From positions 682,001 through 746,000 of the forward strand of contig NZ_JACJPP010000011.1 in NCBI RefSeq assembly GCF_014696135.1: a stretch of 64,000 bases of DNA. The letters run 5' to 3'. Below are positions 1 through 64,000 of the stretch, in pieces (the stretch's first letter is position 1; each line of letters starts with the position of its first letter). The notes under the pieces were generated by a model. The model searched no databases. It had not been told where the DNA came from and saw only the letters and a list, made by a program, of their open reading frames with translations. A program made the translations under genes and the position numbers. The stretch is from Nodosilinea sp. FACHB-141 (GTDB lineage: Bacteria > Cyanobacteriota > Cyanobacteriia > Phormidesmidales > Phormidesmidaceae).

Positions 1-2
1 AC

Positions 3-1088
3 AGTCTGCTAGAGCGCATGCAGCTGGGCAATCTGTGGCAGGTGTTGGCTAACGATCGCATCCACAGTTTTGCCCGCGATCGCGTGCTGGGTCCTGTAAC
101 CAATATTCTCAGCGACCTCAAGGCCAGTACCGGCAACGAGTTTTTGCTCAACACCGAGCTTCAGCAGCTGGAGCAGGGCATTCACACCATAATTGATGAC
201 TTTCGAGCGGGCATTGTCTCGCTGCCTGAGAGCCTCGATCGCGTCGTCAACCGCCTAAATGAGTTTGGGCTGATGGCGGCGGATGTGCTACCCGACGGCC
301 ATCCCCTCACCGAAACCTTTTTGCGCCGCCTAGAGTACATCAAGCGCGGGCTGGCCAGTACCCCCACCGAGCGGGCGGCGATGCTCAGCAAGCTGCGGCC
401 CAATGTGGCGCAGCTGCTCGACATTTTTGATGACAACAGCCCTGCCTATAGCGAGTTGAGACGTCTGGCTCAGGGCGGTAACCTCGATGCCCAAGCTTTA
501 ATCGATCGCTTAGCCCAGGCCCCCATCACCCCGGCCTTGCGCAGCAGTTTGGCAGCGATCGCCCACAAGGTCGAAGTCACCGCCGACACCGCCCGCGATG
601 ACGTAAAGCTGTTTGGCCTCGAACTTGAAAAGTGGTTCGATCGCGGCATGGAGCGGGCCACCGGCGTCTACAAGCGCAACGCTAAGGCGGTCGCGCTGCT
701 GATCGGCATTGCCACAGCGGTCTCTATCAACGCCGACTCGTTTCACATTGCCACTCGCCTGGCCGTAGACCCGATTCTGCGCAACTCGATTACCCAAACT
801 GCCGACCAGCTAGCAGCTGGATCGACCGGCAATTTTGACCAAGACATTAAACAGGTGCAGACCGCCGTCAACCAGGCCCTCGACGAGATTCCTTTCCCGC
901 TGGGCTACAACGAGGTGGTGGTGCAGCAGCAGCTAGTGGCCGAGCAGTCGTGGCCGGTTCCCTTTGTGCCGCGCCGTTTGCTGGGCTGGCTGGTCAGCGG
1001 TTTCGCCATTTCTATGGGGTCGACCTTTTGGTTTAACGTGCTGAAGAAGGTGGTGAATGTACGGAATACGGGAGATAGGGGGAAGTAG
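3..1088 (+). CDS. Conserved membrane protein, 5' end outside window
   Basis: The frame is open to the left edge: five codons precede the first ATG at 18 with no stop, so the true start probably lies outside the window. Roughly the first 190 residues look helical and soluble. A stretch reading EKWFDRGMERATGVYKR is followed by a hydrophobic segment (AVALLIGIATAVSINAD) and, near the C-terminus, by a second one ending in FWFNVLKKVVNVR. This WFD..M.R..G.YKR plus FWF arrangement is known to me from a widespread bacterial membrane family of unknown function, so I infer an inner or thylakoid membrane protein. The last codons (GDRGK) run into a low-complexity purine-rich repeat, so the extreme C-terminus may be repeat-derived. 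Function unknown. Confidence 0.75.
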   Translation, partial: SLLERMQLGNLWQVLANDRIHSFARDRVLGPVTNILSDLKASTGNEFLLNTELQQLEQGIHTIIDDFRAGIVSLPESLDRVVNRLNEFGLMAADVLPDGHPLTETFLRRLEYIKRGLASTPTERAAMLSKLRPNVAQLLDIFDDNSPAYSELRRLAQGGNLDAQALIDRLAQAPITPALRSSLAAIAHKVEVTADTARDDVKLFGLELEKWFDRGMERATGVYKRNAKAVALLIGIATAVSINADSFHIATRLAVDPILRNSITQTADQLAAGSTGNFDQDIKQVQTAVNQALDEIPFPLGYNEVVVQQQLVAEQSWPVPFVPRRLLGWLVSGFAISMGSTFWFNVLKKVVNVRNTGDRGK

Positions 1089-1133
1089 GTGAGGGAGATA
1101 GGGAAGGTGAGGGAGATGGGGAAGTGGGGGTGA
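1070..1133. repeat. Purine-rich imperfect tandem repeat at gene junction
   Basis: Three imperfect copies of a unit close to GGTGAGGGAGATAGGGAAG span the end of the first gene and the start of the NlpC/P60 gene. They supply the last codons of one gene and the start region of the next. This resembles the short tandemly repeated sequences known from cyanobacterial genomes. Confidence 0.6.
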
Positions 1134-1852
1134 CTATGGATTCGAGTGCGGCATTCTCTAGTCAAGAAGGGTTATTTGCATCCTTTGGGCAGGAATATAT
1201 CTGTGATCAGGCCCTCAACCTCTACAAAACTGACGCGTTGGAGGGGTTGGTGACCCAGGCAGCCGTGGGGCGGCATCTGCGGCTGATGCAAGCATCCCCC
1301 CAGGCTTACGCGGTGATCCTTTGCGAAGACGACTATCCCGGTTGGATCAGCGCTGCTGATGGGGATGCGCTCAAGCCCGCTGAACAGTCCTACCAACCTG
1401 TCTCCCTCGATCGCAGCGCCATTGAGCCTCGCCTGCCGGAGGCGATCGCTTTTACGCAGCGGGCGATGGCCACACCCAACACTTACCTCTGGGGCGGCAC
1501 TGTTGGCCCCAACTACGATTGCTCAGGGTTAATGCAGGCAGCCTTTGCCTCGGTGGGCATTCGTCTGCCCCGCGACTCATACCAGCAGGAGGCCTTTACC
1601 CAGCCCATCGGCTGGGATGAGCTACTGCCGGGTGACTTAATCTTTTTTGGCACCCCAGAACGCACTAAGCATGTGGCCCTCTACCTGGGTCAGGGCGACT
1701 ATATTCACAGTTCAGGGGTTGACCAGGGCCGCAACGGCATTGGCATCGACTCGTTAACCGATCTGTCGCACCCCGTGAGCGCGTCTTACCATCGGCAGCT
1801 GCGCCGGGCGGGGCGGGTGATGACCAGTTACTGCCCAGGGGGCGCGCTATAG
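1124..1852 (+). CDS. NlpC/P60 (C40) peptidoglycan endopeptidase
   Basis: 242 residues. The C-terminal half is an NlpC/P60 cysteine peptidase: YLWGG, then YDCSGLMQAAF with the catalytic Cys133, RLPRDSYQQ, LLPGDLIFF, then KHVALYLG with His183 and YIHSSG with a polar third residue (His195). The N-terminal ~100 residues match the position of the SH3b-like domain in the cyanobacterial gamma-D-glutamyl-diamino acid endopeptidases of known structure (Anabaena and Nostoc). The family cleaves peptide stems of peptidoglycan. There is no obvious signal peptide, as in the cyanobacterial homologues, which are thought to act in cell-wall recycling. The start is either GTG at 1124 or ATG at 1136; both lie in the purine-rich repeat, which can act as a ribosome binding site. 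Family assignment is firm; substrate is inferred. Confidence 0.9.
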   Translation: MGVTMDSSAAFSSQEGLFASFGQEYICDQALNLYKTDALEGLVTQAAVGRHLRLMQASPQAYAVILCEDDYPGWISAADGDALKPAEQSYQPVSLDRSAIEPRLPEAIAFTQRAMATPNTYLWGGTVGPNYDCSGLMQAAFASVGIRLPRDSYQQEAFTQPIGWDELLPGDLIFFGTPERTKHVALYLGQGDYIHSSGVDQGRNGIGIDSLTDLSHPVSASYHRQLRRAGRVMTSYCPGGAL

Positions 1853-1879
1853 TCCAAGCAGCGTTTGCCTGTTTGAGGG

Positions 1880-2980
1880 GTGCCCTTGTCGTTTTTGCAT
1901 GCTGCTTGGCTAACGCGCCTAAAGCCCTTAGCTCGCTGGGTAGTGGTGGGTGCGGCGATCGCCTTCTTACTCCACACCCTGGTGCGTCACTGGGCTGAGA
2001 TTAGCGCCCTGCGCATTGGCGTCCAGGGTTGGAGCTTGTTGCTAGTGGCCCTCGGCATGACGCTGCTGGCCCACATTTGGGCTGGCTGGGTGTGGAGCTG
2101 GACCCTGCAAGCTCTGCAACAGCCCATTACCGGCAGCTGGAGCGTTCTCGTTTACCTGCAAACCAACCTGCTGAAATACTTGCCCGGCAACGTCTGGCAC
2201 TTCTTTGGCCGAGTGCGTGCCCTGCGCCATGCAGGGGTCGACAACGGCCCCGCCATCATCGGCACCGCTCTAGAACCCCTCCTCATGGCCGCCGCCGCCT
2301 TAGTCGTGGGCATTGCCACTCCCACTCACTACTGGCCCTTTCAGCTTCTGGGCCTGGGCATTGTCCTCGCCACCCTTTCCCCCCGCTGGCTCAATTCTCT
2401 AGTCAATCGCCTCAGCCGCTCCAAAGCTGCCCACCCACCTACCGAAGATTCGGCGTTGCTGAATCGAGGCATGAACCGGCAAAACCTCCAGACTCTGCAT
2501 GGCCCCCTAAATTCCCCAATTCTGGGGGACTTTGAGACTCTGCCTCCCCCTAATTTGGGGGGGGCGGGGGGGCAAATCATACCTGCGTTAAGCAACGCCG
2601 AAAATTCTCCCTCATCTCCCTCCACTCCCGGCCTTCGCCACTACCCTTTCAAACCCCTGCTCGGCCAGCTCGGCTACGTAGCCCTACGCGGCCTTGGCTT
2701 TTGCCTGGTGCTCAGGGCCGTGACACCGTTGGCGGCGAGCGACTGGCCCAGCACCATCAGCGCCTTTAGTTTGGCCTGGCTGGGGGGGCTAGTGGTGCCG
2801 GGCGCACCGGGTGGCCTGGGCGTGTTTGAGGCGATCGCCCTCAGTCTGCTTCAAGGACAATTCTCTGCTGCCGTGGTGCTCAGCGCTGTGGTGCTGTATC
2901 GGGTGGTCAGCACCCTGGCCGAGGTTCTGGGTGCTGCATTAGCCACTTTTGGGCAGGGCCTTTCCAGTACACTCAAATAA
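1880..2980 (+). CDS. Flippase-like membrane protein (LPG synthase TM/UPF0104 family)
   Basis: 366 residues with about seven or eight hydrophobic segments and a GTG start. The segments, the PGNVWHFFGR and PGAPGGLGVFE motifs, and the overall length fit the lysylphosphatidylglycerol-synthase transmembrane-region family (YbhN/UPF0104), many members of which are flippase-like and lack the synthase domain. It lies 67 bp upstream of a polyprenyl-phosphate glycosyltransferase, so a role in moving or modifying lipid-linked sugars is a reasonable inference. Odd: residues about 190-255, between two membrane segments, are Pro/Asn/Ser-rich and are partly encoded by a G/C-rich inverted repeat at 2503-2572 that is read through in frame. 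This makes the cytoplasmic or lumenal loop unusually long. Confidence 0.75.
   Translation: MPLSFLHAAWLTRLKPLARWVVVGAAIAFLLHTLVRHWAEISALRIGVQGWSLLLVALGMTLLAHIWAGWVWSWTLQALQQPITGSWSVLVYLQTNLLKYLPGNVWHFFGRVRALRHAGVDNGPAIIGTALEPLLMAAAALVVGIATPTHYWPFQLLGLGIVLATLSPRWLNSLVNRLSRSKAAHPPTEDSALLNRGMNRQNLQTLHGPLNSPILGDFETLPPPNLGGAGGQIIPALSNAENSPSSPSTPGLRHYPFKPLLGQLGYVALRGLGFCLVLRAVTPLAASDWPSTISAFSLAWLGGLVVPGAPGGLGVFEAIALSLLQGQFSAAVVLSAVVLYRVVSTLAEVLGAALATFGQGLSSTLK
2503..2572. repeat. G/C-rich inverted repeat inside coding region
   Basis: Runs such as CCCCCTAAATTCCCC and GGGGG, then CCTCCCCCTAATTTGGGGG, form nested stems. This is the familiar cyanobacterial CCCCCTAAATCCCCC...GGGGGACTTT type of dispersed repeat. 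It is read through without a stop within the flippase-like gene. Confidence 0.65.
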
Positions 2981-3047
2981 ATTGTTGTCTGCCTAGACGG
3001 CACAGATTATCGACTTTGCCGGTCTCACCCGTTGTGCTGAAGCTGCC

Positions 3048-4094
3048 ATGACATTTACCCATTCCCCCTCGCTTTCTGCACTGCCGACCTTTACGCCCCC
3101 CATCGACATCTCGGTGGTGGTGCCAGTCTACAACGAGTACGAGAGCTTACCTGCCTTAGTGGCAGCGATCGCCGGAGCGCTTGACGGGCTGGGCTACACC
3201 TACGAAATTTTGGGGGTAGACGACGGCTCCAGCGACGGATCGAGCGATCGCCTACGCGAGTTGGCCCAGCAATATCCCCAGCTGCGCGCCGTGATCTTGC
3301 GCCGCAACTACGGCCAAACCGCCGCCATGGCTGCCGGGTTTGACCATTCCCGTGGCCAAATCGTCATCACCATGGATGGCGATCTGCAAAACGACCCCGC
3401 CGACATTCCCCGCCTGCTCGATCGCCTCAACGAGGGCTACGACCTGGTCAGCGGCTGGCGCAAAAACCGCCAAGACAACACCTTTACCCGGCTAATTCCC
3501 TCCAAAATTGCCAACTGGCTGATTGCTGGGGTCACCGGGGTTGAGCTGCACGACTACGGCTGCTCCCTCAAGGCCTACCGAGCCGAGCTGATCCGCGACC
3601 TCAACCTCTACGGCGAGCTGCACCGCTTTTTGCCCGCTCTGGCCTTTATCGAAGGGGCCCGCATTACCGAGATGCCCGTCACCCACCACGCCCGCCGCTT
3701 TGGCACCAGCAAATACGGTCTGGGCCGCACCCTGCGCGTGGTGATGGACATGCTTACCGTCTACTTTATGAAGAAGTTTCTCACCCGGCCCATGCACGTC
3801 TTTGGCAGCTTGGGGCTGGCGTCGATGGCGTTGGGCGTTGCCTTGGGAATTTATCTCACCCTGGTGAAGATTTTGGCCGGTCAGGATATTGGCGATCGCC
3901 CCCTGCTGGTTCTCGTTGTCGTGCTGGTGCTGGCGGGCATTCAGCTGTTTAGCTTTGGCCTGCTGGCCGAACTGCTCATGCGCACCTACCACGAATCGCA
4001 GCAGCGCCCCATTTACCGGGTGCGTGAGGTGGTCAGCAAGGCTTCATCCCCGGGGTTGGCCCTTCCCGTCAACCCTGGAACTAGCGGCCCCTAA
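3048..4094 (+). CDS. GtrB-like polyprenyl-phosphate glycosyltransferase (GT2)
   Basis: 348 residues. The N-terminal GT-A domain (about 20-235) shows VVVPVYNEYESL, the nucleotide-binding VDDGSSDGS and the metal-binding MDGDLQNDP. Then come VTGVELHDYGCSLKAYR and HHARRFGTSKYG, typical of DPM1/GtrB-type enzymes. Two strong membrane segments follow (about 250-275 and 285-310), as in Synechocystis GtrB (sll0501), whose structure is known. The enzyme transfers a sugar from UDP-sugar to polyprenyl phosphate at the cytoplasmic face. The hydrophobic flippase-like gene just upstream could act on the same lipid-linked sugars. The sugar is not predictable here. Confidence in the family is high. Confidence 0.88.
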   Translation: MTFTHSPSLSALPTFTPPIDISVVVPVYNEYESLPALVAAIAGALDGLGYTYEILGVDDGSSDGSSDRLRELAQQYPQLRAVILRRNYGQTAAMAAGFDHSRGQIVITMDGDLQNDPADIPRLLDRLNEGYDLVSGWRKNRQDNTFTRLIPSKIANWLIAGVTGVELHDYGCSLKAYRAELIRDLNLYGELHRFLPALAFIEGARITEMPVTHHARRFGTSKYGLGRTLRVVMDMLTVYFMKKFLTRPMHVFGSLGLASMALGVALGIYLTLVKILAGQDIGDRPLLVLVVVLVLAGIQLFSFGLLAELLMRTYHESQQRPIYRVREVVSKASSPGLALPVNPGTSGP

Positions 4095-4406
4095 GCCTTA
4101 CAAATTGTTGATTTCGGGCAGATTTGCCAAATTCGCAGTCAATTCAATGGTTACGCGGCCTAAGTCAGCGCTCGTTGAGAGTTGACTGATGCGGAGGAAC
4201 CAACTTTTGGGGCTTATCTCAGGGCGAAACGCATCGCCAGAGAAGGGGCTCTCTCACCTCTCGCCCGTCAGCTAACTCCGTCGGCCTTGGGAGAGAACAT
4301 CTGGAAGCTTTTTCTAACGCTATCCATAGTTCTCCTAGGATAGTTAACACCCTCGATAAAGGTTTTGTCTAAGGGTTTCGTTTAGCACCACAACAGGAGA
4401 CAGGCT
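4095..4406. other. Intergenic, no gene seen
   Basis: 312 bp between the glycosyltransferase and the SLC13-type transporter. It has no convincing reading frame. A ribosome binding site (AGGAG) lies about 8 bases before the ATG at 4407. I see no clear promoter or terminator. Confidence 0.5.
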
Positions 4407-5744
4407 ATGGAAACCTGGTCTGAGATCACCGCATCGGTGGTCTTTTTTGGGGTATTGGCCCTGATCGCCACCGAGCGCATGCACCTCACCGTTGCGGCCC
4501 TCTTGGGCGCAATGCTGCTGATATTTTTTCATGTGCTGACTCTTGAGCAAGCCATTGGCTACATCGGCAACAGCCACGCCACCCTGGCGCTGTTTTTTGG
4601 GGTGATGGTGATGGTGCGGGCCTTTGAACCCACCAAAATTTTTGAATATTTAGCTACCCAAATGGTGATTATGGCCCGCGGGGAGGGCAAGCGGCTGCTG
4701 CTGGGCATTGTGGCTATTACCACTCCGATCTGCGCCATGCTGCCCAATGCCACCACCGTCATGCTGCTGGCGCCGCTGATTCCACCCATGGCGGCAGAGC
4801 TCAACATCAACTTCGTACCCCTGCTGATCTTGATGGTATTTGTGGCCAACAGCGCCGGCCTGCTCACCCTAGTGGGCGACCCGGCCACCTTCATTGTGGG
4901 CGACGCGATTAACATGAGCTTTTTGGAATATCTCACCAAGCTCAGTCTGGGGGGCGTAGTGGCGATCGCCACTATCGTCTTCATGCTGCCTATCCTCTTT
5001 CCCAACACCTGGAATAAAAAGCTCGATGACCTCGACCACCTGCCTCATCCGGTCGTCAACCATCCCCGCATGCTGGCTCTGGGTGGGCTGATTGTGGCCC
5101 TGGTGCTGGGGCTCTTTGTAGTGGGCGAAAGCCTGCCAGTGCCAGTCTCTCCCCCTACGATCGCTCTGCTGGGGGCCGCTCTCTGCCTGCTGCTCACCCA
5201 CCACAGCGGCATCGACACCGTGCACAACATTCTGCGCGATGTCGACTGGAGCACGCTGATCTTTTTCATGAGCGTCTTTGTGCTGATTGGCGGCCTGCAA
5301 GAAACTGGGGTGATCAGCTCGGCCTCAGGGCTGCTGGGGGTTGTAATTGGTAAGAACATCGCCCTAGGCTCGATGCTGCTGTTGTTCGTCACTGGCATTC
5401 TCTCCAGCCTGATTCCCAACATTCCCCTGGTGGTGGCGATGGTGCCCCTGCTCAAGGAATACTTGGTCAACGTCAATTTGGCCGGGCCGGAGCTGCTGTC
5501 GCCCGACTTTGCCGGGCAGATTTCGCCCGAGATTTTGCCTTTGTTTGCGGCCATGATGTTTGGCGCGACCCTGGGCGGCAACGGCACCCTAGTCGGCGCA
5601 TCGTCAAACATTGTGGCGGCGGGGATTGCTGAACAGCACGGTAAGCCGATTTCGTTTCGACAGTTTTTGAACTATGGCCTGCCGATCATGGCGCTACAGT
5701 TGATTACTATCAGCGCCTACGTGGGCATGCGATTCCTGCTGTAG
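4407..5744 (+). CDS. SLC13/ArsB-NhaD superfamily transporter
   Basis: 445 residues, almost wholly hydrophobic, with about 11-12 membrane segments. Motifs NATTVMLLAPLIPPMA and GDPATFIVGDA in the first half, and IPNIPLVVAMVPL and GGNGTLVGASSNIVAAG in the second half, form the inverted-repeat signature of the ion transporter superfamily that includes ArsB, NhaD, the P-protein and SLC13 dicarboxylate carriers. The two hairpin motifs are intact, so it should be functional in the cytoplasmic membrane. Substrate (Na+/H+, anion or dicarboxylate) cannot be settled from sequence alone. The start at 4407 is backed by AGGAG at a good spacing. It appears to be transcribed alone. Confidence 0.85.
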   Translation: METWSEITASVVFFGVLALIATERMHLTVAALLGAMLLIFFHVLTLEQAIGYIGNSHATLALFFGVMVMVRAFEPTKIFEYLATQMVIMARGEGKRLLLGIVAITTPICAMLPNATTVMLLAPLIPPMAAELNINFVPLLILMVFVANSAGLLTLVGDPATFIVGDAINMSFLEYLTKLSLGGVVAIATIVFMLPILFPNTWNKKLDDLDHLPHPVVNHPRMLALGGLIVALVLGLFVVGESLPVPVSPPTIALLGAALCLLLTHHSGIDTVHNILRDVDWSTLIFFMSVFVLIGGLQETGVISSASGLLGVVIGKNIALGSMLLLFVTGILSSLIPNIPLVVAMVPLLKEYLVNVNLAGPELLSPDFAGQISPEILPLFAAMMFGATLGGNGTLVGASSNIVAAGIAEQHGKPISFRQFLNYGLPIMALQLITISAYVGMRFLL

Positions 5745-6365
5745 GTGGCTCGACCCAGAGCAATTCCATCTGTGGGCTAGAGCCGAGCCGAGTGATCGTC
5801 TACAGGCAGCTAACTGTATTAACGGTGCGTTACCCCACTGGGTGATGCACCCTTACTTTTGCAGCTTTAAAAAGTATCAAATGGTAGAACCTATCGAGAA
5901 AATTTATCTGTGCTTAAAACAAAAGCCTCTCCTTATGAGGGTGTGAATTATTTACAGGAGAGCCAATTTGGCCACAGTAGCTAACAGTTATTCTAAGATC
6001 CTATCGAGGGGTAGATGCTTTTGGGGCGATCGCACGACCCTTATCAGCGACCACATTTTTTAGTAAGCGAATAATTTTTTTATGGTTTTTAGTCTAAGTG
6101 TAGATCTGTCAAATTTAGGGGGATCATCTCTTCCTTGCGAGCGACTTCACTTTATAAAATTATCCTTAGGTTGGATTGAGAGCTTGTGAAGCTTAGAGTT
6201 TAATCTCTCGCTTTTTCGATCTGTCTTTCTAGGCTCAAACCTTCTCAGCTTAGAAAGAACCATCAAAAAAGCAAGAGGCGCAGAATTCTGGGTCACAAGC
6301 CAAGATTCTTTTGCCGTTAAAAAGCCATCGCGAATCTTGTACAAGATCCAAATTTGAGGTCCGTC
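5745..6365. other. AT-rich intergenic region, no gene supported
   Basis: About 620 bp, clearly more AT-rich than its neighbours. One short frame starting with TTG near 5974 follows GGAGAG and would encode about 31 residues, but nothing else supports it. A TATAAA-like element near 6153 could belong to the promoter of the following repeat protein, but no well-spaced -35 element was found. Confidence 0.45.
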
Positions 6366-7304
6366 ATGAAAAGACTATCCATAGGAACGATTTCAGCCCT
6401 CTTTCTAGCTGGGGCAGTTGCTCCTGCTGTCCTTGCCGATACCCACGGGACCTTGCAGTCTCAAACCCCCAGTCAGGGCCAAACTCCTGGGCAAATGCAA
6501 ACTCCTCGCCAGGGTCAAAATCCTGGACAGGCTCCCACCCAAGCGCCTGAGCGGGTACCTGGGCAAAGTCCAGAAGCTTACCCCAATGAAACTCCGGGTA
6601 ACCAAGTTCCTAGACAAACTCAAACCCCTCGCCAGGGCCAGAATCCTGGGCAGATGCAAACTCCTCGCCAGGGCCAAAATCCTGGACAAATGCAAACTCC
6701 TCGTCAGGGCCAAAATCCTGGACAGGCTCCTACCCAAGCGCCTGAGCGGGTACCTGGGCAAAGTCCAGAAGCTTACCCCAATGAAACTCCGGGCAACCAA
6801 GTCCCCAGACAGTCTCCGAACTCTGGGCAGGGCCAAAATCCTGGACAGATGCAAACTCCTCGTCAGGGCCAAAATCCTGGACAGGCTCCTACCCAAGCGC
6901 CTGAGCGAGTACCTGGGCAGAGTCCGGAAGCTTACCCCAACGAAACTCCGGGCAACCAAGTCCCCAGACAATCGCCGAACTCTGGGCAGATGCGGACTCC
7001 TGGGCAAACCTCTGCGCCCAGCGCTGAGTTTGACAGCATGGGCATGGGCATGGGCGCATCTCTCTCCAGCGATCTTGTGAGCCCTTTCCAGCTGGCTTAC
7101 ATGGCCGTTAGGGGCGAGCTAGACGCAGGCAGCGAAGAAGGCTACTCGGTTTACAAAGCGCGCCATGGCACTGCCGAAGGTCAAAACATCGTTGAAGCTG
7201 CGATCAACCAGGGCTACATCAGCAGTGACCTTATGGATGACCAGGGCTACATCAACAGCGTCAACCAAATCCTGAGAATGCAAGCTGAGACTTGGAGAGA
7301 CTAA
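6366..7304 (+). CDS. Secreted Pro/Gln-rich repeat protein
   Basis: 312 residues from ATG 6366, preceded by GAGG at about six bases; an upstream TTG at 6354 is less likely. The N-terminus (MKRLSIGTISALFLAGAV, cleavage after VLA) is a clear Sec signal peptide. Residues about 35-215 consist of repeats of two kinds: a ten-residue TPRQGQNPGQM/A unit, and a longer unit around APERVPGQSPEAYPNETPG present three times. The final ~90 residues are non-repetitive and folded-looking (VSPFQLAYMAVRGELDAG, INQGYISSDLMDDQGYINSV). I infer an exported protein with a flexible, proline-rich arm and a C-terminal domain. I do not recognise the family. The repeat unit is a multiple of three, so two other frames are also open; those are shadows. 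Confidence 0.8.
   Translation: MKRLSIGTISALFLAGAVAPAVLADTHGTLQSQTPSQGQTPGQMQTPRQGQNPGQAPTQAPERVPGQSPEAYPNETPGNQVPRQTQTPRQGQNPGQMQTPRQGQNPGQMQTPRQGQNPGQAPTQAPERVPGQSPEAYPNETPGNQVPRQSPNSGQGQNPGQMQTPRQGQNPGQAPTQAPERVPGQSPEAYPNETPGNQVPRQSPNSGQMRTPGQTSAPSAEFDSMGMGMGASLSSDLVSPFQLAYMAVRGELDAGSEEGYSVYKARHGTAEGQNIVEAAINQGYISSDLMDDQGYINSVNQILRMQAETWRD
6466..7008. repeat. In-frame tandem repeats of the secreted protein
   Basis: The DNA alternates short units (CTCCTCGCCAGGGCCAAAAT-like, about 30 bp) with three longer units carrying CTGAGCGGGTACCTGGGCA. Copies are nearly identical at the DNA level, which points to recent expansion or homogenisation by recombination or slippage. Confidence 0.8.
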
Positions 7305-7349
7305 CGCTCTCCAGTTAGCAGGGCTCTAGGGCCAATCTGTTACTCACAT

Positions 7350-7397
7350 AGGACTCCCGTGCCGGTTCGATCGCGATCGAACCGGCACGGGAGTCCT
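7350..7397. terminator. Perfect 48-bp palindrome, probable terminator
   Basis: The two 24-base arms are exact reverse complements with no mismatch and no spacer. The outer ends read AGGACTCCCG and CGGGAGTCCT, and the centre is GATCGCGATC. It lies 45 bp after the repeat-protein stop and is followed by GTTTCT. As RNA it would be a very stable hairpin, so a terminator is the simplest reading. The T-run is weak, and a protein-binding palindrome is the alternative. Confidence 0.65.
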
Positions 7398-7634
7398 GTT
7401 TCTAGAGGGGGTAGAAGTCCTCTGGCAAAAATGTCTAGAAGCAGCGGCTGTGTCAGCGATCGCTCAAAAAGTTTAGGGCTAAGTCGTAGCGATTCCGACT
7501 TTGTGCCGGTAGAATAGTTAGAACCGATACATTTGCCTGATCTGCTCCGGAGCCGGATCACTTGTCGGTGGCTAGCTTCCAGAAAAGAATCTACCGTCGA
7601 TTTAGCACTTGTCGTCTACTCAGTGGGAGTCACC

Positions 7635-9254
7635 ATGAGCAACCCGCCCAGCCACGATCGCATCTTAATCTTCGACACCACCCTGCGGGACGGCGAGCAG
7701 TCTCCTGGGGCCACCCTCAACGTCGAAGAGAAGCTGGTGATTGCGAAACAGCTGGCGCGGTTGGGAGTTGACATTATCGAAGCCGGGTTCCCCTTTGCTA
7801 GCCCTGGCGATTTTGAGGCGGTGCAGAAGATTGCCCGAGAAGTTGGTACAGAAAACGGCCCCACCATCTGCGGCTTGGCCCGTGCCACCAAGGGCGACAT
7901 TGAGCGGGCCGGGGAAGCAATTAAGCCCGCCGTGAAGGGGCGCATTCACACGTTCCTCGCGACCTCCGACATCCACATGGAGTACAAGCTGCGCAAGAGC
8001 CGCGCCGAGGTGCTGGCGATCGCTCCCGAAATGGTGGCCTACGCCAAGACCTTCACCAACGATGTCGAGTTTTCGCCCGAAGACGCGGGCCGCTCTGACC
8101 CCGAGTTTTTGTATCAGGTGCTGGAGGCGGCGATCGCCGCTGGGGCCACCACCGTCAATATCCCTGACACCGTTGGTTACCTGACGCCGAGTGAATTTGG
8201 CGACCTGATTCGCGGCATTAAAGCCAACGTGCCCAACATTGACCAGGCCGTAATCTCCGTCCACGGCCACAACGACTTAGGCCTGGCGGTGGCCAACTTT
8301 CTTGAGGCGGTGAAGGCTGGGGCGCGCCAGCTCGAATGCACCATCAATGGCATCGGCGAGCGGGCTGGGAATGCTGCCCTCGAAGAACTGGTAATGGCCA
8401 TGCACGTGCGCCGCGCCTTCTACAACCCTTTCCTAGGTCGCCCCGCCGAGTCGGAGGAACCCCTAACTAACATCGATACTCGCCAGATCTACAAGACCTC
8501 GCGCTTGGTATCGAACCTGACCGGCATGTTTGTGCAGCCCAACAAGGCGATCGTAGGGGCCAATGCTTTTGCCCACGAGTCGGGCATTCACCAGGACGGT
8601 GTGCTCAAAAACAAGCTCACCTACGAAATCATGGATGCCACCTCCATTGGTCTCACCGACAACCAGATCGTGCTGGGCAAGCACTCGGGCCGCAACGCCT
8701 TTCGCACCCGCCTGCAAGAGCTGGGCTATGAGCTAGATGACCAGGCCCTCAACCGCGCCTTTTTGCGGTTCAAAGAGCTGGCCGATAAGAAAAAAGAAAT
8801 TACCGATTGGGATATTGAGTCGATCGTCAACGACGAAAGCCGGCAGACCCCCGAGCACTTTCACCTCGACCTGGTGCAGGTTTCCTGCGGCGACAGCGCT
8901 AAGCCCACCGCCACTGTCACTATTCGCACCCCCGAAGGCCAAGAGCTGATGGATGCTGCGATCGGTACCGGCCCAGTGGATGCGGTCTATAAAGCGATCA
9001 ACCGGGTGGTCGATATTCCCAACCAGCTGATCGAGTTTTCGGTGCAGTCGGTGACTGAGGGCATCGACGCCCTTGGGGAAGTTACCATTCGCATTCGCCA
9101 CGGCGATCGCGTCTTCTCGGGCCACGCAGCGAATACCGACATTGTGGTGGCTTCGGCCCACGCCTATCTGCACGCCCTCAACCGCCTGTACACGGCGTTG
9201 CAGACTGGGCAAGCCATCCATCCTCAGCGGGAAACGGTGACGGCTTCATTGTAA
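7635..9254 (+). CDS. leuA: 2-isopropylmalate synthase
   Basis: 539 residues from ATG 7635, which has GGGAG five bases upstream; the longer frame from 7533 lacks conserved sequence. It condenses acetyl-CoA with 2-oxoisovalerate, the first committed step of leucine synthesis. The catalytic TIM barrel carries [17 protein letters not shown] near the start and the metal site [12 protein letters not shown] around residue 208, followed by the [13 protein letters not shown]-type region. The C-terminal ~150 residues (DLVQVSCG... TVTIRTPEG...) form the LeuA allosteric domain that binds leucine. Length and motifs fit the bacterial long form. The last 49 codons including the stop are present again in degenerate form at 10715-10861. 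The gene stands alone, after the palindromic terminator. Confidence 0.97.
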
Positions 9255-9401
9255 AAACTACGGGGCAAGTTGGAGCTGATTCGCTACTAAGGGGGTTATG
9301 CCTATTCCTGTATAAAAAACAACTAACAAACGACAAATGACAATCCTCAAATAATAAATGTAAGATCCAGTCTGAGAACCAGTTTGGGATGGATGATAGT
9401 T

Positions 9402-10121
9402 ATGCGAGTATCCATTGGCAAGCTAATCGTCAGCCTTAGCGCCATCCTGGCATTTGGAACGCTACCAGCCCAGGCACAAGTTTCAGAGCGTCAAGTTGTA
9501 GCCTTGGTCGAGGCGCTTCGTCAAGCAGCCCCTCAAACGGGACGTGCCGATGACGGGCTCTATAGTGACTGGCAGATTATGCCAGGAAACATCCCCCGGT
9601 GGTCAAAGTCATGCATTGGTCGAGAGCTTTCACCGACCGAGTTTGAGGCTAGCCCAGACGTTGCCCGTTCGGTTGTGACATGTGTGATGCGAGATGTGCT
9701 GGCAGAGGAGTATGGCGCCAGCGGTAACAATGAAATGCTAGCGGTGCGGCGATCTGCTGCCTGGTGGATGCGGGGTGACCCGTCTCAGTACAACAGTTCT
9801 GAAATCGCAGAGTATGTTCAGAAGGTCGTGACGGCCTATGAGGGGCAGCAGGAGACAACGGCAGCGGCAGCGGCGCCTCAATCCTCCCCGCCTTCGGCAC
9901 AACGACCGCCTCAGTCATCCGAGTTTGATCGCTATATGGCGGCAGGATATGAAGCCACAGAGCAACGCGATTATGAAACCGCGCTGCTCTATTTTCAAAG
10001 GGCATTAGATGAACGTCCTAATAATTCCTTTGCCCAGCAAGCCATCCAAAATGTTGAAAAGTATCGCACGGGCACTTCTGAAGATGCGTCTGGTAGTCAA
10101 CCTGAGCCTAACCCCCAATAA
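9402..10121 (+). CDS. Exported protein with C-terminal TPR-like repeat
   Basis: 239 residues if started at ATG 9402; an upstream in-frame ATG at 9384 would only lengthen the n-region. MRVSIGKLIVSLSAILAFG ending in AQA is a Sec signal peptide. The middle has Cys residues at SCIGRE and VTCVM that could pair in the periplasm. A low-complexity Ala/Pro/Ser linker precedes FDRYMAAGYEATEQRDYETALLYFQRAL, which reads as one TPR unit. Function unknown. It is followed after 3 bp by a second exported gene, so the two are probably co-transcribed. They lie between the intact and the broken copy of the leuA 3' end. Confidence 0.72.
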   Translation: MRVSIGKLIVSLSAILAFGTLPAQAQVSERQVVALVEALRQAAPQTGRADDGLYSDWQIMPGNIPRWSKSCIGRELSPTEFEASPDVARSVVTCVMRDVLAEEYGASGNNEMLAVRRSAAWWMRGDPSQYNSSEIAEYVQKVVTAYEGQQETTAAAAAPQSSPPSAQRPPQSSEFDRYMAAGYEATEQRDYETALLYFQRALDERPNNSFAQQAIQNVEKYRTGTSEDASGSQPEPNPQ

Positions 10122-10124
10122 CCT

Positions 10125-10574
10125 ATGAAAACTTTGATTGTTGGTTTGGCCGCGATCATTTCTGCTGTCGGTGCTTCTGGTGCGCTGGCTCAGTCTAGTT
10201 CAGTAGACTGGGTTGAGGTGACGCAAAATGCTGTGGGCGATCGCTTCCTAGTAGAGCGTAACTCTATTCAATTAAGGGATGGAGCTGTTTGGTACTGGGA
10301 ACATCGCGACTTCCCTGAACCGAACAACGCCTTTGTCGGGGTTGAGCTGGAGCAACCTGTGCATAGTGTCATGTTGTATCGCTCTGCCGATTGTGCAGGC
10401 AGTGTTTCTCGGATTAGGCAAATCATTGCTCGTGACAAGGATGGGCAGGTAATTCAGCGCATTAACTATGGGGATGCTGGTCAGTTGACGCAACCTCAGG
10501 CAGGCAGTAGCGCAGCAGCCGTCTTGCGCTTTGTCTGTGACCAACCCCAGGCAGCACCACCTGCCTCATCATGA
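10125..10574 (+). CDS. Exported surface-adhesin-E-like protein
   Basis: 149 residues. MKTLIVGLAAIISAVGASGALAQ is a signal peptide. The mature part follows the pattern of the surface-adhesin protein E-like family: VDWVEVTQNAVGDRFLVER, then RDGAVWYWEHRDF, a YRSADC cysteine, QIIARDKDGQVI and a second cysteine in FVCDQP. The two cysteines could form a disulfide. Such proteins occur widely in cyanobacteria and proteobacteria as small periplasmic or surface proteins; the biochemical role is not established. The start is three bases after the stop of the TPR-like gene. Confidence 0.7.
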   Translation: MKTLIVGLAAIISAVGASGALAQSSSVDWVEVTQNAVGDRFLVERNSIQLRDGAVWYWEHRDFPEPNNAFVGVELEQPVHSVMLYRSADCAGSVSRIRQIIARDKDGQVIQRINYGDAGQLTQPQAGSSAAAVLRFVCDQPQAAPPASS

Positions 10575-10714
10575 GGGCGCTATAGTGCAGCCCAAGATGA
10601 AAGAACTTTGACTTAATAAATGCTCAAGTTCTTCATACACCTAGAGATTGTGCGATCGCAGATTCCAACAAACCTACATCTCGGATACCTAAGGTGCCCG
10701 CAGTGAGCACTCCC

Positions 10715-10861
10715 CGAGTGTTTTCGGGTCACGCGGCAAATACCGATATTGTGGTGGCCTTGGCCCACGCTTATCTGCACGCCCTCAACCGGCTGCACAC
10801 GGTGTTGCAGACCGGGCAAGCCGTCCATCTTCAGCGAGAAATGGTGACGGCTGCGCTGTAA
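10715..10861 (+). pseudogene. leuA 3'-end fragment
   Basis: The 147 bases align without gaps to the last 147 bases of leuA (9108-9254), ending at the same TAA. I count 21 differences (about 86% identity), of which about 13 are silent third- or first-position changes. The peptide still reads [15 protein letters not shown] and LHALNRLHTVLQTGQAV. Similarity continues past the stop (GGGAGCTG versus TGGAGCTG). No start or upstream leuA sequence is present, so this is a remnant. Confidence 0.85.
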
Positions 10862-10986
10862 AAGCCGCAGGAAAAATGGGAGCTGTTGTGAGAGGTTCCT
10901 AATGGCACTGTTTCAGCCTCCCACCCTCAATTTTGACAGGGCAGAGCGACGGTTATGAAGTCTACGACTAGGCTGCTCAAACGTCC

Positions 10987-11133
10987 CTAAGGTTTGGCTC
11001 TTTGAGAATCGGGACTGCGTAGTTTGGGTGTGATAACGTTCTCAGCCAGCGGTTGCAAGTAATCTTTGGGTCCCATCAGCCTCTCCCAACAATCTGCTGC
11101 ACTGGGATTGTTATGCCACAGCAACCGTCGTCT
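10987..11133 (-). pseudogene. Possible coding remnant, family unknown
   Basis: On the minus strand an open stretch of 49 codons encodes LLWHNNPSAADCWERLMG and then PKDYLQPLAENVITPKLRSP. The composition is protein-like rather than random, but it is bounded by stops, has no convincing start and I do not recognise it. It sits beside two clear gene remnants, so decay is likely. Confidence 0.3.
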
Positions 11134-11158
11134 CTAACTGCAACGTCCAATCTGCCAG

Positions 11159-11375
11159 TTAGTGATGAGCTTCCATATATGCTCGTAGCAATTGATTGAT
11201 CTATGTTTGATAGCCCCGCCCTTGAGACTTAAACCATTCCAATACATCGCTATCAATGCGGAGTGTCACTTGAGCCTTGGCTTTTGTAGCAGGTAAACCC
11301 GCCGCGCTACTGCCTTAGCAAACATGTCTGGTGTAATCTCTCGACAATCTGACGGGTCACTTCTTGATCGCTCAT
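11159..11375 (-). pseudogene. Decayed BrnA-family antitoxin
   Basis: From ATG 11375 the minus strand reads MSDQEVTRQIVE. One frameshift later it gives PDMFAKAVARR, and after a further shift ATKAKAQVTLRIDSDVLEWF, then KSQGRGYQT, a TAG (complement of 11201-11203) and INQLLRAYMEAHH. The RIDSDVLEWFKSQG.GYQTRIN pattern is the ribbon-helix-helix signature of BrnA antitoxins. Two frameshifts and an in-frame stop at the conserved Arg codon show the gene is dead. Confidence 0.75.
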
Positions 11376-11394
11376 CGCATCTAATCCTTGCCAA

Positions 11395-11545
11395 TCAGTT
11401 TAAGAGTTGCTCGAAATAGGTTCGTTGTTCATATTTTGGCGCTTTTCTTGTAGAAGTAATACGGGTGCAATCCTCACGTTCTGTATGAACAACGGCAACC
11501 ACTCGCCCTCGGCAAGCGAGCCACAAGAAAGAGGGGAGTGAGCCA
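11395..11545 (-). pseudogene. Truncated BrnT-family toxin
   Basis: The minus strand encodes GRVVAVVHTEREDCTRITS and then TRKAPKYEQRTYFEQLLN before TGA, the C-terminal half of a BrnT toxin (VVVYTER..RIISARKA). A frameshift lies just upstream, in CGSLAEG, and the N-terminal half is not detectable. The BrnA remnant follows immediately downstream, in the usual toxin-then-antitoxin order. Confidence 0.72.
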
Positions 11546-11663
11546 TTTCCACGCTAAATGCATAGTGCTAAGTCTATGGAAAATTAGCGAAGGATTGATA
11601 GAAAACGAGTCTCACAGTTGCGTAAAATGTTCCTAACCCAATGGATAGGTATTTATTCTCATT

Positions 11664-13364
11664 ATGATAGAGCAGTTCCCCTGGCTGACCGTGATCGTGC
11701 TATTGCCGTTGGTAGCCGCGTTATTCATTCCTTTGATACCTGATAAAAGCGGCAAGACAGTCCGCTGGTATGCCTTGGGGATTGGCACGGCTGATTTTGC
11801 GCTAATGTCTTACACCTTTTGGCGGCATTACGATGCGAGCCAGGCGACCTTCCAACTGGCGGAAAAGGTGGTTTGGTTACCGCAGTTGGGCTTGAGTTGG
11901 GCGCTATCGGTGGATGGTATTTCGGCTCCGCTAGTCCTGTTAGCGGGCTTTGTGACGACGCTGTCGATGTTTGCTGCCTGGCAGGTAAATCGGCGATCGC
12001 GCCTGTTTTATACATTGATGTTGATTCTGTATGCTGCCCAGTTGGGGGTATTTCTGGCCCAAGATCTGATTCTGTTCTTCATCATGTGGGAAGTGGAACT
12101 GGTGCCAGTTTATTTGCTGGTATGCATTTGGGGCGGGCAAAATCGGGACTATGCAGCGACGAAGTTCTTGATGTATACGGCCCTGGCTTCGATCTTCATT
12201 TTAGTGGCAGCTCTAGGAATGGGATTCTATGGCGATACGCTCACCTTTGATATGGCTGAACTAGGGAGAAAGCAGTTTCCTTTAGGACTGGAATTGTTTT
12301 TGTACGCTGGACTGCTAGTATCCTTTGGGGTCAAATTGGCAATTTTCCCCTTTCATACTTGGCTACCGGACACCCACGGCGAAGCTTCTTCTCCTGTATC
12401 CATGATTTTGGCAGGAGTATTACTGAAAATGGGGGGGTATGGGCTGATCCGGTTGAACTTGGAACTATTACCCCATGCCCATGTGTATTTTGCGCCGACG
12501 TTGGTGATTTTAGGGGTAGTCAACATTGTCTATGGGGCGCTAAACTCCTTTGCACAAACCAATATGAAGCGGCGGTTGGCCTATTCCTCAATTTCTCACA
12601 TGGGGTTTGTCCTGCTAGGGATTGCTTCCTACACTGATTTGGGTGTGAGTGGGGCGATGCTGCAAATGCTGTCCCACGGGCTGATTGCGTCGGTGTTATT
12701 TTTCTTGGCAGGCGTTACCTACGATCGCTCCCGCACGATGATGATGAATCAGTTGGGTGGGTTGGGGCAGGCCATGCCCACCGTGTTTGCTCTGTTCACC
12801 ATGGGGACACTGGCATCCTTAGCTTTGCCTGGAATGAGTGGGTTTGCCGGAGAGCTGGAGGTCTTGGTCGGCTTGGCCACATCGGACATCTATGGTCCGG
12901 CCTTTCGCTCGGTAGCCCTTTTTCTGGCAGCAGTAGGGTTGATTCTGACACCGATCTACCTGCTGTCGATGGTGCGGCAGGTGTTTCATGGGGCCAGTGC
13001 TGATCAAATGTGTGACCTGGTGCCTGCCTGTGATCTGGATGACCTAGATTTGAAGGCCCAGGGTAACCAAGAGGCAAACTGTTTTGGCACGGACTGTATC
13101 TTGCCAGAGGAGGCAGAGTTTAGGGATGCCAGTTCTCGGGAGATTTTTATTGCGGCTTGTTTTCTGGGGCTGATTATTGCGATCGGGTGTTATCCCAAAG
13201 TGGCGACCCAGATGTATGACGTAAAGTCGATGGCGGTTAACTCCCAGGTGCTGACGGCGTATCATGAGACCTATCCAGATACGCTGCAGCGCTTGGCGCA
13301 GGGGCGATGGAGTTCGGCGATCTCAGCCGCTCAATCTGCGGATGTCTTGGGTGTTGTCAAATAA
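11664..13364 (+). CDS. ndhD: NAD(P)H-quinone oxidoreductase subunit 4
   Basis: 566 residues and about 14 membrane segments: the antiporter-like proton-pumping subunit NdhD of the cyanobacterial NDH-1 complex in the thylakoid membrane. Conserved parts include [21 protein letters not shown] with the channel Glu, [20 protein letters not shown] with the lysine-channel region, and [20 protein letters not shown]. Between the last helices lies an acidic insertion with four cysteines (Cys450, Cys456, Cys473, Cys478). The length fits the NdhD1/NdhD2 group, involved in respiration and cyclic electron flow, rather than the CO2-uptake NdhD3/D4 forms, though I cannot make that assignment firm. No other ndh gene is near, as is common for ndhD2. 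The start at 11664 has no strong ribosome binding site. Confidence 0.95.
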
Positions 13365-13387
13365 TCGAAGCCCGTCAATCACGCTAG

Positions 13388-13477
13388 TCAGGGTTAGCCC
13401 AGCGCATTGAGAAAGAGCTGGGCGCCAGGGCCAAGTACGCCGGTCTAGACACCTTCAAGCGCAAAGCGCTGGTGTAG
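13388..13477 (+). pseudogene. Short coding-like remnant after ndhD
   Basis: Twenty-nine codons encode LAQRIEKELGARAKYAG followed by LDTFKRKALV and a TAG. The peptide looks like the end of a real protein but is preceded by a stop three codons upstream. Family not recognised; it could be chance. Confidence 0.2.
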
Positions 13478-13486
13478 GTTTTGACA

Positions 13487-13518
13487 TTAAGGGGGCGCTC
13501 CACTGTGTGCCCCCTTAA
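13487..13518. terminator. Stem-loop terminator between ndhD and carbonic anhydrase
   Basis: TTAAGGGGGC and GCCCCCTTAA form a perfect 10-bp stem around a 12-base loop, followed by TTTA. It sits between convergent genes and could stop transcription from both sides. Confidence 0.7.
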
Positions 13519-13660
13519 TTTACATCAGCGACTGAGTATCATAACGTTCCGCTTGACCCACCGCAGACGGCTTGAACACTTCATCGATCAACCCTCAACG
13601 GTCGGGTTCAAACGGGTTATTAGCTGCAACCGCATTTTGCAGCAGTTACTTTTGTGTGCC

Positions 13661-14431
13661 TTAGTCGACTAAACTGATTTCGCCTGTATTCAGGTCATAG
13701 TAGGCGCCCACAATTTTGAGTTTACCTTCTTGTAGGGCTGAAGCAATTACAGATGAGTTTTGTAGTCGCTGTACTTGTAAGCTCACATTTGACTTGATTG
13801 CGTTTGTGAGGCGATCGCCCGATTTTCCCTCCGAGGCTTGAACGGCTGGTCGAATTGCAAACACCAGTGATTCAATGACACCTGGTAATTCTCCCCCTTC
13901 CAGAGCCGCTGCCACGGCACCACATCGTTCGTGTCCTAGAACCACCAGTAGGGGGGTTCCCAAGACACCAACCGCATACTCTTCACTAGCAATATCTTCA
14001 GTGATGGCAATATTACCAGCAACACGAACGACAAAGAGATCGCCAATTCCCTGATCAAAAACAATCTCTGGCACTACTCGTGAGTCTGCACAACTCAAAA
14101 TAGCAGCAAAGGGCGCTTGTCCTGACGCAACTTCAGCTAGACGGGCAGCATCTTGATTGGGGTTGAGCCGCTTGCTTTCAACAAATCGCTGGTTTCCTTC
14201 CATAAGTTTTGCCAGCGCCTGATCAGGAGTCAAAGCACCCTGGGAATGGGCACTTCCAGGATCGGCCTTAGCGGCTTGGGCTTGCTTAGTACGGGATGAC
14301 CGATGTTCAACAGCTTGGGCTAATGCGCCCGTTCCTAACCAGGCTGTTACCGAACCTGTGCCAACCAGCCCTGCACCAAATTGAAGAAGGTTTCTTCTCG
14401 AAAACCTTTGTTGATCCGAGGATTTTCTCAT
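13661..14431 (-). CDS. Tat-exported beta-class carbonic anhydrase
   Basis: 256 residues from ATG 14431; a TTG at 14467 would add 12 residues before the signal. The N-terminus carries a twin-arginine motif, SRRNLLQF, then a hydrophobic stretch ending in GALAQA, so the protein should leave the cytoplasm folded. Zinc ligands of a beta-carbonic anhydrase are all present (numbered on the longer 268-residue form): Cys126 and Asp128 in SCADSR, His179 and Cys182 in GHERCGAV. It interconverts CO2 and bicarbonate, here presumably in the periplasm or thylakoid lumen, like Synechocystis EcaB. The gene is convergent with ndhD. Enzyme class is firm; physiological role is inferred. Confidence 0.92.
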   Translation of the reverse strand: MRKSSDQQRFSRRNLLQFGAGLVGTGSVTAWLGTGALAQAVEHRSSRTKQAQAAKADPGSAHSQGALTPDQALAKLMEGNQRFVESKRLNPNQDAARLAEVASGQAPFAAILSCADSRVVPEIVFDQGIGDLFVVRVAGNIAITEDIASEEYAVGVLGTPLLVVLGHERCGAVAAALEGGELPGVIESLVFAIRPAVQASEGKSGDRLTNAIKSNVSLQVQRLQNSSVIASALQEGKLKIVGAYYDLNTGEISLVD

Positions 14432-14896
14432 GATTGTGTCTTGAACAACGAAAGCATTTTTGGACAAGCAAAAATGGGTTAAAGCCCACTCCTAAACTGA
14501 ATCTTCTATGTACAGGTGACACAAAAACTGCTGTTGAAGCAAATCTTTAAACTCAAGCGCTTACTCTGATGAGACAGGCGGCCAACTATGTATTAAACGC
14601 TAGGTATTGTATAGATAAGCCCCTAGCTTGGTGGCTTTATCTGTTACTTTTGATGTCTAACTCCCTGGTGGAGGAGTATTGTTTGTCAATTACGATGGAT
14701 ATTCATTCTGAATAGTGCTTATTTGGTAACTTCTGATCTTGCAACCTATAAAAGTTTGCATCGGTAAGTAAAGTGCTGTTACACGGTCAACGGAGAGCGA
14801 TCGCATCAACAACCCTTCAGTAATCGGTATCCGTAGGTTGAGATCTGAAGCCACCCTACCTTTCACCTATTCCGGCGACACAGCCACCAAGCAACA
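14432..14896. other. Intergenic, no gene seen
   Basis: About 465 bp between the carbonic anhydrase start and the end of the stressosome/kinase operon. It should contain the carbonic anhydrase promoter. I see no reading frame or clear hairpin. Confidence 0.5.
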
Positions 14897-16915
14897 TTAA
14901 CCCTCTTTCTGCACTAGCGTCCAAATCGTTTTCAGCAGTGTTTCTGGCTCAATTGGTTTAGTAATGTGCTGCTGAAATCCAGCTGCTAATACTTTTTGCT
15001 GGTTGCTTTCTCCAGCGTAGGCAGTGATGGCGATCGCCAAAATATCTCTGCTCTGAGCGGACGATTGTTCCCTGATATGGCGAATCAATCCGTAACCATC
15101 CATATCGGGCATCCCAATATCACTGATGAGCAGATCAAACTCTGCTTGCTGCAGATGACTTAACGCTTCATGGGCCGTCCCTACCTGGGTAACCGTTGCC
15201 CCCTGCTGTTCTAACAAAAAACTAACTAGCTCTCGTGAATCTCTTTCATCATCAACAAAAAGTACTCGCAATCCGTTGAAATGTAACTCTGAACGGTTGT
15301 GAGACAAAGATTGATTTGAGTCGAGTTTAGAGGCAGCAATAATGGGAAGTCTCACAATAAAGGTTGAGCCTTGCCCTTCTCCTAAACTCGCAGCTTGAAC
15401 GGTTCCGCCGTGTAGTTCAACCAGGTGGCTAACGATCGCCAACCCTAGCCCTAAGCCCCCAAAACTGCGAGTCGTTGTGCTGTCGGCTTGCCGAAAATAG
15501 TCAAAGACATAGGGTAAAAAGCTAGCGGTAATGCCTTTACCAGTGTCACTGACCGTGATTTGAGCATAGGTAACGGGGCGGTGGGGAGGTGTGACGTGTT
15601 CTTCAACGGCTTCAATTTGCTCTAACCGCACCTGCACGTTTCCACCCTGGGGCGTGAATTTAACGGCATTGGAGATTAAATTCCAAATGACCTGCTGTAG
15701 GCGACCAGAATCGCCTAGAACTTGCCCAACATTGGGTTCAAAGGTTGTCTCGATTTGAATGGATTTTGCTTCAGCCGCGAGTTGCACAGTCTCAAGGGCA
15801 GATTTAATTGTGAACGGTAAATCTACTGGAACTGTGTTTAAGCTCAGCTTGCCCTGAAGGATACGAGAAACATCAAGCAAGTCTTCGATTAGCTGAGCTT
15901 GTAATCTAGCGTTGCGCTCAATTGTTTCCAGCGCGTACTGCGTTTTTGCCGCATCTTGCTGTTTCGTTTGTAGTATTTTTGCCCAGCCGAGAATGGGGTT
16001 CAAGGGCGATCGCAACTCATGAGATAAGACCGCCAGAAATTCGTCCTTGATGCGATTGGCCTGCCGCAGTTGATCCGCTTGCTCACGAGTCGTTTCATAG
16101 AGTGCATCTAGGCGTAGATTGCGCTCTTGCAGAATAATTTCTGCCTGCTTGCGTTCATCCTCAATCTGCTTGCGATTTGTGATGTCTACCAAAGTCAGCA
16201 CGGCACCGGTGAAGGTGCCAAATTCATTTAGCACCGGGTCCATTGTTTTGGCAAACCAGCGTTTTTGACTTTGCAGTTCTAATATTTGACGCTGGTGTGT
16301 TTCTTTAGCGCGGTAAAAGCAGGTGCCGTCCCCTACTCCCAAGGTGTCATTCATCAACTCGTAGTGAATTTTCCCTAAAATATCTTCAGCCGGCTTACCC
16401 AAAAGCCGCATCACGGCTTGATTGCAGCGCAAAATTCCACCCTGCTGATCGAGCAGGTAAACACTGTCGTTAATAGCATCAAATGTAGTTTGCCATTCCC
16501 GCGCTGAAATTAGCGCTAACTCTTCTGCCTGTCGAATTCGGAAGAGCGATCGCACCGTCGCCAAGAGTTCAATCGGCTCAACCGGCTGGGCTAGATAACC
16601 ATCGGCACCGCTGTCTAATCCTTCTGCCTTATCTTGACTTTTAACAAAGCTGGCTGAGAGATGCAGCACCGGAATAAAGCGAGTTAGCGGGTCGGCTTTG
16701 ATCTGGCGACAGACTTCAAAGCCGTTTAGATCGGGCAATTTCACGTCTAGAATGATCAGCGCTGGTTGATGTAAGCCGATCGCCTCTAACCCTGCGAATC
16801 CCGTCGCCGCTTCTACGACGGCGAACCCTGCATTTTGCAAAATTCGCCTCACGATGTAACGATTGGCTTCGTTGTCGTCAATATGCAGAATGGTTTCGCT
16901 GGGCACAAACATCAC
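14897..16915 (-). CDS. Hybrid histidine kinase REC-PAS-HisKA-HATPase-REC
   Basis: 672 residues, no membrane segment. Order: receiver (about 7-125; HIDDNEANRY, phosphoacceptor Asp57 in ILDVKLPD), PAS (about 140-250; FDAINDSVYLLD), HisKA with His299 in LSHELRSPLNP, HATPase_c (N box NLISNAVKFTP, DTGKGI, GLGLGLAIVSHLV), and a second receiver at about 545-670 (FVDDERDSREL, Asp in LLISDIGMPD). Soluble kinases with a receiver at each end usually pass phosphate to further partners. It is the last gene of the stressosome operon, 6 bp after the preceding kinase, so it probably takes its signal from it. No DNA-binding output domain is present. Assignment by clear motifs. Confidence 0.93.
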   Translation of the reverse strand: MMFVPSETILHIDDNEANRYIVRRILQNAGFAVVEAATGFAGLEAIGLHQPALIILDVKLPDLNGFEVCRQIKADPLTRFIPVLHLSASFVKSQDKAEGLDSGADGYLAQPVEPIELLATVRSLFRIRQAEELALISAREWQTTFDAINDSVYLLDQQGGILRCNQAVMRLLGKPAEDILGKIHYELMNDTLGVGDGTCFYRAKETHQRQILELQSQKRWFAKTMDPVLNEFGTFTGAVLTLVDITNRKQIEDERKQAEIILQERNLRLDALYETTREQADQLRQANRIKDEFLAVLSHELRSPLNPILGWAKILQTKQQDAAKTQYALETIERNARLQAQLIEDLLDVSRILQGKLSLNTVPVDLPFTIKSALETVQLAAEAKSIQIETTFEPNVGQVLGDSGRLQQVIWNLISNAVKFTPQGGNVQVRLEQIEAVEEHVTPPHRPVTYAQITVSDTGKGITASFLPYVFDYFRQADSTTTRSFGGLGLGLAIVSHLVELHGGTVQAASLGEGQGSTFIVRLPIIAASKLDSNQSLSHNRSELHFNGLRVLFVDDERDSRELVSFLLEQQGATVTQVGTAHEALSHLQQAEFDLLISDIGMPDMDGYGLIRHIREQSSAQSRDILAIAITAYAGESNQQKVLAAGFQQHITKPIEPETLLKTIWTLVQKEG

Positions 16916-16921
16916 GCATCC

Positions 16922-19051
16922 TCAAGCATCTAAGACGAGTCCGGCTTTAGCGAGTGCTTCTCGAAGGTGAGAGGCTGCTTCTGCTTGAGATGTTTTCTCC
17001 TTAGATAGGATAGCGACACCTTGTTGGGCTAAACGGCTCCGGGTTTCTAAATCTAACTGGGTCGATGAGTGAATAACCACAGGGATGGACTGAGTAGCGG
17101 GGTTATGCCGAAGCTGCTCAAGCGCTTCAAAGCCACTCAGCTCGGGCATTTCAAGGTCAAGCAGAATGGCTGAGGGTTGTTCACTCTCTGCTACGGACAA
17201 TCCTTCCCGTCCATTGGCAGCCTCCAAAAACTGTAACGGCAAATTGGTCAACAACTGTTTAACCACATATCGATAAGCTGGGTCATCATCAATAAGTAAG
17301 AGTTTCTGAGCCTTGCCCTGGCCGACTAGCCGATTGAGCTTGGTGAGTAAGGGCAATTGATCTACAGGCTTAATCAAGAATCCATCAGCTCCTAGGGCAG
17401 TGGCCTGCTTTTCGTTATCTACGACCGTAATCACCAACACGGGAATGTTGCGAGTCGCCTCATCGCTTTTAAGCTCTCGCAGGAATGTCCAGCCGTTCTG
17501 CCCTTCTAGCAAGATGTCTAGCACGATCGCGGCTGGCTGAAGCTGCTGTAGGGCCTGTCTGGCTTGGGCCAAGGTGCGGGTAGCGATTAGCTGATATCTA
17601 GACGCTTGTAGGTGTTTCTCGTAGATAAATAGCGTCTCAATATGATCTTCGATCGCCAGAACGGGCAGGCGAGCTGGGTTTAGGGAAGTGATTGGTCGTA
17701 GTGAGTCCGGTAGCTCTGTCACTTTAGGGTAGACGATCGGAATGCAGACTGAGAAGGTAGACCCTTGACCCAGTTCACTTTGAACGGAAACGTTGCCCCC
17801 CATGAGCTCGGCTAGCTTGGAGGATATCGGCAGTCCTAGCCCTGTTCCTTTTACCTGCCTTTGCAGCTCAGACTCAATTTGCACAAAATCCTCAAAGATG
17901 CGCTCCTGGTCGTCCGGTGAAATGCCGATGCCGGTATCAGACACCGAGAGCTGAATCATCTGACCGGCTTGCTCAGCGGTGACTCGCACCTCTCCCTGCT
18001 TCGTAAATTTAAGCGCGTTTGAGATAAAGTTTCTGAGGATTTGAGCAATTTTTCCCTCGTCGCTATAGAGCGAGGGCAGACCATCGGGTTCATCAAACAC
18101 GAGCGACACAGAGGAACCCTGAACCAGCAGCGGACGCAGCATGCCCCGCAGGGTGGCAAACAGGTCACTCACTTCAAAGACACTGGGATTCACCTCGGTT
18201 TTGCCGGCTTCTACCTTGGCCAAGTCCAGGAGATCGTTGACGAGCTCTGACAACCCATCGGCCGCCTTTTGAATAAACGTCACTTGCTTTTCTTGCTCTA
18301 GGGACAGCTCTCCATCCATCCGAGTCAGCAGCATGCGAGAGAGGGACAAAATTGAGTTGAGCGGCGTGCGAAACTCGTGGCTCATGTTAGAAAGAAAGCG
18401 AGTTTTGAGCTCGTTTGCCTGTTGCAGAGAGCTGGCTTTCTCGTCTAATTCGGCGTATAGGGCAATCACGCCTCGATTGGTGTCTTCTAACTCGCGGTTG
18501 AGGTAGGTGAGCTCTTCCTCTCGCTTGCGAAGTTCGGCCATCGCCCGCAGCAGTTCCTGGTTTTGCCGCTGAATTTCGTCGTAGGGGTTTTGGGGCGATC
18601 GCCCCACGACGGCCTCCCGAATTTGCTGCAATTCTAAATCTGTGAAAATGGGCGATCGCTTGGGTAGGGCTTTGCTAATTTTCACGGTGGTTCCCTGCTC
18701 GGTCGATTCGATCTCGAAGGACTCCATCAGCCGGCGCGTGCCAGTAATTCCTAACCCCATGCCGGTAGAAGACTGGTAGCGTCCCTCTAAAATATCGTTC
18801 AGATGCGGAATGCCCCCGCCCTGATCTTGCACCTGAATGAGGAAGGTTTGGGGGCTTTCCTCCAGGTCAAATGTCACCGTGCCACCCTGGGCGTACTGAA
18901 ACGCATTGCGGGCAATTTCTGAAACCGCCGTGGCTAGCCGCGCCTGATCTTGCCCGTCGAACCCCAGCTGTTCTGCTAGCTCGCGGGTGCGCTGCCGCGC
19001 CTGCACCACATCCTGTTCGTAGTGGATTTCTAGGGTGAAAAGGGTTGTCAT
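16922..19051 (-). CDS. RsbT-like domain fused to hybrid histidine kinase with two receivers
   Basis: 709 residues. Residues 1-130 are a complete RsbT/RsbW-type GHKL ATPase module: TAVSEIARNAFQYAQGG (N box), VQDQGGGIP and GMGLGITGTRRLM. A coiled coil (about 165-220) leads to HisKA with His225 in NMSHEFRTPLNS, then a second, kinase-type HATPase (NFISNALKFTK, DTGIGI, GTGLGLPIS) and two receivers (AIVLDILLEGQNG; LLIDDDPAYRY with ILLDLEMPEL). The ATPase fold thus occurs twice with different jobs. Its start overlaps the SpoIIE gene by 4 bp. Inference: the N-terminal module is captured or released by RsbS/RsbR, directly coupling the stressosome to a phosphorelay. Domain calls are firm; the coupling is not shown. 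Confidence 0.92.
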   Translation of the reverse strand: MTTLFTLEIHYEQDVVQARQRTRELAEQLGFDGQDQARLATAVSEIARNAFQYAQGGTVTFDLEESPQTFLIQVQDQGGGIPHLNDILEGRYQSSTGMGLGITGTRRLMESFEIESTEQGTTVKISKALPKRSPIFTDLELQQIREAVVGRSPQNPYDEIQRQNQELLRAMAELRKREEELTYLNRELEDTNRGVIALYAELDEKASSLQQANELKTRFLSNMSHEFRTPLNSILSLSRMLLTRMDGELSLEQEKQVTFIQKAADGLSELVNDLLDLAKVEAGKTEVNPSVFEVSDLFATLRGMLRPLLVQGSSVSLVFDEPDGLPSLYSDEGKIAQILRNFISNALKFTKQGEVRVTAEQAGQMIQLSVSDTGIGISPDDQERIFEDFVQIESELQRQVKGTGLGLPISSKLAELMGGNVSVQSELGQGSTFSVCIPIVYPKVTELPDSLRPITSLNPARLPVLAIEDHIETLFIYEKHLQASRYQLIATRTLAQARQALQQLQPAAIVLDILLEGQNGWTFLRELKSDEATRNIPVLVITVVDNEKQATALGADGFLIKPVDQLPLLTKLNRLVGQGKAQKLLLIDDDPAYRYVVKQLLTNLPLQFLEAANGREGLSVAESEQPSAILLDLEMPELSGFEALEQLRHNPATQSIPVVIHSSTQLDLETRSRLAQQGVAILSKEKTSQAEAASHLREALAKAGLVLDA

Positions 19052-20055
19052 GCTCCCGTTCCTTTCGCCACCAGCATGGTCACATCATCCCGCTCACGAT
19101 GAAAATCACGGTGTAACACACCGGCGATTAAGCTGGGATGCTTTTGACTTAGGCCGGGGTAGCGATCGAGATTCCACTGGGTACTGATGCCATCGGAGTG
19201 CATAGTCAGCAGCCCGTTGAGATACCAGGGGTAGGTAAACTCCTTGATCTTACGAACCTCATGGCCCACGGTGCCGTTGTAAGACATCATGTTGTGGTGT
19301 TCGGTGGCGGAAGAAATGCTGGCCGCAATATTACCAATGCCCGCAAAGCAAACGGTCTGCTGCTCAAAGTTAATTTCGGCGATCGCCAGAGCTGCCCCTC
19401 TAGTGCTGCGTAACGCCGCGTGGGCCGCTTCGACAATGCGCTGGGGCGACTGGTGATGACAATCGTGAAACACGCGGATAGCGGCGGTCGCCGCGCTGGC
19501 CGCCGCAGGACCATGGCCTAAACCATCGACCACCAGAAACAGGCTGCGGCGCTCATCCCCTACCCAAGCCGAGGCATCCCCTGAAACCTCCTCGCCCAGC
19601 TTGGGTAAAGCGACCACACCAACTTCAATGATTTTGGGTGACGAATGGGGAGACGTTTTTGCCCAGATATGAGCGAGCAGTGCCGTTCCCTTATTGGGCT
19701 GCGAATAAATTTCAAAGAAGTCAGAGAGGCGGCGAATTGCGCCTAGCCCATTGCCCGATGTTCCGGCGGTAGAAAAGCCATCTTGCAGGCATTCTTCCAC
19801 ATCTACCATGCCAGAACCCTGGTCTAGCCCCAAAACTTCAATGCCGATGATGTCATCTTGGGCGATCGCCCTCAGCACAATCACTCCGCGACCTGCGTGC
19901 CGGATGAGGTTGTTCGCCACCTCTGTTACCAAAAGGCCAACCTTGCCCCGTTCGGTCTCTTCAAAGCCAAGCCGAGTGGCTAATGCTAGAGAGGCTCGCC
20001 GTGCTTCCCCAGTTTGACTCTGCTCGGTGATGGCGATCGCCGTAGATTCATTCAA
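19048..20055 (-). CDS. RsbT-like ATPase fused to SpoIIE-family phosphatase (RsbX-like)
   Basis: 335 residues. The first ~135 form another RsbT-like module (LLVTEVANNLIRHAGRG, LGLDQGSGM, GNGLGAIRRL). Residues about 145-335 are a PP2C-type SpoIIE/RsbX phosphatase: EEVSGDASAWVGDERRSLF, VVDGLGHGPAAASAA, ALAIAEINFEQQTVCFAGIGN and a final HRERDDVTMLVAKG, giving the metal-binding Asp residues. RsbX dephosphorylates RsbS and RsbR to reset the stressosome, so this is the expected reset enzyme. The RsbT-like N-terminus is a common cyanobacterial and proteobacterial variant. It begins 14 bp after rsbT and overlaps the next gene by 4 bp. Confidence 0.92.
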   Translation of the reverse strand: MNESTAIAITEQSQTGEARRASLALATRLGFEETERGKVGLLVTEVANNLIRHAGRGVIVLRAIAQDDIIGIEVLGLDQGSGMVDVEECLQDGFSTAGTSGNGLGAIRRLSDFFEIYSQPNKGTALLAHIWAKTSPHSSPKIIEVGVVALPKLGEEVSGDASAWVGDERRSLFLVVDGLGHGPAAASAATAAIRVFHDCHHQSPQRIVEAAHAALRSTRGAALAIAEINFEQQTVCFAGIGNIAASISSATEHHNMMSYNGTVGHEVRKIKEFTYPWYLNGLLTMHSDGISTQWNLDRYPGLSQKHPSLIAGVLHRDFHRERDDVTMLVAKGTGA

Positions 20056-20069
20056 TTGATAACCTCGAA

Positions 20070-20468
20070 TTACTTCCAGCGTACGACGATTATTCGCGTT
20101 CCTTCTCCTACCACAGACTCAATTTTAAACTCGTTGGCTAGCCGTTTTGCACCCCCTAACCCCATCCCCAGCCCGCCCCCTGAGGTGAAGCCATCCTTGA
20201 GCGCCATTTCAATATCTGGAATGCCCGGCCCCTGATCTTCAAACGTGAGCTTGAGACCGCGCCGCCCGCCGTCCTGAAGCGTTTCTAACTGAACGGTTCC
20301 CCCTCCTCCATAATCTAGGGTGTTGCGGGCGAGCTCGCTGGCAGCAGTGACAATTTTGGTTTGGTCTACTAAACCAAAGCCAAGCTCAATGGCAAACTGG
20401 CGCACGGCTTGTCGAACCAAAACCACATCCGCAGAAGATTGAATTTTTATCTCCTCAATCTTCTGCAT
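20070..20468 (-). CDS. rsbT: Stressosome serine/threonine kinase RsbT
   Basis: 132 residues from ATG 20468, giving a 14-bp overlap with rsbS; the longer frame from 20507 would run further into it. RsbT phosphorylates the STAS proteins RsbS and RsbR, then leaves the stressosome to activate its target. GHKL motifs: TAASELARNTLDYGGGG, FEDQGPGIPD and GLGMGLGGAKRLA. It is the canonical size, and it is the first of three consecutive RsbT-type modules in this operon. There is no RsbU homologue in the window, so the partner is probably one of the fused proteins downstream. Confidence 0.92.
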   Translation of the reverse strand: MQKIEEIKIQSSADVVLVRQAVRQFAIELGFGLVDQTKIVTAASELARNTLDYGGGGTVQLETLQDGGRRGLKLTFEDQGPGIPDIEMALKDGFTSGGGLGMGLGGAKRLANEFKIESVVGEGTRIIVVRWK

Positions 20469-20871
20469 CGTCTTCCATGTCCCATTCCGTAGAAATGAAT
20501 CGATCATTCGCGGATTTAGCGACCGTCGCCTGCAACAGTGTCATCCCCTTTTCCACATTCAATGCTGTGCGAATGCCGGTGAGGGAAAGCCCTAGCTCCA
20601 CCAAGGTAATCGCGACGGCAGGCTGCATGCCAACAACCACCGTTTCAGCATCCATGACCTGTGACATTTTGGCAATGTTGCCTAAAATTCTACCGATGAA
20701 AGAATCGACAATATCTAGCGCAGAAATGTCAATTAAAACCCCGCTGGCGTTGGTTTGACTAATACGATTGGTCAGGTCATCTTGTAGTGTCATTGCGAGG
20801 CGATCGTGCATGTCGACCTGAATGGTGACGAGCAGAAATTCGCCCATTTGAAGGATGGGAATCCGTTCCAT
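20455..20871 (-). CDS. rsbS: Stressosome STAS scaffold/antagonist RsbS
   Basis: 138 residues, a single STAS domain. The loop ALDIVDSFIGRILG carries Ser57, equivalent to the Ser that RsbT phosphorylates in Bacillus RsbS, and GMQPAVAITLVELGL carries the second conserved site (Thr89). The N-terminus MERIPILQMGEFLLV is typical. RsbS binds and silences RsbT in the stressosome core until phosphorylated. The C-terminal tail (NDRFISTEWDMEDDAED) is acidic and longer than usual. It starts 13 bp after rsbR and overlaps rsbT. Confidence 0.93.
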   Translation of the reverse strand: MERIPILQMGEFLLVTIQVDMHDRLAMTLQDDLTNRISQTNASGVLIDISALDIVDSFIGRILGNIAKMSQVMDAETVVVGMQPAVAITLVELGLSLTGIRTALNVEKGMTLLQATVAKSANDRFISTEWDMEDDAED

Positions 20872-20884
20872 TCTTTCCTCTAAC

Positions 20885-21736
20885 CTACTTGCGGGTGATG
20901 GTGGTTCCCTTTCGCCTTAATGCCATGAGAAAGGCATCAGCTAAGGTTGCTTTTGTGGTTACATCAGCTAAATCGATGCCGAGATATACGATCGTTTGGG
21001 CAATTTGAGGTCGAATGCCGCTAATAATGCAGTCGGCGCCCATGAGGCGAGCGGCGGTAACCGTCTTCAGCAAATGTTGAGCGGTCAGCGTATCGACGGT
21101 CGGCACCCCAGTGATGTCAATAATGGCAACTTCTGAGCCGGTTTCGACAATCTTCTGCAATAGCGACTCCATCACGACCTGAGTACGGGCGCTGTCGAGG
21201 GTACCAATGATCGGCAAGGCCAAAATGCCTTCCCAAAGTTTGACTACTGGCGTAGACAGTTCCATCATTTCTTCCTGCTGCCGCAAAATCACCTCTTCTC
21301 GCGATTTTTGATAGGCTTCTACCACCAGAAGTCCGAGGCGATCGAGCAGGTTAGTGGCTTGCCAAATCTCTTCGCCTAGCTCAGCGGAGTTTTGCAGCTG
21401 CTTCCGCAGACAATCAAAGAGCGGTCGTTTGAATGAAAAGATAAAGGTAGCCGTTTCAGAGGGCGTGAAGCCTTTGTGGGAGCGCGATCGCGAGATGCTA
21501 GTCAGCAGCTCCCGCACCTCTCGCCATTCGAGCGCCTGAATATTGCTCAAGTTACCGGATTGAGCCGCGACGCGGAGCAACTTGAGAAATTCTCGGCACT
21601 CTACCTGTAGCTCTGCTTCTTTAATCAACCCTTTGCGGGTGTTTGTAGCAATTAGTTCCTGATTCCACTCCGACAGCAGTTCTGCCTCATGAGTTTTCAG
21701 TATCTCCGGTATCTTACTGGTGTGAGTCATTTCCAT
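20885..21736 (-). CDS. rsbR: Stressosome sensor RsbR-type protein
   Basis: 283 residues. The N-terminal half (1-150) is helical, with LLSEWNQELI and a run of helices like the RsbR N-terminal sensory domain family, and no haem-ligand or flavin motif that I can point to. The C-terminal STAS domain (about 165-280) contains DITGVPTVDTLTAQHLL with Thr216 and SGIRPQIAQTIVYLGIDL with Thr248, matching the two phosphorylation sites of Bacillus RsbR. AAGGA stands about nine bases before ATG 21736. It is the first gene of the operon and, by family knowledge, the signal-sensing arm of the stressosome. The signal is unknown. Confidence 0.92.
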   Translation of the reverse strand: MEMTHTSKIPEILKTHEAELLSEWNQELIATNTRKGLIKEAELQVECREFLKLLRVAAQSGNLSNIQALEWREVRELLTSISRSRSHKGFTPSETATFIFSFKRPLFDCLRKQLQNSAELGEEIWQATNLLDRLGLLVVEAYQKSREEVILRQQEEMMELSTPVVKLWEGILALPIIGTLDSARTQVVMESLLQKIVETGSEVAIIDITGVPTVDTLTAQHLLKTVTAARLMGADCIISGIRPQIAQTIVYLGIDLADVTTKATLADAFLMALRRKGTTITRK

Positions 21737-22732
21737 GAGGCAGTTTCCTTCATCCAGACCAGTGTAGTTTCGTTCTAAATCTGCTTTGAGGGGCGAACAG
21801 GGTGTCCTTCCAATGGCAGATGTGGAACATTCATATCAGTGTATGGCTATTCCAGCCTGTTGGTTTTTCCTGGGGAAAAATTGTGCAGTGCGAAGGCTAA
21901 GGTTCACTCAGGCTAAAGCGCACGACGGTGGCGCTGTTCCAACAGCGAGCACCCTAATGCACGGTTGACGCCGAGCGATCGCTCCAGTGCGCTCATCTAC
22001 CGCCCTCTGTCGCTAACGACCAAGGCACTCAACCCAAAACCCCAAAAAAGCTTGCCACCTGATCTAGGGCAGCCTGGCAGGGATAGCCGGTCGATAAGGC
22101 CGCAGCGATCGCCCAATAGTTGCCCGGTCTGTGGCGTGATGACTCTGGAGCGAGCGGGTGATCGCACCCAGTCACCAAGGTTATGCACCACAGCAGAACC
22201 ACATACCCTAGACTCAACCACAACCGTCGAATCCACCATCCTTGTTTCGTAGCCATGCCATCACCAGCCACTGCAAAATCCAAAAGGGTTTGGGGAAGAT
22301 TGGCGATCGCCTTCCGAGTGCTTACGGATCCGTCAAGGTACATGTCTAGGTATTGACGCTTGATGAGAAGCCAGCTGATGGTCCGCTTACTGGACACCAT
22401 GGCTTTTGTCGCTCAACGACAAATTACTTTTGTTTTAGTGCAGTGAAATTGCTAGACATAGTCATCTTGTCCTCGACTAAACCATGACTTTAACGAATGC
22501 ACCTTGCAGATTGAGCTTAATAGTATCCACTAGCCCGCCTAAAATCGCTGCGATTTTAAGAGGAAGGTTGAAAATATTTCGTGTAAATAGGTGCATTCAG
22601 CGTCACGAAGCCCTTTATTAACGGATGCGCAACAAAAAGACACAGAAATTTTAGTCGAAATCTACCTTAAAGCATAATTCTTGATCCTTCTTTTTCCCTA
22701 CAACAGAGTGGGGCTCAACTGTGCAGGTGTGA
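21737..22732. other. Divergent intergenic region between stressosome and NRPS operons
   Basis: Nearly 1 kb with scattered HIP1 sites. It must hold the promoters of both divergent operons, but I could not pick either with confidence. Only one weak gene candidate (22029-22256, minus) was seen. Confidence 0.5.
22029..22256 (-). CDS. Candidate small lipoprotein (weak)
   Basis: From ATG 22256 the minus strand encodes 75 residues: two basic residues in RRLWL, a hydrophobic stretch, then LVTGC, which fits a lipobox with Cys as +1. The rest is not recognisable. No strong ribosome binding site is visible, and it may be a chance frame. Confidence 0.22.
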   Translation of the reverse strand: MATKQGWWIRRLWLSLGYVVLLWCITLVTGCDHPLAPESSRHRPGNYWAIAAALSTGYPCQAALDQVASFFGVLG

Positions 22733-25700
22733 ATGATTGTAGATGAACCGACTCAGGCGCACATCGAGGAAGATGTTTTTGTCTTTCCCGCCTCGTTTGC
22801 CCAGCAGCGTTTGTGGTTTATTGACCAGCTACTTCCGGGAGATGCTCTCTATACGAGTCCTCTGGTGTTTCGGCTTAGCGGTCATTTAAAGCGATCGCAC
22901 CTCCAGCACAGTATGCAGGCGATCGCGCAGCGGCACGAAATTTTGCGCACCTCATTTGATGTCGTTGATGGTCAGTTAATGCAGGTCGTCGCCGCTCAGG
23001 TGGATGTGCCACTGCCGTTAATAGATCTGCGATCGCACCCCGCCAACCAGCGCGAAGCCATAGCGTTACAAGACATTTGGGAAACTCTTCAACACCCATT
23101 TCACCTCAATCAACGGCCACTTTTTCGGGTGCAACTGTGGCAATTGCAAGATGACGAACATCTAATGCTAATTGCGCTACATCACATCATTTTTGATGAA
23201 TGGTCGAGCGGTGTTTTGATTCGAGAACTGGGTGAGGGATATGCTGCTTCGGTCGAAAACAAATTCGTCGCACTACCCGAATTGCCAATTCAATATGCGG
23301 ATTTTGCTCACTGGCAGCGGGAATGGTTGCAGGGTGATGTGTTGAATACTCAGTTGAGCTATTGGAAACAGCAGTTAAAGGATATCCCAGTTCTGCAGTT
23401 GCCGGGTGCGTTGTCGCCCGCATTAGGGCAACCCTTATCCCAAGAACATCAGGGCGCAAGTCAATTGCTAGAACTGCCTCAGCGATTATTGGAGGCGTTA
23501 GAAAACCTGAGCCAACAGGCGGAGGTGACGCTGTTTATGACCCTATTAGCAGCATTTCAAACCCTGCTGCACCGCTACACCGGACAAACCGATTTAGCGA
23601 TCGGCACTCCCATTGCCAATCGGCACCAGAGTGAATTGGAAGGGCTGATTGGCTTTTTTGTAAATAGTTTGGTTCTACGAACTAGCGTAGAGGGCGATCC
23701 GACGTTTTTGGAATTGTTAGAGCGAGTACGAGAAGTTACCCTAGCCGCCTACGATCACCAAGATTTGCCGTTTGAAAAACTGGTCGAGGAACTGCAACCT
23801 GTTCGCAACCTCGGTCAAAATCCCCTGTTTCAAGTGGTGTTTGCTCTGCAAAACACACCCATGACGCAGCTAGAACTGCCGGGGCTAATTCTCAGTCCAG
23901 TAGATTTGGGAATCAAGACATCCCGCTTCGATCTGGAATTTTACCTTTGGACCTGTGGCGACAACTTTAGAAACTTGTGGGGTAAGGGTTGGCAAAACTC
24001 AGACGGGTTGCGGGGGATGGTGATTTACAACACTGAGCTGTTTGAGGCAAGCGCGATCGCATCCCTTCTCGAGCACTTTCAAACGTTGCTAGAAGGAATT
24101 GTTGCCAACCCAAATACGCCTCTTTCTGCCCTGCCATTACTAACTACTGAAGACCAACAAGCATTGCTCCGCCGTTGGAGCAGCAATCAATCCAAATATC
24201 CTAGCAATGAGTGCATTCATCATCTGTTTGAAGCGCAGGTGAGGGAACGACCCAATGCGATCGCCCTGCAGTTTGGCAACCAACAATTCACCTATCAGCA
24301 GTTGAATCAGGGCAGCAACCAACTGGCGCGGTACTTGCAACGATTGGGCATTGGTTCGGAAATGCCCGTCGGTATCTGCTTGGAACGGGGCATAGGGGCG
24401 ATCGCTGCCATGTTGGCAATTCTCAAAGCGGGGGGAGTTTACGTACCTCTCGACCCCAGCTATCCGGCAGAACGGCTGCGCTTTATGGTGGAGGATGCGG
24501 GCATTACTGTCATTCTCTCGGAAGCAAACTGGGTAGACGAATTGCAAACGGCGACCACCAAGGTGGTTTGCTTGGAGCAATCGTGGGACGCGATCGCCCA
24601 GGAATCAGACCAGAATCTATCCACTTCCTGTACCGCCGATCAGCCCGCCTACGTCATCTACACCTCTGGCTCTACAGGAACCCCAAAAGGCGTTGTGGTG
24701 CCCCATCGAGCGGTAAATCGGTTGGTGTGCAATACCGATTATGTGCAGATTACAGGTGACGATCGCGTGGCGCAGGTGGCCAATCTTGCCTTTGACGCCG
24801 CCACCTTCGAAGTGTGGGGTGCCTTGTTAAACGGCGCTCACCTGATTGGCATTGAGCGAGAAATCACGCTGTCTCCCGCTGATTTTGCTGCTAACTTACA
24901 GCAGCAAAATATTAGCATTCTGTTTCTCACCACTGCTCTGTTGAACCAAACCGTTAGTCAGATTCCCGATGCCTTTCGATCGCTCAAGTATTTGCTTTTT
25001 GGCGGTGAGACAGTGAATGTCGATCGGGTGCGATCGCTAGTGCAGCAAGGCAAGCCCCAACACTTGCTGCACGTTTATGGTCCCACAGAAAACACCACCT
25101 TTTCCACCTGGTATGAGATCCAGGAGATTTCAGAAACTGCTACCACCATCCCCATTGGCAAAGCGATTGCCAATACTCAGGTTTATGTGCTGGATGCCCA
25201 TCAAAACCCTGTTCCTGCTGGGGTAGTTGGTGAGATATACTTAGGCGCCGATGGATTGGCAAACGAATATTTGAACCATCCAGAGTTGACCGATGAAAAG
25301 TTTGTTTGCTCAAAGCTATCAAACTTAAATCCAGCTTGTAACGAGCACCAGAATTTAATCCTATATAGAACAGGCGATCGCGCTCTTTATCACGCCGACG
25401 GCAATCTAGAATTTTTAGGTCGTGTAGACAATCAGGTCAAAATTCGCGGGTTTCGAGTCGAGCTAAGCGAGATTGAGCAAGCGATCGCACAACATCCATC
25501 GGTACAATCTGTCGTTGTCGTTGTACGGGAGATCGACCAAGATCGACAGTTGATTGCATACATTGTGCCCAGTACAGGGGAAGCCCCAACCGAACGAGAA
25601 CTACGATCGCTGCTAAAAAAACGGCTCCCTGCCTACATGATTCCGGCGGCATTTGTTGTGCTGGACTCGCTTCCCTTAACCGCCAACGGTAAAGTAGACC

Positions 25701-26062
25701 AAAAAGCATTACCCCCACCAACGCTGCATCGGGCAGCATTCAGCGCAACGACGGCTCCGACAACGTCTTTAGAGACGACTCTAGTAGAGTTTTGGATGCA
25801 GCTATTGGGACAACAACACGTGGGCATTCACGACAACTTTTTTGAGCTGGGAGGACATTCTTTGTTGGCCACTCAGTTCGTTTCACGGGTACGCGATCGC
25901 TTACACGTCGAGTTGCCTCTGCGCAGCATCTTTGAAACCCCCACCATTGCTGAACTAGCACAACAAATCACCGCCATTCAGGCAACGCTTCAACCCGAAA
26001 CCGCTTCAACCAGCGATCAAAGCGGAGCCAATTCTCAACGACGTGAGGAAATAGATCTATGA
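22733..26062 (+). CDS. NRPS module 1: C-A-PCP, predicted Ile/Val
   Basis: 1109 residues. Condensation domain (about 15-460): SFAQQRLWFIDQL and HHIIFDEWS, where Glu replaces the usual Gly of HHxxxDG. Adenylation domain (about 490-1000): YTSGSTGTPKG, YGPTEN, YRTGDRALY, NGKVDQK. Aligning by eye to GrsA gives the pocket residues D-A-F-F-L-G-V-T-F-K, a code I associate with isoleucine/valine-type domains. Carrier domain: DNFFELGGHS with the phosphopantetheine Ser1043. No epimerase or tailoring domain. It begins with a C domain but has no upstream carrier, so this is either a starter C domain that takes an acyl group or one fed in trans. The acidic tail (SQRREEIDL) may dock with the TubC domain of the next protein. 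The stop overlaps the next start (ATGA). Confidence 0.93.
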   Translation: MIVDEPTQAHIEEDVFVFPASFAQQRLWFIDQLLPGDALYTSPLVFRLSGHLKRSHLQHSMQAIAQRHEILRTSFDVVDGQLMQVVAAQVDVPLPLIDLRSHPANQREAIALQDIWETLQHPFHLNQRPLFRVQLWQLQDDEHLMLIALHHIIFDEWSSGVLIRELGEGYAASVENKFVALPELPIQYADFAHWQREWLQGDVLNTQLSYWKQQLKDIPVLQLPGALSPALGQPLSQEHQGASQLLELPQRLLEALENLSQQAEVTLFMTLLAAFQTLLHRYTGQTDLAIGTPIANRHQSELEGLIGFFVNSLVLRTSVEGDPTFLELLERVREVTLAAYDHQDLPFEKLVEELQPVRNLGQNPLFQVVFALQNTPMTQLELPGLILSPVDLGIKTSRFDLEFYLWTCGDNFRNLWGKGWQNSDGLRGMVIYNTELFEASAIASLLEHFQTLLEGIVANPNTPLSALPLLTTEDQQALLRRWSSNQSKYPSNECIHHLFEAQVRERPNAIALQFGNQQFTYQQLNQGSNQLARYLQRLGIGSEMPVGICLERGIGAIAAMLAILKAGGVYVPLDPSYPAERLRFMVEDAGITVILSEANWVDELQTATTKVVCLEQSWDAIAQESDQNLSTSCTADQPAYVIYTSGSTGTPKGVVVPHRAVNRLVCNTDYVQITGDDRVAQVANLAFDAATFEVWGALLNGAHLIGIEREITLSPADFAANLQQQNISILFLTTALLNQTVSQIPDAFRSLKYLLFGGETVNVDRVRSLVQQGKPQHLLHVYGPTENTTFSTWYEIQEISETATTIPIGKAIANTQVYVLDAHQNPVPAGVVGEIYLGADGLANEYLNHPELTDEKFVCSKLSNLNPACNEHQNLILYRTGDRALYHADGNLEFLGRVDNQVKIRGFRVELSEIEQAIAQHPSVQSVVVVVREIDQDRQLIAYIVPSTGEAPTERELRSLLKKRLPAYMIPAAFVVLDSLPLTANGKVDQKALPPPTLHRAAFSATTAPTTSLETTLVEFWMQLLGQQHVGIHDNFFELGGHSLLATQFVSRVRDRLHVELPLRSIFETPTIAELAQQITAIQATLQPETASTSDQSGANSQRREEIDL

Positions 26063-29000
26063 CCAACTGGGCGATCGCTGACTTTATTTCTCACCTCAAC
26101 CACCTAGATATCAAGCTCTCCCTCGAACCCGACCCCGCTGTTTCTCCCCACCCATTCCGGCTCCGCTGCAACGCCCCCGAAGGCACTCTCACCCCCACCC
26201 TCCGTCAAGAACTCACCGACCACAAAGCCGAACTCATCATCTACCTACAAACGAACCCAAATATCCAAGAATCGCAGTCAAAAAACAGTTTCCCATCCAC
26301 CCTCCCACCCATCCACCCTCCCACCCATCCACCCTCCCACCCATCCGCTCCTCTTTCCTTCGCCCAACAGCGACTCTGGTTCCTCTACCAGCTCGCCCCC
26401 CACAACCCTTTCTACAACGTGCCTGCCGCCATTCGTTTAACGGGAACCCTCGATCGCTCGGCATTAGAGCGATCGCTTCAGGAAATTGTGCGCCGTCATG
26501 GTGCCCTGCGCACCCGATTTACAATCGTGGATGGGCAACCCGTTCAAGTCGTTGAACCCAACGCCAATGTCGAGCTTGCTGTGGTGAATTTACAGTCGGT
26601 TGCGATTGGTGAACGCGATCGCATTCGGCAACAATTGGCGACAGCTGAAGCCCAACGCCCCTTTAACCTGACGACCGATTCTCTGTTGCGTGTGACATTG
26701 CTGCACTTTGATGTAGCGGAATCAGTGTTGTTGCTAACCATGCATCACATTGTTGCCGACGGGTGGTCTTTGGGGGTATTGATTCGAGAATTGGGTTATT
26801 TCTATACGGCATTTGTAGAAAAGCGTTTGCCGACTCTCCCTCCCTTGCCAATTCAATACGCTGACTTTGCGTGCTGGCAGCACAACTGGTTGCAGGGAGA
26901 GGTTTTAGAGAAACAATTGAGCTATTGGCGGCAACAATTGCAAGATTTGCCTGTGCTGAAGTTACCCAGCGATCGCCCCCGTCCTGCTGTTCAAACCTAT
27001 CGAGGCGCGACTTATCCTTTACACATTTCTCCTACCCTTTCCCAAGCATTAGAGACATTCAGCCAGCAGTCTGGAGCGTCTCTGTTCATGACCCTGCTGG
27101 CAGCATTTCAAACCTTGCTTTACCGATACACAGGGCAAGAAGATATCGCGATCGGGTCACCCATTGCCAACCGTCATCGCAGTGAGGTAGAGGGGCTAAT
27201 TGGCTTTTTTGTGAACAGTTTGGTGATGCGATCGGATTTGTCGGGTAACCCCACCTTTCGCGAATTGCTGGAGCAGGTTCGTCAAGTTGCTCTGGGAGCA
27301 TATGAGCATCAAGACTTACCCTTTGAGAAACTGGTTGAAGAATTAGACCCCGATCGCGATCTGAGCCGCAATCCCTTGTTTCAGGTTGCTTTTGCCTTGC
27401 AAAATGCCCCTGTGCAATCTCTGGAGCTACCAGCACTGACGCTAGAACCTGCCCCTCTGGAGTCTGCCAGCACCCGCTTTGATCTAGAGATTCACCTGTG
27501 GGAACCTGCCCACGGATTGAAAAGTGTGTGGCGATCGCAAGACGGTTTGAGCGGCTTCATTTCCTACAGCACTGATCTATTCGATCGCGATAGAATTGCT
27601 CGTCTAGTGGGTCATTTTCAAACGCTGCTAGAAGGAATTGTCGCGAATCCAGATACCCGATTGTCAGACCTGCCGTTGCTCACGCCCGAGGAACATCAGC
27701 AGATTCTGTATGACTGGAGCTTTGGGAGATCTCCCCTAGCCTCCCTCAATAAGGGAGGGATCGGAAGTGCAGCTGAAGTTTCTCATCAGGGGCAACTCAG
27801 CGAGAAGCCACTCTACTTTCATCACATTGTTGAAGCCCACACGAAACAAGGTCCAAACGCGATCGCCCTTGTCACCGAATCTCAAACTCTTACTTACCAG
27901 GAAGTCGATTGTCAGGCCGCTCAGTTAGCAGAAATTTTGCGAAAAATGGGGGTTCAGCCCAATTCGCTAGTGGGGTTATGTGTCGATCGCTCTGCTGATA
28001 TGGTGATTAGCATTCTCGGCATTCTCAAAGCGGGAGGAGCTTATGTGCCGCTAGACCCGACTTATCCGAGCGATCGCCTCCAATTCATTCTCAATGACAC
28101 CCAAGTTTCCATCCTGCTCACACAATCCTGGCTTACCGAATCCCTACCGGCGACTTCGGCAACCATTGTTTGCTTAGATCAGCCGTTGTGCCCTCATCCC
28201 CCAACCCCTTCTCCCAATCAGGGAGAAGGGGAGAAAGAGAATAGCCTGAAGCTAGAAGAAACTCCTCCAGGTCGGTTCCCCCTCTCTCGTCACTGGGAGA
28301 GGGGGCCAGGGGGTGAGGGCTCTTCCGATCTAGCCTACGTCATCTATACCTCTGGCTCCACGGGCACTCCTAAAGGAGTTTTGCTCTCTCATCGGGGCTT
28401 GTGTAACGTTGTACAGGCTCAACAACAGCTCTTTCAGCCCATTCGCACTAGTCGAGTTTTGCAATTTAGCTCTCTCAGCTTTGATGCGTCTATTTTCGAG
28501 ATTGCCCTCGCCCTCGGCTCTGGCGGCACGCTGTATATTCCTCCTCGGTCTGCCCAATTGCCGGGTATAGCGCTAATAGAATTTCTGCAAGAAAATGCCA
28601 TCACTCACGCCCTAATTACGCCAGCCGTACTCGCCGTTTTGCCTCCTGGGGAACTGCCTGACCTTCAGGTGTTGGTCACCGGGGGAGAAGCCTGCTCTAG
28701 CCAGGTGATTGATCGCTGGGCTGTCAACCGCCGCTTCTTCAACGCCTACGGACCCACCGAAACCACCATCTGGGCAACAGTTGCCGAACTCCATCCCGGC
28801 GACAATCCCCTGACGATTGGTTGCCCCGTTCTTAATACTCAAGTCTACGTTCTGGATGCTCACTTAAATCCTGTTCCGGCAGGCATTCCAGGGGAGTTGT
28901 ACATTGGCGGAGTAGGGGTGGCGCAAGGGTATCTCAACCGCCCGGAGTTGACGGCGGAAAGGTTTGTTAATGCTGACTGCTTAGAACTAAGTGCTAAGTT

Positions 29001-31890
29001 AAAAAGCGCCTTCTCTACAGCCAATAAACAGCGCCAAACCCTCTATAAAACTGGCGATCGCGTCCTCTACAACCGTGACGGCACTATTCAATTTCTTGGT
29101 CGAGTCGATCACCAGATCAAGATCCGAGGTTTTCGGGTTGAGTTGGGTGAAATTGAAACAACGATACAGCGTCATTCTGCTATTCAAGATGCCGTTGTCA
29201 TCCCCTCCGCTGCCTCGTCTCTGATTGCCTACTTCAGCCTTGCTCCTCAGTATCTGCAAGAAGCGAGTGTGCGATCGCTCCAAACTCAACATCTGCAACA
29301 GTGGCAAACCCTCTACAACCAAACTTACCAATCACCAGCGCCCTCTCAGCCCCCAGCTTCCAACCCCCAACCCTTTGATATTACCGGCTGGAACAGCAGC
29401 TATACCGGAGAGCCCATTCCGCTAGAGCAGATGCAGGAGTGGGTGGGCGATCGCGTACAGCAGATTCTCGCGCTAAAACCTAAACGCGTTTTGGAAATTG
29501 GGTGCGGTACAGGATTGCTGCTGTTTCAAATTGCGCCGCACTGTCAAAAGTATGTAGGCACAGACTTTTCGGCTGTCTCCCTGGCATCAGTTCAACATCA
29601 ACTAGACTCGCTCAATCTCTCCCACGTTGAGCTGTTGCAGCGCATGGCAACCGACTTTGAAGGGATTGATCTAGGGTCGTTTGACGTCGTAATTTTGAAT
29701 TCGGTTGTGCAGTATTTTCCCGATGAGACCTACTTAATACAGGTCTTAAAAAAAGCGATTGAAGCCGTTGCGGTGGGCGGTGCCTTATTCGTTGGAGATG
29801 TGCGAAACCTACCTTTGTTATCGGCATTCCATAGCTGGATGAAATTTGTTCAGGCAGACGACAGCATGGAGCGATCGCAGCTCTGGCATCAAGTCGAGCG
29901 ATCGCAGTTTGAAGAACCAGAATTGGCTATTGATCCGGCATTCTTTTATGTGCTGCAAGAGCAGTTCGCCCAAATTCAGCAGGTTCACATTCGCCTGACT
30001 CGAGGGCGCAGTCAAAATGAGATGACTCAGTTTCGCTACAACGTTTTGCTGCGAATGGAGCAATCTCATGAGGTTGGGCTGAAGCATGAAACCCAACCTA
30101 AAACCGTTATTAAAGACAACAAAGGGGAGCAACTTAACTGGAAGCATCAGCCAGTGACCGTCCAAGAGATCCAGCAACAACTCCTGGCCACCGAACCAGA
30201 AATCTTGACCATCACGAATGTGGTCAATAGCCGAGTGAATGCTGCTGTGGCAACAGCAAACTGGCTTCAGAATAAAGAAGCGCCCAAGACCGTTGGCCGC
30301 ATGCGCGAGCTATTGCAAGACGCTGCAAACTCAGCAATCGATCCGCAAGACTGGTGGAATTTAGAAACAACATTGCCCTACACAGTAGAGATTACGTGGT
30401 CAGCATCGCCCGAGACTGGAGATTATGATGTGGCGCTGATTCGTCGTGGGGTTGATGTAGTGGATACTGCACTATGGCCTAGGAAGCGCTCGCCCCAGCA
30501 CACCAACCATCCACTTCAGGCGAATGTCGCTCGGCACATCATTCCTGAACTACGGCAGCATCTCAGCCAGACGTTACCCGACTACATGGTTCCTGCTGCC
30601 TTTGTGCCGTTAGCCACCCTGCCGTTGAATTCCAGTGGTAAGGTCGATCGGCGCGCCCTGCCTCCGCTCGACCATACCTACAGCAACGATTCACCTACGG
30701 CAAGCGCCCCCCAAACCTCAACCGAGACCGCTCTCATTGAGATTTGGCAAGAACTCTTACAGATCAAGCATATCAACCGTCACGACAACTTTTTTGAGTT
30801 GGGTGGGCATTCCCTACTCGCGACCCAAATGACCTCTCGCATCCGCGACACCTTTGAGTTAGAACTCCCGCTCAAAAACGTTTTTGCCGCTCCCACTATT
30901 GCCCAGCTAGCGCCCATTCTCGACGCGTTGCGCGATACCACCTCAAGCACTCCTCCCCTCGTTCGGCTCGATCGCACCGCTTACCGACGCAAATCCTCGA
31001 CTTTGCTAAACCAGCCGGCTCAGGTTGCTCCCGTTCCTCCCCAACCGGAAGCGCCAGCACTTAACACAGTCACCCCATCCCCTACTTCGCCGCTGGTTCC
31101 CCTGGCTTTGGGCGGCAGCAGTCCTCCCTTCTTCTGTGTGCATCCTATGTTTGGGGTCGTATTCCCCTATATGGAACTCGCTCATCACCTGCAAAGCGAT
31201 CGCAGTTTCTATGGGTTACAACCCCTCGGGTTAGACGGCAAATCTCAGCCCCTAAACCGAATGGAGGCAATCGCGGCCTATTACATTCAAGCCATTCAAA
31301 CCCTTCAGCCTCATGGGCCTTATTACCTAGGAGGTTGGTCTTTTGGGGGATTGGTTGCCTATGAGATGGCGCAACAACTCACTCAAGCAGGCGAAACAGT
31401 TGAACTGTTGGCAATTCTCGATACTACGGCTCCCTGCACCAAACCCTCTCTTTGTCAGAGCTTTAAGTTTCTAGTGAAAACTGCCCTCTGGTCTACCCTG
31501 CCATTTTTGCTAGACTTTAGCGCTCTAGCGACCCACCGCCTGCAAGGTAAGCCGTGGTTTTCTCGCTGGCAATGGTCAGCCATCACCCGATTAATTCCTG
31601 AAGAGTCTCGATTGCGTCTATTAAATGAATCCGCCATCAACGCCATGCTGCCCATTGTCTATGCGAATAGTCAGGCGACCAACGATTATGTGCCTCAGCC
31701 TTACTCTCACGCGATCGCGCTATTTAGGGCCGCAGAACAATCAGATGCTAGTCAACCTGATGAAACATTGGGCTGGAGTGAATTAGTGAAGGACATTCAA
31801 CTGCACGAAGTCCCCGGCAACCATTTATCGTTGCTAAAACAGCCTCATGTGCAAGTTCTGGCGGAACAACTCAGACGTTATTTGGCATAG
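26059..31890 (+). CDS. NRPS module 2: TubC-C-A(methyltransferase)-PCP-TE
   Basis: 1943 residues. Residues 1-65 are a TubC-type docking domain (IADFISHLNHLDIKLSLE... LTDHKAELIIYLQ). The C domain has SFAQQRLWFLYQL and HHIVADGWS (about 229). The A domain has YTSGSTGTPKG (about 763), FDASIFEIALA and YGPTETTIW; my by-eye code D-A-F-L-V-G-A-I-W-K matches nothing I know. A SAM methyltransferase is inserted in the A domain (VLEIGCGTGLLL at 1144, then DFSAVSLASV, DVVILNSVVQYF), at the place used by NRPS N-methyltransferases. Carrier Ser1585, then a type I thioesterase with GWSFGG (Ser1761). It would add and methylate the second residue and release the product. Three repeat-derived stretches are read in frame. 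No MbtH-like, PPTase or transporter gene is adjacent. Confidence 0.93.
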   Translation: MTNWAIADFISHLNHLDIKLSLEPDPAVSPHPFRLRCNAPEGTLTPTLRQELTDHKAELIIYLQTNPNIQESQSKNSFPSTLPPIHPPTHPPSHPSAPLSFAQQRLWFLYQLAPHNPFYNVPAAIRLTGTLDRSALERSLQEIVRRHGALRTRFTIVDGQPVQVVEPNANVELAVVNLQSVAIGERDRIRQQLATAEAQRPFNLTTDSLLRVTLLHFDVAESVLLLTMHHIVADGWSLGVLIRELGYFYTAFVEKRLPTLPPLPIQYADFACWQHNWLQGEVLEKQLSYWRQQLQDLPVLKLPSDRPRPAVQTYRGATYPLHISPTLSQALETFSQQSGASLFMTLLAAFQTLLYRYTGQEDIAIGSPIANRHRSEVEGLIGFFVNSLVMRSDLSGNPTFRELLEQVRQVALGAYEHQDLPFEKLVEELDPDRDLSRNPLFQVAFALQNAPVQSLELPALTLEPAPLESASTRFDLEIHLWEPAHGLKSVWRSQDGLSGFISYSTDLFDRDRIARLVGHFQTLLEGIVANPDTRLSDLPLLTPEEHQQILYDWSFGRSPLASLNKGGIGSAAEVSHQGQLSEKPLYFHHIVEAHTKQGPNAIALVTESQTLTYQEVDCQAAQLAEILRKMGVQPNSLVGLCVDRSADMVISILGILKAGGAYVPLDPTYPSDRLQFILNDTQVSILLTQSWLTESLPATSATIVCLDQPLCPHPPTPSPNQGEGEKENSLKLEETPPGRFPLSRHWERGPGGEGSSDLAYVIYTSGSTGTPKGVLLSHRGLCNVVQAQQQLFQPIRTSRVLQFSSLSFDASIFEIALALGSGGTLYIPPRSAQLPGIALIEFLQENAITHALITPAVLAVLPPGELPDLQVLVTGGEACSSQVIDRWAVNRRFFNAYGPTETTIWATVAELHPGDNPLTIGCPVLNTQVYVLDAHLNPVPAGIPGELYIGGVGVAQGYLNRPELTAERFVNADCLELSAKLKSAFSTANKQRQTLYKTGDRVLYNRDGTIQFLGRVDHQIKIRGFRVELGEIETTIQRHSAIQDAVVIPSAASSLIAYFSLAPQYLQEASVRSLQTQHLQQWQTLYNQTYQSPAPSQPPASNPQPFDITGWNSSYTGEPIPLEQMQEWVGDRVQQILALKPKRVLEIGCGTGLLLFQIAPHCQKYVGTDFSAVSLASVQHQLDSLNLSHVELLQRMATDFEGIDLGSFDVVILNSVVQYFPDETYLIQVLKKAIEAVAVGGALFVGDVRNLPLLSAFHSWMKFVQADDSMERSQLWHQVERSQFEEPELAIDPAFFYVLQEQFAQIQQVHIRLTRGRSQNEMTQFRYNVLLRMEQSHEVGLKHETQPKTVIKDNKGEQLNWKHQPVTVQEIQQQLLATEPEILTITNVVNSRVNAAVATANWLQNKEAPKTVGRMRELLQDAANSAIDPQDWWNLETTLPYTVEITWSASPETGDYDVALIRRGVDVVDTALWPRKRSPQHTNHPLQANVARHIIPELRQHLSQTLPDYMVPAAFVPLATLPLNSSGKVDRRALPPLDHTYSNDSPTASAPQTSTETALIEIWQELLQIKHINRHDNFFELGGHSLLATQMTSRIRDTFELELPLKNVFAAPTIAQLAPILDALRDTTSSTPPLVRLDRTAYRRKSSTLLNQPAQVAPVPPQPEAPALNTVTPSPTSPLVPLALGGSSPPFFCVHPMFGVVFPYMELAHHLQSDRSFYGLQPLGLDGKSQPLNRMEAIAAYYIQAIQTLQPHGPYYLGGWSFGGLVAYEMAQQLTQAGETVELLAILDTTAPCTKPSLCQSFKFLVKTALWSTLPFLLDFSALATHRLQGKPWFSRWQWSAITRLIPEESRLRLLNESAINAMLPIVYANSQATNDYVPQPYSHAIALFRAAEQSDASQPDETLGWSELVKDIQLHEVPGNHLSLLKQPHVQVLAEQLRRYLA
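26293..26347. repeat. 16-bp tandem repeat in NRPS linker
   Basis: Three exact copies of CCATCCACCCTCCCAC plus a partial fourth, encoding a Pro/His-rich linker (HPPTHPPSHP) between the docking and condensation domains. The same unit recurs in reverse complement at 44971-45003. Confidence 0.85.
27728..27762. repeat. Inverted repeat in C-A linker of NRPS
   Basis: GATCTCCC and GGGATC flank CCTCCCT-loop-AGGGAGG. It is another short dispersed repeat, read in frame in the flexible linker between condensation and adenylation domains. Confidence 0.55.
28191..28319. repeat. 129-bp composite inverted repeat inside adenylation domain
   Basis: Outer ends CCCTCATCCCCC and GGGGGTGAGGG are inverted. Inside are two further hairpins (CCCCTTCTCCC/GGGAGAAGGGG and CCCTCTCTC/GGGAGAGGG). 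The length is exactly 43 codons, and it adds a hydrophilic, Pro/Gly/Glu-rich segment just before the YTSGSTG core motif. The matching segment of the first NRPS protein is much shorter. Confidence 0.8.
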
Positions 31891-32137
31891 ATACAGTGTT
31901 TCTCTAACTTCAAAAAGTTACGATATTGAGTTTTTCCCATTACTCTCAATTAGTTTAACGATTGCAATCACCGAGCTCAGATGTTTGAATAACTAACCTG
32001 ATGCCAGCAGAACATCTAATTTTCCGCTGTCTTTTGGAGTAGGCCTGCCCCTATAGGCTGGGCGGCCAGCCATACCCAATCCACTGCCAAAAAGCACACC
32101 CGGTAAAATAGTGGCATCGAGCAGTAGGTGATCGCCC
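31891..32137. other. Intergenic, no gene seen
   Basis: After the thioesterase stop there is AT-rich DNA, then a small G/C stem (GGCTGG/CCAGCC near 32058) without a T-run. No gene or clear terminator is visible. Confidence 0.4.
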
Positions 32138-32239
32138 GTGGTATAAGCCCAACCCCAGCTCAAAACCTTTAGCGACTTTCTCGCCTACACCCAGGAGGTC
32201 GAAGGCTACTACGAACTCACTAACGGAGAACTGGTTGAG

Positions 32240-32713
32240 ATGCCGCCAGAGTCTTACGACAACTTGCGTCGTGCCCTAAAGCTTTACGACGTATTGAAAG
32301 TGCTGGTAGATGCTGCTCAAGTCTGTCCCCAAGGTTTGGCTATAGCTGTGCCGGGGCAACCCAAGAATCGGTATCCGGATCTAACAGTGTTACGCCCTGA
32401 GCATCCTGAGCAGATGCGCGAACTGGGGCAGGTCGCCCTTACGTTAGAAATGGCTCCCCCTTTGCTAGTGGTAGAGGTGGTTAGCCCAGGGGCTAAGAAT
32501 CGCCGCCGCGTCTATTTAGAGAAGCGCAACCAGTACGAGTGGCGCGGCATTGGTGAATGTTGGATTCTTGACCCAGTGGTAGGCCGGGTGACCGTTCTGA
32601 GCTTGACCCCACAGGGCTATAGCGAAGCCACATTTGAGGGAGAAGCTGTGGTTGAGTCACCTATATTTCCCGACTGGGCAATGACCGCTGAGTCTATGCT
32701 GGCGGTGGGTTAG
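32240..32713 (+). CDS. Uma2-family (DUF820) endonuclease-like protein, N-terminus probably disrupted
   Basis: 157 residues from ATG 32240. YPDLTVLRP, APPLLVVEVVSPGAKNRRR, LEKRNQYEWRGIGECWILDP and the trailing DWAMTAESML fit the Uma2 (DUF820) restriction-endonuclease fold, a family hugely expanded in cyanobacteria and of uncertain role. However, typical N-terminal sequence (LKTFSDFLAYTQEVEGYYELTNGELVEM) is encoded in the same frame upstream of this ATG, and can be followed back to GTG 32138 except for a TAA at 32144-32146, where a CAA would fit (GTG GTA TAA GCC CAA). The gene has therefore probably lost its normal start through a nonsense change, and the shorter product lacks the first strand of the fold. 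It may be a recent pseudogene. Confidence 0.7.
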   Translation: MPPESYDNLRRALKLYDVLKVLVDAAQVCPQGLAIAVPGQPKNRYPDLTVLRPEHPEQMRELGQVALTLEMAPPLLVVEVVSPGAKNRRRVYLEKRNQYEWRGIGECWILDPVVGRVTVLSLTPQGYSEATFEGEAVVESPIFPDWAMTAESMLAVG

Positions 32714-32923
32714 CTATGAGAAAAGCTTGTGTTGGCTAAGCTGCATTTGGCAACCCGCGTCAACAACTCTCTATCTGCCAAATTCGTGCCTAGTTTGAGC
32801 CAACGTTGCGATTCGCGAAGCGTCCGTCCCGAAATCGCTCCGAAATCCTTCATTTAACCTAACAGTGGGAGTTTTGCCTCGAACCTTGAAGTAAAATCTC
32901 GGCACAAGGTTGAGGCTGAGCCA

Positions 32924-35900
32924 ATGCTAGATCGCTTCTGGGAAGTGCTGGGCTACGTGTTTGCTCTCAACGATGAAGCTTTTCGCATTGCTACTACCGT
33001 ACCAGCCGGCAGAAGCCTGGCGCTGTTAGTGGTTCTGCTGGCGGGGCTATCCCAGGGCATTGGGCAGAGCATTATTCTCTTTGTCAACCAAGTGCGGCCC
33101 GCCCGGTTTGTGCTCAGCCTGGGCATCAATGCAGTGCTATTTGTCTTAGGCTTCTTGGCCCTGGTGTTAAGCACCTGGTTGGTGACCCTGATGCCGTGGG
33201 CGCAGAATATGTCCTTTGGGCAGCTAGTGACGGTGCTGGGGTTGGCCTACGCCCCGCTGCTGTTCAGCTTTTTGGGAGCGCTGCCCTACCTGGGGATGCC
33301 CATTCTCAACCTGCTGTCGGTGTGGCATTTGCTGGCCATGGTGGTGGGTTTTGGGGCGATCGCCAATTTGGGCATCAGCCACGCCTTCGGCTACGTCGCT
33401 CTGGGCTGGATTTTGCTGCAAGTTTTGCAAAACACCGTGGGTCAACCTATCGCCAACCTGGGCAAGCGCATTGCCAACGGGGCAGCGGGGGTCGATCTCG
33501 TCACCAATCGCCGCGATTTGACGGAGTCGTTTCAATCGGGGCTGGCTGAAACCTCTACCCGCTGGCACGAAGAGTTCACCCAGCGATTTAGCGCCTTCAA
33601 CCAGGGCGATGCGAGCGCCGCTGTCACTAGTGAGCCCTCGGCCCTCGCTCTGGCCGGAGCCGGGGGCTCGACCGTTTCTGTTGATGCCGGCCCAAACGGT
33701 GATCGCCTTGACAGTTTCAAGACCCTGCTCGGTCTGGCTGCCATGGCGGTGCTGACGGTGGTGGTGCTGGCGCTGCTGCGGCCCATTCGCGTCTGGTGGT
33801 TTGGCTGGTTGAGCGACCTGCCGAGCCTGGTGCTGCTGGTGCTGAACTTTGTCTGGATTGGCATTGTCGCCCTGGTGGTGGCAGGGCTGCTGGCTCCGCT
33901 CGAAACCCTGGGCTGGTGGGCCGGCTGGTATGACGACGAGGTCAACACCACCGTCAACGCGGGAGAGCTGGCCGAACCTGTGGGCGATCGCGGCAAAATC
34001 AGCCGCTATATGGTTTACCTCGACGGCATTGGTATTTCCAGTTTTGAGTACCTGCCCGACATCAAAGAATTTCTCGACACCCTAGCTCCCACTCTGCCCC
34101 AAGACGTGGCGCTGATTCGCGGCATCATGCCCTACTCGGTGATGAATGCGCCCCTGGATGAAGATCGGCCCCTCTCATTCCTCTGGCGCTACGCCGACAA
34201 GCTGCGATTTGCCAACCCCATGAGCGTGCTGGGTCTGCTGGTCAACATTCGTAACGTGCTGATTGTCGGCGTGTCGGCCGACAAGCGCTACGGCCCGCTC
34301 TACAACCAGGGCATTGCTCAGGTGGTGTTTAACGGCCTAGTCAAAAATGGCTACCGGGTGGGCAGCGGCACCCCTATTACGCTGATGGGGTATAGCGGCG
34401 GCGGGCAGATGTGCTGCGCCAGTGCCCCCTACCTCAAGCGGGCTTTGGGTGCACCCATCGACGTGATTTCCCTAGGCGGGGTGATCAGCGCCAACATCAA
34501 CCTGCTCCAACTGGAGCATCTCTATCACTTGTCGGGCGAGAAGGATGTGGTGGAAAAGCTGGGGCCAAAGATTTTCCCGGGGCGCTGGCGGCTGTATCCT
34601 CTGTCGTTTTGGAATCGGGCTAAGCGGCGGGGCAAAATCTCGTTCATTTCCCTGGGGCCGGTGGGCCATCAGGTGCCGGGGGGCATTCTCGACCCCAAGC
34701 TGGTGTTGCCCGATGGCCGCAGTTCCCTCGAGCAGACCATCGACACTATCAACGCCATTCTGCGGGGCGAAATGTTGGAGGTCGGGCTAGAGCGGGGCGG
34801 CAAGGCAAACAACTACGACATCTTTCGCGCCAACCCCCTGGTGCAGTACCAGAGCTATCCGCTCAATCAGTGCCCTAATCCAACGCTCTACGTACCCATC
34901 GCCGACTGGATTGGCCGGCTAATTTTGCCTGTCAAAGCTGAGCGCTTTGGTGGTGTCTTCTACGAAATTCACCACGCGCCCGATGACCACCGCAAGCTGT
35001 TGGGCCAGGTGGTGAAGCTGCGCTGGTCTGACAACCCTCTCACCCAACAGATGGTGCAGGCCGTCACCCACGATGTGCACTTTAGCGCCGATGCCGAATA
35101 TGCCAGCCGCTTTGGTGGGGTAATTAATCCGGTGCGGCTCAACCACTGGCTGCGGGTCGACCCGTTAGAGTCGCTGGCCGGGTCGCTGCCGGAGGATGAT
35201 CTGGTTGTGGTGGTAGAAAATCCTCAGGTGGTGCTCGACAAGGACGGGGTAACGCTCTTAATCGCAACTCAGCCGATGGAGGTGACAGGGCGCTATTACG
35301 GCCTGGTGCAGTTTGTGGGGCCAACGGCAGGCGACTATTGGCGAGTACGGCATTTTAATAAAGTCAGCCGCGCCTTTGACGGCCCTGAGGAGGTGGTGAG
35401 TCTGCCCGCGGTGGCCCCGATGGCGGTCTACGGCAGCAGTCCCTCTACTACCAAGGATCTGGAGCGATCGCCCTACAACGAGACCGGTTGGTACATTTAC
35501 GGTTCGTCAAATGCTAGCGGCACCTTTGTGGTGCAATCCCTCGGTCCTAGGGCACTGTTTCGGCTCCAGCCCGATCGCGTCTTGTTTGGCGGAGCAAAAT
35601 CAGCCTACCGCTACATTCGCAACGAGTCATGGGCCGATGTGGTGGCCCAAAGGGGCAAGGTCAGCTCGGTGCTCTGTACGGTGCAGGACAACGGTCGGCC
35701 CGAGGCAATCGCAGCGGCCATCGATGAGTGGCAGGTGGGCAATCGCGCCCTTATCCTCCACACCTATGGCGGCATCGGTGGCAACCACAAAGAACCCGCC
35801 GCCGCCACCCCCATTTTCTTTGGCCACTTTGCCTACGGTCGGGCCGAGGTAGTGCACGACCCTCTAGCGGATGAACGGCGGTTTGAGATTCGCTATTACC

Positions 35901-36568
35901 AGGTCTACGCCCACAACATCGACGGGCTGATTGCGGGTACGATTCACTGGTCGCGCTACCAGGGCGATCGCCAGCGGGGCTGGCTAGGCACCCGCCCCAC
36001 CTGCGACATCTTGGTCAAGCTCGATGCCTTTAGCCGCCAGTACTACTTTGATAACGAGCGCCGCTCTCCCCTCACCCGCATGGAGGCCCACCTGCAAGCG
36101 ATGACCGCCCGCTATCGCATTGGCGACGGCACCGGCGGCACCTTTGTCGGCCCGTCGAACAACTGTTCTCAAGACTCGAATCAGGCGCTATTTGCCAGCT
36201 TGCAGGGTACTGGCCTCAGCCTCTACCGCCACGCCGACGCTCTGATCGATCAGCATCCCGACCAGGCCGAGCCCCTGTACCAGCTTGCCCTCTTTGGCAA
36301 AGACCTTAAAGACACCCTACAACCTTTAGGTGGTCTGCGCCCCACCTGGGAAAAGAACGAATTTAACCTGGGCAGCTCGATCGAAGACGAACCCGTGCGC
36401 AACCTGCTGATGGGGTTGGGCAGCTGGCGCACGGTGTTTCCCCGCAAGGCTAGTGATGTGGTGGTGCACAAGTTTCTCAAATACGGCGCGTCGGCTTGGG
36501 TACTGCGGACCAGTCAGGTGGGTGGTCACGATCCCGATATTGAACCGATCGCGCCGATGACGTTTTAG
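32924..36568 (+). CDS. Large membrane protein with Yip1-like and alpha/beta-hydrolase-like regions
   Basis: 1214 residues. Residues 1-190 hold about five membrane segments with a Yip1-like look (QSIILFVNQ, ALPYLGMPILNLLSVWHLL). Two more segments lie at about 265-340. Residues about 365-620 look like an alpha/beta hydrolase: YLDGIGISSFEYL, then LMGYSGGGQMCCASAPYL with a candidate nucleophile Ser491, then VISLGGVISANINL. The final ~500 residues are soluble and I do not recognise them. An esterase or lipase-like activity at the membrane is an inference from the GxSxGG elbow only. The start has no strong Shine-Dalgarno. It is monocistronic and convergent with the next gene; the two stops are 34 bp apart. 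Confidence 0.65.
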   Translation: MLDRFWEVLGYVFALNDEAFRIATTVPAGRSLALLVVLLAGLSQGIGQSIILFVNQVRPARFVLSLGINAVLFVLGFLALVLSTWLVTLMPWAQNMSFGQLVTVLGLAYAPLLFSFLGALPYLGMPILNLLSVWHLLAMVVGFGAIANLGISHAFGYVALGWILLQVLQNTVGQPIANLGKRIANGAAGVDLVTNRRDLTESFQSGLAETSTRWHEEFTQRFSAFNQGDASAAVTSEPSALALAGAGGSTVSVDAGPNGDRLDSFKTLLGLAAMAVLTVVVLALLRPIRVWWFGWLSDLPSLVLLVLNFVWIGIVALVVAGLLAPLETLGWWAGWYDDEVNTTVNAGELAEPVGDRGKISRYMVYLDGIGISSFEYLPDIKEFLDTLAPTLPQDVALIRGIMPYSVMNAPLDEDRPLSFLWRYADKLRFANPMSVLGLLVNIRNVLIVGVSADKRYGPLYNQGIAQVVFNGLVKNGYRVGSGTPITLMGYSGGGQMCCASAPYLKRALGAPIDVISLGGVISANINLLQLEHLYHLSGEKDVVEKLGPKIFPGRWRLYPLSFWNRAKRRGKISFISLGPVGHQVPGGILDPKLVLPDGRSSLEQTIDTINAILRGEMLEVGLERGGKANNYDIFRANPLVQYQSYPLNQCPNPTLYVPIADWIGRLILPVKAERFGGVFYEIHHAPDDHRKLLGQVVKLRWSDNPLTQQMVQAVTHDVHFSADAEYASRFGGVINPVRLNHWLRVDPLESLAGSLPEDDLVVVVENPQVVLDKDGVTLLIATQPMEVTGRYYGLVQFVGPTAGDYWRVRHFNKVSRAFDGPEEVVSLPAVAPMAVYGSSPSTTKDLERSPYNETGWYIYGSSNASGTFVVQSLGPRALFRLQPDRVLFGGAKSAYRYIRNESWADVVAQRGKVSSVLCTVQDNGRPEAIAAAIDEWQVGNRALILHTYGGIGGNHKEPAAATPIFFGHFAYGRAEVVHDPLADERRFEIRYYQVYAHNIDGLIAGTIHWSRYQGDRQRGWLGTRPTCDILVKLDAFSRQYYFDNERRSPLTRMEAHLQAMTARYRIGDGTGGTFVGPSNNCSQDSNQALFASLQGTGLSLYRHADALIDQHPDQAEPLYQLALFGKDLKDTLQPLGGLRPTWEKNEFNLGSSIEDEPVRNLLMGLGSWRTVFPRKASDVVVHKFLKYGASAWVLRTSQVGGHDPDIEPIAPMTF

Positions 36569-36608
36569 GGCTCCTGCTGACGACAGTAAGAATATTGTTG
36601 CCCTAAAA
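36563..36608. terminator. Possible bidirectional terminator
   Basis: TTTTAGGGC and GCCCTAAAA form a 9-bp stem whose arms overlap the ends of both convergent genes, with a 28-base loop. The loop is long, so this is tentative. Confidence 0.35.
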
Positions 36609-38111
36609 ACCCAAGGGTGGAATGTGCATTCCCGTCGCTAGGGCACCAGCGATCGCCGCTGAGCCTGCTGTGGTGAATGCTGTAATTGCTAGCCACCAGG
36701 CTGCGGCGGCAGCAGTTTTGCGGGTCTTGTTTAAGCGTTCTTGGGCTTGGGCTTTAAGGCTATCAACTCTGGCCTGTAGCCCTTGCTCAAATTGCTCTAC
36801 TTGCTGCAACACCAAATGCTTCAAACCTTGGGCCTGCGGCAGCAAATAATCCTCGGTCCACTGCTGCGGTTGACCCATTAGATCCTGGGCATTTGATCGC
36901 ACACTACTCACAACTTGCTCAACGGGGTTAGCCATCACGCTATCCAACGGCAGGCGATCGAGCAATGCATCCCAATCGATTCGGTTGAGCTGATGCAAAA
37001 CGACTAGCGAAGCCGCTGTAGAAAACGTTAGTCCTTCAGACAAATGCTTCTGTAGCTTGGTTTTTAACTCAAGATCTGGGTCTGACTGATTATCTAGCTT
37101 ACCTACAGTCTCTGTAAGGTACGTCGCAATCGGCTGAACAGTATCTAGGAGGGAATGTTGAGAATCTCGCTGTCTGTCTTCTGAAAATGCCAGATTCGCT
37201 TGAACTATCAATTGCTGCCAGGCTGCCTCAACTGCTTGCAGAACGTACTGACGCTGCTGCTTATCTAAATCCTGGCGTTCTCTCAATAGCGCCTTCAACT
37301 GAGTTCGATCTAGGGTCAGATGATGAGCTTCGTAGCTAGCATTTTCCAGAGCCTCTTCCAGCAGCTCATGAAGTTTTTTGTGGATGCGCTTCGGCGTCAG
37401 CCGCTTTAAGCGGGTGTGGCGCAAATACAGCGCCAACTCTTGCCCTAAGTGTAGATTTGCATCCTCCAAACTTAAGGGCAATTCCTCCAGGAGGTCGTCA
37501 ATTTCAGATTGATTGGGGCGATCGCCAATGGGACGCTCAGGTAAAGGATCGAGGGCAGCAAAGTCCAGTGCCTGCCGAATTTCCTGTTGAACTATGGCAG
37601 CTATCTCCTCTTGGGATATTGAGTTAGATATTGAGGTATTGTCTTGGTTGCCAAAGGCGGCCGTCAAGGTAGCTATTAATTGGCGCAACCCACCCGTAGC
37701 TACCCCAAAAACTGCTCCCACCGCCGTACTAACCGCTGTTGAACTGACCCAGGTCAGACCTAACCAGTAGGCTGACCAAATCACCACCCCGGCGATCGCC
37801 CCCAGTGCAGAGTCATTCAGCTGACTAAATTTTGCTGCCAAAAAACAAGCGCTAAAAAGCACTGCATTGGTGCTCAGCAACAGCCCTAAGCCACCCCAGA
37901 AAACTACGTTGGTCATTGAGCTGGCTAAGCTGCTTTCGGCACTGTTGCTTTGCTGATCACCACTGTTGGCAAGCTCTGCATCAGCCCGTGAGGGAAGCCG
38001 CGAGCCTAGGGCTGTCATACCAACAGCCAAACCAAAAAACGCAAGTAACAGATGGAATGCAAATGCTGTTAGCAAACCAATCAATAGGGCAGTTAGCAAT
38101 GCAGTTCCCAC
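36603..38111 (-). CDS. Uncharacterised membrane protein with helical cytoplasmic domain
   Basis: 502 residues. Four hydrophobic segments occupy the first 150 residues (LLTALLIGLLTAFAFHLLL; VVFWGGLGLLLS; GVVIWSAYWLGL; VGAVFGVATGG), and one closes the C-terminus (AAAAAWWLAITAFTTAGSAAIAGALATG). Between them (about 165-470) lies a long, charged, alpha-helical region with coiled-coil character (LLEELPLSLEDANLHLGQEL; VDSLKAQAQERLNKTRK). I do not recognise a family. It lies 15 bp downstream of the Lys-rich gene on the same strand, so the two are probably one operon. The arrangement suggests a membrane-anchored scaffold or tether; this is inference. Confidence 0.6.
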   Translation of the reverse strand: MGTALLTALLIGLLTAFAFHLLLAFFGLAVGMTALGSRLPSRADAELANSGDQQSNSAESSLASSMTNVVFWGGLGLLLSTNAVLFSACFLAAKFSQLNDSALGAIAGVVIWSAYWLGLTWVSSTAVSTAVGAVFGVATGGLRQLIATLTAAFGNQDNTSISNSISQEEIAAIVQQEIRQALDFAALDPLPERPIGDRPNQSEIDDLLEELPLSLEDANLHLGQELALYLRHTRLKRLTPKRIHKKLHELLEEALENASYEAHHLTLDRTQLKALLRERQDLDKQQRQYVLQAVEAAWQQLIVQANLAFSEDRQRDSQHSLLDTVQPIATYLTETVGKLDNQSDPDLELKTKLQKHLSEGLTFSTAASLVVLHQLNRIDWDALLDRLPLDSVMANPVEQVVSSVRSNAQDLMGQPQQWTEDYLLPQAQGLKHLVLQQVEQFEQGLQARVDSLKAQAQERLNKTRKTAAAAAWWLAITAFTTAGSAAIAGALATGMHIPPLGF

Positions 38112-38126
38112 AGTTCATCTATCCCA

Positions 38127-38873
38127 TTACTTACCTTTCTTCTTCTTAGCTTTTTTCCCCTTCTTCTCTTGCTTTCCACTCTTTTGAGCAGAGGGCGCGC
38201 TAGTGGCAAGAATTACCTTCACCCGATGGACGGCCTCGTCAATGACCTGAGCTACAGCTTTTTGAGTGGCACTAGCGGTATCCTGGGTGGCGTCAATGCG
38301 ATTGCCTAAGGCCCGTCGCGTTTTACCCGCTCTACCTTGGGCTCCGGCGATCGCATTTTCAATCTGAGCAACCACAAACTCTCGCGTCTGATCCGCTTTC
38401 TGTTTGGTGTCGTCGATCAGCTCGCTAGCCCGCTCTTGGGCAATACCTGCCGTCACGGCTGTTTTCTCTTTAACATTTTCCACACCCTGGTCAATTTCAT
38501 CGGCTGCGGCAGCTCGACCGTTAACTAGGGTGTTTTCTACCGTCTCTGACGCGTCTGAGGCCGGTGAAACGGCATCGACGATCGCGTCTTTCACTCCTCC
38601 CACAACAGTCTTCACCGAGTGATTGATAGGGTCGAGCTGATTTTGAAGTGTTTTTTTAGGGTTTGATTGAGCTACTGCCTCAGAGATTTTGTTGGCAGCA
38701 ACCTGGGAAACCTCAGCAAGCACAGCCGCTGCCACTACGGAGCCAAGCTCTCGCGGACTAATTCCCAAAATTGTCGTATCGATTAGGGGCTTCTTGTCCT
38801 CGGGCTGATTAACAGGTTGATCAACCTGAGTACTCTTTTTGATGTTTTTCTTCTTAGCAGACTTAGCAGGCAT
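38127..38873 (-). CDS. Lys/Ala-rich helical protein with basic ends
   Basis: 248 residues from ATG 38873, which has GGAGAG upstream at a good distance; the longer frame to 38894 is less likely. Both ends are strongly basic (MPAKSAKKKNIKKS; KQEKKGKKAKKKKGK). The middle carries repeated helical segments rich in Ala, Asp, Gln and Thr (KEKTAVTAGIAQERASELID, TKQKADQTREFVVAQIENA), with the 11-residue rhythm seen in LEA, YtxH and apolipoprotein-like proteins. Such proteins bind membranes, nucleic acid or storage granules. I cannot say which applies here. It is upstream of, and probably co-transcribed with, the coiled-coil membrane protein. Confidence 0.6.
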   Translation of the reverse strand: MPAKSAKKKNIKKSTQVDQPVNQPEDKKPLIDTTILGISPRELGSVVAAAVLAEVSQVAANKISEAVAQSNPKKTLQNQLDPINHSVKTVVGGVKDAIVDAVSPASDASETVENTLVNGRAAAADEIDQGVENVKEKTAVTAGIAQERASELIDDTKQKADQTREFVVAQIENAIAGAQGRAGKTRRALGNRIDATQDTASATQKAVAQVIDEAVHRVKVILATSAPSAQKSGKQEKKGKKAKKKKGK

Positions 38874-39139
38874 GGTGTGACTCTCCGTTCCCAATTAATG
38901 AAATATGTCGCAAGCTAGCAATGGCTTAGGCAACTGCGTTTGCCCTAGTAAGTCGTTGCCCTATTGCCGCTGCTTTAGCGCATGCACTAGAGCCTTTCAC
39001 CTTAACGATGGGTTAATCTCAATGCGTCTGCTCTGCGATGGATATGCGGTGCTGATGACAATCTTGATGAGGTCCACAAACTCTCCTAGGACCGAGATGC
39101 TCTACGCTTAGAACATTATTTTTCTCTAGAGCCGATCTA

Positions 39140-39955
39140 ATGCGCGTAGAAGCTTGCTGCCAGGCCCTGCTTGAGCACCTCTTGCCTGACATCGATCCAC
39201 AGCGTCAGGGGCTCTGTGTCGATGTCGGGGTGGGCACCTTTGCCTTTTATTGCGAGCTGTTTGCCCGCTTGGGGTTTACCACCGTCGCTGTGGAACCTTC
39301 CCCCACTGACAAATTGCGGACGGTCTGCCAGCAGTACCCCATTCGACTGGTCGAGCAGTGTCTGTCAGACCGAGTCGGCACCCAAACGCTACATATGGGC
39401 CAGTTTGCCAACCTGGCCAACAGCAACTTTAGCTCTCTGGCGGCCGATTGGTTTGGGGCTTCTAGCATCACTCGCCAGGTGCTCACCCTCGATTTGGCGA
39501 CCCTGCTAAAACAGGTGGCTGCCACCCAAATTACCGCCTTTAAGCTAGACATCGAAGGGTGGGAGTCGGTAGTGATTCAGCAGTTTGCCGAGCTGCCTGC
39601 TGAACGACTGCCCCAAATGGTGATGTTTGAGTATGGCGGTGGCAGCAGCCGTAACCAGGGTGAAAAGGGTTGGTCACCTAAATTTTTGACGGGCACCATG
39701 GATTGCTTGCAGACTCTGCAACAGCGGGGCTACGGCTTTAGCATCATGGTCGACTATGCTGCCGGCACCCAGCCTAAGGTGTTTGACCTCCAGGCCCTAG
39801 ATCTGGCCCGAGAGGCACCCTTTTACCCCAATGGGGTCTACGGCAACATGCTGTGTTTTTATCAGCATCAGTTCTCTGCCGAGCGCATTCAATCGATCTG
39901 CGCACCCTATGGTGGGGGCTTGGCCAACTGGCTGGTCAGTAAGCTGGTGTCTTAG
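39140..39955 (+). CDS. FkbM-family methyltransferase
   Basis: 271 residues. The SAM-binding motif VDVGVGTFAFYCELFARLG and VAVEPSPTDKL, then TLDLATLL and AFKLDIEGWESVVIQQF, are the signature of the FkbM family, which methylates sugars or natural-product hydroxyls. MVMFEYGGG marks the later conserved strand. No polysaccharide or natural-product cluster adjoins it; the GT61 gene is 3 kb away. Convergent with the coiled-coil gene downstream. The substrate is unknown. Confidence 0.8.
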   Translation: MRVEACCQALLEHLLPDIDPQRQGLCVDVGVGTFAFYCELFARLGFTTVAVEPSPTDKLRTVCQQYPIRLVEQCLSDRVGTQTLHMGQFANLANSNFSSLAADWFGASSITRQVLTLDLATLLKQVAATQITAFKLDIEGWESVVIQQFAELPAERLPQMVMFEYGGGSSRNQGEKGWSPKFLTGTMDCLQTLQQRGYGFSIMVDYAAGTQPKVFDLQALDLAREAPFYPNGVYGNMLCFYQHQFSAERIQSICAPYGGGLANWLVSKLVS

Positions 39956-39988
39956 GAGATCTGGGGCCAGACGTCTCAACCAGCCAAC

Positions 39989-40642
39989 CTATGCCCTAAA
40001 CCCCTTAGGCACCTGCTCGTCGGAGTAGTAGTGCCACAGAGAAGCCACGGGTTCCTCTGCCTCGATCGCACTACCGACAGGGGCATCAGCGGCAGCTACC
40101 AGAAAGGCATCAGGATCAGATCGGTAGGCAGCCAGCAGAGCCTTTTCTTCGGCGGAGAGATCGGGGGAGCTATCTTGCTCAATCTCTTCGAAGGTAGTTT
40201 CGATCAGTTCCATCTGCGCTTCGGCGGCGCTGAGCTCGTGATGGGTCTCGGCGTTGAGCAGTTGCTCGAGGGGTTGCAGTTCGGCTACGTGGCTAGCAAG
40301 GGCTTGTAGCCTCTCTTCGTAAGCGGTAGTCAACTGCTGAAGTTCTTGCCGGTGCTGGGCCTCTTGCTGATCGAGGGCAGCTTGCAGCCGCGCTTCCTGT
40401 TCTTCTAAAGCGGTTTGCATTGCTGCTTTCTCGGATTCAGCGGTGTGTAGTTTGGCCTGGTGAGCCTTCAGCGACTTCAGCAGCGGCACCATTTGCCCTT
40501 TCAGGGTCATGTGCTCTACATCGAGCTGGTTAAACCGTTCAGACAGCGTGATATAAGCGCGACAGAGCCGGGTGTAGCGCTCTACCATCTGATTGACGTG
40601 CTGAAAGTTTCTCACTGCCGTCTCCAGGCGATCGGTAACCAT
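39989..40642 (-). CDS. Coiled-coil protein of unknown function
   Basis: 217 residues. Residues about 40-150 are a nearly unbroken coiled coil with many Gln, Glu and Leu (LKSLKAHQAKLHTAESEKAA; ALDQQEAQHRQELQQL). The C-terminal part is acidic (FEEIEQDSSPDLSAEEKALL) and ends with a short hydrophobic-charged stretch. No signal peptide or membrane segment. Only the structural class can be stated. Confidence 0.6.
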   Translation of the reverse strand: MVTDRLETAVRNFQHVNQMVERYTRLCRAYITLSERFNQLDVEHMTLKGQMVPLLKSLKAHQAKLHTAESEKAAMQTALEEQEARLQAALDQQEAQHRQELQQLTTAYEERLQALASHVAELQPLEQLLNAETHHELSAAEAQMELIETTFEEIEQDSSPDLSAEEKALLAAYRSDPDAFLVAAADAPVGSAIEAEEPVASLWHYYSDEQVPKGFRA

Positions 40643-40886
40643 AGCAACATCCTGCCCATAGGGGCGAGTGGAAACAGGGTTTATCAGCCCTACATATCAC
40701 GTTTGTCCTCAAGAATTCAAGCCACGGGGGATACAGCTTAAGGACAAAGTTAGGCTCTGCCAACTAGCCTCGTCGCTGTCGGTCGGTTCTTGGCCGGCCG
40801 CAGGTTGTATTTCAGGAGAGGTTTTGGTTAATGTGTCAGAATGATGAGTAATTTCAGCCCGTCTTCGCCCCCACCCCGGCAGTGCT

Positions 40887-41297
40887 GTGCGTACTTATAA
40901 AAGCCAAAAGATCGATCAGAACGCCGACTACCCCTGCCCTTGTCGTCGCAATGGGTGCATTAAGCCCATTACCCTGACTGAGGCCTTTGGCTGCGATCGC
41001 TGTCAGCAAATTTTTGTTGTGCAAGACGATGGCTACGTGATTGAGCAGCTGTCTACCCATTATCCCTACAAGCGTCTCTGGCGCTGGACTGGGCAGCAAT
41101 GGCGCCTTGACCGCTCCTCCCTAAACGTGAGCTACCTACCCCTGGTAGTGCTGGCCGCCTTTGGCATGATGGTGTTCTTCTTGCTGCTGGCCACCCTGCA
41201 AACCCCCGACGGTGCCCAATCGGTGGCGCGATTGCTGACTACCCTAGCGGTGGCGCTGGCGGTGGTAGGCATGTTTTGGCTGGCCTCTCGGCGTTAG
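40887..41297 (+). CDS. Cys-rich zinc-ribbon-like membrane protein
   Basis: 136 residues from GTG 40887. The N-terminal domain has Cys17, Cys19, Cys24, Cys36 and Cys39 (CPCRRNGC... CDRC), which looks like a metal-binding ribbon. Then VVQDDGYVIEQLS and RLWRWTGQQWRLD form a compact domain. Two membrane segments close the protein (LPLVVLAAFGMMVFFLLLA; LLTTLAVALAVVGMFWLA). It fits a small conserved cyanobacterial family of unknown function. The ProA-family gene starts 4 bp downstream, so they are probably co-transcribed. Confidence 0.65.
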   Translation: MRTYKSQKIDQNADYPCPCRRNGCIKPITLTEAFGCDRCQQIFVVQDDGYVIEQLSTHYPYKRLWRWTGQQWRLDRSSLNVSYLPLVVLAAFGMMVFFLLLATLQTPDGAQSVARLLTTLAVALAVVGMFWLASRR

Positions 41298-41301
41298 GTC
41301 C

Positions 41302-42558
41302 ATGGTAAACCTGACTACTCAAGCAGACTTCAGCGCGGCAGTCGAGCAGGTGCGCCAGGCCGGTCGCGACCTAGTCACCGCCGGGTTCGACACCCAAACA
41401 CGCCTGCTAGAGGGTGTTGCCACCGCCATTGAAGCCAGCTTTGACGACATTCTCGAAGCCAATACCCTCGATCTCGAGGCCAGTTTAGAAATGGCTGTGC
41501 CCGAACGGGTGCTCGATTGGCTAAAGCTCACCCCCGAACGACTGCAAACCACCGCTAAAATTCTGCGGCGGCTGGCTTATCTAGGTGACCCTCGAGGGCT
41601 GCTGCACCCCGCTCCCAGTCGCCTGAGCAAGGCTGTGGCGGGCTATGGACAGGTGGTGCCCTTGGGGGTCATTGCCATGATTTATGAAGCATTTCCGGAA
41701 CTGGCGGCGATCGCTGCGGGGTTGAGCCTGCGCACGGGTAACGGCCTCATTCTCAAAGGCAGCAACGAAGCTAGTCAAACCAACCAGGCAATTTTGCAGG
41801 CTCTCCACCAAGCCCTAGACTCCGTTGGGCTATCGCCTTACTGCATTCTGTCGCTGACCGAGGAGCAGGGCGACGTCGCCCGAAGCTGGCTCCTGCAGGA
41901 TCCCGGCATCGACTTGATTATTCCCTACGGTCGGCCAAGCCTGGTGCAGCAGGTGGTGCGTCAGGCCGGTGTGCCGGTGCTGCCCACGGCGATGGGTAAC
42001 TGCTATCTCTACTGGTCGCCCACGGGACAGCTCGACACCGTCACCCACATGGTGCTCGACAGCCACCGGGGGGAGCCTGACGCGGTCAATGCGGTAGAAA
42101 AGGTGCTGGTTCACCGAGGCGGCAATCCCTCTGCCCTGGTGCAGCTATGCCATACCTTGTGGGACCAAGACTTTGAGGTATTGGCCGACGAGGACCTACT
42201 GCCCGACCTGCCCAATGTGAAACTGGCAGCAGAGACCGACTGGAAGCGTCCGTTTTTGGGCAAGACGGTGGCTCTACGATTGGTAGACAGCGTGCAAACA
42301 GCGGCAACACTGATCAATCGCTACAGCAACGGCCACGCCAATGCGATCGCCACTGAAACCTATGCCGAAAGCAGCCGCTTTACTCAGCTCGCCACCAGTT
42401 CCGTAATCTATATCAATACCTCACCCCGATTTGTGCGAAACCCAGCCCAAGCGTCCTCTATTGCCCTAGGGATGACGGCCCAGCGCGGCCGTTGCAATGG
42501 CTTTGTGGGCCTCGGGGCATTCGTCACCACTCAGCACATTTTGCAGGGCCTTGAGTAG
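41302..42558 (+). CDS. proA: Glutamate-5-semialdehyde dehydrogenase family (ProA-like)
   Basis: 418 residues, an aldehyde dehydrogenase-fold protein of the gamma-glutamyl phosphate reductase family, the second step of proline synthesis (NADPH-dependent). Conserved parts: VVPLGVIAMIYEAFPE, LILKGSNEASQTN, LIIPYGRPSLVQQV, and AMGNCYLYW with the candidate catalytic Cys234. Length is normal. The region YSNGHANAIATE differs from the common YGSHHTDAIVTE, and the C-terminus lacks the usual GLEGLTS.KY segment. It may be the divergent second ProA of cyanobacteria (Synechocystis has two copies) rather than the main enzyme. Family is firm, precise role moderately so. Confidence 0.82.
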   Translation: MVNLTTQADFSAAVEQVRQAGRDLVTAGFDTQTRLLEGVATAIEASFDDILEANTLDLEASLEMAVPERVLDWLKLTPERLQTTAKILRRLAYLGDPRGLLHPAPSRLSKAVAGYGQVVPLGVIAMIYEAFPELAAIAAGLSLRTGNGLILKGSNEASQTNQAILQALHQALDSVGLSPYCILSLTEEQGDVARSWLLQDPGIDLIIPYGRPSLVQQVVRQAGVPVLPTAMGNCYLYWSPTGQLDTVTHMVLDSHRGEPDAVNAVEKVLVHRGGNPSALVQLCHTLWDQDFEVLADEDLLPDLPNVKLAAETDWKRPFLGKTVALRLVDSVQTAATLINRYSNGHANAIATETYAESSRFTQLATSSVIYINTSPRFVRNPAQASSIALGMTAQRGRCNGFVGLGAFVTTQHILQGLE

Positions 42559-42630
42559 TTTCTGTCTGTTGTGGGGGTTGGTAGTTTTTTTAGAGCTGTC
42601 GCGATCGCACGCACCAACACTACTGCATAG

Positions 42631-42677
42631 CTATAGCCCCTCCTGATTTGGTTACATCAAATCAGGAGGGGCTATAG
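42631..42677. terminator. Long stem-loop after the ProA-family gene
   Basis: A perfect 20-bp stem (CTATAGCCCCTCCTGATTTG and its complement) with a 7-base loop, about 70 bp after the stop. There is no T-run after it, but as RNA it would be very stable. It could also be a dispersed palindromic repeat. Confidence 0.6.
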
Positions 42678-42805
42678 AATGTGGACTCTCCAATGCCACC
42701 CTCTGTTCAGCGAGAAGCCGCAGGCGTTAAGTCATCGCGGCCTAAGGTGATGCAGAAGATCTGAACCAATCTGGCAAGGATACATCTTTAGCACAGTACT
42801 TTTTA

Positions 42806-43858
42806 TCAGCCCATACCGAGATAATCAAGTGCCATTTGAATAGTTCCGCAATCTACTTTAAAGGGATCTTTAAAGGGAGATTTTCGGGCATCAGGGGTTA
42901 TTTTGGCAAAATCTAGTGCCTCAAGCATCTGAGGGGTAATCTGACCTCGTACACAACACCACTTGCCATTTAGGGCATTCGTCATGTATCGATTCTCGTA
43001 GAAGTTCCATGAAGGAGACATCAACTCAATTAATTTGAGCCCACTGCCTGGCTCAGCGTTGTCCCGCAGGCCGACACGGTTTAAAATGAAATTACTGCTG
43101 GCAGCACCATGAACTACTACTACCTCCTTGGCATTGCGAGCAATTGACCATTCGTCATCAAGTGCTAGGTCCTCAAAGTAAAGCGTTTTAAACCCTCGCT
43201 CCTCCATAAATTTAGTAACTTCATCATTATTGATTAAGCTACGGCTTCCCCTACGAGGAATAAAGATTCTTTCAGGAGTTTCTTCTTTATATCCTGGAAA
43301 ATCGAACCCAAAAAATTGAGGTCTAATGCTAAAAACCCTGTGCTCTGGACAGGTAACAATCTCACCACGGACATTGTCATCTGTAAAAATAAGGGGGAAG
43401 CCGAGTAATCGATATACCTCCATAGTCATGCTGTATTTAGGCACCCTAGAACCTAGAACAACATGAATTTCAATGTCTTTTTGAAAATGTTCACTCAAGA
43501 ATTTTTTTGCCAGAAGAACTCGAGTTGCAACATTCTCAAGAATGTGACCAATGTTTGTAAATACATCGAAGCGAGCGTCAAAGATGAATTTTCCTGAGTA
43601 ATCGAGAGTTTTCTCCCCCTTGATCGCTCTGGAAACAAATAATTGAGCTCTCCGCTTCCGGCTAAGGGCGGCCGATTTCGTTGTGGCTATACCAGAATTT
43701 ACTCTAACTTCTCCTTCAAAAGGTTCAAGATATTGCGCTGGCATTATCACTGGCTCAGCAGCTGGGCGCCATACGTCCATTGCACCGGTAGGAAAGCAGT
43801 ACATCATTGAAGATGCAACTTCAAGACCTGGGACTTTATGCTTTAGAGTTATATCCAT
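42806..43858 (-). CDS. Glycosyltransferase family 61 (DUF563) protein
   Basis: 350 residues from ATG 43858, preceded by GAAAGG; an upstream ATG at 43915 has no support. The N-terminal part is typical of DUF563, and the C-terminal part holds RIFIPRRGSRSLINNDEV, GFKTLYFEDLALDDEWSIARNAKEV, and VVVHGAASSNFILNR, the His-Gly-Ala motif of GT61 enzymes. Family members add xylose or other sugars to glycans. Base composition is visibly AT-richer than the surrounding genes, and no HIP1 octamers are seen inside, so recent acquisition is likely. It stands alone, in its own AT-rich stretch. Confidence 0.82.
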   Translation of the reverse strand: MDITLKHKVPGLEVASSMMYCFPTGAMDVWRPAAEPVIMPAQYLEPFEGEVRVNSGIATTKSAALSRKRRAQLFVSRAIKGEKTLDYSGKFIFDARFDVFTNIGHILENVATRVLLAKKFLSEHFQKDIEIHVVLGSRVPKYSMTMEVYRLLGFPLIFTDDNVRGEIVTCPEHRVFSIRPQFFGFDFPGYKEETPERIFIPRRGSRSLINNDEVTKFMEERGFKTLYFEDLALDDEWSIARNAKEVVVVHGAASSNFILNRVGLRDNAEPGSGLKLIELMSPSWNFYENRYMTNALNGKWCCVRGQITPQMLEALDFAKITPDARKSPFKDPFKVDCGTIQMALDYLGMG

Positions 43859-44473
43859 TTCAAACCTTTCGAAAAGTTTTAAGCTAATTAATGAATTTAG
43901 AAAAAATACTAGCAACTACAAAATGAGCAGAGTTGTAAGATTAAAAATGAGTACTTATGCTTACGAGTGATGCGCAGTTAAGAATGACAGCCTTAATATA
44001 AGAGCAGAAGCCCAGAATTGTATCCTGCCAACTTCGACCCTCTACTTAACTTCACCGACCTTGGGCTTGAAACGCTTCAAGTGTTAAGGAAGAGTGAAGA
44101 CCACGCGAGGAAGCGTCTATGCTCGTTCAACTACACCAGCTTAGACAGGCATAGGCACTTGTCCTTGTGTGCTTCTTTGAGTCTGCATGTTGCGCCTAGT
44201 AGGCATAGCTATAATCGGCTGGAAAGGAAAAAATCTAAGCTATCTAGTCACGCCCACCGTTCACAGCTAAGACTTGCGGCAAAAACACCCTCTCCGCGGA
44301 GTCCTTGATGCTTCGGATACCCGCTGGAATGCTGTGGATGATGCTGTTCGAAAAACCGTCTTACTCAGCTTGTCACGGGCAATAGGTTGAGGTTTTTGCT
44401 GCTGTCGAGTTTGAAGCACTTTAGGCGATCGCCCCCCATAGAACGATGAGAGTTCAGCTGAATAAGCCATGGC
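43859..44473. other. Intergenic, AT-rich then mixed, no gene seen
   Basis: About 615 bp. The first part shares the low G+C of the GT61 gene. The rest has no convincing reading frame or known RNA. Confidence 0.45.
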
Positions 44474-44965
44474 TTAAGAGGCGATCGCATCCGCCAATCG
44501 GTCAATAGCGCGCCGCCCCCCAAAACGTTGGGCGATGACGTCGTCATAGGTGTCGGCAATAGTCACCACCGAGAGAATGCAGGTTTGAAGCTCCATCAGG
44601 TCCATGTTTTCGCCGCCGAGGACGCTTTCTGAGAAGAGCACTTGGTTGGCCTCATCTAGCTGAAAGGCACCGAAGCGCATACGGCGGTTTTCGGTGAGCA
44701 AAAAGTGCATCAGTTCATGGTCGATGTTGCTGCCGACGGTGACGCAACTGGTGGCGCGCACCGTTGCCAGATCGGCCTTTTCCCAGGGGTGTACTTCCCA
44801 CGGCAGCACCTCGATTTCAACCAGGGTAGAGCCGTAGAGGATATCAAACTGAGGCTGATCGGGATAGGCCCGCAAGCTGTCTTTAAACAGAGCGGCGGAC
44901 TGTAAATAGTCGGCGACCTTGGTGTAGGTGAGCGCCTGAACGTTGCTGACAAAGGAGATGGCCAT
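44474..44965 (-). CDS. YbjN-like domain protein
   Basis: 163 residues, soluble. The pattern YTKVADYLQSAAL, then SCVTVGSNIDHELMHFLLTEN, then MRFGAFQLDEANQVLFSESVLGG, and DLMELQTCILSVVTIADTYDDVIAQRFGG is typical of the YbjN/type III secretion chaperone-like fold as found in cyanobacteria, where it is of unknown role. It lies 108 bp after devA on the same strand, with a 16-bp tandem repeat in the gap, so it could be the last gene of the exporter cluster. Confidence 0.68.
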   Translation of the reverse strand: MAISFVSNVQALTYTKVADYLQSAALFKDSLRAYPDQPQFDILYGSTLVEIEVLPWEVHPWEKADLATVRATSCVTVGSNIDHELMHFLLTENRRMRFGAFQLDEANQVLFSESVLGGENMDLMELQTCILSVVTIADTYDDVIAQRFGGRRAIDRLADAIAS

Positions 44966-44970
44966 GGGAA

Positions 44971-45003
44971 GTGGGAGGGTGGATGGGTAGGAGGGTGGAT
45001 GGG
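44971..45003. repeat. 16-bp tandem repeat upstream of the YbjN-like gene
   Basis: About two copies of GTGGGAGGGTGGATGG, the reverse complement of the unit at 26293-26347, with one base changed. It lies in the 5' leader, just upstream of the ATG. Confidence 0.8.
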
Positions 45004-45073
45004 CAAGTCATTTCGTAGGGTGGGTATTGCCCACCATGAACCCTAGGCAGAGCAACCCGCTTTCAGCCAGTCC

Positions 45074-45856
45074 CTACATGATGAACATCTTTTGATCGAG
45101 GGATTTGGGCACGTGGGAATCGATGAACTGCTGGGGGCTCTCATCGGACTCCAGCCGGCCGTCCACCAGGTTGATGATGCGATCGGCCACGTCGAGAATG
45201 CGGTTGTCGTGGGTAACCATGAGAATGGTGCAGCCCTTTTCGCTTGCTAGCTGCTGCATCAGGGTCACCACGTCGCGGCCCGACTTTTTGTCGAGGGCAG
45301 CGGTGGGCTCGTCGGCCAAAATCAGCTTGGGCTGGTTGACTAGGGCGCGAGCGATCGCCACCCGCTGCTTTTGCCCCCCGCTCAGGGCCGCAGGTTTGTA
45401 GTCAGCCCGCTCCGCCAGCCCCACTTGGCTGAGAATATCCACCGCCAGTCGCCGCTTGCCGCGAAAGTTGCCGGTTAGCTCCACCGCCATCTCCACATTT
45501 TGGGCGGCCGTCAGCGACTCAAACAGGTTGTGGGCCTGAAAAATAAAGCCAATGTTGCGGCGAATTTCGACCAGCTTGCGGTTGCCCATGCCCACCAGTT
45601 CCTGGTTGAGCACCTTGAGGCTGCCTTCACTGGCCGATCGCAGCGCCCCAATCAGCGTTAGCAGCGTGGTTTTTCCCGAACCTGAAGGACCGGTCATAAT
45701 CACAATCTGGCCGGGGTGCAGATCGAGGCTAATGTCAAAGAGTACTTGCTTGCGCAAATCGCCTCGACCAAAGAAATAGTCGAGGTGGCGCACCTGCACC
45801 GAGCTAGCGGTGACCTCGGAGGTTGGGGATGACGTAGACAACGGCGTAGCACTCAT
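45074..45856 (-). CDS. devA: DevA-family ABC exporter ATPase
   Basis: 260 residues. Walker A TGPSGSGKTTLLTLIG, Q loop FIFQAHNLFESLTA, signature LSGGQKQRVAIARAL, Walker B LILADEPTAALD and the H loop MVTHDNRI are intact. Closest in character to DevA, the ATPase of the DevBCA exporter, which with TolC exports envelope glycolipid in heterocyst-forming strains and other envelope material elsewhere. Its start overlaps the end of the second devC gene by 4 bp (translational coupling). Confidence 0.9.
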   Translation of the reverse strand: MSATPLSTSSPTSEVTASSVQVRHLDYFFGRGDLRKQVLFDISLDLHPGQIVIMTGPSGSGKTTLLTLIGALRSASEGSLKVLNQELVGMGNRKLVEIRRNIGFIFQAHNLFESLTAAQNVEMAVELTGNFRGKRRLAVDILSQVGLAERADYKPAALSGGQKQRVAIARALVNQPKLILADEPTAALDKKSGRDVVTLMQQLASEKGCTILMVTHDNRILDVADRIINLVDGRLESDESPQQFIDSHVPKSLDQKMFIM

Positions 45857-47025
45857 AGGCCAAATACCTCTGCGGGGTCAGTACGCTGTACCTTACGCAC
45901 GGCAACAGCGCCAGAAATCAAACACATAATGAAAGTCGCTAGATACAGGTTAACCACCCGCTCTAGGGTCATCTTAAACAACAGGCCGGTGACGGTGGCA
46001 CCCAGGTTGTAGAACAGGGCGCTGATCAAAAAGCCCGGCACAAATCCCAGCACCGAGAGAATAATCGCCTCCTGAATCACCACCCCAAACAGGTAGGCAT
46101 TGTTGTAGCCGATCGCCTTGAGGGTGGCGTACTCCGACCAGTGGTCGGCCACGTCGGTGTAGAGAATTTGGTAAACGAGAATAATGCCCACCACAAACCC
46201 CATGGCGGTTAGAAGCGAAAATATAAACCCAATGGTGGTATTAACTTCCCAGTAGGTGCGCTCGCGGGCGATGAACCCCTCAGGCCCCTGCATGGGCAAG
46301 ACCAGCACGTCCTTGGGAAGCCCCTCACTGAGGGCCTGCACTAGAGTCTCAATGTTGGTGCCGGGAGTTACCCGCAGCAGACCAATGTCGGCGGTGGCAA
46401 AGCTGCGCTCCTCTTCCTGAGGGCCACGATTGGCAAAAAACCGCAGAAAATTCTGGTCGCTCATGATCAAGTTGCCGTTGCCCGAGGCAAAGTCAGTGCC
46501 CAGGCTAAAGGTGCCCACAATCCGAATCTCGCGATCGGCCAGCTCAGTGATTACCCCGGTTTCTCGCGGTCCCACCTCATCGCGAGAGCGAGTGTCAATC
46601 ATCGCTGTGTTGGGTAGCCGCAGCTCCTGCTGGCGGGCCAGCACCTCGGGCATGGGCAGCACTGGGTCAGAGGGGTTGTAGGCGATTACCCGCACCGGTC
46701 GGGTTTTGCGGGTGTCGGGGTTTTTCCAGCGGGCGTCGCTGAGATAGATGGCATAGGCCCCTTCTACCCCGTCAAAGGCCTGGGCCTGGTAGAGGCGGCG
46801 GCGGGCAAAGGAGCGAGGCACAAACATGTTCTCCTTCAGCCGGTTGATGAGCACAATTTCGCCATTGAGTTTTTCAAGCAGCTGGGTTTGGCTGTCGTAG
46901 AGGGCATTTTTAAAGCCGGTGAACAGAAACATCAGCAGTACCGCAAAGGCCACCCCAGCCATGGAGGTGAGAAACTTCTTGCGATCGTGAATCAGGTTGA
47001 GGAGGGCGAGGGGGGTACGCTGCAT
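45853..47025 (-). CDS. devC: DevC-family ABC exporter permease (second copy)
   Basis: 390 residues with four membrane segments: one near the N-terminus (FLTSMAGVAFAVLLMFLF), a large extracytoplasmic domain (about 45-265), then three at the C-terminal half (TIGFIFSLLTAMGFVVGIILVYQIL and two more). This is the MacB/FtsX-like permease layout of DevC. Motifs YATLKAIGYNNAYLFGVVIQEA and VRKVQRTDPAEVFGL match the other DevC. It is separated from the first devC by about 380 bp but coupled to devA. Confidence 0.88.
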   Translation of the reverse strand: MQRTPLALLNLIHDRKKFLTSMAGVAFAVLLMFLFTGFKNALYDSQTQLLEKLNGEIVLINRLKENMFVPRSFARRRLYQAQAFDGVEGAYAIYLSDARWKNPDTRKTRPVRVIAYNPSDPVLPMPEVLARQQELRLPNTAMIDTRSRDEVGPRETGVITELADREIRIVGTFSLGTDFASGNGNLIMSDQNFLRFFANRGPQEEERSFATADIGLLRVTPGTNIETLVQALSEGLPKDVLVLPMQGPEGFIARERTYWEVNTTIGFIFSLLTAMGFVVGIILVYQILYTDVADHWSEYATLKAIGYNNAYLFGVVIQEAIILSVLGFVPGFLISALFYNLGATVTGLLFKMTLERVVNLYLATFIMCLISGAVAVRKVQRTDPAEVFGL

Positions 47026-47404
47026 GGCGCGGCTAGGAATTGTGGACGGGCAGTTTGAATCTTCGGCTCAGGCTACGGTTACCGGCGCGATGGCGGGCAG
47101 GATAGGGGGCGATCGCCTACCAAGCTCTTTGCGGTTAGACCACCCCTCAGAGGCGCAAAGCCTGCCCTCGTTAGCCGGGGGCAATCAAACAGTAGGTGGC
47201 TAGAAACCTTTGAGACCGGATGGTCCACGGCAGGAAACAGCAGCGGCAGAAAACGTTGAGTCATACGGGTGATCCTAAACGGCTGGGTGAATAGAGTGTT
47301 TTTTTGAGTCGGGCGATGCTTTAGACAGTGGTTGCAGGCTGGACAGCTGCAAGCCAAACCAGTTGCGTCCCAACCCCAGACTCTAGGTTCTCTGGCGCAA
47401 GCGG
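47026..47404. other. Gap between the two devC genes
   Basis: About 380 bp with one HIP1 site and no supported gene. Its size in an otherwise tight cluster suggests either a separate promoter for devC2-devA or deletion of an intervening gene. Confidence 0.4.
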
Positions 47405-48574
47405 TCATGCAAATACCTCCGCTGGGTCAGCCGTGACGGCCTTGCGCACCGAAATCAGCCCCGACAGGGCACACATCAGCACCGTCAAGGAGAACACGAA
47501 AATGACTCGAAACACCGTCATCTGCATAGGCAGGGTGCCCGCTGTCGCGTTGTAGGCCAGCTGGTAGAGCCCTAGTGCCAAAATCAATCCCGGCACATAG
47601 CCCATCAGGGCCAGCAGCAGCGCCTCCTGGATTACAGTTTTGAACAGGTAGCTGCCACCGTAGCCGATCGCCTTGAGAGTGGCGTACTCCCGCAGGTGGT
47701 CGCGAATATCGGTGTAGAGAATTTGGTAGACAATCACAGTGCCCACCACGAAGGAGACCACCACGCCTAGGCCAAAAATAAAGCCAATCGAGGTGGTTTG
47801 AATCCAGAACCGGCTCTCTTTGGCAATGATTTCAGGCTTGGTATAAACCTCCACATCGGCGGGTAGCTCCGCTTGCAGGGTGGCTTTGATCCGCTCAGCA
47901 TCGGCATTGGGCTCTAGCAATATCAGCCCCAGGTTGACCTGGTCGAGCGGGCGCGGGTCAAAGTAGCGGCGAAAGTTTTGGTCGCTCATAATCAGGGTGC
48001 CATCGGCGGCAAAGCCCCCCCCCAAATCGTACTGGCCGGCGATAGTAATGCGGCGGCGATCGGCTTCGGTTTCGAGACCGAGGGTTTGGGGGCCAAACTC
48101 GGGACGCGATCGCCGGTCGATAAAGGCCGCATTAGGCTGCTGTAGCGCCCGAATGCCATCGGCTGTGTTCAGCTCGGGCATGAGAAACACTGGGTCGCTG
48201 GGGTTGAATGCATAGACAAACATCGCCCGACTGAGGCTAGTTTTGGGGTTCTTCCAAAGGGCGTATTCGGCATAGAGGGGCATCACCTGCTGCACGCCCT
48301 CAATGCCCGCCGCCTGGTACAGCCGCTCGCGGGGAAACGCTTTGGTAGAGCTAATCTCTAGGGACTGGGGCGAAATCAGAAAAATATCGCCGTTGAACTG
48401 GTCGTAGAAGTTGGTGGTGGTGCTGACCAAGGCACCGAGGAAACCTAGGTTCATGAATATCAGCAGCACCGCAAAGGTAACTCCAGCCACGGCCACCAGC
48501 AGGCGGGGGCGATCGTGCCGCAGGTTGTACCAGGCCAGGGGAATGCGGGGCAGGGACGGAAATTTCATCGCCAC
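47405..48574 (-). CDS. devC: DevC-family ABC exporter permease (first copy)
   Basis: 389 residues with the same four-segment plan as the other DevC: N-terminal segment LLVAVAGVTFAVLLIFMN, a periplasmic domain with MLPELNT- and DRRSRPEFGPQTLG-type sequence, then three segments, and the hallmark YATLKAIGYGGSYLFKTVIQEALLL and SVRKAVTADPAEVFA. It is 3 bp downstream of devB. Two distinct DevC proteins suggest either a heterodimeric permease or two alternative exporters sharing DevA and DevB. Confidence 0.88.
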   Translation of the reverse strand: MAMKFPSLPRIPLAWYNLRHDRPRLLVAVAGVTFAVLLIFMNLGFLGALVSTTTNFYDQFNGDIFLISPQSLEISSTKAFPRERLYQAAGIEGVQQVMPLYAEYALWKNPKTSLSRAMFVYAFNPSDPVFLMPELNTADGIRALQQPNAAFIDRRSRPEFGPQTLGLETEADRRRITIAGQYDLGGGFAADGTLIMSDQNFRRYFDPRPLDQVNLGLILLEPNADAERIKATLQAELPADVEVYTKPEIIAKESRFWIQTTSIGFIFGLGVVVSFVVGTVIVYQILYTDIRDHLREYATLKAIGYGGSYLFKTVIQEALLLALMGYVPGLILALGLYQLAYNATAGTLPMQMTVFRVIFVFSLTVLMCALSGLISVRKAVTADPAEVFA

Positions 48575-48577
48575 CTC

Positions 48578-49750
48578 CTAGGGTTCAATGTCGATGGCGA
48601 CGTCAACCTGAAGGTTGGTGAGCGCCGCTACCGCATCACTCTGGTCAACCTGCACCCGCACTTCGACCACGCGAGCGTCGGCGTTGGCGGCGGGGTCATC
48701 GTCGAGCACGTCGTTTTTGGCAATTTGTAGGCCAATCTCGCTAACGGTGCCGGTTAGGGTTTCGCTAAAGGCACCGTTGCGGCTGGTAATGGTGGCGGGC
48801 TGCCCGACTTCAACCAGACCAATGTCGGTCTCATAAACCTCCGCCACCACCACCATCTGGCTGGTGTCGCCCAAAGCCAAAATAGGGCCGTCGGCTGGAG
48901 CTACGGCCTCCCCAGGGTAGGCAAAGACATCGAGCACTTGACCGGCCTGGGGCGATCGCACAATGGTGCGAGCCAGCTGGGCCTCGGCCAGGGCTAGGTT
49001 CTGAGCGGCTGAGTCGACCCGGCTGGCCACCTGGTCGCGGGTGGTGATGGCCCGGGCCGAAACCACTTGAGCTTGGGCATTTCTGATGTCGCTGAGGCGG
49101 GCCTGCTCTAGCCGCTGTTTAGTCGCCTGGGCATTGCCCAGATCGGCGCGCAAGCTATTGACGGTGGCCTGCTGACGGTCTAGCTCTTGGCGAGAGATCG
49201 CCCCCGATTCGTTGAGTGCTTGAAAGCGGGCCAGATCGATCTCAGCGACGCTCAGCTCGGCCTGGAGGCTCTCAACGGCGGATTGCTGGGCGGCAATCGC
49301 GGCCTGCTGCGGCCCGTCGATCTGACCGACCCGAGTGCTAGCCTCTTGCACCTGGGAATTGCCTAACGTCGTTTCGGCCGCCAGCTGGGCCCGGGCCTCG
49401 GCTAGCTCACTGGCAGCCACATCGCGCTCGGCTCGGCGCACATCGTAGGTGTCCAGATAGGCCAATACCTGACCCGCTTGCACCTGGTCGCCTTTCTCCA
49501 CCTCAAGGCGATCGATGCGACCGGCTTCGGCCGTGGCCACGTCGATGACGCGGCTGGCAGGCTCAATTCGCCCCAGAGCGACCACCTTCACCTGCTGCGG
49601 GGGTGGCAGCTCGGCCTGCTCGCGAGCGGCCTGGCGGCTTTGCATGACGTTGCGCACCGCTATGGTGGAACCTGCCCCCACCAACAGCAGGGCACCAATC
49701 AACAGCCAAAAACTCGGCTTTCTCCAAGGCTGAATCGGGTGGGTAGACAT
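48578..49750 (-). CDS. devB: DevB-like HlyD-family membrane fusion protein
   Basis: 390 residues from ATG 49750; GTG 49771 is the alternative. One N-terminal membrane anchor (FWLLIGALLLVGAGSTIA), then an N-terminal lipoyl half (VVALGRIEPASRVIDVA... VEKGDQVQAGQVLAYLD), a long coiled-coil hairpin (about 85-230, including ELAEARAQLAAE and RQELDRQQATVNSL), the second lipoyl half (VRSPQAGQVLDVFAYPGE) and a beta-barrel/membrane-proximal part. This is the adaptor that links the DevCA inner-membrane exporter to an outer-membrane TolC channel. It starts the devB-devC-devC-devA run. Confidence 0.9.
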   Translation of the reverse strand: MSTHPIQPWRKPSFWLLIGALLLVGAGSTIAVRNVMQSRQAAREQAELPPPQQVKVVALGRIEPASRVIDVATAEAGRIDRLEVEKGDQVQAGQVLAYLDTYDVRRAERDVAASELAEARAQLAAETTLGNSQVQEASTRVGQIDGPQQAAIAAQQSAVESLQAELSVAEIDLARFQALNESGAISRQELDRQQATVNSLRADLGNAQATKQRLEQARLSDIRNAQAQVVSARAITTRDQVASRVDSAAQNLALAEAQLARTIVRSPQAGQVLDVFAYPGEAVAPADGPILALGDTSQMVVVAEVYETDIGLVEVGQPATITSRNGAFSETLTGTVSEIGLQIAKNDVLDDDPAANADARVVEVRVQVDQSDAVAALTNLQVDVAIDIEP

Positions 49751-49908
49751 AGGCGCATAGGACAACTGCACTGAATTTAACTGAACGGTGTAGTTTAGTC
49801 AATGGGCGCAGGCAACTGAATTAGGGCGAGACCCAAGGCGAGCGCCAGGTATTTCTCGCCAAGCCCTTGGGCTGGCGAGGGTCAGAACTTAGTTGTCGCC
49901 AACGGCCT

Positions 49909-50922
49909 TTAGGGGGGCGGGCTAAATGCTGGGGTTCCACCAGCGCTAGCAGGTGTCGCCGCTGCACCTTCAACGGGTGGAGCCTCAGCGGGTGGAGCCT
50001 CAACCGTGAGAGGACTTGCCGTAGGTGGGGAAGCCGTAGCCGGGATGTCTGGAAGCGGGTTGACCACTCCAGGTGGCGTATCGTTGAGGCGCCTCAGCTC
50101 TTCCACTGTGGCAGGAGTTGTGAGCAGCACGTCTTCTACACCCTGAATGCTAGCTTCAGAAGCAAAGTCGTTAATTAAGGTAGGGTCTAAAATTGCGTTC
50201 TCGGTATTGAAAGGAGTCTGCTGCTCTAAGGTGCGGAGCAGATCGGGTCGCATAGCGGCCAGGGGGTCATGGAGGTCAGGGCGATAGGCGGGGTCATCTA
50301 AGTGCAGGTCCGCCATCAAAACGCTGGTTTGGTAAAACTCTAATAGGTCAAACTCTACAACCTGCCAGCTACCGCCGCCAATAAAGGCCATTTGCCCTCC
50401 ATAGAGCGCCAGCTCCTGGCCTGTTTCGGCCGCCGTCACCAGCACGGGGGCCGTGGGTAAATCGGCCAGGGCCATTACTAGAGTCAGCTGCCGAGAGGGC
50501 ACATAACGCACTACCACGGCAGTGCTGTTGAGCCCCACGGTGGCATTCGGGGTTTGAACCGTCGTCCGCCCCTGGTTGGGGGGCACAAACAGGGCTACCG
50601 TACCTTGGTTCAGCAGCAGCTTCCGGGTGTCGGGCCAAAAACGCAGGCTGGCCTGCTCGCCCACCCGAGTCAGCGACCCATCATTAAAGAGCACCTCGGC
50701 CCTAGCCGAAGCGCTGGTATTTAGGATCTCCCCTGGGCAAAAGCAGTCGGCTACCGTGGCCGGTCGGGTGTTCCCGCTGGCGGAAACCAGGCTCACTTGA
50801 TAGGTGCTAGTCCGCAAGTTGGCCCAGGCCCAGGGCACCTCTGCCAGGGTCGGAGACGCGATCGCAGTACTGCCTACAACCGCCAGCAGCACTGCCGAAA
50901 ACTTATTGGTACGAAAAACCAT
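49909..50922 (-). CDS. Exported FecR-domain protein
   Basis: 337 residues from ATG 50922. MVFRTNKFSAVLLAVVGST with cleavage after TLA is a signal peptide. The region ARAEVLFNDGSLTRVGEQASLRF, GTVALFVPPNQGRTTVQTPNA and TVGLNSTAVVVRYV is a FecR domain, here in a periplasmic protein rather than an anti-sigma regulator. The C-terminal ~60 residues are Pro/Ala/Thr-rich with a short repeat (VEAPPAEAPPVEG). It ends 158 bp upstream of devB on the same strand and is divergent from a likely outer-membrane protein gene. A surface or cell-wall role is inferred. Confidence 0.75.
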   Translation of the reverse strand: MVFRTNKFSAVLLAVVGSTAIASPTLAEVPWAWANLRTSTYQVSLVSASGNTRPATVADCFCPGEILNTSASARAEVLFNDGSLTRVGEQASLRFWPDTRKLLLNQGTVALFVPPNQGRTTVQTPNATVGLNSTAVVVRYVPSRQLTLVMALADLPTAPVLVTAAETGQELALYGGQMAFIGGGSWQVVEFDLLEFYQTSVLMADLHLDDPAYRPDLHDPLAAMRPDLLRTLEQQTPFNTENAILDPTLINDFASEASIQGVEDVLLTTPATVEELRRLNDTPPGVVNPLPDIPATASPPTASPLTVEAPPAEAPPVEGAAATPASAGGTPAFSPPP

Positions 50923-51310
50923 AGCTCGGTGAAGAGTGACCACTAATTACAGCAGGCCCATGGCCTTAGGGTAGATGCGGCCAAATGCCCTAGCCCCTAA
51001 ATTGCTGGGGCGATTGTGGGTAGAGTACCCTAGCAGTGGCAGTTGATCGCCAGGGGTAACACCATCAACTCAAAATTGGTGCAGTGCCGTCGCTGTTTTG
51101 GCAGAGTTCTAACGAACTAGGCGCGACTTGAAGCGGAGCCTTAGCTCTATGGTAGGGTTCAAGCAATTCAATTTGGGGCGGATTCATAAATCTTGTATCC
51201 GCTTCAAATTAAATCTTTAATGAATGTGAGCCCTTTTTTCGGGAATCAGCAGCAAGATCAGTGATTCTGCTGGTGACAGGACAACACACGTTATATCCGA
51301 GCAGACTCCA
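50923..51310. other. Divergent promoter region
   Basis: About 390 bp between two oppositely transcribed exported-protein genes. It should hold both promoters. I could not identify them, and no small gene is visible. Confidence 0.4.
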
Positions 51311-52585
51311 TTGGTTAAGCGGCACCCCTCCCTCCCCCTGGCGTTAGTTAGCTTTGGCTTGCTCTGCAGCGGCGTCCTGCCGGACCGAGCCAAGGCAGAG
51401 CAGTTGAGCCTTCCGGCGGCCCCTGCCGCCAGTGTTGAGGTGATGACCTCGGTCGCGGTCGAGGATGCGGCACCTCTACAATCTCCGTTATCACCCCTCC
51501 CCTCTGGGTTAGGAAACTCAACTGTGACCCTGGCCCCATCTACTGAGGAGGAGCCATTGGTCCGCGAACTGAGCCTCAACTCAGCTGCTACTGGGCCTGC
51601 GATCGCCCCCGACCAGGCCCTTGTTACGGAGACTTATCTAACCACTGCGGCCGCGCTGGCTCCACCAATCCCGGCATCCCAACCCTCGACTCCAGCATCC
51701 CTGGCTCAGGCTGACCCCAATGCTGACCCCACGGGTCAAGACCCAGAGCTAGGAGTCATTCAGGTGCGCAGCCCGCTAGAGGACAACGACCTGGGTATTT
51801 TGCGCATTCGCGATCAGCCCCAGATTCCCGTGGCGCCGCGACCCCCGGCAAAAATTGGGTTTTTCTCGGCCCGCCTGGCGATCGCCAGCAGCGACAATAT
51901 TTTGCTGGCCGTCAACGACGTAGGCGGGCTGACCGGCGATACCTTTCTGCGTCCCTCAATCGGTTTTGGCGTCTACCCTGCCCTGGGGCCGCAAACCGCC
52001 TTAATTGCCACTGCTGACTACGGGCTACAGCGCTACGGCTCCCAATCATCTCTCAACTACGACGATTTACGGCTGCGGGTGGGTTTGCGCCAGGGGTTAA
52101 CCCCTCGTAGCTATGGGCAGCTGGTTTTCACTTACCAAGAGCTGTATCGGCCTGGCGGCAACCGGGGAAGATTCTTCAAAAATACGGCTCTGGGCCTCAC
52201 TTTGGGTCGCCGCGACCCCATTACGCCAAAGCTGGCCCTGGACACCTACTATCTGGTTCAGTTCAACGGTGCCCAGTCCACCAGCAGCGGCACCGCCGCT
52301 GACTTTAGCCGCTTCTTTCAGTCGGCCGGAGGCTACTTGGGCTACGACATTACCCCTCGGCTACAGGCGGGTCTCAGCTACCAGCTCAACCTCATTGACT
52401 ACACTGCCCAAGACCGTTACGACACTTTTCAGCAGGTGCTAGGGCAGGTGGTTTACCGCATTACCCCCAACCTGCGTTTTAACGTCTACGGCGGCGTTAG
52501 TTTTGGCCGATCCTCTGAGCCTCGGGTGCGATTCAACGATACCTTTTTTGGCGCGGCGATCGATGCCACAATCCCCTTGTTCTAG
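51311..52585 (+). CDS. Exported protein with probable outer-membrane beta-barrel
   Basis: 424 residues from TTG 51311. A signal peptide (ALVSFGLLCSGVLPDRAKA) leads into about 130 low-complexity residues rich in Ala, Pro and Thr. From about residue 180 the sequence alternates polar and hydrophobic residues in short strands with aromatic girdles (KIGFFSARLAIASSDNILLAV; LIATADYGLQRYGSQSS; FNVYGGVSFGRSSEPRVRF) and ends in IDATIPLF. A C-terminal Phe is the classic outer-membrane insertion signal. I infer a transporter or structural porin-like barrel; the family name is not recognised. The FecR gene is divergent to it. Confidence 0.68.
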   Translation: MVKRHPSLPLALVSFGLLCSGVLPDRAKAEQLSLPAAPAASVEVMTSVAVEDAAPLQSPLSPLPSGLGNSTVTLAPSTEEEPLVRELSLNSAATGPAIAPDQALVTETYLTTAAALAPPIPASQPSTPASLAQADPNADPTGQDPELGVIQVRSPLEDNDLGILRIRDQPQIPVAPRPPAKIGFFSARLAIASSDNILLAVNDVGGLTGDTFLRPSIGFGVYPALGPQTALIATADYGLQRYGSQSSLNYDDLRLRVGLRQGLTPRSYGQLVFTYQELYRPGGNRGRFFKNTALGLTLGRRDPITPKLALDTYYLVQFNGAQSTSSGTAADFSRFFQSAGGYLGYDITPRLQAGLSYQLNLIDYTAQDRYDTFQQVLGQVVYRITPNLRFNVYGGVSFGRSSEPRVRFNDTFFGAAIDATIPLF

Positions 52586-52681
52586 CTAAATCAGCGTGAT
52601 TTTTGACGGGATTGTGACCCGCTCTTGCGATTTAGCCTCCTGGTGAATATTTCAGGGGAACAAACTATGGTTTTTAGGCGG

Positions 52682-53257
52682 CTAATCGTCGATTTCGGCT
52701 AGCTCAATCACCTGGTTGTCGTAGTCTTTGACCAAAAAGTTGAGAGGCTTTTCGTTGCGAATTTTGTGCTGCACGCCGCCTAACTGCACGCGCATCAAAA
52801 TGTACTCCAGACAGTTGTGGTCAAAGCAGACGTGACGCTGCTGATTACGGTGGCCTAGGCTAGCACCACCCACCACGTGAAGCTGAGTATTTTTGCGCAG
52901 CTGATACCACAGCCCTTCGGGGCTGTTCATCACGTTCTGGCTAGCCAGGCTAGTGGCACCGCCCAAATACATGGGGTCAAGGCCAGCAGTGCCCAGGGTC
53001 TGCTCATAGTTGTAGTAGTAGTGCAGGGGCACCTCGGCGGCGGGCAGGTTGAGCATGCCTTCATAAAACCGACGGGCTACTTCCAGGTCAGACACCATCA
53101 CCGTGTAAACCTTGGGGGCACCCTTGAGAAACATCCACATGGCCCCGGCGTAGGCCACTAGCAGCAAGACCATAATCCCCTGGGTCGACATGATGCTGTC
53201 GAGGGGCAGCCCCAGTAGGGAAGCCAGGCGGAGGTTTAGGGAGCAGTCAAGCAGCAT
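52682..53257 (-). CDS. VOC/glyoxalase-like protein with N-terminal membrane segment
   Basis: 191 residues from ATG 53257; a GTG at 53269 is also possible. After a hydrophobic stretch (GIMVLLLVAYAGAMWMFL) comes KVYTVMVSDLEVARRFYEGMLNLPAAEVPLHYYYNY, the first half of a vicinal oxygen chelate domain, then a second half with HLQ- and CFDHNCLEYILMRVQLGGVQHK. His and Glu metal ligands may be present, but I cannot assign an activity. The product is likely membrane-anchored. Convergent with the exported barrel gene. Conserved cyanobacterial type, function unknown. Confidence 0.65.
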   Translation of the reverse strand: MLLDCSLNLRLASLLGLPLDSIMSTQGIMVLLLVAYAGAMWMFLKGAPKVYTVMVSDLEVARRFYEGMLNLPAAEVPLHYYYNYEQTLGTAGLDPMYLGGATSLASQNVMNSPEGLWYQLRKNTQLHVVGGASLGHRNQQRHVCFDHNCLEYILMRVQLGGVQHKIRNEKPLNFLVKDYDNQVIELAEIDD

Positions 53258-53545
53258 AGGCCCACTCACAAGGTAACGACAAGGGCGGTTGTAGCACTCG
53301 CCCCAATACTAATGGCTCGTAACCAGTGTATCAATTCTGCCATCAACTCCCCAGTCGCGAGGTACTTGCTGAGGGGGCGGCGGCATCCTGAGCCCAGGCC
53401 TGGGAAAATCTGTGAGTTTCACAAAAAATACGTCGCCAAAATCCCCATGGTAGGTATATTAAAGGCTGATTTAACCCGCAGCCTGGGTCAGTAGCGATCG
53501 CAGATCTGGGGGTGGCTTTGGTCAACGTTCTCCACGGCTCAACCT

Positions 53546-54322
53546 ATGTCTAGCCCAGCGCCTATTCCTAACTTTCCTGAGTGTGACCACAGGTTGGTGC
53601 AATCGCTGCACCATTTGAGCGATCGCGAACTGGTGCAGCTATTTCAGCGCCATGGCGATGCAGGGCGTTACTTTACGGCAATTTTTTGTCGCTATAGCCC
53701 GATGGTCTATAGCCTGATTCGCCATTCGGCGCGATCGCCCGTGCAGGCCGAATACCTGTTTGCCCTGACCTGGCGGCACATTCTTCTCGAGCTGGGTGGG
53801 GTGGAATGCCCTGAGGCGGTGGCAGGCGAGGGACCCGGAGCGTTTACCTTACAGAACTGGCTGATCAACATTACCGCCCTGTGCATTAACCAGGCGGTGG
53901 TGCCCGAGGTCGAGACCATCCACTATTCCCTCGACCAGGCCACGCCGCCGCTGTGGTGCTATGTCGAGCAGGCCCTCGATTGCCTGCCTCCGGTAGAGCG
54001 ACTGGTGGCGGTTATGTCCCTGACCTTTCGCTGGAGCGAGAACCGCATTGCTGCCTACCTCCAAGCCGAGGGTGAAGCACTGACCGCGGCCGATGTGCGC
54101 CAAAAGCTGGGGCTAGCCTTTCAGCACCTAGAGTCGGCCCTGCCCGAGGATATTCGCCAGATTTATCTGGGCGATGCATCGCTGCGCCCTGAGCCCCTGC
54201 CCGATGATCTCGACGGCCTGCTAACCGTTCCCGACCTGGAGGGAGTCAGTCTGGCAGATGCCAACCTAGTGGGCACCACGGGGGACTTGGGCGGAGACTT
54301 CGGCAACGAATGGGCCAACTAA
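53546..54322 (+). CDS. Sigma-factor-like (ECF-type region 2) protein
   Basis: 258 residues. LSDRELVQLFQRHGDAGRYFTAIFCRYSPMVYSLIRHS resembles sigma region 2, with LFALTWRHILLEL completing the helices. The second part (CLPPVERLVAVMSLTFRWSENRIAAYLQ) resembles region 4 and its helix-turn-helix, though the normal sigma region 4 residues are poorly kept. An acidic tail (PLPDDLDGLLTVPDLEGVSL) follows. It is probably an ECF-like regulator or an anti-sigma-controlled relative, conserved in cyanobacteria. The TPR gene follows 40 bp downstream. DNA binding is not certain. Confidence 0.6.
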   Translation: MSSPAPIPNFPECDHRLVQSLHHLSDRELVQLFQRHGDAGRYFTAIFCRYSPMVYSLIRHSARSPVQAEYLFALTWRHILLELGGVECPEAVAGEGPGAFTLQNWLINITALCINQAVVPEVETIHYSLDQATPPLWCYVEQALDCLPPVERLVAVMSLTFRWSENRIAAYLQAEGEALTAADVRQKLGLAFQHLESALPEDIRQIYLGDASLRPEPLPDDLDGLLTVPDLEGVSLADANLVGTTGDLGGDFGNEWAN

Positions 54323-54362
54323 TTTTGACCGACAACGGGAGTCCTGGGGAGGGGCGATAGCA

Positions 54363-55388
54363 ATGAATCAAATCGGTAAGAAGCACATCGGCAAACTGGG
54401 CCTGGCGCTAGGTCTCATGCTGCTGGTTGGGCAGGCCGCCCCAGCTGCCAACTTAGAAGAACAGCTCGATCTGCGCCCCAGCAGCGCGACTCAGGGAGAG
54501 TCGCGAGATGTGGCTGACGGCTGGATGCAGCTAGGCAACCAGCAGCTGGCCGAGGGCAATCTCACCCAGGCCGTAGATTCTTGGGCCGAGGCGGCCGAGA
54601 TCTATCGTCTGTTGGGTGATGGTCAGTCGGCGGGTCGGGCCTACGGTTCTATGGGGGCGGCCTTTGCTACCCTAGACCGCTACCCCGAAGCTGAGCGGGC
54701 GTTTGTGCTGCGCATCGGCACCGCCCGCGACAACGACGACCTGCTCGGGCAAGTCTACGGCCTCAACAACTTGGGCAATCTCTACATCAATCAGGGCCGA
54801 CTGAACGAAGGGCAGGCTCACTTTGAAGAGGCGCTGCAAATTGCTCGCACCTCAGGGGATTCGCGGGCCATTGGTGTCTCCCTTAGCAACCTGGGCCAGG
54901 TGGCGACCCAGCGGGGCGACCTAGATGTGGCCGTGCAACTGCTCGAAGCCGCTACCAACTACCGCATTTTGGCCAGCGACTACCTGGGTGAGGCCCACTC
55001 GTCCAACAGCTTGGGCGATGTTTATGTGGCCCTGGGGCGCGATTCTAACGCCATTGGCGCCTATCGGGTAGGGCTACGGGCGGGAGTTGATGCGGGCGAT
55101 CGCAACCTGCAAATTCGCGCCCTCGATGGCCTGATTGGCATTTACCTAGAGCGAGACGACTTGGTTCAGGCCAAAGGCTACCTTGACCAGCGCGCCGCCC
55201 TCACCTTGGGAACTGTGCCGCCGGATCTACAGACCGCCCTCAGCTACCGATCGCTTGGTGACTATTACCTGCTAGTTGACGATCGGGCTCGGGCCGAGCA
55301 AGCCTTTACTTTGGGTCTACAGATCGCGCGCGATCTTCAGCAAAAGTCCCTAGAAGCCGAGTTCATCAACCGGCTGCTGGAGTTTTAG
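54363..55388 (+). CDS. Exported TPR-repeat protein
   Basis: 341 residues; GGGAGGGG precedes ATG 54363. The N-terminus (GLALGLMLLVGQAAPA) looks like a signal peptide. About seven TPR units cover the mature protein, each with the small-residue and aromatic spacing of the motif (LGNQQLAEGNLTQAVDSWAEA; LNNLGNLYINQGRLNEGQAHFEEAL; LGDVYVALGRDSNAIGAYRVGL; LGDYYLLVDDRARAEQAFTLGL). It should be a periplasmic protein-protein interaction scaffold. It follows the sigma-like gene and is probably co-transcribed. Partners unknown. Confidence 0.78.
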   Translation: MNQIGKKHIGKLGLALGLMLLVGQAAPAANLEEQLDLRPSSATQGESRDVADGWMQLGNQQLAEGNLTQAVDSWAEAAEIYRLLGDGQSAGRAYGSMGAAFATLDRYPEAERAFVLRIGTARDNDDLLGQVYGLNNLGNLYINQGRLNEGQAHFEEALQIARTSGDSRAIGVSLSNLGQVATQRGDLDVAVQLLEAATNYRILASDYLGEAHSSNSLGDVYVALGRDSNAIGAYRVGLRAGVDAGDRNLQIRALDGLIGIYLERDDLVQAKGYLDQRAALTLGTVPPDLQTALSYRSLGDYYLLVDDRARAEQAFTLGLQIARDLQQKSLEAEFINRLLEF

Positions 55389-55412
55389 CCTGCTGATACA
55401 TCAGTTACTCAG

Positions 55413-55446
55413 AAGGGCTTCCCCGGGATTCTAGGGAAGCCCTTTT
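55413..55446. terminator. Intrinsic terminator between convergent genes
   Basis: AAGGGCTTCCC and GGGAAGCCCTT make a perfect 11-bp stem with a 10-base loop, followed by TT. It separates the TPR gene from cphA and could act in both directions. Confidence 0.8.
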
Positions 55447-55473
55447 GAGTTGAAGGGGCTAGCCGCTCGTCGC

Positions 55474-58164
55474 CTAGGGATGCACCTGGGCATATTGGTC
55501 GAAGGGTGCAGTTTTTAGCTCAGCGGCACCCTCTAACCCTGGCTTCACCGGAGGCAATGGATTGCGGGCTTTGATCAAGGCGATCGCTCGGGTCACGGTC
55601 TCGGGCAAAATCACCACTAAGCTGTCGTCCTCAGCGCCATCTAGAGCCGTGTTGATCGCCTCGGTTTCGTCGAGAATGGTGCGGTAGCTGGCATGGCCAA
55701 CCCCCTCCTCAATGCCGTGGATAATCCACTTGGCGGCGTCGCCCCGGCCTCGACCGCGGGTGTCGTCGTCCTCTTTAACCACGATGTCGTCAAACATCTG
55801 GGCCGCTAGCTTGCCGAGGGTAATGAAGTCATCGTCGCGGCGATCGCCGGGGCCACCGACCACGCCGATGCGCTTGCCCGGCCAGTTCTTCACAAAGCCG
55901 CCCAGGGCTTCGTAGCTGGCGGGGTTGTGGGCGTAGTCAACCAGGGCGTGGAACCGGCCCAGGTTAAACAGGTTCATGCGGCCCGGGGTCTGGTCGGTGG
56001 AGGCCTCAAAGGTATGCAGAGCCTGGCGAATATAGCCAATGTCAACCCCCTGGGCAAAGGCCGCCAGACTGGCTGCCAGGGCGTTGGCAATCTGGAAGGG
56101 AGCCTTGCCGCCCATGGTCAGGGGCACCTTGTCGGCCTGCTCAATGCGCAGCAGCCAGTCGCCCTTGAGAATGGAGAGATAGCCCTGCTCGTAGACGGCG
56201 GCCAGCCCCCCCTGCTGGGAATGCTTACGCACCAGCTCGTTGTGGGGATCCATCGAGAAGTAGGCCACCTGGCTCTTCACCTTCTGGGCCATGGCTGCCA
56301 CCAGCGGATCGTCGGCGTTGAGCACCGCGTAGCCGCTAGGCCGCACCGCTTCGGCCACCACGCTCTTGAGGTGGGCCATATCTTCGAGGGTGTTGATGTC
56401 GCCCAAGCCCATATGGTCGGCGGCGACGTTGAGCACCACGCCAATGTCGCAGTCTTTGAAGGCCAGGCCCGATCGCAGAATGCCGCCCCGCGCCGTCTCC
56501 AGCACGGCAACCTCCACGGTTGGGTCCTGCAAGATTACCTGGGCGCTCTGAGGGCCGGTGGTGTCACCGGGCTCTACCATGTTGTCGCCGATGTAGATGC
56601 CGTCGGTGGTGGTGAAGCCCACCATCTGCCCGGTTTGCTTGAAAATGTGGGCGGTGAGACGGGTAGTGGTGGTTTTGCCGTTAGTGCCAGTAATCGCCAC
56701 CACCGGAATACGGGCGGGCTGCCCCGGCGGGAACAGCATGGCCAAAATCGGTTCGGCCACGTTGCGGGCGATGCCGACGCTGGGGCACACGTGCATGCGC
56801 AGTCCGGGGGCGGCATTGACTTCCACAATCACTCCATCCACCTCACGCAGGGGCTTGGAGATGTCGGTGGTAACCACATCAATGCCGGCAATATCGAGGC
56901 CAATGGTTTTGGCGATGCGCTGGGCCACCCAGATGTTGTCGGGATGAATGTCGTCGGTGCGATCGATGGCGATGCCGCCGGTGCTGAGGTTGGCGGTGGC
57001 CCTCAGGTAGCACATTTCGCCCTCAGGCAGCACGGTGTCGAGAGTGTAGCCCTTGCGATCGAGCAGCTGCCAGGTGGTGCGATCGACCTCAATGCGGGTC
57101 AACAGGTTGTCGTGGCCTACCCCGCGGCGGGGGTCTTGGTTGGTGATGTCGATCAGCTGCTCAATAGTCGATTTGCCGTCGCCAACCACGTGAGCCGGCA
57201 CTCGCTCAGCCACCGCAATCACCCGGCCATTGATCACCAGCACCCGGTGGTCGCGACCCCGATAGAAGCGTTCGACAATCACGCCCCGGGACACCTCTTT
57301 GGCCGCTTCGTAGGCTTCCTCGGCCGCCTCGAAGGTGTCGATGTCGATGGTAATGCCGCGCCCGTGGTTGCCGTCGAGGGGCTTGATCACGATGGGGTAG
57401 CCGCCCACATCCTCGATCGCATTCTCGAGTTCGTCTAAATAGTTAATGACGGTGCCCCGGGGCACGGGCACCCCAGCGTTGCGCAAAATCTGCTTGGTGC
57501 CCTCTTTGTCAGAGGCCAGCTCTACTGCCAGAATGCTGGTTTTGCTGCTCAGGGTGGCCTGCACCCGCTGCTGGTATCGACCGTAGCCGAGCTGAATCAT
57601 CGCTCGGGTGGAGAGCTGCATCCAGGGAATGTCTTGGATTTCGGCGGCGCGCACAATGGCTTCGGTGCTGGGCCCCAGGGCGGCATCAAGGCGAAACTCG
57701 GTCAGGTCGGCCAGATCTTGCTCCAGATCTTCCTTGGAGTAGTGACCGGTTTCGACCAAACTGTTGCACAGGCGCACGGCCGCACGGCCCGCGTAGCGTC
57801 CGGCCTGCTCGTTCTGATACTCAAACACCACCTGATACACTCCGGCCTCGGCCACGCTGCGGGTGCGGCCAAAGCCAACTGGCATGCCGGCCATGGTTTG
57901 CAGTTCGAGGGCGACATGTTCGACGATATGGCCCATATAGGTGCCCTGGCGCACCCGACTCAAGAAGCCCCCCCGGTGCCCTGGAGAACAGAAGTGCTCA
58001 ATCAGGCTAGGGAGCGTTTCTACCAGCGCTTCGTAAAACCCGAGAATCTGGTCAGAGGGGCGGTCGGCAAGGCCTTCTAAATCCAGCCGCATCAGAATCA
58101 GGTTGGGATAGCGGATGCTCCAGTAGTTTGGCCCTCGTAGAGTCTGGGTTTTGAGAATTCGCAT
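55474..58164 (-). CDS. cphA: Cyanophycin synthetase
   Basis: 896 residues from ATG 58164 (MRILKTQTLRGPNYWS), the usual start of the family; the longer frame to 58308 is not conserved. The enzyme makes multi-L-arginyl-poly-L-aspartate, the nitrogen storage polymer, from Asp, Arg and ATP. The N-terminal domain (1-160) and an ATP-grasp domain (GYPIVIKPLDGNHGRGI, DVITTD-like region VVTTDISKPL, EVNAAPGLRMH) add aspartate. The C-terminal Mur-ligase domain has VAITGTNGKTTTTRL (about 485-500), GDTTGPQS and VVGGPGDRRDDD, adding arginine. Length fits. The common neighbour cphB (cyanophycinase) is not seen here. The terminator shared with the TPR gene lies just downstream. Confidence 0.96.
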   Translation of the reverse strand: MRILKTQTLRGPNYWSIRYPNLILMRLDLEGLADRPSDQILGFYEALVETLPSLIEHFCSPGHRGGFLSRVRQGTYMGHIVEHVALELQTMAGMPVGFGRTRSVAEAGVYQVVFEYQNEQAGRYAGRAAVRLCNSLVETGHYSKEDLEQDLADLTEFRLDAALGPSTEAIVRAAEIQDIPWMQLSTRAMIQLGYGRYQQRVQATLSSKTSILAVELASDKEGTKQILRNAGVPVPRGTVINYLDELENAIEDVGGYPIVIKPLDGNHGRGITIDIDTFEAAEEAYEAAKEVSRGVIVERFYRGRDHRVLVINGRVIAVAERVPAHVVGDGKSTIEQLIDITNQDPRRGVGHDNLLTRIEVDRTTWQLLDRKGYTLDTVLPEGEMCYLRATANLSTGGIAIDRTDDIHPDNIWVAQRIAKTIGLDIAGIDVVTTDISKPLREVDGVIVEVNAAPGLRMHVCPSVGIARNVAEPILAMLFPPGQPARIPVVAITGTNGKTTTTRLTAHIFKQTGQMVGFTTTDGIYIGDNMVEPGDTTGPQSAQVILQDPTVEVAVLETARGGILRSGLAFKDCDIGVVLNVAADHMGLGDINTLEDMAHLKSVVAEAVRPSGYAVLNADDPLVAAMAQKVKSQVAYFSMDPHNELVRKHSQQGGLAAVYEQGYLSILKGDWLLRIEQADKVPLTMGGKAPFQIANALAASLAAFAQGVDIGYIRQALHTFEASTDQTPGRMNLFNLGRFHALVDYAHNPASYEALGGFVKNWPGKRIGVVGGPGDRRDDDFITLGKLAAQMFDDIVVKEDDDTRGRGRGDAAKWIIHGIEEGVGHASYRTILDETEAINTALDGAEDDSLVVILPETVTRAIALIKARNPLPPVKPGLEGAAELKTAPFDQYAQVHP

Positions 58165-58360
58165 GGGCTGTCGTAACTCACCAGTCATAGAACAGGGTTG
58201 GCCCGAGAGCAGCGCCGATCGGTAGGGATGATCGGGCAGGGGTGTAGTGCAGTATAACCTCAGGTCAGGACCCAAGACAGTATCCCCGAGGCACGATCTT
58301 GGCCTCAATAGGAGAAAAAAACCAGCCAGAATGACCTCTGTGGCCGCTCTCTGGGGCTGA

Positions 58361-59116
58361 TTACTGAGTCAGGGCGCGAATGAATTCCTGAAGCTCGCTG
58401 AGAAAGCCGCCTCGTTTGCCCTTCGGAGCCGCTGCGCCGGACTCGCTGGAGTCGGCCGTAGCCTCGCCCATCAAAATGCGATCGATTGCTTCACCGGAGG
58501 GTTTTTCGGGCAATTCGGCCCGCAGCTCATAGCCACTGTCGGTCTCTTGCCACACCTGCCAGGGGTTAGGGTAGCAGCGCAACAGCACGGCACCCTCCAT
58601 GGGCCGCAGGTAGTAGACCGGCTCTAGGGTGCTGAGGAAGCGATCGCGCAGCTGCCGTCCAGCGTAACCAATGCCAATGGTGGCCACGTCTTCGAGCTTG
58701 GGATTGAGCATGATTACAAAGGCATCGCCCGCTTGGGCACACATCTCTTCGACCTGGTTAACCTCGAGCGACGAGGGCTCCACGAACAGGTAGGCCTGGT
58801 CGCCCGGCTCCATCTCGCTGTGGAGCTCACCGATGGCCCGCACGACAAAGTCGGGGTTGCCCCAGTCGCGGCGGGCCAGAGCCGCCGCCCCCGCATCGGG
58901 AAAATAAACCTTGAAGACCAGGCCCAGTTCTTGCAGGGCGGGGTAAAACTGCTGGGCCACGGGCATCCCCTTCAGCTCGGAGTAGGCCAGCTCGACCACC
59001 ATCCGAGGCACCCCCGCCTGGATAGCCGCTTGGGTAGCTTCCCGAGCCTGGGCGATCGCGTCTTCGAGACTGGCTGGAACGCCCGTAGTTGTTACAGAAT
59101 CCATCGCACTATCCAT
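58361..59116 (-). CDS. DUF1995 (LPA3-like) protein
   Basis: 251 residues, soluble. SLEDAIAQAREATQAAIQAG and RMVVELAYSELK, then YLFVEPSSLEVNQVEEMC, VIMLNPKLEDVATIGIGYAGRQLRDRFLSTLEPVYYLRPMEGAVLLRCYPNPWQVW form the DUF1995 domain. This family is shared by cyanobacteria and plastids; the Arabidopsis member LPA3 helps photosystem II assembly. The C-terminal ~45 residues are low complexity. It lies 8 bp downstream of a cysteine desulfurase and is probably in its operon; cphA follows after 196 bp. Confidence 0.85.
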   Translation of the reverse strand: MDSAMDSVTTTGVPASLEDAIAQAREATQAAIQAGVPRMVVELAYSELKGMPVAQQFYPALQELGLVFKVYFPDAGAAALARRDWGNPDFVVRAIGELHSEMEPGDQAYLFVEPSSLEVNQVEEMCAQAGDAFVIMLNPKLEDVATIGIGYAGRQLRDRFLSTLEPVYYLRPMEGAVLLRCYPNPWQVWQETDSGYELRAELPEKPSGEAIDRILMGEATADSSESGAAAPKGKRGGFLSELQEFIRALTQ

Positions 59117-59124
59117 AGCAGGCT

Positions 59125-60291
59125 CTATACCGGAGATAAGGTCAAAGGAACGAGGGCACGCTGGAGCACCTGGCGCAGCACCATCGCCGTCCAGTCAACA
59201 TCGGCAGCGGTGGTGTGCCGCCCCAGGGTAAGGCGAATGCCGCAGCGGGCTGCGCGATCGCTGTAGCCCATAGCCAGCAGCACTGGGCTGGGGCTGATCT
59301 GGCCACTGTGGCAGGCCGAGCCAGCGCTGATGCCAATGCCCGCTAGATTCATCTCGCGCACCAGAGTGCGACCGCTGACGCGATCGCCATCGGCGGTGGC
59401 AATGCAAAAGCTAGCGTGGTGGGGCAGCCGGTGGCGGCGATCGCCTGTGGGCACCAGCTCAGCTACATCGGCCAGCTGCTCAAAGAGGCGATCGCGCAGC
59501 CCAATTAAACGCAGGGTCTCACTGGGCATTTCCGCCGCCGCCAGGGCCGCCGCCACCCCAAACCCCGCTAACACCGGCACCGCTTGGGTACCCGATCGCA
59601 GACCAAACTCCTGGCCGCCCCCCCCCAGTAGCGGCTCTAGCTCAACCCTGGGGCGTACATACAGTGCTCCAGCGCCCTGGGGACCATAAATTTTGTGGCT
59701 AGAAAGCGATAGCAGGTCGACCGGCAGGGTTTGCACATCAATGGGCAGCCGCCCTGCCACCTGCACCGCATCGGTGTGAAATAGCGCTCCGTGGTCACGG
59801 GCCATCTGACCCAGCACCTCAATGGGCTGGAGCGTGCCCACCTCGCTCTGGCCATAAATAATCGACACCAGCACGGTGTTGTCGCGCAGGGCCTGGCGCA
59901 GATCGGTCGGGCTCACCTGCCCCTGGGCATCCACTGGCAGCCGGGTCACCTGCCAGCCCAGCTGCTCAAGGTACTGAGCTGGCTGCTCAATGGCGGAATG
60001 CTCTACCGACGAAATAATCATGTGCTGAGGCACTCGGTAGCGCTGAGCCACCCCGAGCACCGCCAAGTTGTCGGCCTCGGTGCCTCCCGCTGTAAAGATC
60101 ACCGAGTTGTCGTCAGCGTTGAGCAACGACGCCACCTGCAAGCGCGCCTGCTCTAGAACGGTGGCGGCTTGGCTGCCCCAATGGTGCAGGCTGGAGGGGT
60201 TGCCCCACTGCTCAGCCATGGCGGCCTGCATAGCGGCGATCGCCTCCTGACGAGGGGGCGTAGTAGCGCTGTAATCTAGATAAATCTGCAT
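59125..60291 (-). CDS. Cysteine desulfurase (IscS/NifS family)
   Basis: 388 residues from ATG 60291 (MQIYLDYSATTPP), the normal family start. PLP-dependent class V aminotransferase fold: FTAGGTEADNLAVLG, SSVEHSAIEQ, HTDAVQVAGRLPIDVQ, the PLP lysine Lys200 in SSHKIYGPQG, and the active-site Cys327 in ISAGSACHSG. It removes sulfur from cysteine to supply Fe-S clusters, thiolated tRNA or other cofactors. The Cys loop SACHSG fits the class I, NifS/IscS group. It starts an operon with the DUF1995 gene. Which sulfur pathway it serves is not clear from context. Confidence 0.92.
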   Translation of the reverse strand: MQIYLDYSATTPPRQEAIAAMQAAMAEQWGNPSSLHHWGSQAATVLEQARLQVASLLNADDNSVIFTAGGTEADNLAVLGVAQRYRVPQHMIISSVEHSAIEQPAQYLEQLGWQVTRLPVDAQGQVSPTDLRQALRDNTVLVSIIYGQSEVGTLQPIEVLGQMARDHGALFHTDAVQVAGRLPIDVQTLPVDLLSLSSHKIYGPQGAGALYVRPRVELEPLLGGGGQEFGLRSGTQAVPVLAGFGVAAALAAAEMPSETLRLIGLRDRLFEQLADVAELVPTGDRRHRLPHHASFCIATADGDRVSGRTLVREMNLAGIGISAGSACHSGQISPSPVLLAMGYSDRAARCGIRLTLGRHTTAADVDWTAMVLRQVLQRALVPLTLSPV

Positions 60292-60414
60292 AGCGGGCTC
60301 GACAAGAGAACAGCGCCCCCAGGGGCACAAAGTCCATCCTAGCAGGGACGCTATCCCCAACGGGCAAACAAAATTTCGTGAACTACGGCCACTTTGCCCT
60401 AAAGCAGCACTGCC

Positions 60415-61323
60415 CTACGACCTGGCCGCTAGTGCTGCCACCGGTGGGGTGAATACTGGGGGGCTGGGTACCTCGGCGGTGCTGAGCAATCGGTCGACTA
60501 CGCCCATGTGCCAGCCTAACCGCCAGAGGCTGCTGTGCGATCGGAAGCCAGTCCCTAAAACCCGCAACCCCCACAGCGGAATCAGCACTGCGCGTGGCGC
60601 CAGACCGTGCAGTTGCATGCCCTGATCGCGGTAGCGCAGGTAAAGGGTAGCTAGCCCATAGCCCCAGTTATAGGCTTTGCGGTAGGTTGCCTGGCGGGCC
60701 TCCACAAACGACTGCTTAGTACCCGCGCCGTGACGGTAGTGCACCACCGCCTCGGGCACATAGGTCAGGGCGTGGCCTGTCATCTGCACACGAATGCAGT
60801 AGTCGGCATCTTCTAGGTGAGAAATCGCTTCATCGAACCCGCCCACCGATTCGTGAATGTCTTTGCGGACGGCCAACGCGCAGCCGCCAGCAAAGGGATA
60901 AAAGGGCGTTCTAAAGTTTTGCAGACCCTGGTTTTGTGGAGTGTTGACAGCGCCCGGATTGAGCATTTCGTTGTCAAGTCGGCAGGCTAGAAAACCGTGG
61001 CTAGCGAAAGCTTGTTCCAGCGCCTCAAGCCACCCTTGATCGACGACATCATCGGCGTCGCAGAAGGCCAGGTAGTTACTGTTGGCCACCTTGGCCCCTG
61101 CGTTGCGGGCGTGAGAAGCGCCTTTTACCCCCGCCGCATCAATCACTTTTAGGCGTGGTAGGCGATCGCGGTATTCCTCAATTACGGCAAGGCTGCTGTC
61201 GGTGGAGCCGTTGTCGGCCACGATCACTTCATAAGGAGAAACGGTCTGCTTCGCCAGAGCCTCCAGCTGCTGCCCAATAACCGCTGCCTCATTGAAGCAA
61301 GGAACAATAACGCTTATTTTCAT
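60415..61323 (-). CDS. GT2 glycosyltransferase, tandem copy 1
   Basis: 302 residues. GT-A fold: ISVIVPCFNEAAVIGQQLEAL, VIVADNGSTDSSLAVIEEY, NAGAKVANSNYLAFCDADDVV with the DxD-like metal site, then LAVRKDIHESVGGFDEAISHLEDADYCIRVQM, the acceptor-side signature of family 2. There is no signal and only weak C-terminal hydrophobicity (RAVLIPLWGLRVLG). It is closely similar to the next gene over most of its length, with a longer C-terminal tail (PSPPVFTPPVAALAARS). Sugar and acceptor are unknown. Confidence 0.87.
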   Translation of the reverse strand: MKISVIVPCFNEAAVIGQQLEALAKQTVSPYEVIVADNGSTDSSLAVIEEYRDRLPRLKVIDAAGVKGASHARNAGAKVANSNYLAFCDADDVVDQGWLEALEQAFASHGFLACRLDNEMLNPGAVNTPQNQGLQNFRTPFYPFAGGCALAVRKDIHESVGGFDEAISHLEDADYCIRVQMTGHALTYVPEAVVHYRHGAGTKQSFVEARQATYRKAYNWGYGLATLYLRYRDQGMQLHGLAPRAVLIPLWGLRVLGTGFRSHSSLWRLGWHMGVVDRLLSTAEVPSPPVFTPPVAALAARS

Positions 61324-61763
61324 AGTTTTCGTTAGCCATAATTTAGGTAGGCAGGCGACTCGCGATCATAGTGCTCCACGTCCCTCGGTCATCCTTATTT
61401 GGCCTTAGGCAGGCATAACACCGGGCCAATAAGTAACCGGCTTTAATTCGCAATCCTACTTTCGCGCCTCCGTGAACCCCATCTGCTAGAAGACAGAGAT
61501 GCCCAACTAGCGGCTTTAGCGGCTGGTTAAAAAGTTAAATGAACAGCGATGGCCTAGAACGTCCAGAGTAATGGACGTGGATATGGCGACCACTGTGCCC
61601 AAGACACGGCTAGCAAAAATTGGGGCGGTGCACTTGCCTATAGCGGTTGCACCAGGGGTTGGGCAAGACATCCTAAATGAAAATTGCCAGGGCGATCGCC
61701 CCGGCAAGGCTCACTAACGCGAAGCTATGCGCCCAGGGCGATCAAAACAAACGTTGAGACGGG
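61324..61763. other. Intergenic between tandem glycosyltransferases
   Basis: 440 bp. The part just upstream of the first copy resembles the part upstream of the second (CGCGATC.. AGTGCTCC), so the duplicated unit extended into the flank. No gene is visible. Confidence 0.45.
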
Positions 61764-62615
61764 CTACGACCCAGCCAGTAGCCGATTGACCACGCCCATG
61801 TGCCAGCCCAACCGCCAAACGCTGTTGTGGGACTTGAACCCAGACCCTAAAACTCGCAGACCCCACAGCGGGATTAATACTAAGCGCGGCGGTAGCCCGT
61901 ACAGTTGCATGCCCTGATTGCGATAGCGCAGATAGAGCGTAGCTAGCCCATAGCCCCAGTTGTAGGCCTTGCGGTAGGTCGCCTGGCGGGCCTCAAAAAA
62001 AGACTGCTGGGCATCCGTAGCGTAGCGATAGTGCACCACCGCGTCAGGCACAAACACCAGGGGATGACCGGCCATCTGCACCCGAATGCAGTAATCGGCG
62101 TCTTCTAGGTGGGGAATGGTTTCGTCAAACCCGCCCACCAACTCGTGAATGTCTTTGCGAACGGCCAACCCGCAACCCCCGGCAAAGGGATAAAAGGGCG
62201 TTCTAAAGTTTTGCAGGCCGTCGGTTTGTGAGGTATTGGCTGTATCGTTGTTGAGTTTTTCGTAGTCGAGGCGACAGGCTAAGAAGCCGTGACTGGTGAA
62301 GGCTCGGCTCAGGGCCTCAAGCCACCCCTCACTGACGATGTCATCGGCATCGCAAAAGGCCAGGTAGGCACTGGTGGCGGCCTTAGCTCCAGCGTTGCGA
62401 GCGTAGGAAGCGCCCTGCATCTCCGCCGCATCAATCACTTTTAAGTTCGGTAGGCGATCGCGGTATTCCTCAGCTACAGTGCGGCTGTTGTCGGTAGAGC
62501 CGTTGTCGGCCACGATCACCTCATAGGGAGCAACGGTCTGCTTAGTTAGAGCCTCTAGCTGCTGCCCAATAAACGGTGCGGCGTTGAAGCAGGGAATGAT
62601 AACGCTTATTTTCAT
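61764..62615 (-). CDS. GT2 glycosyltransferase, tandem copy 2
   Basis: 283 residues. Same motifs as its neighbour: ISVIIPCFNAAPFIGQQLEAL, VADNGSTDNSRTVAEEY, YLAFCDADDIVSEGWLEAL, GGFDETIPHLEDADYCIRVQM, RKAYNWGYGLATLYLRYR. By eye, over three quarters of positions are the same as in the first copy, so the pair arose by a fairly recent tandem duplication. Differences concentrate in the middle acceptor region (DNEMLNPGAVNTPQNQG versus DYEKLNNDTANTSQTDG), which hints at differing substrates. No polysaccharide-export genes are nearby. Confidence 0.87.
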   Translation of the reverse strand: MKISVIIPCFNAAPFIGQQLEALTKQTVAPYEVIVADNGSTDNSRTVAEEYRDRLPNLKVIDAAEMQGASYARNAGAKAATSAYLAFCDADDIVSEGWLEALSRAFTSHGFLACRLDYEKLNNDTANTSQTDGLQNFRTPFYPFAGGCGLAVRKDIHELVGGFDETIPHLEDADYCIRVQMAGHPLVFVPDAVVHYRYATDAQQSFFEARQATYRKAYNWGYGLATLYLRYRNQGMQLYGLPPRLVLIPLWGLRVLGSGFKSHNSVWRLGWHMGVVNRLLAGS

Positions 62616-62986
62616 GGGACGATTCAGGGTGGGAGGACAATCCGCGATCGCAGTGCTCCGTAGTTACGTATTTAAGCCGTTTTGTAAGTCTTTTACCCAA
62701 GAACAACGGTTAACCGTCTGGATAAGTCGACTTGCAATGCCACGCTAGTGTATAGCTCCGGTTTCTAAAAGCAGGAGATGTATCGAAGAGATTTATGTAA
62801 ATAGCGTAGATGTGCCTTGAATAGGCGGACGTGGTCTTAGAACTGGATGGGAACTCTATAAAAGGAAGATAGAACGCCTTAAAGGAGTTTCTGGAGTCAT
62901 GTGGAGCTGCATTACTGTAAATTTCATCACACAAACGCAGGCTTCAGGATGGTCCTGCTGGTTGTGCTATTCAGAAAGGCCTGGGG
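62616..62986. other. Intergenic, no gene seen
   Basis: About 370 bp, rather AT-rich. No supported reading frame, RNA or hairpin was found. Confidence 0.45.
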
Positions 62987-63451
62987 CTACATGAATATGT
63001 GTAGTCCGGGCAAACGGTGCTCAACTCCAGCGATCGCCACTACGGCTTTGGGGTCAATTTCTGCCGCTGGCTCTCCCTGGGCCTGAAGCGCTGCCGCTGC
63101 TACGTCAGCCACCCGTTCAGGGCCGCTCTGGTGCAGGGCGTTTAACCAAGCCCAACCACAATCGACCAAGCGTTCTACATCGATGCCTCCATAGGTGGGC
63201 TCAAAGGGGCGCAAGCGGTTCACCCCTTCTCCCAATAGAATACTGGCCCCTTTCCAGTTGTGGTTGCCCAGGTGATAGAGCCCCACCGCAATTTGCAAAA
63301 TGCCCTGATAAAACGGCTTTTCGAGGGTGTTGGCCTCCATCCAAATGGCTTCGAGTACGTCGTGGCAGGCATAGTACTCGCCTTGGTTAAACAGAGCAAG
63401 ACCTTCCCCCAGGCGGGGATCAACACTATCGCTAGAGATATCGACGGCCAT
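62987..63451 (-). CDS. DUF309-family protein
   Basis: 154 residues. LGEGLALFNQGEYYACHDVLEAIWME, then PFYQGILQIAVGLYHLGNHNWKGASILLGEGVNRLRPF are the DUF309 signature, with the conserved His-Asp-Val-Leu-Glu helix. The family is a small helical bundle common in cyanobacteria and plastids, of unknown function. It is divergent from glmM with 91 bp between the starts. Confidence 0.85.
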   Translation of the reverse strand: MAVDISSDSVDPRLGEGLALFNQGEYYACHDVLEAIWMEANTLEKPFYQGILQIAVGLYHLGNHNWKGASILLGEGVNRLRPFEPTYGGIDVERLVDCGWAWLNALHQSGPERVADVAAAALQAQGEPAAEIDPKAVVAIAGVEHRLPGLHIFM

Positions 63452-63542
63452 AACTATGGGGGAACTGGCCTAAAGGGATAGTTCCATCCTAAGGCAGAGG
63501 TGTTATCCTCCACTGTGAGTGTGAGGTGTGAGGAAAATTAAC

Positions 63543-64000
63543 ATGGTAAGTTCTCCGGTGAGGCCGACGGGCACGGTACCTGTCAGCCAGCAACTCATTG
63601 ATACTGAAGCTGTTGTCGAGCGATCGCCGAAGGGATTGGGCGGCCTACAACTTCCCGCCGGTCCGCTGTTTGGCACCGATGGCATTCGTGGCAAAGCAGG
63701 AGATCTGTTAAATGCTCCCCTAGCCATGGAAATTGGCTACTGGGCTGGGCAGATCATGCAGGCGCAGGGCTTGACCGACGGGCCGGTTATTTTGGGCCAA
63801 GACTCCCGCACCTCTGGGCACATGCTGGCTACTGCCCTCTCCGCTGGGTTGACCTCGGCGGGGCTAGATGTGTGGCACATTGGACTCTGCCCAACCCCGG
63901 CTGTGGCCTACCTGGCTGAGTCGTGCCAGGCTTTGGGCGGCATTATGATTTCGGCTAGCCACAACCCGCCGGCAGATAACGGCATCAAGTTTTTTGGCGG
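63543..64000 (+). CDS. glmM: Phosphoglucosamine mutase, 3' end outside window
   Basis: The first 152 codons are present; the gene runs off the right edge. GAGG stands about ten bases before ATG 63543. After a ~40-residue N-terminal extension common in cyanobacteria come [46 protein letters not shown], and [18 protein letters not shown], in which Ser139 is the phosphorylated serine. The enzyme interconverts glucosamine-6- and -1-phosphate for peptidoglycan and lipopolysaccharide precursors. Family call is firm for the part seen. Confidence 0.93.

Follow-up and report, generated by a model that had tools for sequence, protein, structure and literature searches.

An RsbRST stressosome operon in a cyanobacterium in which the candidate output histidine kinase carries its own RsbT module

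The sigma-B stressosomes of Bacillus subtilis and Listeria have in common with the locus described here a PP2C phosphatase and the three proteins RsbR, RsbS, and RsbT, whose phosphorylation sites and active sites are conserved. The binding site of RsbT is the RsbU_N domain (PMC12143880, PMC9237108). Stressosome loci with two-component outputs have already been published: in Vibrio vulnificus (rsbRSTX-D1-D2) and in kindred loci of other Gram-negative bacteria, two-component genes directly follow the stressosome genes, as they do here (Pane-Farre 2005, 2017; Heinz 2022, PMC9237108). Phosphorelays were named as outputs by Heinz 2022, whose passages on Vibrio state that positive interaction results for RsbT and the output kinase D1 were not obtained (PMC9237108). 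For stressosomes without sigma-B, an RsbT fold within a kinase chain makes the hand-over of the signal directly testable, with purified-protein tests possible in Nostoc, Deinococcus radiodurans, and the present species.

The window, the whole 64,000-nucleotide stretch of Nodosilinea sp. FACHB-141 DNA that was analyzed, contains six co-directional genes on the minus strand, confirmed by an ORF check, in the order rsbR-rsbS-rsbT-(RsbT-PP2C)-(RsbT-HisKA-HATPase-REC-REC)-(REC-PAS-HK-REC); the last three are abbreviated here as TX, TK, and RPK. The junctions measured +13 bp (rsbR-rsbS), -14 bp (rsbS-rsbT), +14 bp (rsbT-TX), -4 bp (TX-TK), and +6 bp (TK-RPK). An earlier note on this DNA had read the same order, gaps, and overlaps, and all six ORFs were found where it had placed them, with every domain of the six proteins recovered by Pfam. 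It is plausible that the operon is one transcript. Promoter and terminator scans were rejected as evidence on this point because their counts were at chance level, with 5 promoter-like matches, all on the plus strand (below the chance mean of 6.8), and 9 terminator-like matches (equal to the 8.8 of chance).

Using the N-terminal module of the kinase, we found 33 related loci, 29 of which had the complete six-gene set with order and strand unchanged, which argues that the operon is not a chance arrangement. The last gene is broken in one of these 29 (L040; 491 of 672 residues). Loci L037, L047, and L049 are truncated by contig ends, and in L066, a MAG, an inversion covers rsbR together with the 5' portion of rsbS. 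The neighboring genes were rejected as a clue to function, since NRPS genes flank the operon in just 3 of the 33 loci (L034, L035, and L038), as judged by ORF clustering with several loci too short to assess; the neighbors in Nostoc loci differ from NRPS genes. The conserved six-gene unit was found in many Nostoc relatives, and our search found no report on its physiology there.

The rsbR gene (20885..21736, minus strand) encodes an RsbRD_N sensor domain (Pfam, 2.6e-28) and a STAS domain (7.9e-15), with phospho-threonine positions T179 and T216 both kept in 31/31 aligned rows. Its best match to the RsbRs of solved stressosomes (PDB sequences) was at 1.5e-35, and the best Foldseek match of its model was the Listeria stressosome 7b0u (5.7e-13); overall, the two superposed poorly (TM 0.47, rmsd 10.1). 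The rsbS product (20455..20871, minus strand) is a single STAS domain (1.2e-9) that matched solved B. subtilis RsbS at 3e-32, and its phosphoserine position, S57, is Ser in all 31 rows. Directly after rsbS lies rsbT (20070..20468, minus strand), encoding a stand-alone GHKL serine kinase of 132 aa (HATPase_c, 5e-12) in which the active-site residues tested are invariant in 31/31 rows; the start at 20468, in place of the longest ORF start at 20507, is the one at which the ORFs of L035, L038, and L039, likewise 132 aa long, begin. The two-threonine RsbR, the serine-bearing RsbS, and the intact RsbT following rsbS identify the window operon, at the level of sequence, as encoding an RsbRST stressosome. 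Two further RsbRD_N genes of the genome were considered as RsbR paralogues and rejected, as both encode RsbRD_N-histidine kinases without STAS.

TX (19048..20055, minus strand; 335 aa) is an RsbT-PP2C fusion. Its RsbT-like module (residues 1-135; 19651..20055) was recognized by Pfam (HATPase_c_2, 1.3e-11), by RsbT search, and in the tree, and is followed by an RsbX-like PP2C/SpoIIE phosphatase domain (residues 145-331; 19063..19623; SpoIIE, 4.7e-9). The PP2C Asp residues are invariant in 33/33 rows; with its fused RsbT module, TX is not a single-domain PP2C of the RsbX type.

TK (16922..19051, minus strand; 709 aa) is a hybrid kinase in which Pfam identified HATPase_c_2 (6.6e-19), HisKA, HATPase_c, and two Response_reg domains. 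The RsbT-like module (residues 1-135; 18647..19051) occupies the place that RsbU_N has in some other stressosome-linked kinases. This position, which the earlier note had not remarked on, is the strongest point about the locus, since it alters the way in which the signal would reach the kinase. A long helix (residues 156-215; 18407..18586) runs into the HisKA helix, the AlphaFold2 model having a single continuous helix from 156 to 243 that leads from the linker into HisKA. The HisKA (H225) and HATPase_c domains (residues 216-438; 17738..18406) are followed by two receivers with D512 and D632 (16952..17674). The best 50 matches in a fold search with the TK model were histidine-kinase structures only, and the assignment of the N-terminal module is sequence-based. 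With RsbT as the query against its own genome, the only hits at E <= 0.001 besides itself were the modules of TK and TX (39% and 31% identity).

The last gene, RPK (14897..16915, minus strand; 672 aa), encodes a REC-PAS-HisKA-HATPase-REC hybrid kinase (Pfam: two Response_reg, PAS, HisKA, and HATPase_c), and the His and receiver Asp residues of both TK and RPK are present in every ungapped row. The N-terminal receiver of RPK (16541..16903) has Asp57, with the switch lysine replaced by Gln110; this position is Gln in 32/32 rows and was never Lys in the 21 rows (window and 20 loci) of a set that excluded receivers at <=90 bits with the RPK profile. The earlier note had proposed the two kinases as the output by way of a phosphorelay. 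The first kinase held up, as operon conservation and the RsbT fusion support TK as the natural output of this stressosome, at least as far as sequence can indicate. The phosphorelay did not: no HPt domain (Pfam) and no DNA-binding regulator were found in the operon, and no stand-alone HPt in the genome, where all 8 HPt matches lie in open frames of >=697 aa, a search that divergent HPt proteins could escape. In five genomes of one genus, moreover, the genes from rsbR to TK are kept, with TK lacking receivers and the locus lacking a second kinase (one of the five, L137, has a 63-aa receiver-like remnant); the receivers would therefore be accessory to the core.

We also identified an RsbT copy at the start of the output kinase in other cyanobacteria, Deinococcus, an Acidobacteriota MAG, Alpha- and Betaproteobacteria, and, in decayed form, the actinomycete Embleya, with a further RsbT copy fused to RsbX alongside these kinases. 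At the same operon position, the module is fused to HisKA kinases in cyanobacteria, Deinococcus, Sphingomonas, Paraburkholderia, and the Acidobacteriota MAG, to HisKA_2 kinases in Salipiger and Phaeobacter, and, as a weak module (31-40 bits with local profiles; Pfam silent), to a SpoIIE phosphatase in Streptomyces Mg1. A Pfam scan found RsbU_N in 0 of 15 output kinases bearing the RsbT module. The module is not essential everywhere, since a Xanthomonas and two Variovorax loci (L156, L158, and L172) have the TX fusion with a kinase free of it. Outside the class, the kinases of loci L147 and L148 start with RsbU_N (6.8e-17 and 4.8e-15), come after a single-domain RsbX, and have no RsbT module; both loci are in G133, the single genome behind the RsbU_N evidence, with a listed contamination of 7%. 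A third kinase, in G130, matched RsbU_N at 0.01, below the cut-off.

Locus L148 has two adjacent rsbT genes followed by a single-domain rsbX, and its second RsbT groups with the TX modules (99/88), a placement in the tree that marks it as the TX fusion partner still apart. The tree comprised 90 rows of 199 module hits, with many near-identical loci omitted and some hits being one module scanned twice; L168, labelled Stenotrophomonas and with a gene order nearly that of the Lysinibacillus locus L167, was left out. Tree support for a single origin of the TK modules was weak (72/38). A kinship of RsbW with the TX modules was rejected, the RsbW row sitting on a branch of 2.86 that we read as long-branch attraction. 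The evolutionary series suggested runs from an RsbU_N kinase through a second free RsbT to a fused RsbT.

Because the switch kinase was copied twice and fused to a phosphatase and a histidine kinase, the stress signal probably reaches the kinase by direct docking, bypassing the messenger and the sigma factor of the classical pathway. We consider it reasonably likely that the output kinase TK is itself a client of the stressosome, docking via its own RsbT module. Several observations favor this reading. Among 386 genomes of the phylum, an RsbT match at <=1e-8 was found in 13 of the class, and TK was present in 13/13 (an RsbT match was also found in G127); the gene order is kept in 29 of the 33 loci. 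The RsbT module takes the place of the RsbU_N receptor, different outputs carry it at the same position, and the TK and TX modules are the only other RsbT matches in the genome at E <= 0.001. The grouping of the second L148 rsbT with the TX modules and, in the predicted model, the one helix from the linker into HisKA point the same way. An Arg aligned with Arg20 of SpoIIAB, the residue by which SpoIIAB contacts its STAS partner, is kept in 24/24 TK modules of the wide set; as it is also found in RsbW and 34/36 RsbT rows, it marks general STAS binding and not RsbS specifically. In three output modules (L157, L161, and L173; unseen by Pfam, with local profiles at 57, 31, and 40 bits), ATP-site residues were lost and the first helices kept, which favors docking over catalysis and suggests a docking role that outlives the kinase role.

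At rest, RsbT, TX, and TK would be docked by their RsbT modules on the unphosphorylated STAS surfaces of RsbS and RsbR, and this docking would keep TK inactive. Stress perceived at the RsbRD_N domain of RsbR would lead RsbT to phosphorylate RsbS (S57) and RsbR, whereupon the clients would be released, and TK would dimerize through its long helix and autophosphorylate at H225. TX would then return to the complex through its own RsbT module, its PP2C domain stripping the phosphates as a reset, and TK may signal to its own receivers, RPK, and/or regulators elsewhere. The sequence shows the gene order, the domains, the conserved active sites, the module paralogy, and the lack of any RsbU_N above the cut-off, and from these the docking, the inhibition in the docked state, and all steps after TK are inferred. 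We give even odds to a broader proposal, a second wiring rule for stressosomes in which the switch-kinase fold is welded to effectors and no RsbT messenger seeks an RsbU_N. Two RsbT duplications would have produced three clients (kinase, reset phosphatase, and output) competing for one STAS surface, the output would be interchangeable (HisKA, HisKA_2, possibly SpoIIE), and the module would have decayed to a pure docking tag in some lineages.

Of the alternatives, the one that survives best, itself unlikely, is a Bacillus-like hand-over in which freed RsbT binds the RsbT-like module of TK as a mixed dimer and activates the histidine kinase, as it does with RsbU_N. SpoIIAB and RsbW, which have the same fold as RsbT, form dimers; a stand-alone RsbT is kept in the 29 six-gene loci and in the receiver-less loci of the class, and the RsbU_N kinases of G133 exemplify a kinase at this operon position that takes its signal from RsbT. 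Against this, the place of RsbU_N in TK is taken by RsbT and not by a receptor for it, and the known RsbT-bound fold besides RsbU_N is STAS.

Somewhat less probable is a final target in a sigma factor elsewhere, reached by a distant SigF-like partner switch with a REC-SpoIIE phosphatase as the relay. The genome encodes such a phosphatase, has short open frames of 145-159 aa that match HATPase_c_2, and has two sigma factors close to the SigBFG model, whose scores of 188.6 and 177.4 bits fall under the cut-off of 234.35; in Embleya, a REC-SpoIIE phosphatase gene comes right after TK. Physical linkage is absent here, however, and the earlier note's reading that the operon has no RsbU or sigma-B gene is borne out by Pfam and the ORFs, RsbV and RsbW being absent from it as well. 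Genome-wide, RsbU_N gave no match above the cut-off; the one weak match lies in the KaiA C-terminal domain, and a classical RsbU elsewhere was rejected on this ground. RsbU_N was also absent in the three scanned of four SpoIIE matches of the genome (one being TX). Such a branch would lie below TK and can coexist with TK as a docking client.

We regard it as improbable that TK phosphorylates RsbS, RsbR, or another STAS protein through an RsbT module with serine-kinase activity, with a separate histidine-kinase half and the two kinases reporting mutually. The catalytic residues tested are kept in 33/33 close rows, except for one G2-box glycine (30/33), and in the wide set the catalytic Glu is present in 24/24 modules and the Asn and G1 Asp are intact in 21/24, where a kinase role is equally allowed; the fusion was nevertheless kept despite ATP-site loss in three lineages. 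Very improbable is that the stressosome and the two kinases serve different pathways, though perhaps on one transcript: TX-TK spacings of 43-1127 bp in 10/33 loci (from the longest ORF start; the inspected gaps contain repeats) leave room for separate promoters, but a kinase fused with an RsbT paralogue recurs from cyanobacteria to Deinococcus, Acidobacteriota, and Alpha- and Betaproteobacteria, decayed in Embleya, and RsbT and TK co-occur constantly in the class.

Compared with B. subtilis and Listeria, the PP2C phosphatase here bears an RsbT module, the operon is without RsbU, RsbV, RsbW, and sigma-B, and the histidine kinase that serves as output carries RsbT in place of RsbU_N. In Bacillus cereus, the hybrid kinase RsbK feeds the REC-PP2C phosphatase RsbY, a pairing that resembles the Embleya variant. 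To our knowledge, that pathway has no RsbRST and no RsbT module, and the Nostoc HmpUVW partner switch has neither an RsbR-RsbS stressosome nor a histidine kinase fusion. HmpUVW shares with the present locus the cyanobacterial STAS, GHKL kinase, and PP2C logic (PMC8256260). Vibrio-type loci differ in their single-domain RsbX, globin RsbR, and kinases with RsbU_N or no recognized input domain, and the passages of Heinz 2022 on these outputs describe no RsbT module (PMC9237108). RsbU_N-histidine kinases and the Moorella RsbU_N-GAF-GGDEF protein share the stressosome-linked output and a long coiled coil to the effector, whereas their input domain is the RsbT receptor and here it is RsbT itself (PMC12143880). 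In the abstracts and passages covered, with Pane-Farre 2005 and 2017 outside this scope, we recognized no description of an RsbT module on an output kinase. Two-component stressosome outputs as such are already published, and what differs here is the wiring, with an RsbT module on the kinase instead of RsbU_N.

We identified 6 minus-strand ORFs between positions 14897 and 21736, encoding, by ORF and domain order, RsbR, RsbS, RsbT, an RsbT-PP2C fusion (TX), an RsbT-HisKA-HATPase-REC-REC kinase (TK), and a REC-PAS-HK-REC kinase (RPK), with successive junctions of +13, -14, +14, -4, and +6 bp; these are the genes and domains that the earlier note had claimed, and its observation overall is confirmed and well conserved. 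RsbS residues 3-115 matched the solved Bacillus subtilis RsbS (3e-32), RsbR residues 124-281 matched the solved Vibrio RsbR (1.5e-35), and RsbR residues 12-274 matched solved Listeria-type RsbR entries. The AlphaFold2 model of RsbR (mean pLDDT 81.3) had the Listeria stressosome as its best structural match (5.7e-13), with a TM score of only 0.47. Both threonines of RsbR and the serine of RsbS were invariant in 31/31 aligned rows, and the tested GHKL residues were kept in the close rows of RsbT (31), TX (32), and TK (33), except for one G2-box glycine of TK, kept in 30/33. The PP2C aspartates of TX were kept in 33/33 rows and the HisKA histidines of TK and RPK in 33/33 and 32/32, respectively, and receiver aspartates were present in all gap-free rows; the systematic exception was the N-terminal receiver of RPK, with Gln at the switch-lysine position in 32/32 rows. 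The operon is a stressosome with a switch-kinase copy on both the output kinase and the reset phosphatase.

The host genome (G000, contig C11) is cyanobacterial and 5.9 Mb in size. Two NRPS genes (22733-31890) with condensation, adenylation, and carrier domains, the second also with methyltransferase and thioesterase domains, diverge from rsbR, and ORF clustering placed them next to the operon in L034, L035, and L038 as well. Downstream of the operon, on its strand, lies a carbonic anhydrase family protein (13661-14467), the N-terminus of which carries what we take to be a twin-Arg-like motif, and a protein like cyanophycin synthetase is encoded at 55474-58308. RsbRD_N was also found fused directly to histidine kinases without STAS in the same genome (L002, 571-1812; L003, 742-1860).

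When public genome contigs were searched with the RsbT-like module of TK (residues 1-135), a query that reaches close relatives only, 33 loci were recovered, 32 cyanobacterial and 1 from an Acidobacteriota MAG, the closest named ones from Leptolyngbya, Nodosilinea, and Phormidium records. The order of all 6 genes was kept in 29/33 loci, including L040, where RPK (10140-11854) stops after 491 residues and is followed by unrelated sequence. Among incomplete loci, the sequence of L037 and L049 starts, and that of L047 stops, within the operon. In the Acidobacteriota MAG (L066, 5035-6600), an inversion of rsbR together with the 5' part of rsbS against the remaining genes splits rsbS and is probably a misassembly. 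Four Nostoc or Calothrix relatives had mostly repeat-rich gaps of 470-1127 bp between TX and TK (L059, L060, L065) or between rsbT and TX (L043). The distribution of the operon is patchy: among 96 relatives, counting strong matches (that of G089 in 2 pieces), orthologues were found in the own genome, 8/25 others of the genus, 0/32 others of the family, and 3/38 others of the class, Cyanobacteriia. In the phylum, 15/386 genomes matched at 1e-10 or better, and 16/386 matched at 1e-8 or better with RsbT as query. TK was carried by 13/13 class genomes with an RsbT match; of the 3 matches outside the class (G127, G130, G133), the 2 with a context that was read, G130 and G133, lack TK.

Within the own genome, RsbT had no other matches at E 0.001 or better than the modules of TK (39%) and TX (31%). 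A tree of 90 modules, built on only 135 columns and placing the long RsbW, L173, and L160 rows unsurely, set RsbT, TX, and TK apart. One side of a 99/88 branch held 29 TX rows, the long-branched RsbW row, and one unfused gene, the second of 2 adjacent rsbT genes in L148, directly before a single-domain rsbX; this gene is a putative fusion partner not yet joined. TK rows formed one group, arising in one change amid RsbT rows, with weak support (72/38).

RsbU_N is the RsbU domain that receives RsbT, according to the available text of PMC12143880 and PMC9237108. In G133, outside the class and listed with 7% contamination, 2 operons (L147, L148) read R-S-T(-T')-X-HK, with X a single-domain RsbX, and their kinases begin with RsbU_N (6.8e-17 and 4.8e-15); the kinase of G130 (L146) is encoded upstream, with an RsbU_N match of 0.01 that is under the cut-off. 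Kinases beginning with an RsbT module were identified in the cyanobacterial class, Deinococcus radiodurans MP1 and Deinococcus sp. KNUC1210 (L155, L174), Sphingomonas (L162), Paraburkholderia (L160, split over 2 ORFs), Salipiger and Phaeobacter (L165, L171), and the Acidobacteriota MAG (L066), and in decayed form in Caballeronia (L157) and Embleya (L161). RsbU_N was absent from 15/15 Pfam-scanned kinases with an RsbT module (the window, L066, L136, L137, L140, L149, L150, L155, L157, L160, L161, L162, L165, L171, and L174); Pfam found no RsbT module in those of L157 or L161 either. The kinase is not bound to one kind, because those of Salipiger and Phaeobacter are HisKA_2. In Streptomyces Mg1 (L173), the output slot holds a SpoIIE phosphatase, the module of which is weak and decayed (40 and 31 bits in 2 scans; no Pfam match). 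Counter-examples were Xanthomonas and 2 Variovorax loci (L156, L158, L172), with TX and a kinase having only a short pre-HisKA stretch, and Streptomyces L159, with TX and a GAF-SpoIIE phosphatase without the module. Single-domain RsbX occurred in 6 loci (L146, L147, L148, L166, L169, L170), and 0/5 of those with a readable output gene carried an RsbT module there; L170 is cut by the end of its record, as is L163. L164 held R-S-T only. The gene order of L168, a plasmid record labelled Stenotrophomonas and possibly mislabelled or contaminated, is nearly that of the Lysinibacillus sigB region L167. The KaiA C-terminal domain (L095, 889-1773) matched RsbU_N weakly (0.001), which may point to a common helical fold.

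In the module alignment (24 TK, 29 TX, and 36 RsbT), an Arg aligned with SpoIIAB Arg20, presumably a contact to the STAS partner, was found in 24/24 TK, 29/29 TX, and 34/36 RsbT. The modules of L157, L161, and L173 kept the first helices and could hardly act as kinases, because the Asn, the G1 residues, and part of G2 are lost. A shared docking surface would be reasonable, since RsbT was docked on RsbS and RsbR by SpoIIAB-SpoIIAA and RsbW-RsbV geometry in the available text of PMC9237128. In the single-chain model of TK residues 1-450 (mean pLDDT 78.4, pTM 0.48), a single helix spans residues 156-243, and module movement could thus reach HisKA directly.

In 5 genomes belonging to a single genus (L136, L137, L141-L143), TK stops after HATPase and the stretch read contains no RPK; in L137, a 63-aa receiver-like remnant follows TK. 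TK carries one receiver in G076 (L150) and in G089 (L149), the latter with an RPK-like gene on the opposite strand. Because these loci have fewer or none, R-S-T-TX-TK is the core, and the receivers and RPK are additions. The sixth gene, where present, usually starts with a receiver, continuing as REC-HK in Deinococcus, REC-SpoIIE in Embleya, and REC-PAS-HK(-REC) in Xanthomonas, Variovorax, and the Acidobacteriota MAG. Since this receiver is constant while the effector varies, the arrangement suggests that TK signals to it. Across 21 rows, taken from the window and from 20 loci of several phyla, its switch-lysine position was occupied by Q, H, E, or D and in no case by K, and with the lysine missing it may not respond like an ordinary receiver. 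The earlier note's interpretation was right in part; as to its phosphorelay, a four-step relay is not supported, because a genome-wide search found no stand-alone HPt.

Location of rsbRST beside two-component outputs and its presence in cyanobacteria are published (Pane-Farre 2005, 2017, as cited in the available text of PMC10014275). The text of Heinz 2022 (PMC9237108) available to us describes 11 downstream architecture types, names phosphorelays as output, and reports that attempts to show an interaction of Vibrio RsbT with its output kinase gave no positive result. The passages compared here do not describe outputs that carry an RsbT module. The probable novelty is that output kinase and reset phosphatase each have their own switch-kinase copy; two-component outputs were already known. 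Where Heinz 2022 notes RsbU_N on some outputs, TK in the window instead carries an RsbT module.
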